40,795 nt of DNA from a virus: positions 1-40,795 of the IMG/VR virus record IMGVR_UViG_3300021962_000235; one strand, written 5' to 3'. Below the pieces are notes generated by a model. That model had not been told where the DNA came from. It was given only the letters and a program-made list of their open reading frames with translations, and ran no database searches. Below, piece after piece: positions 1 to 40,795 of this stretch; within the stretch, counting starts at the first letter, position 1; each line of letters starts with the position of its first letter. The translations under genes were made by a program, and so were the position numbers.

Positions 1-1210
1 TATACCCAAGAGTAAATAAATGAACTATACCAATCTTCTCTAACTCTCCAACAACAACTCTTTGTAATCTTTGAATTGTTCTTGCGAAGCGAACATCTTT
101 TTGAGCGAGCGTTGCTTTATCTTCGCTTGCTCCATCACCTCTAATAAGATAAGACATAGGAACTTTAAGAGCAGCAAAAAGTTTATCTCTTAAGTATTTT
201 ACGTCCTCAATAGCAGAAGCAAATTGTCCACCTGGGAGTGATTCAATTTTATTATTATTTACTCCACCACGAACAGGAATAAAGTAATCCTCGTCAACGG
301 ACATAGGATTATAACGAAGGTCAACACGACCAGTTGTAGCATCGACTATTTGATTTCTTTTCATAGTAGTCATAGCTCTTTGCATGAACTGTTCAATTTC
401 TTGTGGAGGAATATTTCCAACGTCAATATAAAATACTTTACGTTCTGGCGATCTTGTAATACGATAAGCCATCATCGCATCTTCAAGTAAAGTAAGCTGT
501 CTCCAGATTCTTCTTGATGAATCCAAAACAGAAGTTCCATATGGAGCGTGCTTGTCGTTTCCAAGAATTCTAAAATGTGCTACTTGCCAGTTTTCAAAAG
601 TCATACCAGCAGAGTTCCACTGGAATTGAACGTAGTTTGGATTGGTTGGATCTTTTCCTTCCATTCTTTCAACTTGGCTTGATGGAAGACCAATAGCAGA
701 TTTAATACCTAAATGTTCATCAATATCAAGATAAACAAAGTGATCTCCATACTTACACATATTTCTACACCAATTAAATAAATTGGCATCAAGATTTAAT
801 GTCTTCATATATAAGGTTTGAAGAATTGATTTGATTTCTTCGTTAGGACATTTGATACTCATTAGTGGAGTAAGTTCGTTAGAGGTAGTCATTTCATCGG
901 CATAGATATCTAATGCTGATGCTATCTCTGGCATGTATTCCATTTGATCAAAATCAATATACCTTTCGGCACGATTTTGATTTGACATAAGTTTGGAAGA
1001 GAAATTCTCATAAGGATTATAAGCTGATTTCTTAAATTCTAAACCAGAAGCAGATGTAAACTTTGAACCAAGTTTATCCATCTGGTTACGTCTATATCTA
1101 CTTTGAACTGGTTGGTTATAGTTAACAATAGGACCAGATAAAAGCTTTGTTAATCTTTTAAATAAAGCTGAATCTGCGTTCTTTGTGTTATTCTTGTTTT
1201 GATCGGCCAT
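1..1210 (-). CDS. 20: Portal protein, T4 gp20-like (3' end cut by window edge)
   Basis: My own translation of the minus strand from the ATG at 1210 gives 403 open codons to the window edge, so the C-terminus is missing. The family forms the dodecameric portal ring at the head vertex through which DNA is packaged and to which the neck attaches. Family-specific stretches are visible: SPERKVFYIDVGNIPP around residue 255, followed by VDEDYFIPVRGG and IESLPGGQ around residues 305-325, then a stretch with YLRDKLFAALKVPMSYL, all matching the conserved core of gp20. A good ribosome site (AAGGA) lies in the last codons of the terminase gene, whose stop is only 3 nt before this ATG. The two genes are therefore co-transcribed and probably coupled. 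In T4 the sheath and tube genes lie between terminase and portal; here they do not. Confidence 0.93.
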   Translation of the reverse strand, partial: MADQNKNNTKNADSALFKRLTKLLSGPIVNYNQPVQSRYRRNQMDKLGSKFTSASGLEFKKSAYNPYENFSSKLMSNQNRAERYIDFDQMEYMPEIASALDIYADEMTTSNELTPLMSIKCPNEEIKSILQTLYMKTLNLDANLFNWCRNMCKYGDHFVYLDIDEHLGIKSAIGLPSSQVERMEGKDPTNPNYVQFQWNSAGMTFENWQVAHFRILGNDKHAPYGTSVLDSSRRIWRQLTLLEDAMMAYRITRSPERKVFYIDVGNIPPQEIEQFMQRAMTTMKRNQIVDATTGRVDLRYNPMSVDEDYFIPVRGGVNNNKIESLPGGQFASAIEDVKYLRDKLFAALKVPMSYLIRGDGASEDKATLAQKDVRFARTIQRLQRVVVGELEKIGIVHLFTLGY

Positions 1211-1213
1211 TTG

Positions 1214-2803
1214 TTATCCTTTATATATCCAAAAATATTGTTCGTATTCTTGTTTTGCTTTTTGTATAGAAACAGACAAGTCCCTATTGTAACCTTGCAT
1301 ACCTGGAATTTTTGTATCAAACATAGTATTACTTTTTGTAAAGCCTGTCAACATCGCTTTCTTATATTCTAGCTCTCTTTGATTAGTTTGGAAGACAGTA
1401 TCTTTAACCCAACAAGCAATTGCCAAAGACATAACTAAATCGTCGTTATATCCCTGCATCGCTTGTGGTCTTCCAAATGTCCAAATGAATGTGCTTAACT
1501 CATGGAAAGTTCTTATTGAATTTATTTTAATACTTTTGTTTCTAATAAATTCTTCCATCTTCGCAACGATTAAAGGTCTTGATTTATGTGAAGTTGTAAA
1601 ACCTGGGACTGTATTTGTTGTTCCCTCTGCGGTTACTTGGTCAACAAATTCTGCTGAACCTTTTGTTGAGAAGTAAACATTTGGATAACCCTTGTCTACT
1701 ATCTTTTCTAATACCGAAAACCCAAGGTTATTGTTTTCCACAACAACCATACAGTTTCCATATTCTTTACCAGTATTCACTACAAGCTCTGCGAAATCTT
1801 CTGTTGTTATTTTACCTTGATACTCTGCGACAATTTCCATAGTATCCAAATTAAGAAGATGGAATACAGAATTGTCTTTACCATCACCTCTCGCAGTATC
1901 AGCTACAAGAACGTAAGAATGGTTTGGATTATATTCTTTCCATATCCACAAGTTTCTATCAATATAAGTTCTTATTTTTGGTTCACTACAATTCTTTTCT
2001 ATTTGTTCTAATTCTTCAGCACCAATTACAGTTTCACCAGAAGCATTAAAAGAACATTCATATTCTTGTGCTATTTCTCTCTTAGACATATTCTTGGTTT
2101 CTCTTTCAAACCAAGCTTGATCTCTGTCTGGGTGGACTGACCAGTGTAATTTAATAGGATGAAATTCGTTTGTTCCTGTCTCTGCATCCAAGTAAGTTTG
2201 GTGGAACCAGTTACCTACACCATTAGGAGTTGAGATAGCTATACAACGACCACCAGTAGCAAGTGTAGGATATACACCTGTCCATAGTTCTTTCATGTTC
2301 TCGATAAACGCAGCCTCGTCCAGAACCAATAAAGAAAGAGCTTCCGAACGACCTGCATCACCAGAAGTCGCGGAAGCTTTAATTTGTGAACCGTTTGTAA
2401 GTTCAAATGAATTTCTATTGTCTATCGATACATCAGCAATCATTAACCAATCTGGTAAACTCTTAATAATATATTTAACTTTCTTAACCATGTTTGATGC
2501 TGAAAGTAATTTTGTTGCCAAGATAAGAACATTCTTATCTCTGTGGAACAACATTAGCCAAGCTATATAACCTGCTACGATTGTTGAAAGACCTAACTGA
2601 CGAGCTTTAAGAACTACGTTGAAACGATAGTCCTTCATATCTTTTAAAACTTCATCTTGAAATTCAAAAGTTCTAAAAGGTATTGGACCTTTCTGTGTGT
2701 CCGAAATTCTTGCGTATGTATTTAAAAAATAAATTGGATCTTTAGCACACTTTACAATTTCGGATTTAATTTGTTCTTTTGTAAGTCGGTATGCTGTAGC
2801 CAT
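1214..2803 (-). CDS. 17: Terminase large subunit, T4 gp17-like packaging motor
   Basis: 529 residues, a normal length for a large terminase. The N-terminal ATPase shows a deviant Walker A, KARQLGLST at residues 66-74 (arginine/lysine upstream of the usual GKT lysine position, as in many terminases), Walker B LLVLDEAAF at 158-166 with D162-E163, and the coupling motif STPNG at 191-195. The C-terminal RNase H-like nuclease shows its acidic residues at D302 (VADTARG), E356 (VVVEN) and D454/D455 (NDDLVMSLA). The enzyme pumps DNA into the prohead through the portal and cuts the concatemer; it acts at the portal vertex in the cytoplasm. No strong ribosome site precedes the ATG, but the upstream gene ends 6 nt before it. 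The small terminase subunit is not recognised nearby. Confidence 0.95.
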   Translation of the reverse strand: MATAYRLTKEQIKSEIVKCAKDPIYFLNTYARISDTQKGPIPFRTFEFQDEVLKDMKDYRFNVVLKARQLGLSTIVAGYIAWLMLFHRDKNVLILATKLLSASNMVKKVKYIIKSLPDWLMIADVSIDNRNSFELTNGSQIKASATSGDAGRSEALSLLVLDEAAFIENMKELWTGVYPTLATGGRCIAISTPNGVGNWFHQTYLDAETGTNEFHPIKLHWSVHPDRDQAWFERETKNMSKREIAQEYECSFNASGETVIGAEELEQIEKNCSEPKIRTYIDRNLWIWKEYNPNHSYVLVADTARGDGKDNSVFHLLNLDTMEIVAEYQGKITTEDFAELVVNTGKEYGNCMVVVENNNLGFSVLEKIVDKGYPNVYFSTKGSAEFVDQVTAEGTTNTVPGFTTSHKSRPLIVAKMEEFIRNKSIKINSIRTFHELSTFIWTFGRPQAMQGYNDDLVMSLAIACWVKDTVFQTNQRELEYKKAMLTGFTKSNTMFDTKIPGMQGYNRDLSVSIQKAKQEYEQYFWIYKG

Positions 2804-2809
2804 TTCATT

Positions 2810-3379
2810 TTATTCTTTTTTCTTTTCTTCTGGTCTAGTAACGTTTGAAGGTTTCTTTGCCTTCTCTCTTCCCATAGCAAGGAATTTCTTTGTTATGTCT
2901 CTTGTGGTATCTTCGCTTGGAAGTCCTACAGAAATAACTGCTTTCTTATCAAGTGAAGTAATTTCAAACTCTTGATACATTCTAAGGTCTGTTCTGGTTC
3001 TTGAAACTGGTTGAACAAAGATATCAACCTCTCCAAGTGGTTTTAATGACAAGCTATTCTTTGTAATTGTCTTATATTCTTTCTTTAAAAATTTAACAAT
3101 ATCAGCCATAACTTGTTCCATTTCATTTTCAAACTTTCCACCTTTGTGAACTTCTTTCATAGAAATTTCACTTTGGTAAGTAATACAAAGTTTGTTGCCT
3201 TTGAACTTAACTTTGAAACCATCAATAACTCTTGAATCAAGTATTGGATCGCCTTCTTCTCTGCGAAGACCTATTTTTCTTTCTTCACCATCAGCATTAT
3301 ATTTTGCTATGTGTGAACCGTCATAAGCATGTGAAGCTGCTTGTGCGATGCCTTGTATAATTTCAAGGGTTGTAGCCAT
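2810..3379 (-). CDS. Conserved phage protein of unknown function upstream of terminase
   Basis: 189 residues with no recognised family. It opens with a helix containing LEIIQGIAQAASHAYDGSH, continues with a mixed alpha/beta region rich in charged residues, and ends in a very basic tail (REKAKKPSNVTRPEEKKKE). There is no signal peptide or membrane segment. A Ser/Arg-rich stretch with VQPVSRTRTDLRMYQEFEI lies near residue 130. The ATG overlaps the stop of the 106-residue gene by 1 nt (TAATG), and GAGGAAC lies upstream as ribosome site. Its position just before the large terminase makes a role in packaging or head assembly plausible, including an unrecognised small terminase, but that rests on position only. 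Confidence 0.75.
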   Translation of the reverse strand: MATTLEIIQGIAQAASHAYDGSHIAKYNADGEERKIGLRREEGDPILDSRVIDGFKVKFKGNKLCITYQSEISMKEVHKGGKFENEMEQVMADIVKFLKKEYKTITKNSLSLKPLGEVDIFVQPVSRTRTDLRMYQEFEITSLDKKAVISVGLPSEDTTRDITKKFLAMGREKAKKPSNVTRPEEKKKE

Positions 3380-3699
3380 TATATAGTTCCTCTTTTTGTA
3401 TCATATTCCATAGCATGGTAAACATCATCGATTGCTTGTGAAACTTGGGCTACTTTTGATTGTGCCCATTCTGGTAAGTTTTGACCGTCTTTTAACATAT
3501 CATGGAGTTTTAGGGCTACATCACCAATCTTATATAATTGTGATTTAGTCATGTATCCTTCATTATCAAGTTCTGGGTCTTGTCCCTCGACAGTTTCATC
3601 GTATCCATCAGTTGGAGAACCTTGTTGCAAAGCTTCTGCTCTGTCCCATTCTTCTTGGATTATTTGTTTTAGTTCACTTCTTGTTAACGTTACTTTCAT
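3379..3699 (-). CDS. Small helical protein with N-terminal SELKQIIQEE motif
   Basis: 106 residues, acidic and predicted mostly helical. It starts with TLTRSELKQIIQEEWDRA, an amphipathic helix; from memory, short leaders of this kind recur at the N-terminus of otherwise unrelated proteins in marine T4-like phages. The middle is a Gly/Asp/Glu-rich linker around residues 25-50, and the C-terminal half is helical (SQLYKIGDVALKLHDML). The start is well supported by a strong GGAGG ribosome site 5-9 nt before the ATG. The gene begins inside the end of the 130-residue zinc-finger gene (26-nt overlap) and ends on the start of the 189-residue gene. Function is unknown; a small terminase or a prohead-core accessory role is possible. 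Confidence 0.75.
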   Translation of the reverse strand: MKVTLTRSELKQIIQEEWDRAEALQQGSPTDGYDETVEGQDPELDNEGYMTKSQLYKIGDVALKLHDMLKDGQNLPEWAQSKVAQVSQAIDDVYHAMEYDTKRGTI

Positions 3700-4066
3700 T
3701 TGGCCTCCAACCTGTTTTCCATCTTTCTTCTCTTCCTTCTACCCACTGAACGTAGCACTTGAAGCAACATTCGTATCTATTCATATATAGATCGTCTTTG
3801 GTGTCAAAAGAATAAATAGAACAAACTGGACAGGTTCTTTTACTGTCTTTATTAAGTAGTTTTTTAGAAATAAAAATACCATCAATATTTATTTTTTGGT
3901 CTTTTTCCTGTTGTTTTGTTTCTATTACTGATAATTCTTTTAATTGCTCTACGTATTCTTTTTCTTTATCTTCGTTCCAGTAGTGTTTTGGATTAGCAAT
4001 TGTGTCTTCACCATATTTTTGAGCTATGGCTTTTTCTATTTTTACAATTTCATTTGGATCTTTCAT
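3674..4066 (-). CDS. Zinc-finger protein of unknown function
   Basis: 130 residues. The N-terminal half is charged and helical (residues 1-60, including NPKHYWNEDKEKEY). The C-terminal half carries a probable zinc-binding site made of C79-x2-C82 (TCPVCSIYSF) and C100-C101-x2-C104 (YECCFKCYVQWVEGREERW). The Trp/Arg-rich segment after the second cysteine pair looks like a nucleic-acid or protein contact surface. The gene follows the phosphoribosyltransferase-like gene by 3 nt. An out-of-frame ATG at 4070 overlaps that gene's stop; the in-frame start at 4066 is the one that gives this protein. Function is unknown: no catalytic motif is visible, and a DNA-binding accessory to packaging is only one possibility. 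Confidence 0.75.
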   Translation of the reverse strand: MKDPNEIVKIEKAIAQKYGEDTIANPKHYWNEDKEKEYVEQLKELSVIETKQQEKDQKINIDGIFISKKLLNKDSKRTCPVCSIYSFDTKDDLYMNRYECCFKCYVQWVEGREERWKTGWRPNESNVNKK

Positions 4067-4069
4067 ACA

Positions 4070-4552
4070 TCACTCAAATTTATTAGTTTTTGTTTCCCAC
4101 CAAAAATGTATCATATCGGTAGTTCCATCAAAATGTATAGGGCATATATCTGGCATTATTTTGGAGTTAAGATCACATCCTTCACAAACAAGTAATATAT
4201 TTTCTCTTTTAATACCATAATCTAAAAATATGTTTAAAACATTAGTAAAGTTATTTCCAGATAGACAACCAGAGTCAACAATTATAAATTTTTCATAACT
4301 GTCCATAATCTTTGGTTCAATAAACACTTTAAATTCATTTTTATATGGAATGTTTATTGGTTCTATATCTAATGGCCTATTATAATTTGAAAGCAAATGA
4401 GCCAATCTCTGCGCTAAAATACCAGAATATTCATAACTTAGTTGAACTATTGCGGTTTTTTCATTAGTAAAAGATCTATTTTTAATATTATTTTTAATCC
4501 AATTTATTAATTTATTCTCATATTCTTGAGATATAAATAAATTATTTTTCAT
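4070..4552 (-). CDS. Phosphoribosyltransferase-like protein, function unknown
   Basis: 160 residues. The segment EKFIIVDSGCLSGNNFTNVL at 87-106 has the shape of the PRPP-binding loop of type I phosphoribosyltransferases (beta strand, V-D, small residues, G-x-T/N-x-T, helix). The following ENILLVCEGCD and the C-terminal MIHFWWE are also in the style of xanthine-guanine phosphoribosyltransferases, which end in a similar aromatic strand. The usual second acidic residue of the loop is replaced by serine (VDSG rather than VDD), and the phosphate-gripping GATG is changed to SGNN, so activity is uncertain. Such enzymes normally salvage purine bases; a phage copy could salvage nucleotides or be a derived non-catalytic protein. 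Residues 1-60 are helical and polar. Assignment rests on motif shape only. Confidence 0.55.
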   Translation of the reverse strand: MKNNLFISQEYENKLINWIKNNIKNRSFTNEKTAIVQLSYEYSGILAQRLAHLLSNYNRPLDIEPINIPYKNEFKVFIEPKIMDSYEKFIIVDSGCLSGNNFTNVLNIFLDYGIKRENILLVCEGCDLNSKIMPDICPIHFDGTTDMIHFWWETKTNKFE

Positions 4553-4555
4553 TTC

Positions 4556-4966
4556 TTACTCGTTTGTTAAATTTTCGTAAAGATATATAGTTCCGTATGA
4601 AGTAGCAAGTCCAGCAGCAAATCCAACTCCAATCCATACAGGTGTTAGATTCCTATTTTGTTTTTTAACTAAACTATAAACTTTATCTAATTCTTCTTGT
4701 TTTGCTTTAAGTATTTCTTCATCGGTTTTCTTGATTGATTCAACATCATACTCAAGTTTTTGTGTATCTAATTCACATTCAATTTGTTGTTTCTTCAATT
4801 CAAACTTTGCTTCTTCTTTACAAGTTGCGATATCTGCATCACCCTTAGCTATAATTGTAGCCATAGCTTCTGCGGTTAATACTGTTCCGTCTATTGGTGA
4901 TGGTTGCCCTTTTTTGATAGGGGCATAATCTTGAGCAAATGCTAATGATGCGAGTAATAATATCAT
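4556..4966 (-). CDS. Signal-peptide, coiled-coil, C-terminal membrane protein (lysis-type candidate)
   Basis: 136 residues in three parts: a short hydrophobic leader (MILLLASLAFA, likely cleaved before QD), a charged coiled coil at about 45-105, and a C-terminal membrane segment at about 108-128 (VWIGVGFAAGLATSYG). The segment after the leader, KKGQPSPIDGTVLTAEA, resembles a stretch I associate with phage envelope/lysis proteins. No lipobox cysteine follows the leader, so a classical outer-membrane lipoprotein spanin is not supported. The ATG overlaps the TGA of the upstream spanin-like gene (ATGA). The leader has no positive residues at this start; the frame continues upstream through two lysines to an ATT, which would be a rare start. 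With its neighbour it probably forms a lysis pair spanning the envelope. Function is inferred from architecture. Confidence 0.6.
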   Translation of the reverse strand: MILLLASLAFAQDYAPIKKGQPSPIDGTVLTAEAMATIIAKGDADIATCKEEAKFELKKQQIECELDTQKLEYDVESIKKTDEEILKAKQEELDKVYSLVKKQNRNLTPVWIGVGFAAGLATSYGTIYLYENLTNE

Positions 4967-5334
4967 TTTTTTAATCCAAATCTTTTTTCTAATTCTTCGT
5001 TAACAGCAGCAGGGTCAGCTTTAAATTTTTGTGATAATTGCCACTGTTGATCAGCTTGTGCTTTTTTTATTTTAGCCAATTCTGTTTCGTGTTGTTTTTG
5101 AGCAGCATTCATTTTTTCTTGGTATTCATTAAACATTTTTTCATAAGCTACTCTTTGATCTTCTAAAGATTCTCTAAGTATAGAAATTTGTTTTTGATTT
5201 GATGCTTGTGAAGTTTCTAATGCTGTCTCTAAATTTTTGTTTGCGCTTGAAGCTGTTACATAAAAATAAACGGGAACAGCAATTATATATGCCGCTCCCG
5301 CTATTAATTTCCAATATTGTATTAAGAAGGTCAT
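4963..5334 (-). CDS. Inner-membrane spanin-like protein (Rz-type architecture)
   Basis: 123 residues with one N-terminal membrane segment at about 9-26 (KLIAGAAYIIAVPVYFYV) followed by a long charged coiled coil (about 30-105, rich in E, K, Q and A) and a polar tail ending RFGLKK. This is the topology of an i-spanin: anchored in the inner membrane with a rod reaching through the periplasm to fuse inner and outer membranes at lysis. It is followed by a signal-peptide protein in ATGA overlap, as Rz/Rz1-type pairs often are. The last two lysine codons form A_AAA_AAA immediately before the stop (see the slippery-site entry). No clear ribosome site precedes the ATG; its upstream neighbour ends 3 nt away. 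Endolysin and holin are not seen in this window. Confidence 0.6.
   Translation of the reverse strand: MTFLIQYWKLIAGAAYIIAVPVYFYVTASSANKNLETALETSQASNQKQISILRESLEDQRVAYEKMFNEYQEKMNAAQKQHETELAKIKKAQADQQWQLSQKFKADPAAVNEELEKRFGLKK
4966..4972 (-). promoter_or_regulatory. Candidate -1 frameshift slippery heptamer A_AAA_AAA at spanin-pair junction
   Basis: In the frame of the 123-residue spanin-like gene the last codons read TTA AAA AAA TGA, so a perfect A_AAA_AAA heptamer sits in phase directly before the stop. Slipping back one base would make the next codon ATG, the start of the downstream 136-residue gene, and produce one continuous 259-residue protein. No strong upstream Shine-Dalgarno stimulator or downstream hairpin was recognised, and A-runs are common in this A+T-rich DNA. 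The site may simply reflect two lysine codons. Confidence 0.25.
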
Positions 5335-5337
5335 ATA

Positions 5338-8300
5338 TTAAATAGTAATATAAGCGAATCCATCTTTATTATCAATAGTTATTATTTGATCTGCCACATC
5401 TTTTAAAGCATCCATGTGAGAAATAAGAAGGACAGTATCATAATAATTTTTGATCATATCAAGAATTCTAATGAACCCTTCCATATTTTCATTATCAAGA
5501 GCAGTTCCTGGTTCATCTAATATAAACAAATTTGATTTTGGTAGATTAGATACTTGTAGAAGAGAAAGTCGTATAGCCATAGCAGCAATAGATTTCTCTG
5601 CTCCCGAACCCATTTCAATTGGTCTTGAATCTCCATTTGGATGCTGAATACTGATATTAAGTTTTGAACCATCGTCCTCAAAGAAAACATCAAAGTCAAC
5701 AACATTAGAAAGAATTGCTGTAATCTCCTCGTTAATAATTGGAAGTTTCTTTTTGATAATCTCATATGAAATTCCATTTGTGCTTGTGGCTTTCATAAAA
5801 TAATCGTAAGCAGCAAACTGATTTCTATAATTCTCTAACTCTTTTTTATCTGCCTTAAGGAAAGCTACCTTTTCAGTTAGAGAACCAATTTTCATATAAG
5901 ATTTAGTAACTGCTTCATTAATCTTTTTGAAATCTTCTTCTAACAGTTTAAGTTCTTTTTCTTTCTGTGTTTTATCAATTCTTAACTCTGTTGCTTTGTT
6001 AAATGTTTCTTCGTTCTTTTTATATTTATCGATCTTTTCTTCTGTAATAATCATTTCTTTTTTAATGTTTGAAATGATCGTTTTCATCTTCTCGACTTCT
6101 ACTTTTAGTTGTAGTTCTTCTTTTTCAAGTTTGTGAACATCGTTTACATAGGTTTCATATTTGTTGATTTGTTCATCGATGCCTTTGTAACTTTCAAGTA
6201 TATTTGAAGTTGCTTCTTTATCATCTTCTAACTTTTTCTTCTTAGCTTGTGTTTCAATTAGTTTTGGTGAAGCGTCTACCGCATCTTTGATGAACATACA
6301 ACTTGGGAATCTTGAATCACATGGAACTTTTGTTAGAAGTTCTGTTTTACTTTTAAGTCCTGTTTCTTCTTTTATAATTGATTGTAGTTCAAAGTTAATT
6401 TGCTGAAGATTAGAAGTGGCTATATTCTTTTGCTTTTTCTTTTCTTTTAATTCATCAATATTAGAATAATCTTTGGTAATGATTGATTTGATATTTTCAA
6501 GCTCTGTTTGTTTACTATCAAGATCATTTTGTTTAGAATTCTTTTGTTTTGTAGCTTTATCTAGGCTTTGTTCCAGATATATTTTACGTTCTAATGTCGC
6601 ATCAATATCAATTATTTCTGTATTGTTATTTTTTAGTTGTCCTTCAATAATAGAAATCTCATTACGAAGTTCTACAAGGTTTTGTGAAATCTTTACAGAG
6701 TTAGAATTATTGTGACTTACAAGTTCGTTTGTGGTATCAAGTTCGTCAAGTGCTTTCGCAATTTCTGTATCGTAATCAATCACTTCAAGTTTTTTGATAA
6801 TTGCTTTTAATGATGCGCTTTCTTCTTTTGCTAATTTATTTTTAGCATCAAAGAGTTCAAGGTCCAAGAAACGAGCAAGGATCTCTTTACGCTTTGTTGA
6901 GCCCTCACGAATAAAAGAAAGTGAATCAAGCTGGGAGGACATAGAGGTTAGTAAGAAATCATCCATAGTTCCAAAGAGTTTCTTGATGTTTTGATCTGTT
7001 TCTACTCTTGTATTACCATTCATAGAAACACCATCGCACAAGAAATTCAATTCTGTTTTAGTTTCTTCTCCACCGTTCTTCTTAATGTTCTTATCACAGC
7101 TACGAGCAATCACATAATCATTATCTCCAATTGAGATTTTAAGATTTCCAATTGCTCCTTTCTTTGCTGTGTTAATAACGTTAGAAACTTTCTTTTCGTT
7201 CTTGGAAGTTGTATTAAAAAGAGTGTAAAGGATACTATCGATAACAGAAGATTTACCAGAATAATTCTTTCCAAAGATTCCTACGATTCCTTTAAGGTTT
7301 GAGAAATCAATTCTGTTTCCCTCGCCATAATTAAAAAGATTATCCCATTCAATTGACTTTACATTCCAATTTACATTACGAGCAACTTCTTCTTTTGCTT
7401 CTACTTCTGTATTATACTTTTTGTTAATCTCAAAAACTTTATCAAGGATTTCTCTTTCAACTTTATAATTTACCAAGAACTCTTCAATAAGTTGCTCTTG
7501 AACTTTTAGATTGCGTAGATCGTCTTTATCAATACCACCTACAACTTCCTTTAATTCTTTTGATCGGGCGACGTTCTTGGATAAAAAAGAAACACTTTCT
7601 GGTTTCCATCTTTCTTTTGCTACGTCACCAACATTCTTCATCATTTCTGCTGGTAGGTTGTTTCTTGATAGAAGACGAAGACGAGCATTAGGAGGCACGC
7701 TAACGCCCTCTGGAAGCTCTCCATTCTCTTCAAGTTCTACTGTGATAAAAGGATTAGGATTTGGAATTAGAACGTGCTGGCAGTCAAATGAGAGCTTGTC
7801 TTGAATATTCCAAATAAGAAATCCCTTATCATTTGTCTCACCATGATTTTGTTGTAGAGTAGAACCTGGGTATCTAATCTTTCCATCATTATCAAGGATT
7901 TGATTTGTCTTGTGGATATCACCAAGAAAAGCATAGTCATGACCATCAAAAATAGAGATATCGTGGTCTGCATGTTCAAGAATAAACCCTGTATCAGTTC
8001 TAACTCCGCTGATAGAGCCATGATAAAGAGCAATATTAATTGCGTTTGGATCAGATGGTTTTACCCAACCTTCTTCATCAAAGACAGAAAGAACATTAAG
8101 AGAAAAATTATCTTTTAGTTTTGTCTCGCCCGACTTCTTTAAAAGATGTAAATTCTCAATTCCAAGAGCGTTTACAATAGGACTTAATGCGTCTTGTCGA
8201 TTGTCGTTTGTTAAGTTACCATCGTGATTACCAAGAATAATATAAGTTGGAGCAATAGCGGCGAGATTAATAAAAAAATCTGCTGCCATTTCAACAAACT

Positions 8301-8463
8301 CTGGTGAGATTTGAGTTTTTGTATGTGCTATATCGCCACAGTGAATAATGTAATCAACTTTTTCATTTAGTAAAGTTTCATACATTTTATTAAAAACTGT
8401 TTTGTATTCGGTATGATACTTTAAGTTTTTAATGTGTGTGTCAGCAATATGCGCGAACTTCAT
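5338..8463 (-). CDS. Single-chain Mre11-Rad50 (SbcD-SbcC; T4 gp47-gp46) fusion
   Basis: 1041 residues from the ATG at 8463. Residues 1-300 are an Mre11/SbcD nuclease: D8-x-H10, GDIAH at 43-47, GNHD at 78-81, YHG at 147-149 and a final GDIH at 181-184 (many Mre11 proteins have GHxH here). After a helical segment (300-390) comes a complete Rad50/SbcC ATPase: Walker A GKNYSGKS at 398-405, Q511, coiled coils at about 540-880 broken by a zinc-hook-like C715-x6-C722, signature GSGAEKS at 952-958, Walker B LFILDEP at 979-985, D-loop and H1016. In T4 these are two genes (47 and 46) whose complex resects DNA ends for recombination-dependent replication. An in-frame GTG lies 6 nt upstream at 8469, but GGAGAGG is properly spaced only for the ATG. 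Confidence 0.93.
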   Translation of the reverse strand: MKFAHIADTHIKNLKYHTEYKTVFNKMYETLLNEKVDYIIHCGDIAHTKTQISPEFVEMAADFFINLAAIAPTYIILGNHDGNLTNDNRQDALSPIVNALGIENLHLLKKSGETKLKDNFSLNVLSVFDEEGWVKPSDPNAINIALYHGSISGVRTDTGFILEHADHDISIFDGHDYAFLGDIHKTNQILDNDGKIRYPGSTLQQNHGETNDKGFLIWNIQDKLSFDCQHVLIPNPNPFITVELEENGELPEGVSVPPNARLRLLSRNNLPAEMMKNVGDVAKERWKPESVSFLSKNVARSKELKEVVGGIDKDDLRNLKVQEQLIEEFLVNYKVEREILDKVFEINKKYNTEVEAKEEVARNVNWNVKSIEWDNLFNYGEGNRIDFSNLKGIVGIFGKNYSGKSSVIDSILYTLFNTTSKNEKKVSNVINTAKKGAIGNLKISIGDNDYVIARSCDKNIKKNGGEETKTELNFLCDGVSMNGNTRVETDQNIKKLFGTMDDFLLTSMSSQLDSLSFIREGSTKRKEILARFLDLELFDAKNKLAKEESASLKAIIKKLEVIDYDTEIAKALDELDTTNELVSHNNSNSVKISQNLVELRNEISIIEGQLKNNNTEIIDIDATLERKIYLEQSLDKATKQKNSKQNDLDSKQTELENIKSIITKDYSNIDELKEKKKQKNIATSNLQQINFELQSIIKEETGLKSKTELLTKVPCDSRFPSCMFIKDAVDASPKLIETQAKKKKLEDDKEATSNILESYKGIDEQINKYETYVNDVHKLEKEELQLKVEVEKMKTIISNIKKEMIITEEKIDKYKKNEETFNKATELRIDKTQKEKELKLLEEDFKKINEAVTKSYMKIGSLTEKVAFLKADKKELENYRNQFAAYDYFMKATSTNGISYEIIKKKLPIINEEITAILSNVVDFDVFFEDDGSKLNISIQHPNGDSRPIEMGSGAEKSIAAMAIRLSLLQVSNLPKSNLFILDEPGTALDNENMEGFIRILDMIKNYYDTVLLISHMDALKDVADQIITIDNKDGFAYITI

Positions 8464-8496
8464 GGTCACCTCTCCAAGAATGTAACGTCAAATGGA

Positions 8497-9423
8497 CTAA
8501 ATAGCAAGCAATCCTTTCTCTAATACCCAATCGTCTCCAATTGGTTGAGCTTTTGCTTTTGCTTCAAGAAATTGTTGTTTGGTCATTTCACCAACATCAC
8601 CAAATCCTCCAACATCAATCTTAAACAAATTTAAATCATACTGAATAAGATTCTCGATAAGATGTGATGCTTTCTTCTCTGCGTCTGGATCTAATGCGAT
8701 ATAAATGTTTGGTTCATAGTAAACAATCTTCTTAAATAGATTTGATTGTTGATTAAGAGTTGATCCAAGAAGAGGAATTGCGTTTTGTGCTTTCATCGCA
8801 TCAAACACTCCCTCAACCAAAACAATATCGCTATCCCAATCCAAATAGAGTTCATTAAAAACAATATCTTTTGAAACTTTGGGATTCATATATTTTGGAA
8901 AACTGTCTGTATATGAACGAGCAACAAAATAATTAACATCACCATTCTCGTTAAAAGATGGGATAATAATTCTTCCACTATACTCGCCAGAAGCACAATA
9001 ACCAGCTTTCCACATTACAATATCTTCTTTTGTAAATCCACGATCCTTAAGATATTTCATGGGGAACTTTGAACTTAATGGAAGATTTTTATTTGCGAGA
9101 GAAGTAAATTCTTCTGGCAGTTGGATCACTTCTTCAAGAATTTTAATTTGTTCTTGGAAGATATCTTCATCAAGTTGCGATAAATCAACAACATTATTGA
9201 TTTTATCCCACTCGTAAAGCTGGGATTGTGTTAAGCGTGACTTTAGTAAGCGACGAATATTCTTTCCACGTTCATCGCAAACCCAACACTTATAATTGTT
9301 TGATTTTAGATTTACGGAAAGTTTACGCTTGTGGTGCTGACAAAATGGACAAAAGAATAGGAGTTCATCACCAGAACGGCGATATTCTCCAAGGGCAGTA
9401 GAAAGTAGTGAGGTTTTGTTCAT
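8497..9423 (-). CDS. 61: DNA primase, T4 gp61-like (zinc-binding plus Toprim)
   Basis: 308 residues. The N-terminus is a CHC2-type zinc finger: CPFCQHH at 25-31 and CWVC at 46-49. A short linker leads to the catalytic Toprim domain, with the glutamate in VLVEGVFDAM at 201-210 (E204) and the metal-binding ALDPDAEK at 243-250 (D245, D247). The segment YLKDRGFTKEDIVMWKAGY at 124-142 is the usual DnaG-type pre-Toprim helix pair. The enzyme lays RNA primers for lagging-strand synthesis with the replicative helicase. The length fits phage gp61-type primases that lack a fused helicase domain. AAGG lies 7 nt before the ATG. It sits between the resolvase and the Mre11-Rad50 fusion in one co-directional DNA-metabolism group. 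Confidence 0.92.
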   Translation of the reverse strand: MNKTSLLSTALGEYRRSGDELLFFCPFCQHHKRKLSVNLKSNNYKCWVCDERGKNIRRLLKSRLTQSQLYEWDKINNVVDLSQLDEDIFQEQIKILEEVIQLPEEFTSLANKNLPLSSKFPMKYLKDRGFTKEDIVMWKAGYCASGEYSGRIIIPSFNENGDVNYFVARSYTDSFPKYMNPKVSKDIVFNELYLDWDSDIVLVEGVFDAMKAQNAIPLLGSTLNQQSNLFKKIVYYEPNIYIALDPDAEKKASHLIENLIQYDLNLFKIDVGGFGDVGEMTKQQFLEAKAKAQPIGDDWVLEKGLLAI

Positions 9424-9437
9424 GCCTCAACCTTATA

Positions 9438-9977
9438 TCAACTTGGTTCTAAAGTCAAGCCATACAAAGCTATAACAATCGCATCTGCTCTGTCGTCTGT
9501 TCCTGGTGCTGGATTTCCGTGGGCGGTCATGTTATACTGAAAATCTGGATGGTTCTTCTCAACATACTCAATAATGAACTTCTTAGAATCGCCCTTCTTC
9601 GTTCCTTTTGGTATCTTGATTCCTAATTTAGTTCTTGCGGATCTAACAGAAACCATTACAGGTTCTAATTCAAAAACTTTAAATACAATATAAGAACACA
9701 TTCCATTAAATCTTTGAAGAGTAGCCATAGTGTGAGCGGTTGTTTTACCACCACCAAAAGCTATGAAAGGTTCTTCAATAAAAACATCATCAATATAATA
9801 ATGTTTATTTAATTTAATTAATTTATTCTCTAACATTAAACCTCTTTCTTCTAATGAAAGATCAGAAGATAACTTTAATACTTCAGAGGTTAATATGTTT
9901 TTCTTTTCATCTAATACGGCTATGCCTATCTTGGAACTACTAACATCTAGTCCCAATACACAAATTGGTTTTTCCAT
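9438..9977 (-). CDS. ruvC: RuvC-like Holliday junction resolvase
   Basis: 179 residues, about the size of bacterial RuvC. The RNase H-fold catalytic residues are in the expected places: D11 in VLGLDVSSSKIGIAV, glutamate in VFIEEPF (E68/E69), and the C-terminal acidic group GTDDRADAIVIAL (D161, D162, D165). The loop GGGKTTAHTMATLQRFNG at 75-92 matches the RuvC segment between the second and third motifs. The family cleaves four-way DNA junctions; in a phage it would debranch replicating concatemers before packaging. T4 uses an unrelated enzyme (endonuclease VII, gp49), so this phage has a different solution. AGGA precedes the ATG, which lies 7 nt after the stop of the structural gene upstream; the primase gene follows 14 nt later. 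Confidence 0.9.
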   Translation of the reverse strand: MEKPICVLGLDVSSSKIGIAVLDEKKNILTSEVLKLSSDLSLEERGLMLENKLIKLNKHYYIDDVFIEEPFIAFGGGKTTAHTMATLQRFNGMCSYIVFKVFELEPVMVSVRSARTKLGIKIPKGTKKGDSKKFIIEYVEKNHPDFQYNMTAHGNPAPGTDDRADAIVIALYGLTLEPS

Positions 9978-9984
9978 CTATTCC

Positions 9985-11154
9985 TTATAGATCTAATTTT
10001 AATTTGAAAGTTAAATCTCTATCTTGAGTTTTTCTTACTGGTTTAGCAAGTTTAGCTATACCTATAACATTTTTATTTTCATCATACAACTTAATTGATG
10101 AAATAAATGTAGTTTTCTCTAAATAAGGTTCAGTATCATATGAACTTGAAACAACATTAGAAGGTTGTAAAGTATTGCTTTCATAATATGAATTTGAGCT
10201 AGTTAGTGGAACTATATTGCTGCCATAAGAAATAAAAGTTGGATTTGTTGAGTTATTTAACTCTCCTCTTTTAGCATGTAGAAACATCGTCATTATAGGA
10301 ACTTTATTTGAACCTTTGAACTGCATACTAAAACTAGAAGATGGAATCATACCATCAGTAAAAGATTCATTACCAAGACCAGTTCCAAAAGTTAACCAAG
10401 AAGATGTTACTTGATTTGTTATATCATTTAAGTAATTTCTTGTTACACCAGTCTCTAATTCCCAGCTTCCTGTTAAGATTATGAATCCTTCAGTATATAA
10501 AATAACTCCAGCAACGGAGCCAGAACCATTAGAACCACTTGGAGAAGTTTGAATCAATTCACCATTTCTTTTTTTATCTTCAAGTGTACCAATTAAAGTA
10601 CCAGAAATATAAAAATCTAATTTAATTGTTCCTTTTTCAATATTGTTTCCATAGAATATTGATGGTATACTTATTAAATTAAGAGGTATTGTTGATTTAT
10701 CTCCAAAAGAAGATGAATACAAATAAAATTGTGATAATTTATTATAATAGTTTAAAGTATTTTGTAATGCTGTAACTTTATCTCTACTTTCTCCACTAGA
10801 ATAATAATCTCTAGTTATTGAAGCACTTAAAGGATAACTACCTGTAATAATATCTCCGTAACTAAAATCACTATTAAATGAAGTTGTACTTATAGTTTTG
10901 AAAGATGCAAGGGAACTATTCTTAGAAATAAAAGGGTAGATTAAACCAGTTGAAATAACATTTCTGTCAACGTTTTCTTCATATAAATTAATGCTGCCAA
11001 CTGGTACATTTCCAATATTGTTTGTAAACGCACCAGATACTTCTGATTGATTATTTAAGTATGACTTTCCATTATAAATAAATAAACTTACTTTTGGATT
11101 AAATTCTACTTGATTAATAAAAAGTTCGTTTTGTTTTATTTTTTGTAAAGACAT
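9985..11154 (-). CDS. Virion structural-type protein, paralogue of its upstream neighbour
   Basis: 389 residues, rich in Ser, Asn, Thr and beta-prone, with no membrane segment. I do not recognise a named family. Its C-terminal part parallels that of the 342-residue protein encoded just upstream: NSTNPTFISYGS against YSSNPTYLSSGK, GVILYTEGFIILTGS against GLVYYQAGIAVLTAS, and the endings IGIAKLAKPVRKTQDRDLTF and AVAKLSEPLKKS, both closing in a K/R-L-K/R-L-D-hydrophobic sequence. The two are therefore tandem paralogues. Composition and context (after a long series of baseplate/tail genes) suggest a surface virion protein, possibly neck, tail or fibre decoration. No strong ribosome site is visible; the gap to the preceding gene is 10 nt, so coupling is likely. 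Confidence 0.8.
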   Translation of the reverse strand: MSLQKIKQNELFINQVEFNPKVSLFIYNGKSYLNNQSEVSGAFTNNIGNVPVGSINLYEENVDRNVISTGLIYPFISKNSSLASFKTISTTSFNSDFSYGDIITGSYPLSASITRDYYSSGESRDKVTALQNTLNYYNKLSQFYLYSSSFGDKSTIPLNLISIPSIFYGNNIEKGTIKLDFYISGTLIGTLEDKKRNGELIQTSPSGSNGSGSVAGVILYTEGFIILTGSWELETGVTRNYLNDITNQVTSSWLTFGTGLGNESFTDGMIPSSSFSMQFKGSNKVPIMTMFLHAKRGELNNSTNPTFISYGSNIVPLTSSNSYYESNTLQPSNVVSSSYDTEPYLEKTTFISSIKLYDENKNVIGIAKLAKPVRKTQDRDLTFKLKLDL

Positions 11155-11164
11155 AGCATTTCAA

Positions 11165-12193
11165 TTAGTAATCTAATCTAACTCTTACAGTCAATTCATT
11201 ATCTACAGATTTCTTTAATGGCTCACTTAATTTAGCTACAGCCAAAAGCGATTGATCTGCACCATACAAACCAATTGTGGTTATGTATGAAACTGGAGCA
11301 TCAGTAGAAATATTTTTAACTGTAATCTTACCACTACTTAAATAAGTTGGGTTAGATGAATAATTAAATTCATTATGATTTGCTCTACAGAAATATATTG
11401 ATGAATTTAACTCTGTTGAGTTATTAAATTGAATATTATATAATCTGTTTCTAAGACCATCTGCCGATCCAGAAATAGAACCAGTTTGGAAATAAGTATT
11501 TATTGATCCTGTGGCAGTTGAGGTATCTGATCTTGGTCCAAATTTACCATTAAAGATAGAAGCAGTCAAAACAGCAATACCAGCTTGATAATAAACCAAA
11601 CCAACACCACTATTTGTATTTGGTGTAGCTGATGAAGTATAAAGAATACCAAATTCTCCTGCGGGGCTATTTGTTCTATAATCGTTTGTTGCTCCATAAT
11701 CGCTTATTGTTTTTAAATCACTTGGAGAAGTGTTTGCGCCACCAGTTAAAAATTGTAAAGTAAAAGAGCCTTTTTTAATTTCATCTTTAGTTAACAATCT
11801 AGAAAATGAAAAGAAAACACATTCATTAAGTTTCGTACCAGCAGTAGAAATATTTCCATCTTGATCAAATTTTTGTATACTACCAGTAACATCAAATCCC
11901 ATCAAAACTTGAGCCATTTGGTTATATATATTAATCTTTTTATTGTTTTGAGTAGCAGAAGAACTTGATAAAGCTGATATTGGAGAATAACCAATTGTTA
12001 AATCAAGAATATGATTGGCTGATGAACTTAAATAAGGATAGTCATAAACAGATTGAAACATACCGTGAGTATAATTTTTAATATTATTATCTGCATAAGT
12101 TCCAGAAACTACTGTACCAGTTAAAGGTATGACTTCATGTAATAAAGTTCTTGTTGAAGCTATATCTGCTGAAGTGAAAGTTTTAAATGACAT
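11165..12193 (-). CDS. Virion structural-type protein, paralogue of its downstream neighbour
   Basis: 342 residues, beta-rich and Ser/Thr/Asn-rich, without signal peptide or membrane segment. The N-terminal third (LLHEVIPLTGTVVSGTYAD, HGMFQSVYDYPYLSSSANH) is unlike its paralogue, but the middle and C-terminal parts share ordered motifs with the 389-residue protein downstream: KKGSFTLQF, VGLVYYQAGIAVLTAS, SSNPTYLSSG and a final LTVRVRLDY. The shared C-terminal domain probably mediates the same attachment while the N-termini diverge. AAAGGAT gives a good ribosome site 7-11 nt before the ATG. The 21-nt gap before the start contains GATAAATA, close to the T4 late promoter box, but too near the ATG to leave room for the ribosome site in a transcript. 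Confidence 0.8.
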   Translation of the reverse strand: MSFKTFTSADIASTRTLLHEVIPLTGTVVSGTYADNNIKNYTHGMFQSVYDYPYLSSSANHILDLTIGYSPISALSSSSATQNNKKINIYNQMAQVLMGFDVTGSIQKFDQDGNISTAGTKLNECVFFSFSRLLTKDEIKKGSFTLQFLTGGANTSPSDLKTISDYGATNDYRTNSPAGEFGILYTSSATPNTNSGVGLVYYQAGIAVLTASIFNGKFGPRSDTSTATGSINTYFQTGSISGSADGLRNRLYNIQFNNSTELNSSIYFCRANHNEFNYSSNPTYLSSGKITVKNISTDAPVSYITTIGLYGADQSLLAVAKLSEPLKKSVDNELTVRVRLDY

Positions 12194-12214
12194 TTTTATA
12201 TCCTTTTTTATTTA

Positions 12215-13135
12215 TCAAACTGATTTAACAATTTTAATTGGTATTGTTATTTGAGTACCTACTGTAGCACCTTTAACTGTTACAAACGTATCTATATAAT
12301 AATAATCGTTTGATGTAATAATTGTTGTAGTTCCACCAAATCTTTCATACAAAGAATTATTAATAGTTAAATCTGTTTTTAGTTTTAATTTAAATGAAAC
12401 TCTTTTATCTCTAGTTCCATTTAATAATGTACTAGAGCCAGCATCTCCGCTAGTATCAGCGGTTAAAAGACTTACAACGTTTGTAGAACCTTCTCTATAT
12501 GAAACACTGTAGGTTGCTATCCCATCATCATCTACATATGATAATGGGATATCATTACCTAAAGTATCAACAAGAGTTACAAAATTATTATTGAGTTCTA
12601 TTAAAAAGGTTGTTTCTGTTAAACTTGAATCAACACTAGATAGTAATCTTGTTTTGTCAGTTTCATTAGAATCTAAACCTTGGTCTATAACTATTTTTTT
12701 ATCAAAGCTGTTTGGTGAACTGTTAAGAACACCAGCAGAAGAACTAAGATTTCTATAATCTGCTGGCGTAGGTAATAAATATGTATTAGAAAGAGATGCA
12801 TTAGAAAAAAATGATGTTCCTTCTGTATCAACTGTATTTAATTTCATTACTGGTAAATAAAGTAATTGTGTATTAACGTTTGAAATAAGTTGAAATTTCA
12901 TAGAAGAAGCATTATTAGTAAAAGCTTCAAATACAGGAGTTTGTAAAATATCTAAATCGTAATAAGCTGATCCAGATGGATGATTTTTATTATATAAACC
13001 ATAATTTATTTCATCATCACCAAAAGCAAATTGAGTAATTTTAAAACTTCCATTACCTTGTGCTAATCTTAAACGACCAGTATCGGTTAAAACAGCATCT
13101 AATATTATATCTCCGCTATTATCTAAAAACGCCAT
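12215..13135 (-). CDS. Virion structural-type protein with shared N-terminal domain
   Basis: 306 residues. The N-terminus (AVLTDTGRLRLAQGNGSFKI, then FAFGDDEINY, about residues 14-45) matches in order and spacing the N-terminus of the 324-residue protein encoded upstream (IELTSYGKFLLSKG, then YYSFHDEDILY), so both carry one small homologous domain. The rest is beta-rich, ends with FVTVKGATVGTQITIPIKIV, and has no membrane segment. From memory this LTxxGRxxLxxG...F(G/D)DDEI pattern is common in structural proteins of marine T4-like phages, but its exact place in the virion is not known to me. GGAGAGG gives a strong ribosome site 9 nt before the ATG; the 29-nt gap upstream is one of the longer ones here but shows no terminator. 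Confidence 0.82.
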   Translation of the reverse strand: MAFLDNSGDIILDAVLTDTGRLRLAQGNGSFKITQFAFGDDEINYGLYNKNHPSGSAYYDLDILQTPVFEAFTNNASSMKFQLISNVNTQLLYLPVMKLNTVDTEGTSFFSNASLSNTYLLPTPADYRNLSSSAGVLNSSPNSFDKKIVIDQGLDSNETDKTRLLSSVDSSLTETTFLIELNNNFVTLVDTLGNDIPLSYVDDDGIATYSVSYREGSTNVVSLLTADTSGDAGSSTLLNGTRDKRVSFKLKLKTDLTINNSLYERFGGTTTIITSNDYYYIDTFVTVKGATVGTQITIPIKIVKSV

Positions 13136-13164
13136 AACTTATTACCTCTCCAGTAAATAGTGCC

Positions 13165-15522
13165 TTATGTAAGATCTTGCTCTTTTTTATTATATGTTAA
13201 ATTAATATCAAAACTTTTACCACTTTTCTTTGAACTTACTCTAATTTTATATTTTTGTCCCCACAATTTTTGATCTTGAATACCAAGTTGTGGTTCATTC
13301 ATTTCATTAGTTATTAGTTGTGTATATTGCGTAGCAGGTTTTATATGTAAATATTTCTTAAATGATCTTTTAACATCATAATTTTTATTTGTATCAAAAT
13401 TTACAGAATTAATTAATGGATACACTGCCCCACCATCGGAAACTATTTCTACTTCGTAAATTGGTGTTGGATTAGAAATTAATCCATGCGTGTCAATAGA
13501 TCTACAAAGTATATAATATTTAGTATTTGGTCTTATTTGAAGATTAATAGACTTAGAAAAAGTATTGTTCATAGAAACATCAATTGGTTGAACATTTTGA
13601 AAATCTGTATATGATGTTGGTTTTGTATTAGCAATTATAAAAATTTGTATAGTTTTTAATGGATCGTTTGTTTTGAATAATATTTTTCCGTCTGTTCTAT
13701 TTTTATAATTATAAATGTTATTAAATATTTGTTGATCATTTTGTAAAATATTTATTGGTGTTTCAAGTAATTCACTAATTTGAGTAGTAATATTTAAAGT
13801 TAATAAATCAGTTATACTCTGATAAGTAATAAAATTAATTATTGGTGGAACTGGTGGATTATCCGTTAACTTAAATACTTTGTTGAATAAAAGATTTTTT
13901 GTAACTTTTGGTGCTAAAGTTATGGGAACATTAACAGTCAGTAGTCTACTACTTATTCTCTCGATATTTGTAAATTGATAATTTAATGTTGGAGTTACAT
14001 CTAGGGAATAAACATCGTATGTAATGTCAATATCGTAAGGTATTTGAGTATCTAGATAATCTATATCTAAATTATTATTATTTTTTGGTATGTAAATAGA
14101 TTGTAAAAGAACTCCGTTTGAGTTTTTCTTTTCTATTACATATCCTAATGTTGTAACTTTCTGAAGTTCTTCTAGATTATATATCGTGTTGTAATTTACA
14201 TAATCAATATATAAGTTATTTAACTCATTTAATAATTCTACATAAGTAAACAAACTAGTTCTGTCAGAATTGTGATTAATTCTTGTAGTAAAAATTTCTG
14301 CAAATGGTGATAAGTTTGTATTAAATCCGTTGAATACAAAGCCTCCAGTAGAACTAACAGAATAAATATTATTGTAATCTACAGAAACTATTTGATTTTC
14401 AAATAGAATAATTTTGTTTGGTACTGTATTATATCTTCTACCACTTGAGTCTCGATAACCTCCTGTATCACTATAAATTACCAATTCATTAGTTTGTTCT
14501 TTTACATATTGAACACCTATTGATGCTGTGGAGTGAAATATAAAATTACTTAAACCTAATGTATGTAAGTTTTTATTTATTAATAAATCATCAAATCCAC
14601 TTCTTTCAATATTATTGGAAAAGGCTATCTTATTTGAATAAGGAAAATCTTCATTTCCTATTGTTGTCTGATCAATAATTGTATCTATTAAAAAAATACT
14701 ATTGTTTCTTTTTATGTTAGTAATATCTACCGCGCTACTAGACGCTTGTACTATACTACCAAAATCATCATAATATTTATTATTTGCTAAATTTTTAAAT
14801 CGATTTCTTGGAGAAGTTGGAACTTTACCATATAAAGTTAAATAATAATTTCCAAAGGATAAATTTTCTGTTTTTACAGCGTCATGTAAAGAATAATAAT
14901 TTGGCATTACTGGTAAGTAACTTTCGCTACCAGAAAAATATTCTTCGTAAGGTTTAGAATAAAAATTATAATTTGATTCTATTAAATAATTTGAAGTGTC
15001 AAAACTTGTAGTTCTATCAGATAACATATTTGTACTATACACAGAATAGTTTAATTGCCCAACTGTTAATAATTGATCTGCCATAGCATCAACAAATAAA
15101 GTAGCTATTACATCTTCTAATCTAGAGTTAGAGCCTATATCTAAAGAAATCTGTGGTAGATATACACTATAAAATGTTTTAAACTCAGTTATTACCAATA
15201 ATAAATTAATTAAATTGTTTGAAGAATTTATTACAATATTGTAAAAATTAAAAGGATTATTTTGTCCGTTATTGTTTATTAAAGTACCAGATCCATCATC
15301 TTTATAATATCTACTGGTTATTGATAAGATTGGATCTGATATTCCCAATAATGAATATGTATTTTTTATTAAAGAAATTGCGGTTGTCCTAACAATTACA
15401 TCAGATTCCAAATTATTCTTATTAGAAGATAGATAATTATCTAGCTCAGAGAATGAGGTAATTGTATATTTGTTATTTTGATTTACTAATGTGGAAAGAA
15501 CCAATTTATTTTTTATAGCCAT
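13165..15522 (-). CDS. Large virion structural-type protein with Fn3-like segment
   Basis: 785 residues, Asn/Ile/Ser/Tyr-rich and largely beta. Most of the chain is unrecognised. Near the C-terminus, NTKYYILCRSIDTHGLISN followed by PTPIYEVEIV has the look of a fibronectin type III or Ig-like strand pattern. The protein closes with a basic domain containing LWGQKYKIRVSSKKSGKSFD and INLTYNKKEQ, a compact beta-hairpin ending. No catalytic motif, signal peptide or membrane segment is visible. AGGATATAA precedes the ATG, and the gene starts 7 nt after the stop of the 704-residue gene. Context places it among tail/baseplate accessory proteins; a fibre or whisker component is plausible but unproven. 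Confidence 0.8.
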   Translation of the reverse strand: MAIKNKLVLSTLVNQNNKYTITSFSELDNYLSSNKNNLESDVIVRTTAISLIKNTYSLLGISDPILSITSRYYKDDGSGTLINNNGQNNPFNFYNIVINSSNNLINLLLVITEFKTFYSVYLPQISLDIGSNSRLEDVIATLFVDAMADQLLTVGQLNYSVYSTNMLSDRTTSFDTSNYLIESNYNFYSKPYEEYFSGSESYLPVMPNYYSLHDAVKTENLSFGNYYLTLYGKVPTSPRNRFKNLANNKYYDDFGSIVQASSSAVDITNIKRNNSIFLIDTIIDQTTIGNEDFPYSNKIAFSNNIERSGFDDLLINKNLHTLGLSNFIFHSTASIGVQYVKEQTNELVIYSDTGGYRDSSGRRYNTVPNKIILFENQIVSVDYNNIYSVSSTGGFVFNGFNTNLSPFAEIFTTRINHNSDRTSLFTYVELLNELNNLYIDYVNYNTIYNLEELQKVTTLGYVIEKKNSNGVLLQSIYIPKNNNNLDIDYLDTQIPYDIDITYDVYSLDVTPTLNYQFTNIERISSRLLTVNVPITLAPKVTKNLLFNKVFKLTDNPPVPPIINFITYQSITDLLTLNITTQISELLETPINILQNDQQIFNNIYNYKNRTDGKILFKTNDPLKTIQIFIIANTKPTSYTDFQNVQPIDVSMNNTFSKSINLQIRPNTKYYILCRSIDTHGLISNPTPIYEVEIVSDGGAVYPLINSVNFDTNKNYDVKRSFKKYLHIKPATQYTQLITNEMNEPQLGIQDQKLWGQKYKIRVSSKKSGKSFDINLTYNKKEQDLT

Positions 15523-15529
15523 TTATATC

Positions 15530-17644
15530 CTATTTCTCTGTTATTATGAAATAACTATTCTCTAGAGGAACATTTTTAGAAGAAACTTCAGCTTTTGTAA
15601 ATATATTTTCTTCTTCTAAGTCTTTTTCTATTTTTATCAACATATTATCCATTAATGTAGTTAATTTTGTTAGTTTTGACCAATAGCCATCTACCTCTTC
15701 ATTATAATAAAATAAATATAATTTTGGAGTCATTTCTTCTTTGGTTGCTTTTTCTTTAAATTTTGAAAAATTCAAAGCGTGAGAAAATTGATTAGTTTGT
15801 TTTATTTTACTTTTTATATTCTGATCTGCTTTAGAAATATCTTGTAAAGTAAGACTATTAGATTTCAATCCTTTTTTGGCTGTAGAAGCTAGATTAGTTC
15901 TAAACGTTTCTGTTTTATCAAAAGAAGTAATTGTATTAGAACTTTCTAAATAACCAACAGATAATGTTACACCTAATTTTTCTAAATACGATTCTTCTGT
16001 TATTAATTGAGTTGATAAATTTAATTTTTTATTATCTTGTAGTGCTTTTGCAAATGAAGAAATATGACTAAAGGTTGTTGAATCAAATTCTAAATTATCT
16101 GTAATTTCATTTTTTTCTTTGTTATTAGAAATAAACTTTGGTCTAACTGTATTTGTAGTTGTATTATATCTGTTTATTATGTCTTGCATTTTACTTATTT
16201 GTAATTTAGGTATGCTATTATTATTTATATCATCAATTAAAAAGAAAGATGTATTTACCTTTTCTTTTATATTATAATTTTTAGTATAAAATTTTGTAAC
16301 TAAATTAATTTTGTTTAATTGATTTGTCTGAAGATCTAAGAAAATTTGATCAATAGTTTTAAAGAATGACATATATAAGCTAAAAGTAGAAACATCAAAT
16401 TGTAAGCATGAAACTATTTTGTTTATAGTTTCCGATGAAATTTGATCTTCTGCGCTTAAAAATAGGTTTATAACTTTAGAAATTATATTTTCAATTATTG
16501 ATCGTAAATCAAAGGGAATTTTAATTGTAGAAATTCTACCATTAATTATTTTTTTTGAATCAATTTGTGTTCTCTCACAAAAGCTTACAAATTCATTAGT
16601 AAATCTATCAGTTGTTGTATCTAAATAAAATGGTTCTTTTATATTAGGATTAGTTGGATAGTCGGCAAAAGTTTGAGCTAAAAATATAATATTTTTAAAT
16701 TGATAATATTGTTCGTAAACCTCAAAAAATGTACCAGTTCTATCATTTAAATTATAAAATGTAGAAAAATCTTCATCAACATAAGAAACTTGAAAACTAT
16801 AAGTTGTTATATATTCTTCTACATCTGTTACGCTGTTATCTTCAAAATAAAACAATATTGTTTCGTTTGACTTACTAATAAGTTTTGTATTAATTGAACT
16901 TGATAAAAATTTATTATTATTTATAATTAAATTTTCTAAACTCTTTAGAGAATTAGAAATAGTTATTTGTATATTATAATTTTCAAAATCGCTTGAACTA
17001 AAAAAAGAATTGTTTTGTAAAAATTTTCTGTAATTAAAACTAACAAAGTTATTTACTTTTGTTCCTACTACATCGCTTTTAACAAAATTAAAATATTTTG
17101 GTTTGTCTTCTCTGATCGATGATGGACTTATCAAATTTAGATTTTCTAATTCTGTAACGCTTCTATAATCGCTTACAACTGATGCTACAGTGTCACCATT
17201 TACATCTAAAAGATTAAAATATAAATCACCATTAGAATCTAATACGGGGTAATCTATAACTACCGAAGAACCTAAAATATTATAAACTAAACTTACTAAT
17301 GATCGATCAGTAATATTGTTGTCTGAGACATATCTATCAGATTCAAAATAAGTTCTTATGTTTATAGATAACAAACCGCTTGTATCTATGTCTGTAAAAG
17401 ATAATCTAATTGTTGCTGGTAATTCATTAATTTGAACTGTATTAGAAGCAATAATAGAAGTACCAAAAAGTACAATATCAAACTTTAAATACTCAAAATA
17501 ATCATTATTAGAAAAATTATTTACACCAGACTCGGTACCTTCTTCTATATCTAAGCTAATAGAAATACTATCATTTTGTAATATTGCTTTAGTTATATAT
17601 ACTTTTGGTAATTTTGAATTGTTGCCTGTAACAGTTATAATCAT
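15530..17644 (-). CDS. Large virion structural-type protein, family unknown
   Basis: 704 residues, Asn/Ser/Ile/Thr-rich. The N-terminal third is beta-rich with strands such as KVYITKAILQNDSISISLDI (residues 14-33). The centre has helical segments (IDSKKIINGRISTIKIPFDL and QMDIIN-type turns around 360-480), and the C-terminal 100 residues are charged helices (KIKQTNQFSHALNFSKFKEK onward). No known domain is recognised. The start overlaps the stop of the preceding 324-residue gene by 1 nt (TAATG), so translation is coupled to that protein, which carries the domain shared with the 306-residue protein. The tight grouping suggests the 324-, 704- and 785-residue products assemble together in the tail or baseplate. 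Function unknown. Confidence 0.8.
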   Translation of the reverse strand: MIITVTGNNSKLPKVYITKAILQNDSISISLDIEEGTESGVNNFSNNDYFEYLKFDIVLFGTSIIASNTVQINELPATIRLSFTDIDTSGLLSINIRTYFESDRYVSDNNITDRSLVSLVYNILGSSVVIDYPVLDSNGDLYFNLLDVNGDTVASVVSDYRSVTELENLNLISPSSIREDKPKYFNFVKSDVVGTKVNNFVSFNYRKFLQNNSFFSSSDFENYNIQITISNSLKSLENLIINNNKFLSSSINTKLISKSNETILFYFEDNSVTDVEEYITTYSFQVSYVDEDFSTFYNLNDRTGTFFEVYEQYYQFKNIIFLAQTFADYPTNPNIKEPFYLDTTTDRFTNEFVSFCERTQIDSKKIINGRISTIKIPFDLRSIIENIISKVINLFLSAEDQISSETINKIVSCLQFDVSTFSLYMSFFKTIDQIFLDLQTNQLNKINLVTKFYTKNYNIKEKVNTSFFLIDDINNNSIPKLQISKMQDIINRYNTTTNTVRPKFISNNKEKNEITDNLEFDSTTFSHISSFAKALQDNKKLNLSTQLITEESYLEKLGVTLSVGYLESSNTITSFDKTETFRTNLASTAKKGLKSNSLTLQDISKADQNIKSKIKQTNQFSHALNFSKFKEKATKEEMTPKLYLFYYNEEVDGYWSKLTKLTTLMDNMLIKIEKDLEEENIFTKAEVSSKNVPLENSYFIITEK

Positions 17645-18618
17645 TAACAGTTCTTTCCTGTTGCGTTATCTATAATTATCTTGTAAAGATCATTTGTAGA
17701 GTATCTTGATGAAACATTATTACAAATATCTATGGTATCAAAAATTTGATCTTGATCTTTAACAGATTTAATTATGTAATTACAAGCAACATCAGTATCA
17801 ATATCTTTGTCAAATTTAAAATCTAAATATTTTTCACAATAATTTTCATCAATATTATAACTTACAGTATTTCTTTTAATTGTTGTAAGAATATTATTAT
17901 CATCAACATATTTAATTTCTTTAACAAATTTCATTAAAACATAACTTTCTATACCACTTGCATCAGTATCTACTCTATAAACTTCAATATCAAATTTATC
18001 AATATCAACATCTACGTTTTCTTCTTCAATCTTTAAAACAAATTCATCATAGTTAGTTATATAAGCAGTTCTATCTTCTAAAAATATTGTATTGTCTATG
18101 TCTAAAATTGTTTGTAATCGTTCATTACTTTCTAGATCACTTTGATTAACTTTATATATTGAAGAAGTTAGAAAACAATTAAGTTGTGGTATTTTTAAAT
18201 TATCTCCAAACGTTGTTTCAATAGAACTAAAATTAACTGACAAGCTTCTGATATTCCAAGAAGGAACATATAAATTTGATATAGTAGAGTTACCAATTGA
18301 ATTATCAAAATATTCAACGTTGTAATCACTTAAATTTTGAATACTTTCTAAATAATTTTCTTGGTCTATAGCTTTTTGTAAATTTATTTCTGGAGATTTA
18401 AAGCTATATAAAGTTTTAAGATATGGTGTTTGTTCCTGTATTCTTACTTCGGCAACTGAGGGTGTTTCTGAAAAACTAGCATACCTAGCATCATATAAAA
18501 TGTCTTCATCGTGAAAGGAATAGTAAACTGGTTTCATTATTCCTTTTGATAACAAAAATTTACCATAGCTTGTTAGTTCTATATTTATTACTTCTTCTTT
18601 TGAATCAAAGAAAGACAT
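17644..18618 (-). CDS. Virion structural-type protein with shared N-terminal domain
   Basis: 324 residues. The N-terminal 45 residues (MSFFDSKEEVINIELTSYGK, then LLSKG and YYSFHDEDILYD) form the same small domain found at the start of the 306-residue protein at 12.2-13.1 kb. The remaining sequence is acidic (many D and E, for example EENVDVDIDKFDIEVY) and beta-prone. The C-terminal 50 residues contain several cysteines (C273, C282, C303, C324), with cysteine as the very last residue. AGGAG, embedded in the last Arg codons of the giant gene upstream, gives a strong ribosome site; the ATG lies 2 nt after that stop. It therefore follows the giant baseplate-type protein in one unit and probably binds to it or the neighbouring wedge. 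Confidence 0.82.
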   Translation of the reverse strand: MSFFDSKEEVINIELTSYGKFLLSKGIMKPVYYSFHDEDILYDARYASFSETPSVAEVRIQEQTPYLKTLYSFKSPEINLQKAIDQENYLESIQNLSDYNVEYFDNSIGNSTISNLYVPSWNIRSLSVNFSSIETTFGDNLKIPQLNCFLTSSIYKVNQSDLESNERLQTILDIDNTIFLEDRTAYITNYDEFVLKIEEENVDVDIDKFDIEVYRVDTDASGIESYVLMKFVKEIKYVDDNNILTTIKRNTVSYNIDENYCEKYLDFKFDKDIDTDVACNYIIKSVKDQDQIFDTIDICNNVSSRYSTNDLYKIIIDNATGKNC

Positions 18619-18620
18619 TT

Positions 18621-21600
18621 TTATCTCCTAATTTTTCTGGTTGTTGTTTTTGTTACACTTGAATTGTTGGTTGTTGTAGCGGTAGTAATCGTCTGAGGGT
18701 TTACTCTGCTAGATGTAGATACATTTGTTGTAGTTGAGGCAGAAGAACGAGAACCAACAGCATCAGTATTATCTCTATTTGAAGAAACTTGTTGAGCTTG
18801 TGTTGTTGTAGATTCTGTAGTTCTAGAAGCTGTTGTTAATGATGTAGTGGTTCTGATAGTTGAAGCTGCTTCAGTTGCTAATACTTCTGCTTGTTCCGCT
18901 ACAATTCCATTCTGTTGAATTGTAGAGTTCAAATTATTTTGAATTGTATTTGTTTGTAGCGTGGTTGAAACTGCACCTTCTACATTCTCTACTTTACCAA
19001 CTTTTTTAGTTGTGGCTTTGTTTAAAGTTTGTTTTTGTGTAGTGGCAACGTTAGAAAGTTGTTGTTTTATTTTAGCTGCTTGTTGTAACGTAGTAGCTCT
19101 CTCTAGTGGTTTGACGTTGTTTCTTACATTTGCTTGAGCTTCGGCAATATCAACTTCAACTTTTTTAGAGTTATTTGTTAAAGCTTTTAATGATTTAGAA
19201 GATAGATCTTTAATTGTATTTTCTTCTTCGTTAATATATTCAACTTTAGCATCAATCTTGGCGAGTTCTATGAGAGAGAAAAAGTCGTAAGGCCAATTGT
19301 AGGAATAGGTAAGATCTTGATCAATTTGTGAAAAATCAATACCATCTGTTCTATTGACTTTTTGTAATGTATTAAGTTTCTTACTATCTTTTTCTTGGAT
19401 TGAAGATACAAGTCTTTCAAAATAATTATTCTTTGCTTTTTGTTTGACCTTAAACACAAAGAATTTAAGTTTTTCATTAAGATTTGATTTATCAATTAAT
19501 TCATTTTCATTTAATTCGTGTGTAATAACAGATGTTTGTTCTTCAAATTTATAACCTATATCTGGTAATACTCCCTGCCAAATATCTGCTAGATCTTGTT
19601 GTGATAATGTATATTTAAATTCAAAGATATACATAGCTATTGGATCAATATTCAAATTATTAATAAAGTCAAAATTTGGTGGGAAAACATAATCTTTCAT
19701 AGTAGTAAATTGCTTTTTAATTGTATCACTAACACTTAAAGCAATATCAGTTTCTACTTGTTCGATATCTTGACTTAAACCAAAGTATTGTTTTCTTAAA
19801 TATCTAACAGCATTATCGTTAAGTTTGATATAACGTTTGGAATTATTTTCTTCAATATACGGAATTGCTACAACAGCTTCTTTAATTTCTCTTGATGAAG
19901 CAATTTTTCCAAGTTTAGAAGGAGACTTGCTGAACCCAACGATATCAGCTAGAGAACCAGTTAAAGATGGATCTCTTGTTGAAGTATCTGCTGCTGTTCT
20001 GTAATCATATTCTTTTCCGTATCTAGAAAAATCTTCTGGTACGTCAGTTATTTGTAAGTAAATTCCTTGTGTTTCTGTTGGAATTGAACCATATTGGTGC
20101 CACATACCTGCTGTTCCATAAGGAACTTGAGTAGAGCCAGTTGCATATCCTACAGCATATTCGGTATCAAAATGTAATATTGGTGTTTCAAATTTGGTTT
20201 GAATTGCCCAAGCTTTTGAAACATCAGAAGTGGTAGTAGCATCTGTTATATTTTGTGCTATTTGATTTAGATTTACTAAATTTAGCAAGTTAAGCGAAGC
20301 ACTAACTTGCATAGCATTTGCGTTTAAGTTTCCTTTGCCTTGAGGACCACCAGTTCCTAGCTCTGATTCTACAACTTCATATCTTAAATATTTAATTTGT
20401 AAATTGTTAAATATTTCTTGTAAAGTTGGCTTGTATGGTGTTGAACCAGTTGGTGTAAATGTTAATAACGCCCAACCTTCTCCATCATAGTAAGGAGGAG
20501 TGTAAGGAGCATAATATCCGTTTGTAGAATCTATTATGTTGTTTGTATAAATACTCGAACCAGAAACGCCACCTGCACAAGCTGGACCAAAGCCAGATGG
20601 TCTACTATACATATTTATAGTTTCAACCGTATTGGTTCTTGGATATTGAGGTTTTCTATATGAAGTATAAGAGCTTGTATTATAATACAAATAATCAGTA
20701 ACATCAACGCCATTAGAAGACTTGTATATTTTTACTAAAGCTCTATAACATTTTCCTGGCTCGACTATGCTAAATTCATTTTCTGGTTTAGAGTATAAAG
20801 TTGTTAATCTATTATCAGCCAAAAAGAAATTAATTGATTCTGCTAAGAAATTATTGATGTTTAATTTATATAAATCACTTTCATATTGTCCTGTCCAAGA
20901 TGAAGTAACATTTGCACTTGATGATGGATGTGAATCGCTATAAATTAAATCAATATTTAAATAAACTTCTGGCTTCAATAATGCTTCAAAAGGAATTCTT
21001 TTATCAAAAGAATTATTATTAATTTGATAGTCTATTTGTGAAGATGCGTCAAACTGACTTTGCGTAATTTGTAAACTACCAGTCATAACAGGATAGTCAA
21101 CAGCAATACCAGATTTTATAGTATTATATAATACACCTGGAGAAACTAAAGGAGTAGTTATATTTCTTCTAAAACCATTTGTATTTGATGTAATACCTTT
21201 ACTATTTCTCCATCTGGTGTAATACTGATCTGTAGAAGTTCTAAATTGATTAGCTATTAAATAACTTCTATTTTGCGGATACAATTCTCCATCTGGCGTT
21301 GGGTTAAATTTAATAATTGAATCGCAATTTAATGATAGTTTAATTTTATTTGACGTATCAATAAGATCGTTATTAATAATCTCAACATCTTTAACAAAAT
21401 TAGTGTCAGAGTATGTTTGTACTTGGTTAGTTGTTTCAGTTTGGTAAGCCGTAGCTAATTTAAGTTCGTTTGTTAGATCATCGTTTAATTTATTATTTAA
21501 TACATTACTTATAATTGAATCTGATGATATTATGTATTGTGGTAATATTGAATAATTCTTGTATTTTGATTTGTTTATTTGTTCAAGCCAATCTTTATAA

Positions 21601-24600
21601 GAATTATAATAAGGATTTTTGTTAGCTTGCTGACCAACGATCCAAGGCTCCGTACCACCTAACAACCCATTATCAATATTTAACGATGGTAAACTTAAGG
21701 TTCTATTTGTATTATTTATAGACATATAACTATGTTTAGATGATAACATTTGTTTATATGAATAAAGAACATATTTAGATATGTTGTTAAGATTCCCACC
21801 ATGTACTACGTTACCTACTGTTTGTAACAACCCAATATCTGAATCACTACTAGATAATTCAGAATTTAAATACCAATTGTCCATATTCCAATTATCTCTA
21901 TCTTTTCTCAAATCTCTCCAATATCCTGCTGTTTCGTAATAATCATCAAAATAAGTATTTATAATATTTGTTGATTGTAAATTTTTTACTGGAAAAATGC
22001 TAGTATTTAGTTCATAACTTAATAATTTATATTGTGAATTATTCAATAATAATTTTAACATTAAATCGTAAAATGTTTTATTTTCTTCAATTGTAATATT
22101 ATTAAATAAATTAATATTTTCAAAACTTTGTTTTAAGTTATTTAATGTATGTAAAAATCTTAATTCTTTATTATTTACAACATCTTTAAACCTTACTCTA
22201 TTTGGTTTGTTATAATAAACAACTGGTTCCTTTTCAATAATAAAATTATTATTTTTGTATAGGGTTATATAATTATCTTGATTTTGTTTACGAACTACTG
22301 GATGGTATGAATTTCTAACTTGTTTAAAAGTTGTATATCCATATGGTCCATTTCTATTAAGAATTAGAGAGTTAAATGCACCATAAAAGTTATTAATAAC
22401 TCTGAAATAACCAGAGTTTATTAATGCTTCTCGCCAATCATTTTCGGAATAAACATATTGATTATTAAAATATAACGTATCATTTCCAAAATTTAAAAGC
22501 CCACCAAAAATACTTTCATATCCATAATACAAATTCGTAAAAGGTTCAAAACGCTCACCAGCATTATTAGTTTCATTTAACAAATCTATATTTGTTAGAA
22601 AGTCTAACGTTGTATAAGTTGGATAGTTAAGCAAATGAATGTTTAAACCAACAAAATCTGTAGGAATAAAACCAGATGAACCAGAAACAAGTTTATCTTC
22701 ACCTAAAATTCTAACATTTTGTGTTGTATCTCCAATAAATGGAAAAGTAGGGATATAGTCTCTAACTACATCTGAAGAACTTAAATAACTTCCAAATTCA
22801 GAAGCACTTATGCTATCTAATGTTTTTATTACAGAAGTAGAGCCAGATGGAACTGTTATGTAAGAACCATTAGATATTTGATTATCTAGATAACCATAAT
22901 AAGCTAATGAAGAAGTTGGAACAGAAGCTCTAATCCAAGCATAACCAGCATCGTTTTGTGGTATTTGATGGGTAAAGAAACCATTATCATTATCTTTTGT
23001 TATTTGGGTCGAAGTATCACCAGAGTAATCTACTGTTGTTAGTGGATTTTTATTTACTTTGTGTATGGATGGAACTGTAGCAGAACCAGTTTGATAACCA
23101 CCAAATAGGGATGATTTGGCTTGGAGAGTATTAAAATCTCCTGTTGCTCCAACTATTATTTCTGGGTATTGTGTTTTATCGTTATTTAATGATTCTCCAT
23201 TTCTTCTTCCATCACCAATTACTTGACGATTTCTAAATCCATTAACGTTATATGGTGATAATTCTTCAGCATATCTATTAAGATAACCTCTTGAATTTGT
23301 TCTATAATCGCCAGGAGCAGAGAATTTGTTTCTTATAACGGTTTCTGATTTTTGTCTTGTTGGAAGAGTAAAATCAACTTTACCATTAGTTACGTTTGTT
23401 CTTATGATTCCAGCAAGTTCAGTATTTATTGTTGGGTTTTCAGCATCAAGAAGTTCTCTATTATTTGTAGTTGCTCCAACAGTATGAACAACTTGATAAT
23501 TCTTTTCATAATTACCAAGGTCAATTGAACCAGTAGAAGAACGAATATTCTTTATATTTACTGGTCTTTTGGCTGTTTCTTCTCTTAAATAAGTTGCTCT
23601 TTTGTGAGCACGAACTGGATATGATGGACTATCTGGATTGCCTTCTGGATAAGGGTAATCGGCCCCTACAAAGCCTATAGCTGCTTGATAAGGACCAGAA
23701 AAGCTTCCAGTACCCAAAAGTATTTTCCAAGCTTCTGGACGAGTTGTGTAGGTATCGGTGCCTTGATTTAGTGCAACGTGTCTTGATTGACGACCACCAA
23801 CCCACTGGTTTGTGAATGGACCTTGAACTGGTACTTCGTTTCTTGAACCGTAAGTATCGTTGTGAATGTTAGTTATTATAACTCCATTCATAAACTCACT
23901 AGCTACTTGTGATTGATAACCAGAAGTTACTGTTCCACTTATAAAATTAGCTGGTAAAGCAATTTTAGAACTTAATATTTCTCCGTAACCAAGCGAAGAA
24001 GAAAGATAATCTCTACCATGAACAGTTGTGAAATAATATTTAACTTTTTTAATTGGATCAAGAACATCATTACAATCTTGTAGTAATGATGAAGTGCTTG
24101 GTATACCAGCAAAAAGATAATTAGCTGGAACGTTGATTACACTATCAGTATCCATAGGACCATGAGGAGTAAGAGCGACTGTAGCAAATTCAAGATTTTT
24201 GTTATTACTAAAATTTACACCACCTTGTACTGCTTTGCTTTCATCAAGTTTTAAACGATATGGTGTTGTAAACGAACGATTAAGAGCTTGTAAACTAACA
24301 TTTAATAATTGTTTTCTTGAAGCATTTACATCACTATTTGAAGATGAAATTGGAGTTACATCTCGTTCTGCTCTTTCGTTCCAATATAAAGTGTTATCAG
24401 ATTCATCATTACTTAATGGATGATAACCAATTCTCCAATTATAAAAATGACGATTAATTGATTGAGCACCAGCTTCCAAAACAGGAACTTTAAATTCCAT
24501 AGTTGGAAATTTAAACTGATGTTTATTTCTTTCTAATGTATGACTTTCAATTACATTTAATAAACCTTCACTAGTATCTGCTGAAGCTGGAGCTAATTGA

Positions 24601-27600
24601 AACAATAATTTACCAACAGCAGAATCAATCCATTTATAGAAATCTAAATATTTATCTAAATCTGGTTCATTCTTTACTCTTTCAAAGAAAAGTTGTCTTA
24701 ATTTACCTAATGATTTATAATCTTTACGGTATTTATTAACTGGATCGCCTACTAAATTATTAAAGTCAAGTATTGTACTAAACATATTAAGCATTTCTTC
24801 ACTTATGGTTCTGTACATACTCTTTTCAAAGCTATAATAATAATTTATAGGTCTTGTTTGTTTGGTAAAAATATTTTGATCTTCTGAACCTAAAACATTT
24901 ATTAAGTTTGAAGCATTAAGATTTTCAAAATCAGTAAGTTTTGATGAATAATTGTATTGAGTGTTTATAAAATCTGTATTATTTTGTGGTAGAAAATCTC
25001 CTCTACCAGTATATTCATATTTCTTTAAATTATTAAAATTAGAATTATATTTAGAATAATTTAAGTTACCAGACAAGTAGTTGTTAAATGTAAACTTTCC
25101 GTCATTTGAACCAACTAAAACACCAGAGTCTGAGCCAGTTACAGTAGCAAAAGACCAATCAATCATTAACGTATCTATTTTAGGTATGTTAAGATTATTT
25201 ATCTTATTAAAGTAGGCATTTTCATATGTAGACTCAACACCATAATTATTTGGATTAAATGAATGATTTTTAATTTCTTCATTTGATAAGTAAGTGGACC
25301 AGTAACGTAATGAAGATAGTTTTAGATCTGTTTGTCTGATTACTGAACTTGTAAAGTTTGTATGCTCAGCACCTAGATAAAATCTTCTAGATTGTTTAGC
25401 AATATTAGTACCATCTGCGTTAGATAATGATGAAGTTAGCAAGAATTCATTCTTTACTACTCCACCATCACTATTAATACCATAAAACTCTATTGTATAA
25501 GTTGTATCGGTTGTCCCAGAAACATTACTTAGATTAATTAATTTATTTGGATAAAACCTTACAGCAAAATTCCATTTTTCGTTGTTATATACATCCGTAT
25601 ACAAAGATGAAGTTAATAGAGGTATAGAAGAATTAGATGATGATAAAGCAAATTTAACATCACTGCTTTCTATAGCATTTCTTATAGCATATACTTGAAA
25701 ATTAAATTTATCGTTAGAATCCCATGTTAAATCATTTGGATCTAAAACGGGTGTGTGTGCTCCAAATATGGATGTTTCAACAAACAAAGTATTAAAATAA
25801 TTTGGTTGCGATGAAACTAATTTCTTTGGAAATACAACCTCAACCTCAGCGGTAAATGGAAGATATTGCAGAGAAGTCGAAGAAGTTATATAAGAATAAG
25901 AAGTAGGATTGCTTGAAATTTTGTATTGATAAATTGAACTATTAAATCTATCTGGGTCGTTAAAGTTAACTACTTTTTTAGCTAATGTGGTATCTAATAA
26001 ATTATCTTTTACTTTTAAAAAGTTATTATTTGAATATATGTTTATATTTACTAAGCTTTCGTCAACACCAAAACAGTGAAGCATATTTCTAAATGCTTTT
26101 TCTGTTCCTTTTGATTTTAATATATCAGTAAGATTTGAGTATATATTTTGATATATTACGTTTTTTATTTCATCTAGTTTATCTTCAAATTTTCTTTCAT
26201 TATCTTGTGAAAGAACTTCTTCAAATATTTTTGCATCTACAAACAAACTAGGAGCAACCAAACCAGTTGATTCTAATAATGTTTTTGAAAATGGAAATGG
26301 TTTTTCATCAATTTGAATATTGTTGTATCTATCTTTTATTGAAGTAAAATACTTAATTTGTAAGTATAATGTATCTAAATACGATGATGCTATTTGAGTT
26401 AAGTTAAGAAGTTCACTATTTACATCTTCCTCTACTATCCAATCTGGGAAAGAGTAATACATAGCGTTTGGATTAGTTCTGTCGTAATCTTGACCTATTA
26501 CTTGATATTCTTCTGATACTGTTACTACTTCTGGGTGTGTAGAATATATAATTGGATCTTGTTCTTCGTTTGTTAAGGCAGATCCAGTATTTCTAGAATC
26601 TGCTGAATAACCAACCCAAGTACCATTTGAAACACGACCAGAGTAATCCAATACAATTGAGTCAATAGAAGAAGTTGTTGTTATACCTTCGTTAAATTTA
26701 TAATAAAATCCTAAATCAGTATTAGAATCGTCTGTATTAGTTCCTCCACCTACAGAACCCCACCAATTTCTTCCTATTTCTCTTGAATTTCTTTGAGTCT
26801 TCCAGAATCTAAAATCATCAATAGAACCAGAAAGTTTACCCCAACCAAGTGAGACACCACTAGTTCCAGATGGAGCAGTTCTCAAAGCACCAATATTAGC
26901 AATTAAAGAACCATTTATATCATTAATAGAAGAGCCAAGATTTTGGGTTGAATCAAGGTTGCCGTTTATATAGAATTTAGCTTGTACTGCGCTAGATGAA
27001 TTTACTAGTGACACAGCATAGTGGTTCCATCCAGAAACAATAGAAGAAGTTGTTGGTGTAGAACCAACATTTTGTCTAAAGAAACCAGCAGTACCAGATT
27101 GAGCAGTTAAGTAAAATGGAGAACCAGTAGTTCCAGAAATTTCAAGAGTCAAGCGACCATAACCAGAACTAGAAGATAATTCTCCGTTCCATAGATCAAA
27201 AATTACTTCTTTTTCTGTACTAGATGTGACAAAAGATGTTTTATTAAACCAGAATTCTAATGTTAAACCATTATTTAAGTTATATTGTAAATTATTATTT
27301 CTATTGTTAGAAACATCATAAACATTTGATTTTGGATCTTGATTAGAACTATCTAAAAATTTTGATTTAAGCGTGGCACCAGAATTAGTATTTGGACCAC
27401 CTTTAATTACTATATATTCTTTTGCAGTTGGCTCTCCGTAACCAGATACTTGTGACCCTATTCTTGAGGACCAACCAGAAGGAGAAAATATAGCGTAACC
27501 AGTTGTCTTTGGATAAGCGTTTTCATAAAACCATATATCCAATAAAGAAGATGAATTATACCAATCTAATTTTTCTTTTTTAGAACCATCATAAGGATAT

Positions 27601-27818
27601 TGAGAATATATTCTCTCAATAGAATCGTTATAATACTTTTCGGCAGATCCAAATACAGCAAAATTAGAAGGTGCTGAATAATCAACAGCAAATTCAATTC
27701 TTTCTTTATCCTTAGAATAAGAATCAATTAATTCAACTGATTCTACTTCCTCAGCAATTTGTTCGTTTGAAACTGGTGGTAATACTTTTTTGACTTGAAA
27801 TAGGTCTTTAAGGCTCAT
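18621..27818 (-). CDS. Giant structural protein (3065 aa) with two LamG-like domains and gpI/gp7-like segment
   Basis: The largest gene in the window. Residues 165-375 form a LamG/concanavalin-type jelly roll (LTLEFWFNKTSF, GWNHYAVSLVN, VQAKFYINGN, SGSIDDFRFWKTQRNSREI). Residues 645-860 form a second one (AEVEVVFPKK, KWNFAVRFYPNK, SSLRYWSTYLSNEEI). Between them, 450-600 (LLNLTQIASSYLDTLYLQIK, then ILKSKGTEKAFRNMLHCFGV) resembles the P2 gpI/T4 gp7 baseplate-wedge pattern. Residues about 860-2850 are long, Asn/Tyr/Ser-rich and unrecognised. The last 200 residues are Thr/Ser/Ala/Gln-rich low complexity ending TTTRKIRR. It follows gp25 and gp6 in the order expected for gp7, but is about three times the length of T4 gp7. 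It starts 11 nt inside the DNRLRE-like gene. Carbohydrate binding is an inference from the fold. Confidence 0.85.
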   Translation of the reverse strand: MSLKDLFQVKKVLPPVSNEQIAEEVESVELIDSYSKDKERIEFAVDYSAPSNFAVFGSAEKYYNDSIERIYSQYPYDGSKKEKLDWYNSSSLLDIWFYENAYPKTTGYAIFSPSGWSSRIGSQVSGYGEPTAKEYIVIKGGPNTNSGATLKSKFLDSSNQDPKSNVYDVSNNRNNNLQYNLNNGLTLEFWFNKTSFVTSSTEKEVIFDLWNGELSSSSGYGRLTLEISGTTGSPFYLTAQSGTAGFFRQNVGSTPTTSSIVSGWNHYAVSLVNSSSAVQAKFYINGNLDSTQNLGSSINDINGSLIANIGALRTAPSGTSGVSLGWGKLSGSIDDFRFWKTQRNSREIGRNWWGSVGGGTNTDDSNTDLGFYYKFNEGITTTSSIDSIVLDYSGRVSNGTWVGYSADSRNTGSALTNEEQDPIIYSTHPEVVTVSEEYQVIGQDYDRTNPNAMYYSFPDWIVEEDVNSELLNLTQIASSYLDTLYLQIKYFTSIKDRYNNIQIDEKPFPFSKTLLESTGLVAPSLFVDAKIFEEVLSQDNERKFEDKLDEIKNVIYQNIYSNLTDILKSKGTEKAFRNMLHCFGVDESLVNINIYSNNNFLKVKDNLLDTTLAKKVVNFNDPDRFNSSIYQYKISSNPTSYSYITSSTSLQYLPFTAEVEVVFPKKLVSSQPNYFNTLFVETSIFGAHTPVLDPNDLTWDSNDKFNFQVYAIRNAIESSDVKFALSSSNSSIPLLTSSLYTDVYNNEKWNFAVRFYPNKLINLSNVSGTTDTTYTIEFYGINSDGGVVKNEFLLTSSLSNADGTNIAKQSRRFYLGAEHTNFTSSVIRQTDLKLSSLRYWSTYLSNEEIKNHSFNPNNYGVESTYENAYFNKINNLNIPKIDTLMIDWSFATVTGSDSGVLVGSNDGKFTFNNYLSGNLNYSKYNSNFNNLKKYEYTGRGDFLPQNNTDFINTQYNYSSKLTDFENLNASNLINVLGSEDQNIFTKQTRPINYYYSFEKSMYRTISEEMLNMFSTILDFNNLVGDPVNKYRKDYKSLGKLRQLFFERVKNEPDLDKYLDFYKWIDSAVGKLLFQLAPASADTSEGLLNVIESHTLERNKHQFKFPTMEFKVPVLEAGAQSINRHFYNWRIGYHPLSNDESDNTLYWNERAERDVTPISSSNSDVNASRKQLLNVSLQALNRSFTTPYRLKLDESKAVQGGVNFSNNKNLEFATVALTPHGPMDTDSVINVPANYLFAGIPSTSSLLQDCNDVLDPIKKVKYYFTTVHGRDYLSSSLGYGEILSSKIALPANFISGTVTSGYQSQVASEFMNGVIITNIHNDTYGSRNEVPVQGPFTNQWVGGRQSRHVALNQGTDTYTTRPEAWKILLGTGSFSGPYQAAIGFVGADYPYPEGNPDSPSYPVRAHKRATYLREETAKRPVNIKNIRSSTGSIDLGNYEKNYQVVHTVGATTNNRELLDAENPTINTELAGIIRTNVTNGKVDFTLPTRQKSETVIRNKFSAPGDYRTNSRGYLNRYAEELSPYNVNGFRNRQVIGDGRRNGESLNNDKTQYPEIIVGATGDFNTLQAKSSLFGGYQTGSATVPSIHKVNKNPLTTVDYSGDTSTQITKDNDNGFFTHQIPQNDAGYAWIRASVPTSSLAYYGYLDNQISNGSYITVPSGSTSVIKTLDSISASEFGSYLSSSDVVRDYIPTFPFIGDTTQNVRILGEDKLVSGSSGFIPTDFVGLNIHLLNYPTYTTLDFLTNIDLLNETNNAGERFEPFTNLYYGYESIFGGLLNFGNDTLYFNNQYVYSENDWREALINSGYFRVINNFYGAFNSLILNRNGPYGYTTFKQVRNSYHPVVRKQNQDNYITLYKNNNFIIEKEPVVYYNKPNRVRFKDVVNNKELRFLHTLNNLKQSFENINLFNNITIEENKTFYDLMLKLLLNNSQYKLLSYELNTSIFPVKNLQSTNIINTYFDDYYETAGYWRDLRKDRDNWNMDNWYLNSELSSSDSDIGLLQTVGNVVHGGNLNNISKYVLYSYKQMLSSKHSYMSINNTNRTLSLPSLNIDNGLLGGTEPWIVGQQANKNPYYNSYKDWLEQINKSKYKNYSILPQYIISSDSIISNVLNNKLNDDLTNELKLATAYQTETTNQVQTYSDTNFVKDVEIINNDLIDTSNKIKLSLNCDSIIKFNPTPDGELYPQNRSYLIANQFRTSTDQYYTRWRNSKGITSNTNGFRRNITTPLVSPGVLYNTIKSGIAVDYPVMTGSLQITQSQFDASSQIDYQINNNSFDKRIPFEALLKPEVYLNIDLIYSDSHPSSSANVTSSWTGQYESDLYKLNINNFLAESINFFLADNRLTTLYSKPENEFSIVEPGKCYRALVKIYKSSNGVDVTDYLYYNTSSYTSYRKPQYPRTNTVETINMYSRPSGFGPACAGGVSGSSIYTNNIIDSTNGYYAPYTPPYYDGEGWALLTFTPTGSTPYKPTLQEIFNNLQIKYLRYEVVESELGTGGPQGKGNLNANAMQVSASLNLLNLVNLNQIAQNITDATTTSDVSKAWAIQTKFETPILHFDTEYAVGYATGSTQVPYGTAGMWHQYGSIPTETQGIYLQITDVPEDFSRYGKEYDYRTAADTSTRDPSLTGSLADIVGFSKSPSKLGKIASSREIKEAVVAIPYIEENNSKRYIKLNDNAVRYLRKQYFGLSQDIEQVETDIALSVSDTIKKQFTTMKDYVFPPNFDFINNLNIDPIAMYIFEFKYTLSQQDLADIWQGVLPDIGYKFEEQTSVITHELNENELIDKSNLNEKLKFFVFKVKQKAKNNYFERLVSSIQEKDSKKLNTLQKVNRTDGIDFSQIDQDLTYSYNWPYDFFSLIELAKIDAKVEYINEEENTIKDLSSKSLKALTNNSKKVEVDIAEAQANVRNNVKPLERATTLQQAAKIKQQLSNVATTQKQTLNKATTKKVGKVENVEGAVSTTLQTNTIQNNLNSTIQQNGIVAEQAEVLATEAASTIRTTTSLTTASRTTESTTTQAQQVSSNRDNTDAVGSRSSASTTTNVSTSSRVNPQTITTATTTNNSSVTKTTTRKIRR

Positions 27819-29244
27819 TCTTTTCTACTCTAAATTTGAAGGTTTCTGGTTGTTCTTTCCAACTATTTGTCGCACCATCATAGAAACTTAATTTAATCTG
27901 GTAAGAATAATTTGTCTCTAGTAAATTCATATCCAAATCAAAATAACTTCCAGATACATCATAAGAAAGTCCAGTATGTAGTAGAGAACCTGTTCCGTAT
28001 GGTATAACTTCTAGGTTGTCTGATACTCTTACTAATTTGTATGATGCGCTTTCTATTATCTCCGATGGTATGAAGCTTGTTGCTACAGTATAAATAGTGG
28101 GTGACCAATCTTTTTTGCGAGTAAAGAAACGAAACCTTGCTTGTTCTTCTGGATAATAAATTGATTTAAGATTTGTGCAAGAAACAACATATCTATTTGT
28201 TGGATTATAATCTTGCGAATCTAAATTATAAACGTCTATTGAACCAGTATGGAAACAAGTTGTTAAGGTAGAGTCGAACCATCTATCAAAAACTTCAGTT
28301 GCTGTTGTGTTTAGGGCAAATGAAGCTGAATAAATTCCTGTTGATACCCATCCACCAGTTACAGGATTATTTGGTGTTGATGTAATTGTAGTGCTTCCAG
28401 AAGAATCGGTATATACTTTAACATAGATATTACCTGTTCCTACTGCTGGAATGTTTTTAAGTTGTCCTCTCACTACATTATAAAGGTAAATTGTATTAAG
28501 ATTATCTGCTGCTGAAGCTAATGAACTAGAAGCAAAGAAATAACCTCTATTATCGCGACGAACAGAATTCCAACGAGCTTCTAGAGTTGGCTTCTTAAAG
28601 AAAAATTCTGTTCCTCTAGCAAAGAACTTTTTGGTGTAAAATGATTGTGCAGCTTGTTCGTGACTTGATGAAAGTTTTACACCAAATCCGTAGTTAGATT
28701 TAGTACCCGCTATCCACTGTTCTACTATAGGGCTTACGTCCACTATAAGGTCTTCTGTACCATTTGAGAAGAAATACGAAGCAGTAGGAGAGGTATGATA
28801 ATCACCACCAGCAGAAGCCCAACTAGAGGTGCCAGAAGAGGATGATGAAGCAATATTCCAGTTGGCATATCCTATATCACTATATTCTTCCATATCCAAA
28901 CCATATCCTTCATTCCACAAAGAAGAAACGGCTGAAATAGTCATGGTATAATCTTTTGGAAGAGTTTGACCATGTTTGGCATTATAAAGCTTAAGGAACC
29001 AAGAAACAGAACCAGAAGCAGGTATTAAACCATTTGTTCTATCTGTTACTATATCGCTTATAGGGAATTGAATAAGAACACGGGACAGCTCAGAAGATAA
29101 GGCATTTGCTTGCCCATAAATACTGAACACTTCTAGTATATCAGATTGCCCCATGTTTCCACTAACACCTCTTGTAACTAAATTGGATTTAAAAGCATTA
29201 GATATTGTTGTATCAGCATTAGGTAAGTAACGTTTTATAGCCAT
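27808..29244 (-). CDS. DNRLRE-like baseplate/tail structural protein
   Basis: 478 residues. The first 230 have the strand order of DNRLRE-type beta domains: ADTTISNAF near the start, SRVLIQFPISDI at about 57-68, YTMTISAVSSLWNEGYGLD, and LIVDVSPIVEQWIAGTKSNY with FGVKLSS. The C-terminal part (about 345-478) looks like two Ig-like domains (ARFRFFTRKKDWSPTIYTVA, then YSYQIKLSFYDG and FKFRVE). No membrane segment or enzyme motif is seen. The start overlaps the gp6-like stop by 1 nt (AAGGA upstream), and its own end overlaps the giant gene by 11 nt. It is thus made in step with the wedge proteins and is probably a wedge-periphery or fibre-connector protein. The domain assignment is from pattern memory. 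Confidence 0.75.
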   Translation of the reverse strand: MAIKRYLPNADTTISNAFKSNLVTRGVSGNMGQSDILEVFSIYGQANALSSELSRVLIQFPISDIVTDRTNGLIPASGSVSWFLKLYNAKHGQTLPKDYTMTISAVSSLWNEGYGLDMEEYSDIGYANWNIASSSSSGTSSWASAGGDYHTSPTASYFFSNGTEDLIVDVSPIVEQWIAGTKSNYGFGVKLSSSHEQAAQSFYTKKFFARGTEFFFKKPTLEARWNSVRRDNRGYFFASSSLASAADNLNTIYLYNVVRGQLKNIPAVGTGNIYVKVYTDSSGSTTITSTPNNPVTGGWVSTGIYSASFALNTTATEVFDRWFDSTLTTCFHTGSIDVYNLDSQDYNPTNRYVVSCTNLKSIYYPEEQARFRFFTRKKDWSPTIYTVATSFIPSEIIESASYKLVRVSDNLEVIPYGTGSLLHTGLSYDVSGSYFDLDMNLLETNYSYQIKLSFYDGATNSWKEQPETFKFRVEKNEP

Positions 29245-31040
29245 TATGATACAGTTCCTTTAATATCTAAAGATGGATATTTAACTTCATAAACAACATT
29301 CTTTGGGCAATTTATATATTTTCCATCAAAAGTAGCTAAACTATTTAAATCAATAACATTTGAGGAATAAACACCACCAAATTTTTGATTTACTGTTACT
29401 TTTGTAGTATCTATAACTCCATTTATTTTATTTAAAGTATTATAGATATTTGCTATAGAAATAGATTCTCCTATTTCCATTTTAGTGTTTGTAAACAACA
29501 ATTGTAGTTGTAATAATGCTTTGTTCAAGATCTCAGTCCTATCGTAAGCACTATCAACAGTTATATTAAAATCTATTCCAAAGTTAACTATTCTGGCATC
29601 TAATATATCAATCGTGTCATTTATCATTTTATATCTTGAAATCCAAGTTTTTAAATTTGATTTAAGAATAGAATTTGCAGTTGTTAAATTAGATAAATTA
29701 TCAATAGAAATAACATAAATGTTTATATTTCTTTTAAAAGAATTCTGATCTTGTGTAATAAAACATTTTTTAATTTTACCAAAAGTAGAAGGCATAGCAT
29801 ATATAATTGCTTGATAATCTAATAACGAAACTGCTCTATTTTGAGTAGCATAAAAATTTATAGCATTATTTCTTATTTCTTCTACTTCATCTAAGCGAAT
29901 TTCACCGTTTAGTGGTTCTTCGTTATTAACTTCTAAACTACCTTGGACAGCGTTTCTAAGTGACTGTGAGGTAACATCTAAATTATTAAATTTAAGTACG
30001 AGACTTTTTGGTTGTGTAACTGTTCCAGCAGAAGCATTTGAAATATTTGGATTTGCCTTTCTATAAGTTATTGTTAAAAAGGTATTTGATGGTGCAATTC
30101 CAAATTTATCTGTTTTTATTAAATTTGTTGGGTCAAACGATACATCTGTATAATAATTTCTAGAGTGTAACTGAATTACGTTTTCTGCTGGTTCTATTGA
30201 ATTTGCATTAGTGTCAGAATTTTCAGAACCATATCCAAATTGTAAAGTTGTTGTTGTTCTAGTTCTGTCAACTGTAAACCTTCTTGGTACTGGGAATGGT
30301 TTTAATATAGATGCAACACCATCAGAAATAAAATTATTATTTGATATTTGTCTATAGATTACATCTTGAGAAAGATTTTCTACTTCAAAATATTCATTAC
30401 CTTGTGTATCAAAAACAGATATAATTTCTAAAACGTTATTATCATCTAAATCAACTTTTTTAAATCTTTCATATTCGCCAATTTGAATTTGTTTTTGTGT
30501 ATAAAAACCAGACTGAACTATACCTACGGTTTTTACAGCATAACTAGTTGGAACACCTGTTGTGTTATCTACCTGTGCCACAACTATTTCATTTGTTGAT
30601 TGAGAAAAATCAACATCTTGAAATAACGTAAATAATTGTCCACCACTTGAACCAAAGGTACTTCCTTTTCTAAGTATTGGGAGATAATTTGTATCTGGTC
30701 CTAAACCACTACTATCTGCTGGAACTGATACATACAAAGTAACAAAACCATAAGCGGTGCTTTTTGGTGAATATTTATAGCCAAGTTGTTTTGATATTTT
30801 TAATATATTATCAAACTCAACTGCTGTATTTATCATACTTTCATTAAATTGATAATCTAAATAAAACGATAAAACATCGCCAACATAACTAACAGTGTCT
30901 AAAACCAAAGAACCAAATGAAGCTTTATTAAAGTCACTATAAGTTTCTGGGTAATATCTTTTTGAATATTCAACTAACTCATTTTTTATTGAGTTAAATT
31001 CTCTCGCTGTGTATCTTACGACTGGTGACTTTTTGTTCAT
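29244..31040 (-). CDS. 6: Baseplate wedge protein, T4 gp6/baseplate J-like
   Basis: 598 residues, close to T4 gp6 in length. The N-terminus carries the family hallmark: YYPETYSDFNKASFGSLVLD, then SYVGDVLSFYLDYQFNE and LGYKYSPKSTAYG (about residues 30-105). The C-terminal region contains AVSLLDYQAIIYAMPSTFGK followed by FITQDQ and INIYVIS, and then IDFNITVDSAYDRTEIL, typical of the J-family domain. Gp6 forms the closed ring of the inner baseplate with gp7 and gp25 and triggers sheath contraction. Gp25 is encoded immediately upstream (16-nt gap). AGGA lies 11 nt before the ATG. Confidence 0.93.
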   Translation of the reverse strand: MNKKSPVVRYTAREFNSIKNELVEYSKRYYPETYSDFNKASFGSLVLDTVSYVGDVLSFYLDYQFNESMINTAVEFDNILKISKQLGYKYSPKSTAYGFVTLYVSVPADSSGLGPDTNYLPILRKGSTFGSSGGQLFTLFQDVDFSQSTNEIVVAQVDNTTGVPTSYAVKTVGIVQSGFYTQKQIQIGEYERFKKVDLDDNNVLEIISVFDTQGNEYFEVENLSQDVIYRQISNNNFISDGVASILKPFPVPRRFTVDRTRTTTTLQFGYGSENSDTNANSIEPAENVIQLHSRNYYTDVSFDPTNLIKTDKFGIAPSNTFLTITYRKANPNISNASAGTVTQPKSLVLKFNNLDVTSQSLRNAVQGSLEVNNEEPLNGEIRLDEVEEIRNNAINFYATQNRAVSLLDYQAIIYAMPSTFGKIKKCFITQDQNSFKRNINIYVISIDNLSNLTTANSILKSNLKTWISRYKMINDTIDILDARIVNFGIDFNITVDSAYDRTEILNKALLQLQLLFTNTKMEIGESISIANIYNTLNKINGVIDTTKVTVNQKFGGVYSSNVIDLNSLATFDGKYINCPKNVVYEVKYPSLDIKGTVS

Positions 31041-31056
31041 TAACGTAATTAGTCCT

Positions 31057-31437
31057 TTAACCTAAAAGTATTCTGTTGACGTTAGTTAAACCTTCAACAG
31101 AAAAGAATATTTCTATTTTTAAATTATTTGTTTCTTCTGATTTTTGCTCACCATCAAAACTATTATAAAAATTAATTTTTTGTATTGTTATGTAAGGAAG
31201 ATAAGTTCTTACTTGATTGTTGATTCTTTGTTTTATATCTTCATAAGTAATTTGTAAATTTTGCTCAAATAAAAATCTTTTTATACCAACACCAAAATTA
31301 GAGTCAAAAACTCTTTCACTTGGTTCTGTATACAAAAGCATCTTTAAATTTTGTTTAGCAAGTGTTTCGATGGTTTTGATCATAACATAACCATCGTTTG
31401 GATCATTTACTAAAGGTAACGCAGCGGAATAAGCCAT
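31057..31437 (-). CDS. 25: Baseplate wedge protein, T4 gp25-like
   Basis: 126 residues, the usual length for gp25/P2 gpW proteins. The family core is clear: NLKMLLYTEPSERVFDSNFG, then VGIKRFLFEQN, then the helix EDIKQRINNQVRTYLPYITI and a final pair of strands (KINFYN, LKIEIFFSVEG). The conserved E-P-x-E-R region, which caps the first sheath subunits, is intact (TEPSER). Gp25 initiates sheath polymerisation on the inner baseplate. The gene sits directly before the gp6-like gene, as wedge genes commonly do. The 26-nt gap upstream is A+T-rich with no good ribosome site before the ATG, so reinitiation from the upstream gene is likely. Confidence 0.93.
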   Translation of the reverse strand: MAYSAALPLVNDPNDGYVMIKTIETLAKQNLKMLLYTEPSERVFDSNFGVGIKRFLFEQNLQITYEDIKQRINNQVRTYLPYITIQKINFYNSFDGEQKSEETNNLKIEIFFSVEGLTNVNRILLG

Positions 31438-31463
31438 AAAATAAATAGGGCTTTATTATTATT

Positions 31464-33170
31464 TTAACACAAAGGTTTGAAAGGATTTTTCTTTTGGAAG
31501 GAACCACTGAAATCTGGTATACCACCAACTTTAAACCCATTTGACCAACTTTGAGCTGCTTCGCCAGCACTAATTCCCCAATAAATATAACCCCAAGGAG
31601 GTATTAAAGGAATTGCTGGTCCAAATGGAGGTGGAATCAACAAAGGTGCTGAGTAAGGTATAATACTTACGTCTGGTGCTCCTAGTGATTCTGCTGCTAA
31701 TTTAAGTTTAGATGCTATAGCGATATTTGGATCAAATGTCTCTTCTAATCCTTTAATTATTTGGATAGGTGCTTGAGCTATAAATTTAAGTATCTCAACA
31801 TCAAAACCAAAACTAAAATTTAAATCAGAAACTTGACAATTTGTTTTTTCAGCATCACCGATAGCAGCATTATGTATTGTTTCTAAAGTCTTTATTGCTG
31901 GTTTAAAATTTATATTTACATTTTGATTTGTTTTAGAACATAAAACAATCTGTGTTATACTTGAAAAATTTAATATCTTATTAAGAGGAAATATATAATT
32001 AAATAATAAATTAAAAGCTGTGCTATTAATTATAGATTGTTTTAATATAGAATCTAACTCTTGTGGCAATTGATCTACATTATTGTATGAGCCTTCTAAT
32101 AACGTAGATGTTTCCACTAATGATAAATATTCTGTTGTTACATTAGATTTTATAATCAAAGATAAGTTAACATTTGTTTTAGAACCACTTGGAATAAAAT
32201 TATATAATAAAGATATAGAATTTATAGGTGATTCAACTACAGATTTGGTTTGAAAAATATTATTTATAAAATAATTTTGTATCTTCTCTAGGTTAGATAG
32301 TTTAATTGTATTATTACTAATTTTTATTTCTTGAGAAAAAAAGGAATTAAATTCATTCATCATAAAAATAAATTGATTATCAAACAAATATCGTAAATAA
32401 CTTAAAGAATCAAGCTCTTTATTATCTACTATTTGAATTGGTTTGTTAGTTATTGGATTTATTAATTCTATACCACTATCAATAATTTTTAACAATTCTT
32501 TATATAGTAAATCTTTAATACTTGTAAAATACTCCACTGATGTTGAAGCTAATCTCTGTATGTATGTATCATAAATATAATTTATGTATGAAGTATCATT
32601 TTGATAAAATTGATTATTATCAAAAATAGAAATAGTTAATAAATTTCTAAGGTGAAAATCAAGTATATGAGTTCTACAAGATAAATAATAATTTCCCTTA
32701 ACTATCTGTAATCTTAATGGGTGCATTTCTGGATCTGGTTCTGCATCAACAGCCAAGCAAGGATCGTTCATAAAAGTATTAAATACTTCATCTTTTAGTT
32801 GCTGAACGTCTACAATACCAGACATATCTAAGCTACGCAGGATATCTAAACCACTATAATCTATTCCCAATTCTTCTTTAGACTTATTAAATATACTATC
32901 TGTGCTACTATTAAAAAATATTTTTGTTATGTTTTTATAAACACGAAAATATAAATTTTTATAAAAGTCTTCTAAAACAAAACCAGTAGATGCTTTTACT
33001 GACGCTGGTACTATATCGGAATCTTTTGGTACTAATTTTTTAAATGAATCAAGTTGGTTTATGTTTGGTGTAACTTCAATATCGTTTGATACTGTAACTG
33101 GTTGATAATAAGAGTCTGTTTTTACAACATAAAATTTACTACCGATTGCTTTCTCGACTATACTTGTCAT
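31464..33170 (-). CDS. Baseplate/tail protein with proline-rich hydrophobic C-terminus, family unknown
   Basis: 568 residues. The N-terminal 500 are mixed helix and strand, with stretches such as KNLYFRVYKNITKIFFNSST, and no recognised domain. The C-terminus is distinctive: about residues 502-535 are strongly hydrophobic and proline-rich (SAPLLIPPPFGPAIPLIPPW, then GYIYWGISAGEAA), followed by a polar end that closes in PLC. That segment is too broken by proline for a normal membrane helix and may insert into or line a channel, or pack against another hub protein. The start overlaps the stop of the 583-residue gene (ATGA). Position directly upstream of gp25 argues for a baseplate component, perhaps hub-associated. 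Function unknown. Confidence 0.8.
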   Translation of the reverse strand: MTSIVEKAIGSKFYVVKTDSYYQPVTVSNDIEVTPNINQLDSFKKLVPKDSDIVPASVKASTGFVLEDFYKNLYFRVYKNITKIFFNSSTDSIFNKSKEELGIDYSGLDILRSLDMSGIVDVQQLKDEVFNTFMNDPCLAVDAEPDPEMHPLRLQIVKGNYYLSCRTHILDFHLRNLLTISIFDNNQFYQNDTSYINYIYDTYIQRLASTSVEYFTSIKDLLYKELLKIIDSGIELINPITNKPIQIVDNKELDSLSYLRYLFDNQFIFMMNEFNSFFSQEIKISNNTIKLSNLEKIQNYFINNIFQTKSVVESPINSISLLYNFIPSGSKTNVNLSLIIKSNVTTEYLSLVETSTLLEGSYNNVDQLPQELDSILKQSIINSTAFNLLFNYIFPLNKILNFSSITQIVLCSKTNQNVNINFKPAIKTLETIHNAAIGDAEKTNCQVSDLNFSFGFDVEILKFIAQAPIQIIKGLEETFDPNIAIASKLKLAAESLGAPDVSIIPYSAPLLIPPPFGPAIPLIPPWGYIYWGISAGEAAQSWSNGFKVGGIPDFSGSFQKKNPFKPLC

Positions 33171-34918
33171 GATGTGCTACCTATTGGGTAAATTGAAACC
33201 ATTTGTAATCCTTCGCCTATTTTAGATGGTAATTCAAAATTTATACTAAGATTATCTAAATCTATTTTTAAATAATCTTCTATGTTTTCCATAGATACAG
33301 ATTCAACAACATCTTTTAATAGTTTTTCGTTTGTTTTATAATTTTTAATGTAAACATTATTATAATCAAAATTTTTAATATCTATTTCACTTAGTAATGC
33401 TTGAATGTTTATTGAATCACCATTTCTAACAGAAGCAGAAAACCTAGTATCATAATAGCGAAGTAATTCAGTTTCACTAGTATTACCTTCTACATTAGAA
33501 AGTTCAAACTCTCCAGAAGTTGTTCGTTGTATAAATTCTGGGTTTAATCCGTTTTCAATAGTTATAGGTCTACCTTCTTTATCAATAGAATTAATAGTTA
33601 TGAATTTTGGTATAACTGGATTAACAGTATTTTCTACTTTACTAGTTGAAACAACGGTGCTTGGAAATGATTTTAAATTTTTATCTAATGTTGAGGCATA
33701 AACATTAAAAGTTGTATCTAAAGAAGAATTTATACTAGATTTTAAGGAAGGCATTTGGTCTAAAGTAACAATTCCAGGCTTTCCTTGTTTACAAAATATT
33801 TGTGGTTGTTCACCTAATATTTTGTTTGGATTATCTCTAATTTGAGAAGCTAGTTGGGCAATCTTTTCTAAGTTTGCTTTATTTCTATTTCTTTCTTTTT
33901 GTAATTGCTCTGCTACTTCATCGTTTGTAAGACCTTTATCTTTAAGTAATTTTTCTCTTAGTTGGTTTGTATCACTAGTAAAGCAAATATCTGGCCTTGC
34001 CAAAACTGTTTCAGCATTATTCTCAATTAATTCACAAATAGATGGATCATTTTTAACACCTAAAGTTTTAAACAAGCCAGCTATCTTATCTCTACTGTTT
34101 AATCTAATTTTTAATGCTGGGTATTCAAAATTCAATATCTCTTCAACAACTTTAAAAGCTTGGTCTGTTCCTCTATTGTTAAACAAACCACATATTTCTA
34201 CTGGTGTTAACATGAACGACAAATCATCTAAAAATTGCATAGTTGTTTTTAAATTTGATATCGTGTCTGGATCAACTGGAGTATCAGTACAAGATTCTGG
34301 ATCGCTTACAACTATTTCTGCTGGGCTTCCGTTTGCATTTACACCAAAAGCTTTAAATACATCATTAATGAAACTAGTTGATAAATTGTCACCAACAGAT
34401 TGCTTTATAATATCTGCAAAGGAAGCACTACCATATCCATTCAAAACAGAAAGACCTGTAGCGCAAATTTCAACTAATAAAGAAAGAAGTTTTTTAAGTA
34501 TTGATAAAATAATCTTAATAGCTAATCTTAATATTGCAACCAAAATCTTATCGCTAAATCCAGCACTAATATCTATAACTGGATATGGATAAGGAATTTG
34601 AAAACTTGGAGGATTACAAATCAAATCAATAGCTTTTTTAAGAACTTCGCCAACTTCAATCTGAACATTATTTAAGTTATCTTGATTTTCTTGAATTGTG
34701 CAGGCTAGGTATTTTTCTATACCACCTAAAATATCGCCATTAACTTGAACTTGCTCAATATCTAATTGATCATCATTTTCCGCTAAAATATTGATAATTA
34801 TTTCTTTTAATTCATCTTGAGATTTTGCTTTTTCTATTTTATTAAGTATTTTTTCTCTTAACTGAATAGCAAGTGCGTTTTCTGATTCTTGTGGTAATTC
34901 GTAACATACTGAAGACAT
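33167..34918 (-). CDS. Baseplate/tail protein with hydrophobic helical segment, family unknown
   Basis: 583 residues. An acidic helical N-terminus (1-100) leads to a proline/tyrosine turn (SFQIPYPYPVIDISAGFSDK, about 105-124) and then a long hydrophobic amphipathic stretch at about 124-160 (ILVAILRLAIKIILSILKKL, then LSLLVEICATGL). Lysines recur every few residues, so it looks like a membrane-active or buried helix rather than a plain anchor. The middle (about 330-370) is a charged helix and the C-terminus is mixed. AGGT lies 8 nt before the ATG, and the gene follows the SH3-containing gene by 1 nt. Together with the 568-residue protein downstream it may be part of the tail hub or the injection apparatus. 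No family was recognised. Confidence 0.8.
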   Translation of the reverse strand: MSSVCYELPQESENALAIQLREKILNKIEKAKSQDELKEIIINILAENDDQLDIEQVQVNGDILGGIEKYLACTIQENQDNLNNVQIEVGEVLKKAIDLICNPPSFQIPYPYPVIDISAGFSDKILVAILRLAIKIILSILKKLLSLLVEICATGLSVLNGYGSASFADIIKQSVGDNLSTSFINDVFKAFGVNANGSPAEIVVSDPESCTDTPVDPDTISNLKTTMQFLDDLSFMLTPVEICGLFNNRGTDQAFKVVEEILNFEYPALKIRLNSRDKIAGLFKTLGVKNDPSICELIENNAETVLARPDICFTSDTNQLREKLLKDKGLTNDEVAEQLQKERNRNKANLEKIAQLASQIRDNPNKILGEQPQIFCKQGKPGIVTLDQMPSLKSSINSSLDTTFNVYASTLDKNLKSFPSTVVSTSKVENTVNPVIPKFITINSIDKEGRPITIENGLNPEFIQRTTSGEFELSNVEGNTSETELLRYYDTRFSASVRNGDSINIQALLSEIDIKNFDYNNVYIKNYKTNEKLLKDVVESVSMENIEDYLKIDLDNLSINFELPSKIGEGLQMVSIYPIGSTS

Positions 34919-34919
34919 T

Positions 34920-36788
34920 TTAAGTACCTGTGGACATAAGTTGTGCGGTTACTGCTGCTATATCTTCGTAACTTGCACTTTCTAAGTTAAGTGAAATATA
35001 TTGATCTGCGGGTAAAGTAGATTTTAATTGATATAGCAAGCTTCTACTGTTTATATAAGAGTTGTTTAGCAATAAAGCATTATAGAATATTTGTTGTTGA
35101 TCTTTTGGTAAAGCTGGTATTACTTTGTTTAGCAATTCGTCTGTATCCAAAGATTTAATTGTTCCCATAGTAAATGTTGCTTCTAAATCAATATCTACAA
35201 AATCATTAATATTATTAGCTAAACAACCTAATGTAACATCGACAAGTTTACAAAGACCTAATTTATTTAGAAATTCATATATTTTAACTAATACAAATTC
35301 TTCTGCTTTTTTATCAGCCTTTTCAATTTTATCTTCTATATTATCACTAGAATTATCATTAAGTAAATATAACTGTTTTAATGATTGCTCAAAACCATTT
35401 GGATTAAAAGTGTTGTCACCAACATAGGTAGTCCTAGATAATAAACTTTCCCTAGCAAGTGAAAATGCTGTACTAGCTTTAAAATCAGCCATTTTTGCTT
35501 CAAGTTCATCAATTTCTTTAATAGTTTTAGTTGGATTTCCCATATCTTCTTGGTTAATAGAATTAAATAAATTAATAAAATCTTTAAATGCTTGATAATC
35601 ACCTTTTTGATAATTTTTGATTAAATCATTTAAACTAAATTCTTTTACTAAAACTTTTGGATAAACAAATCGTTCAACAAAATTAATCCAAGATACTTTA
35701 CATTTATCTAATGAATTTATTGTTTTATAATTTTTAATAAAATTAACAACAGTTTCGTCGTTTATGGGATCTTTTTCAAGAAAATCTTTAAGTCCTAAAG
35801 ATGGAATTTTACATGTTCCATTTTTATTAAATGCAATACTATAAATTTTATTACATCTATCATTTATAACAAATTCAATATTAGTTTTATTTAAAAAATC
35901 TTGATTAGATACTTGTATTGAGTTCTGTTTTAAATGGTTTATTACCAAATCATGAAAAACAATAATTTTTTCCGCTTTTTCTTTTAATGAAAGTTCATTC
36001 AAAATCTTATCAGACGTATCATAAAATTCATTAGCTTGAGAGCCAAATCTGAACCCAACCTTACTATTAGATATAAAGATATCAAAATCATATAATTTTA
36101 AAGCAGAAGACAACTTATTCAATTCAGATTCAAACTCATTAAAGGGTATTGATATTATGTAATTAGCATCTTCTATAGATGATAAACTATTTGCTATATC
36201 CTGTTCTGGTAATTGTTCTACAGCATCGAAATATTTTTGTTTTATTGCTACTAAAATTTTTGTTCTTGCTAATGGTCTAAATGGAACGTAAACATCTTTA
36301 ACTTCTGCAAAAATATAATAAGAGTTGTATAAAGAAACTGATTCTTCAGTTGAACTTTTATTATAATATTCAAATAATTTTTGAATTGCTTTTGTTTTAG
36401 CATTTTTATATAATTCTGCTCTATTTCCTATTTTTGATTCTGATGCTGTTATTGTTATGCAGTATTCTTTAGTGTTTGAATTGAAGTATGGCTCACTTTC
36501 ACTCAAGTTATACCAACTTGGTTCTACATAAGAATTGTTGCTTAAATTTTGTACACAAACAAATGGTGCCGATTCTGGTGTCGTTGATAATCTAGAAACA
36601 TATTGTAATTCAATATAACAGTCTGTTTCTTGATATTTAACCTTATGAAATGAGCAATTAATACCTAAGTATTCTTCTAAAACTGTAAATTCTGTTAATG
36701 GTGATAATACAAATAATATTTGTGAATTTAAAGAAATATCTTTATATAAATTAACTGAAGATTGTGAGTTAACAAAATGAGTAGCCAT
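34920..36788 (-). CDS. Baseplate/tail protein with N-terminal SH3-like domain
   Basis: 622 residues. Residues 1-70 match a bacterial SH3 fold in strand order: VNSQSSVNLYKDISLNSQIL, FTVLEEYLG, FHKVKYQETDCYIELQYVSR. Such domains often bind cell wall peptides or protein partners. The rest is helical and charged. One conserved-looking block, FVLVKIYEFLNKLGLCKLVD followed by VTLGCLANNIND, lies at about 495-530, and the C-terminus contains KVIPALPKDQQQIFYNALLL. No catalytic motif is seen. There is no clear ribosome site; the preceding spike-type gene ends 9 nt upstream. Its place between the peptidase/spike pair and the wedge genes suggests a hub protein that touches the host cell wall. Function is inferred from fold and position. 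Confidence 0.78.
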   Translation of the reverse strand: MATHFVNSQSSVNLYKDISLNSQILFVLSPLTEFTVLEEYLGINCSFHKVKYQETDCYIELQYVSRLSTTPESAPFVCVQNLSNNSYVEPSWYNLSESEPYFNSNTKEYCITITASESKIGNRAELYKNAKTKAIQKLFEYYNKSSTEESVSLYNSYYIFAEVKDVYVPFRPLARTKILVAIKQKYFDAVEQLPEQDIANSLSSIEDANYIISIPFNEFESELNKLSSALKLYDFDIFISNSKVGFRFGSQANEFYDTSDKILNELSLKEKAEKIIVFHDLVINHLKQNSIQVSNQDFLNKTNIEFVINDRCNKIYSIAFNKNGTCKIPSLGLKDFLEKDPINDETVVNFIKNYKTINSLDKCKVSWINFVERFVYPKVLVKEFSLNDLIKNYQKGDYQAFKDFINLFNSINQEDMGNPTKTIKEIDELEAKMADFKASTAFSLARESLLSRTTYVGDNTFNPNGFEQSLKQLYLLNDNSSDNIEDKIEKADKKAEEFVLVKIYEFLNKLGLCKLVDVTLGCLANNINDFVDIDLEATFTMGTIKSLDTDELLNKVIPALPKDQQQIFYNALLLNNSYINSRSLLYQLKSTLPADQYISLNLESASYEDIAAVTAQLMSTGT

Positions 36789-36797
36789 TTATTTTAA

Positions 36798-37730
36798 TTA
36801 GTTAACCTTATTGTATTTGCTTTTAATAGCTTTATCACCATTACTTAAATATTTTGTTTTTATACCATTAAAGTTTATTTTTTGAAAATAATAAGGTACT
36901 GTAACATTTAAAACTTTATTTAAAGTTAAGGCCATGTTGTTTATAATTAAATTTGGACTTGGTAAAGTAGGAATACCAAAAAAAGGACTATTATGCGTAT
37001 GCTGAGAAACGGCATCATTAAATTTTTGTTGTTCTTCAATAAAATATTCAATTCTGTTCTGTAACCTGTCAACTTCATCTATTAATTCAGTTAAGCAATC
37101 AACAGTATTTTGACCAAGCAACATAGGTTGTAAGTTTCCAGTATCATTAAGAGCTATTATTTCTATTCCATTATTTTCATTAATCTCAGCACCAGCAGCA
37201 TTAGCAAAATCTGTTTTAGTAACTAACTTTATACCTTCTCTAGCTATTATTCTAATCCCATCTGCTTTTAAGCCTATGGCTGATTTAGCTTTAGAGTTTC
37301 CGATAGAACCATTCGTTAACTTAAAATTTTCGTCTATATCAGTTTTCTGTGATATATAGATTCTTGCTGCATCTAAAGTTAGGTTATTATCAGCGTATAT
37401 TAACTGTCCATTATCTGTTTCTTCTACTGCTACAGGCGATATTCTGCCAACAACTAAATCTATACTAGAGCATTTTGTATCGCCAGAACCACCATATCCA
37501 CTATATTTGCCTGCTGGCCTATCCTTGCCAAGCGTTATATAAGAATCAGAATTAGGATTTTTAATAACATATTCATTTTGAGTTTTGAAAAAAGATAATT
37601 CTGGTTCTTTTTTTGGGATATTACCGATCCCACCTTGTGCAGCTAGAGTTTTTGCTGTTGCTGTTTTAAGTTTATTAGAAGAATTAGAATTTAAACCAGA
37701 AACATCATTACTTTTTTTATTAGTGTCCAT
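36798..37730 (-). CDS. Probable tail spike/central baseplate protein
   Basis: 310 residues. The middle has short repeating strands in the style of a trimeric beta-helix (LTLDAARIYISQKTDID, AIGLKADGIRIIAREGIKLV, GIEIIALNDTGNLQPMLLG, about residues 117-206). A helical coiled stretch (CLTELIDEVDRLQNRIEYFI, about 212-231) follows, then SQHTHNSPFFGIP with an H-x-H motif at 244-246, and a mixed C-terminus. H-x-H motifs bind iron in the spike tips of P2 and phi92. The gene begins inside the end of the M15-peptidase baseplate gene (11-nt overlap, GGAG 5 nt before the ATG). In T4 gp5, OB domain, lysozyme and beta-helix are one chain; here the enzyme and beta-helix-like parts may be split over two coupled genes. 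Confidence 0.7.
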   Translation of the reverse strand: MDTNKKSNDVSGLNSNSSNKLKTATAKTLAAQGGIGNIPKKEPELSFFKTQNEYVIKNPNSDSYITLGKDRPAGKYSGYGGSGDTKCSSIDLVVGRISPVAVEETDNGQLIYADNNLTLDAARIYISQKTDIDENFKLTNGSIGNSKAKSAIGLKADGIRIIAREGIKLVTKTDFANAAGAEINENNGIEIIALNDTGNLQPMLLGQNTVDCLTELIDEVDRLQNRIEYFIEEQQKFNDAVSQHTHNSPFFGIPTLPSPNLIINNMALTLNKVLNVTVPYYFQKINFNGIKTKYLSNGDKAIKSKYNKVN

Positions 37731-38967
37731 CAGTGCTCCAGTGCCAAGGTTCTTTACGATAATTGATTAATTTATGTTTTGTGGCATACTGACTTATTTT
37801 TTTATAAATTAAACAATTTTCTCTTACATATTTAAAACAAGGTTTGCCTTCCTCAGCTTGACTAAATTTTCCATTAAAATCTAATAAAATATCAACAGCC
37901 ATACCAGTTAAATGAGAAGTGGTTCTTACTGCTGGACTAGCTTCTGGTCCTTTACATTTATACTTTGCTAACAAATCTTTCCATTTATCATAATACAATT
38001 CTTGTTCTGTTGCACCTTTAGCTACTGCTTCTGGACAATTTAACCTTCTAGCATATTTTTGACCATTTAAAGTTCTATAACCACTACTTATAACTATTTT
38101 ATAACCAGAAGATATAATTTCTGGATCATTTTGAAGATCTGTAATCAAACCAGCTACTTGATCAAAAAATTTAGAATGTAAAGAGACAGTTTGACCATTT
38201 GGTAATACACCAGTTTTACATTTTTCAGTTTTATATACAATTGTATTATCTAAACTATTTTGTTTATCATTACCACATATATCATTTTCAAATATTAATG
38301 GTTTTGGTACATAAGTTGTTAAAAAATTAGAAGTTTTACAATTAACGCTACTATCAGAATTGCCCCCTTGTAAATCTCCCGTAGGGGAAGTATTTTGGTT
38401 AGAGTCACCAACTGTAGTACCGTCACCATCACCATTATTGCCAGTATTATCTCCTTCTTGTGAAACTATTTCATTTGAGACAACATCTCCTACTATTTTA
38501 GCTTCCGTTGGAGTAACAAACTGAACTGGTATTTTATCTCCTACTTTTAACCCACTTTTTAACAAACCAATACTATCATAACAATATACAGATTGTTTTA
38601 TTATATTTTTATTTTTTACATCTGTTATTTCATTACCAACTTCTGTCGGTAATGGAGCAAATGTACCATATACATCATTAGCTATAGCCATACAGTGTTG
38701 AATAGGTTTTGGAGTATCAAAATTATTTCTAGATTCCATATCTGGAACACTCCCAGGTCTTGGCTGAGATTTATCAAATGTTTTTACTACTCTAACAAAT
38801 AGAGTATCAGTTTTTAAATAATTTGGTGTACCATAATTACCTATAACCATAGGTAATATATCATAAACTGATGGGGGTTTTAATTGATCAAATAAAGTGA
38901 TAGGACCATCAGTATTTAACGGATTAGACTGTATTAATAGAAAATTTGGTGGTTTTTTCTCTGCCAT
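37720..38967 (-). CDS. Baseplate hub-type protein fused to M15 (VanY-like) peptidase
   Basis: 415 residues in two parts joined by a Gly/Asp/Asn/Ser linker (about 170-210). The N-terminal part (about 50-165; TLFVRVVKTFDKS, VYCYDSIGLLKSGLKVGDKI) has beta-rich spacing like a phage OB-type baseplate domain. The C-terminal part is a zinc D,D-peptidase of the VanY/M15 family: SGYR at 295-298, SHLTGMAVDI at 351-360 (H352 and D359 as metal ligands) and EPWHW at 406-410 (E406 catalytic, H409 metal ligand). The family cuts D-Ala cross-links or stem peptides of peptidoglycan, here probably to open the wall during infection, the role of the lysozyme in T4 gp5. AAGGA lies 8 nt before the ATG, which overlaps the preceding stop by 1 nt. 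Confidence 0.88.
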   Translation of the reverse strand: MAEKKPPNFLLIQSNPLNTDGPITLFDQLKPPSVYDILPMVIGNYGTPNYLKTDTLFVRVVKTFDKSQPRPGSVPDMESRNNFDTPKPIQHCMAIANDVYGTFAPLPTEVGNEITDVKNKNIIKQSVYCYDSIGLLKSGLKVGDKIPVQFVTPTEAKIVGDVVSNEIVSQEGDNTGNNGDGDGTTVGDSNQNTSPTGDLQGGNSDSSVNCKTSNFLTTYVPKPLIFENDICGNDKQNSLDNTIVYKTEKCKTGVLPNGQTVSLHSKFFDQVAGLITDLQNDPEIISSGYKIVISSGYRTLNGQKYARRLNCPEAVAKGATEQELYYDKWKDLLAKYKCKGPEASPAVRTTSHLTGMAVDILLDFNGKFSQAEEGKPCFKYVRENCLIYKKISQYATKHKLINYRKEPWHWSTDGH

Positions 38968-39254
38968 TAATCTTCCTTTGATAAGCTATCATATATGTTT
39001 CGCTTATCGTCGTCGTCTAAATCTCCATAAAGATTATCTTGTTTTTTAGCCATAAGAGTTACTAGTTTTACTAATTGCTCATTTGAACGTTGTAATGATT
39101 CAACGTATTTGGCGGCAACATGACCAACAGAAGCATGATTAGAAGCATCTTTTCCAATATATCCCATAACATCTTTAAGAAGTTCGTTTGTTACCTCACG
39201 ATCTTCTTCAATATTAGTTATTACTTTTTTTATATATTTATCTACTTTGTCCAT
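38967..39254 (-). CDS. Small helical protein, function unknown
   Basis: 95 residues, predicted almost entirely helical and strongly charged. One stretch (SNHASVGHVAAKYVESLQRS, about 38-57) is followed by NEQLVKLVTLMAKKQ, suggesting a coiled coil. The C-terminus is acidic (LDDDDKRNIYDSLSKED). No motif, membrane segment or cysteine is present. No ribosome site is visible before the ATG, which lies 11 nt after the upstream stop; its own stop overlaps the start of the peptidase gene by 1 nt. A chaperone or connector for the baseplate hub would fit the position, but nothing in the sequence proves it. Confidence 0.7.
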   Translation of the reverse strand: MDKVDKYIKKVITNIEEDREVTNELLKDVMGYIGKDASNHASVGHVAAKYVESLQRSNEQLVKLVTLMAKKQDNLYGDLDDDDKRNIYDSLSKED

Positions 39255-39265
39255 AATGTAATTAG

Positions 39266-39535
39266 TTAAAATGTTTCAAATTCTGATGTTGTTCTTGAGG
39301 AAGGTATTGAACCATCAAATGAACCTGTCGTTGTTATAGGTGAGCCAAATTCAAAACGTATTCCTCCTCCTGTTGGTGCTTCTGGTGCATTATCGACAGC
39401 AACTTCAGTTGTAGAAGAGGTAGTGTTTGTGGCAGAACCAGTAGCAATAGGAGATGAAGTTTGTTTAAGTGAATTTAAATCAACTGTAACATAACTAATT
39501 GATGGAACCTTTATATAACTTACGTCTTTTGGCAT
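39266..39535 (-). CDS. Small Ser/Thr-rich protein, function unknown
   Basis: 89 residues. A short beta-like start (MPKDVSYIKVPSISYVTVDL) is followed by a disordered, Thr/Ser/Ala-rich stretch (about 25-50) and a Gly/Phe segment (PTGGGIRFEFGSPITTTGSF). The protein ends EFETF. It looks like a flexible tail or linker protein rather than an enzyme. GGAGCAATATA gives a good ribosome site, and the ATG overlaps the stop of the sigma-factor gene by 1 nt. No family is recognised. Confidence 0.65.
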   Translation of the reverse strand: MPKDVSYIKVPSISYVTVDLNSLKQTSSPIATGSATNTTSSTTEVAVDNAPEAPTGGGIRFEFGSPITTTGSFDGSIPSSRTTSEFETF

Positions 39536-40212
39536 TATATTGCTCCGTTATCCCAATCGCCTTTAAATTCTAAATATCTTGTTCTTACTTTTTGTAGATT
39601 TGTTACAATTTGTTTGGTATTAAGACCTGTAATTTCTCTTATGTAAAGATAAATAGCTTTCTTATTAAATATTTCTATACCATCTGGGTCTTGCATAAGT
39701 ATCTTTATTGCTTCGACCACTCTTCTTTCGTTGGGTTTCATTTCAACGTGTTCCCAACTGTTTATTTCATACCAAAATTCTCTCCAAAATTCTTCTTGTT
39801 CTCTGTTTGTAAAATATTCATGATGTATTATTAGTACGTCATGGCTTTTGGCGTCTGTTATATCTTCTAATCCAACTTCCCGCTTTATTTGCTCTGCTGT
39901 TTTCTTAACTTTATGAATAAACCAATTTTTAGTAATAACTGAAAAATATGAAAAAGCCTTAGAGCCAGATTTAGGATCAAACTTATCCAATATTGTGGTA
40001 AGCCAAATCTTACATTCGTCTCTAAGCTCTTCTATATTTGGGAGAGTTGTAAACTTATATGTAAATACTATTTTATCAACCATTTCATTAAAAGCAGGTT
40101 CTATAAACTTAATGTATAGTTCAGTTCTTTCTCTTTGATCAGTTGAAATAGCATATCTAACTATTGCGTCTTCATGTATTTGACTGAAGTAATTATTCTG
40201 ATTTTTCTTCAT
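39535..40212 (-). CDS. 55: Late-transcription sigma factor, T4 gp55-like
   Basis: 225 residues, slightly longer than T4 gp55. A sigma region 2-type core lies at about 60-112: IEELRDECKIWLTTILDKFD, then PKSGSKAFSYFSVITKNWFI, followed by KVKKTAEQIKREVGLED. This KFDPxxGSKAFSYFS pattern is the clearest gp55 signature. A C-terminal helix-turn-helix-like segment (AIYLYIREITGLNTKQIVTN, about 186-205) may contact DNA. The protein would direct host RNA polymerase to late promoters; in T4 this also needs gp33 and the sliding clamp, neither of which is recognised here. The chain ends LEFKGDWDNGAI. AGGA lies about 10 nt before the ATG, inside the end of the 104-residue gene (20-nt overlap). Confidence 0.88.
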   Translation of the reverse strand: MKKNQNNYFSQIHEDAIVRYAISTDQRERTELYIKFIEPAFNEMVDKIVFTYKFTTLPNIEELRDECKIWLTTILDKFDPKSGSKAFSYFSVITKNWFIHKVKKTAEQIKREVGLEDITDAKSHDVLIIHHEYFTNREQEEFWREFWYEINSWEHVEMKPNERRVVEAIKILMQDPDGIEIFNKKAIYLYIREITGLNTKQIVTNLQKVRTRYLEFKGDWDNGAI

Positions 40213-40507
40213 TAATTACTTCCTCTTGTTCTTGGTCTTCTGCGATAACAAATGAATCTCTAAATATTTTAATATCAGCTACCATAACTTTTAGATGTTT
40301 AATCATATTTTGTAATACTGGTTCACCATAAAACATTTCTAATTGATGGATTGTTTCTAAATGACCACCTAATAGATTTAGTTTTTCAACTATATCAAAT
40401 ATACCTTCAGTAAAAATCCTAATCTTTTGTAATAGTTTGACTACATACCATCCAAGAAGAAAGTTTATAGCTATTGATAAAACAAGTATAATACTTAATG
40501 TAATCAT
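40193..40507 (-). CDS. Small single-pass membrane protein next to the late sigma factor
   Basis: 104 residues. Residues about 3-22 form a membrane segment (TLSIILVLSIAINFLLGWYV). A helical cytoplasmic or periplasmic part follows (LLGGHLETIHQLEMFYGEPV, about 46-65), then a very acidic tail (EDQEQEEVINEEKSE). No enzyme motif is present. AGGA lies 5 nt before the ATG, which overlaps the zinc-ribbon gene's stop (ATGA). From memory, similar small membrane proteins sit beside gp55 in marine T4-like phages, but no function is known to me. Confidence 0.75.
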   Translation of the reverse strand: MITLSIILVLSIAINFLLGWYVVKLLQKIRIFTEGIFDIVEKLNLLGGHLETIHQLEMFYGEPVLQNMIKHLKVMVADIKIFRDSFVIAEDQEQEEVINEEKSE

Positions 40508-40764
40508 AGGTTCCTGTCTTTTAATTGTTGTTTTTGTTCTTTAAGATCTTTTCTATATTCTTCGATCTTCTCTTTAACTATATCACCATTTTTACGATTA
40601 GTCAAATTATTGATATCTGGCTGTTTAGTTATATTTGGAATTGATAAGTTTTTTTTAAGAGTATCAGTTTTACAAGCTTCACAATAAGAAAGCCTCTCAT
40701 TTATTCCATGAGAGGCTTCTATCGTGCTCTCACAGCTTGTACAAGTGTAAGAGTATCTTGGCAT
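40504..40764 (-). CDS. FmdB-type zinc-ribbon protein
   Basis: 86 residues. The N-terminal 35 form a zinc ribbon with C8-x2-C11 and C28-x2-C31 (YTCTSCES, LSYCEACK), starting MPRYSYTC as FmdB-family small regulators typically do. The C-terminal half is a charged helix (DIVKEKIEEYRKDLKEQKQQ). Small zinc ribbons of this type are common beside transcription genes in T4-like phages and may bind nucleic acid or RNA polymerase; the sequence shows only the metal site. It is the first complete gene of the unit that leads into the late sigma factor, so a regulatory role is reasonable. Its coding sequence contains a perfect 11-bp hairpin between the two cysteine pairs. The ribosome site before the ATG is weak. 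Confidence 0.8.
   Translation of the reverse strand: MPRYSYTCTSCESTIEASHGINERLSYCEACKTDTLKKNLSIPNITKQPDINNLTNRKNGDIVKEKIEEYRKDLKEQKQQLKDRNL
40690..40718. repeat. Perfect 11-bp inverted repeat (hairpin) inside the zinc-ribbon gene
   Basis: AAGCCTCTCAT and ATGAGAGGCTT are exact reverse complements separated by 7 nt (TTATTCC on the plus strand). The mRNA of the zinc-ribbon gene would fold into this stem at codons 16-25. There is no T-tract after it on either strand, so it is not a standard terminator. A G+C-containing perfect stem is notable in this A+T-rich DNA. It could be a binding site, an RNA-processing site or an attenuator near the 5' end of the sigma-factor unit. Confidence 0.6.
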
Positions 40765-40795
40765 CAGTTAGGCTCTACAGAGTCCATAGAGATAA
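40764..40795 (-). CDS. Possible C-terminus of an upstream gene (window edge)
   Basis: One minus-strand frame is open from the window edge to a TGA at 40766-40764, reading ...ISMDSVEPN, and that stop overlaps the zinc-ribbon ATG by 1 nt (TGATG), the same junction style as elsewhere in this window. Only nine codons are visible. A second frame also reaches a stop here (TAA at 40770), so this is a suggestion based on junction style, not a firm gene. Confidence 0.3.
   Translation of the reverse strand, partial: ISMDSVEPN

Follow-up and report, generated by a model that had tools for sequence, protein, structure and literature searches.

Fusions of the Mre11 nuclease with the Rad50 ATPase were reported by Yoshida, Claverie and Ogata in 2011 from Mimivirus, a Bacillus phage, plasmids and eukaryotes (PMC3175470). 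The kind of fusion considered here was described for R555 of Mimivirus and for a further twelve cases, one of them from Bacillus phage 0305phi8-36; many aquatic homologues of the fusions were inferred to be viral, and phage genes, primases among them, were found on the same scaffolds (PMC3175470). R555 has GDxxH in place of GDxxD, and an Asp at the position of P. furiosus His206 (PMC3175470). His206 and His208 of P. furiosus are the histidines of the canonical GHxH.

We analysed a 40.8-kb phage fragment, referred to as the window, which carries a well-preserved further example of this kind of fusion, known since 2011. An earlier note, made from the sequence alone, had described the two halves as lying in one uninterrupted frame at 5338-8463. 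The fusion itself stands; its strand had to be corrected. The gene is on the minus strand, as a single ORF of 1041 codons from an ATG at 8463 to a stop at 5338, and the plus strand of the same interval contains many stops throughout. A Shine-Dalgarno-like GGAGAGG is located just 5′ of the ATG, with GGAGAGGTGACC immediately 5′ of this codon; a longer form initiated from a GTG at 8469 is less likely than the ATG form. The gene and its parts are as follows.

5338..8463, minus strand: fused SbcD/Mre11-SbcC/Rad50 gene, 1041 aa, ATG at 8463, stop at 5338
7393..8463, minus strand: nuclease half with capping region and helix-loop-helix, residues 1-357 (phrog_100; motif conservation; AF2 helices 319-333 and 337-357)
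7366..7392, minus strand: joint, residues 358-366 (0 indels in 40 aligned sequences; 83% mean majority-residue conservation)
6859..7365, minus strand: ATPase N-lobe, residues 367-535, with Walker A 398-405 and Q511 (motifs, PHROGs, AF2)
6283..6330, minus strand: coiled-coil apex (hook), residues 712-727, with C715-x6-C722 (motif conservation)
5341..5784, minus strand: ATPase C-lobe, residues 894-1041, with signature 952-958, Walker B 979-985 and H1016 (motifs, PDB sequence match)

The SbcD/Mre11 nuclease occupies approximately residues 1-357 and is followed by the SbcC/Rad50 ATPase at approximately 365-1041. In PHROGs, an SbcD-like family (phrog_100) covers residues 1-371 (E 2.6e-28) and an SbcC-like family (phrog_77) covers residues 296-1039 (E 1.3e-58); NCBIfam and PDB sequence matches agree with this assignment of both halves, and Pfam gives Metallophos (4.9e-12) and AAA_23 (8.1e-09). 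The motifs listed in the earlier note were all located at the residues it gave: D8/H10 and GNHD (78-81) in the nuclease, and Walker A GKNYSGKS (398-405), signature GSGAEKS (952-958), Walker B LFILDEP (979-985) and the switch His, H1016, in the ATPase, where they make up the hallmarks of Rad50. The nuclease half additionally contains GD (43-44), H148 and GDIH (181-184). Catalytic and ATPase residues are invariant or nearly so among 83 sequences of the family, as well as among the 40 aligned sequences.

The nuclease site departs from the canonical one at two places, neither of which was mentioned in the earlier note. GDxxD is replaced by GDIAH (43-47), with H47 present in 82 of the 83 sequences, and GHxH, the canonical metal-binding motif of Mre11/SbcD, is replaced by an invariant GDIH (181-184; 83/83). 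The latter replacement could mean a different use of metals or a different nuclease activity. If the nuclease half were weakened or dead, the main work of the chain would be to tether or clamp DNA, driven by ATP; this reading agrees with the finding that Asp invariably replaces the His206 of P. furiosus in the family. We consider it improbable: all other metal ligands are invariant in the fusion family, Asp is itself able to bind Mn or Mg, and conservation of the site as a whole would argue for activity. Moreover, unfused SbcD proteins of T5-like and Vibrio phages have GDLH, and the same change was reported for Mimivirus R555 (PMC3175470). The occurrence of GDLH in these phages also rules out GDIH as a fusion-specific feature.

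The earlier note proposed that the helical segment at 300-390, with which Mre11 docks on Rad50, serves as the covalent bridge, and this is supported by the predicted helices and the constant length of the joint. An AF2 model (40 sequences, mean pLDDT 79.7), which has structural matches to Mre11-Rad50/SbcCD, places helices at 319-333 and 337-357 and ATPase strand 1 at 365-374; its pTM is only 0.48, too low to fix how the two halves are placed relative to each other. Neither the helix-loop-helix (41 residues) nor the joint (9 residues) varies in length in the 40-sequence alignment, in which the joint is conserved at 83% compared to 65% for the whole protein. Unfused phage SbcC proteins (from T4, cyanophages, Moorella, Vibrio and T5-like Proteus phages) begin to align at about their residues 2-8, opposite positions 365-369 of the fusion; therefore, the join sits at the natural start of the ATPase. 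In T. maritima Mre11-Rad50, the gap was estimated at ~28 Å, to be bridged by 9-12 residues (PMC3175470), and a 9-residue joint would fit packing within one chain.

A join at the very point from which a separate ATPase would start could also be expected if the gene gave rise to two proteins, through internal re-initiation producing free Rad50 or through a protease cut in the linker, so that the working complex would be an ordinary two-subunit one; ATG, GTG or TTG codons are indeed present in this region in some relatives. Yet the window has no in-frame ATG from residue 275 up to the ATPase, which makes separate re-initiation, a concern raised in the earlier note, unlikely. The lone TTG (codon 330) has no Shine-Dalgarno sequence, positions of starts with Shine-Dalgarno sequences in relatives are scattered (none is shared by more than 5 of 82), and the joint, being fixed in length and conserved, does not resemble a variable protease-sensitive loop. 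Overall, production of two proteins appears highly improbable, and a single working chain is the reading we prefer.

Related stretches numbered 379 in a scan of IMG/VR and, in a scan guided by a profile, at least 580 among the 600 matches listed. The search for single-chain fusions proposed in the earlier note thus showed them to be common to hundreds of aquatic phages. The whole protein is encoded in one frame at all 157 IMG/VR loci inspected (114 distinct proteins), including relatives down to ~47% identity, and in the complete Microcystis phage Mel-JY01 the fusion is one annotated gene of 1066 codons. Unfused phage genes are arranged in the same order, in several phages with short overlaps, and two such neighbours might have been joined by a sequencing or assembly error; with the same single frame at 157 of 157 loci and in Mel-JY01, such an error has a negligible probability and is ruled out, as is chance. 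No stop between the halves had been lost, a caveat of the earlier note.

Twelve IMG/VR contigs of 148-204 kb, which may be incomplete, and Mel-JY01 have one strong SbcC and one strong SbcD match each, in the same frame, and no second strong copy of either was found in these 13 long relatives; for the phage of the window, of which only a fragment is at hand, a sole copy is not provable. Genome contigs yielded two matches: a fused one on a bacterial MAG contig that agrees in length, coordinates and identity with IMG/VR contig 2802429371_000007, and a partial one to the nuclease. A search of plasmids returned weak partial nuclease matches only. In Flavobacterium phage immuto, a family-profile search of two stretches (~95 of 160 kb) detected neither the fusion nor a split version at the same locus; the primase gene is followed there by one for an exonuclease from a different family (phrog_298).

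In trees of the phage proteins, the fused ones group together with ultrafast bootstrap values of 100 (concatenated), 97 (nuclease) and 99 (ATPase). These trees are small and thinly sampled, with LR756501 forming a long branch, giant-virus fusions left out and E. coli SbcCD as the sole cellular sequence; the grouping suggests that the phages sampled go back to a single fusion event. Across all life, the fusions are not monophyletic (PMC3175470).

Inserted elements were seen at two related loci. In the 484-kb phage LR756508.1 (locus L002 4944-9169), the fused gene is interrupted soon after the metal motif GDIHKRQ by an ORF of 305 aa that contains paired cysteines, as in homing elements; no Rfam match to an intron was found in the interrupted gene. 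At locus L163 (938-5074), an intact fusion gene is followed by a 240-aa ORF that looks GIY-YIG-like by eye and then by a second copy of the 3′ end of the fusion gene (profile 988-1049), as if a homing endonuclease had brought its own gene end.

The canonical CxxC zinc hook of Rad50 is not present in the window protein, which has C-x6-C (C715/C722) instead. This hook, pointed out in the earlier note, is real: C715 occurs together with C722 in 77 of the 83 sequences, as C-x6-C or, where one residue is inserted, as C-x7-C. It is not tied to the fusion, however. The remaining sequences carry CxxC-type hooks, including Mel-JY01 (HEYDPKCKHC) and the 735-kb phage LR756501, LR756508 has such a hook too (SEFDPECEYC), and the unfused SbcC/Rad50 of a Moorella phage has C-x7-C. 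Thus, the extended hook and the fusion each occur in the absence of the other, which rules out C-x6-C as a product of the fusion. We put forward only tentatively, and regard as rather doubtful, the combined proposal that the Rad50 apex in this lineage swapped the CxxC zinc hook for C-x6/7-C at the same place and that the joint is rigid and not a flexible tether. If true, arm-arm bridging and head-nuclease motion would depend on a fixed lever and on a hook that uses a different metal (or a disulfide).

The following genes were identified around the fusion gene.

8497..9423, minus strand: DnaG-type DNA primase, upstream neighbour (phrog_47, E 7.8e-51)
9438..9977, minus strand: RuvC-like Holliday junction resolvase, upstream (phrog_159, E 8.9e-12)
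4963..5334, minus strand: Rz-like spanin, beside the fusion gene (weak PHROGs match)
1214..2803, minus strand: terminase large subunit, ~2.5 kb downstream of the fusion gene (phrog_2, E 2.2e-55)

The fused homologues of Mel-JY01 (WWT39521, annotated as 'AAA domain containing protein') and the uncultured phage LR756508, which are ~31% identical to the window protein, have a primase upstream as well; in Mel-JY01 one small gene lies between, and in LR756508 the primase was identified by likeness and position.

Several other features of the window were recorded. An ORF at 4556-4966 (minus strand) overlaps the spanin-like gene and starts with a signal-like hydrophobic stretch; 4556-5334 is likely a spanin pair. 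The closest named relatives of the terminase and of a baseplate wedge protein (29244-31040, minus strand) are from Mel-JY01, immuto and LR756508. The structural region includes an ORF of 3065 residues (18621-27818, minus strand) with no Pfam match. Adjacent genes at 9985-11154 and 11165-12193 (minus strand) have paralogous C-terminal thirds (26% identity, E 2e-10). Products of 12215-13135 and 17644-18618 (minus strand) share by eye a similar N-terminal stretch, D-x2-LT-x2-G-x2-LL/LA-x-G ... GDDEI/HDEDI-x-Y, and are possibly related tail or baseplate proteins.

The window gene very probably encodes a single-chain phage gp47-gp46 (SbcD-SbcC, Mre11-Rad50) machine that belongs to a large lineage of aquatic tailed phages. 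It likely has a role like that of T4 gp46/47 in end processing for recombination and replication, because the neighbourhood of primase, RuvC-like, spanin-like and terminase genes and the parts of the protein fit such a role, which draws on established knowledge of T4 and SbcCD. Two fusion chains would pair into the usual M2R2 complex, in which the Mre11 helix-loop-helix would pack on the root of the coiled coil of its own chain and continue via the 9-residue joint into ATPase strand 1. Binding of ATP would close the two ATPase heads on DNA, and its hydrolysis would allow the nuclease to reach DNA ends, which would be processed for recombination-dependent replication and possibly, as in T4, for host DNA breakdown. 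The 1:1 stoichiometry fixed by the fusion, to which the earlier note drew attention, adds little, since canonical complexes are already M2R2. An enzyme of 1041 residues in one chain may be a convenient construct for learning how the ATP state controls the nuclease, because subunit mixing is not an issue; we found no experimental study of a fused Mre11-Rad50 protein in the open-licence literature.

The same two enzymes in the same gene order are encoded by T4 (gp47/gp46) and by T5-like, SPO1-like and cyanophages (SbcD/SbcC), and the expected role in recombination and replication is shared with T4 gp47/gp46 and relatives. In contrast to the window, T4 and its relatives have two separate genes, and the T4 and cyanophage proteins have GHFH and a CPxC hook. 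The statement of the earlier note that the genes are normally separate holds for T4-type phages but not for the fusions published since 2011 (PMC3175470). E. coli SbcCD and archaeal and T. maritima Mre11-Rad50 match the fusion protein in fold and motifs but consist of two subunits; E. coli SbcC alone has 1048 aa, with a longer coiled coil than that of the fusion. Whole-chain fold matches in BFVD came from Tupanvirus (A0A6N1NVE8, 1379 aa), Catovirus, Tenacibaculum phage pT24 (A0A1B4XWF0, 1310 aa) and Listeria phage LMTA-57 (A0A068CB47, 1009 aa); the three proteins of given length are 15-23% identical to the window protein, and the length of the whole-chain match to the predicted structures implies that they are probably fused.

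The window protein has the nuclease followed by the ATPase in one chain, as in R555-type fusions, and shares with R555 DxH, GDxxH, GNHD and Asp at the His206 position (PMC3175470). Like other fusions described in 2011, it keeps the helix-loop-helix followed by a short joint (~9-12 residues), and, as in the viral ones, where the fused form is the only copy (PMC3175470), it has no second strong match beside it in the 13 long relatives. R555 is larger, with 1351 aa vs 1041 aa here, and its coiled coil is probably longer. The long environmental scaffolds in which the 2011 study confirmed the fusion were few; here it is confirmed in many phage contigs. Our analysis thus supports and extends the inference that aquatic Mre11/Rad50 fusion genes are phage genes (PMC3175470), adding to it phage contigs of great length, the conserved presence of a primase gene nearby and a joint that is fixed.
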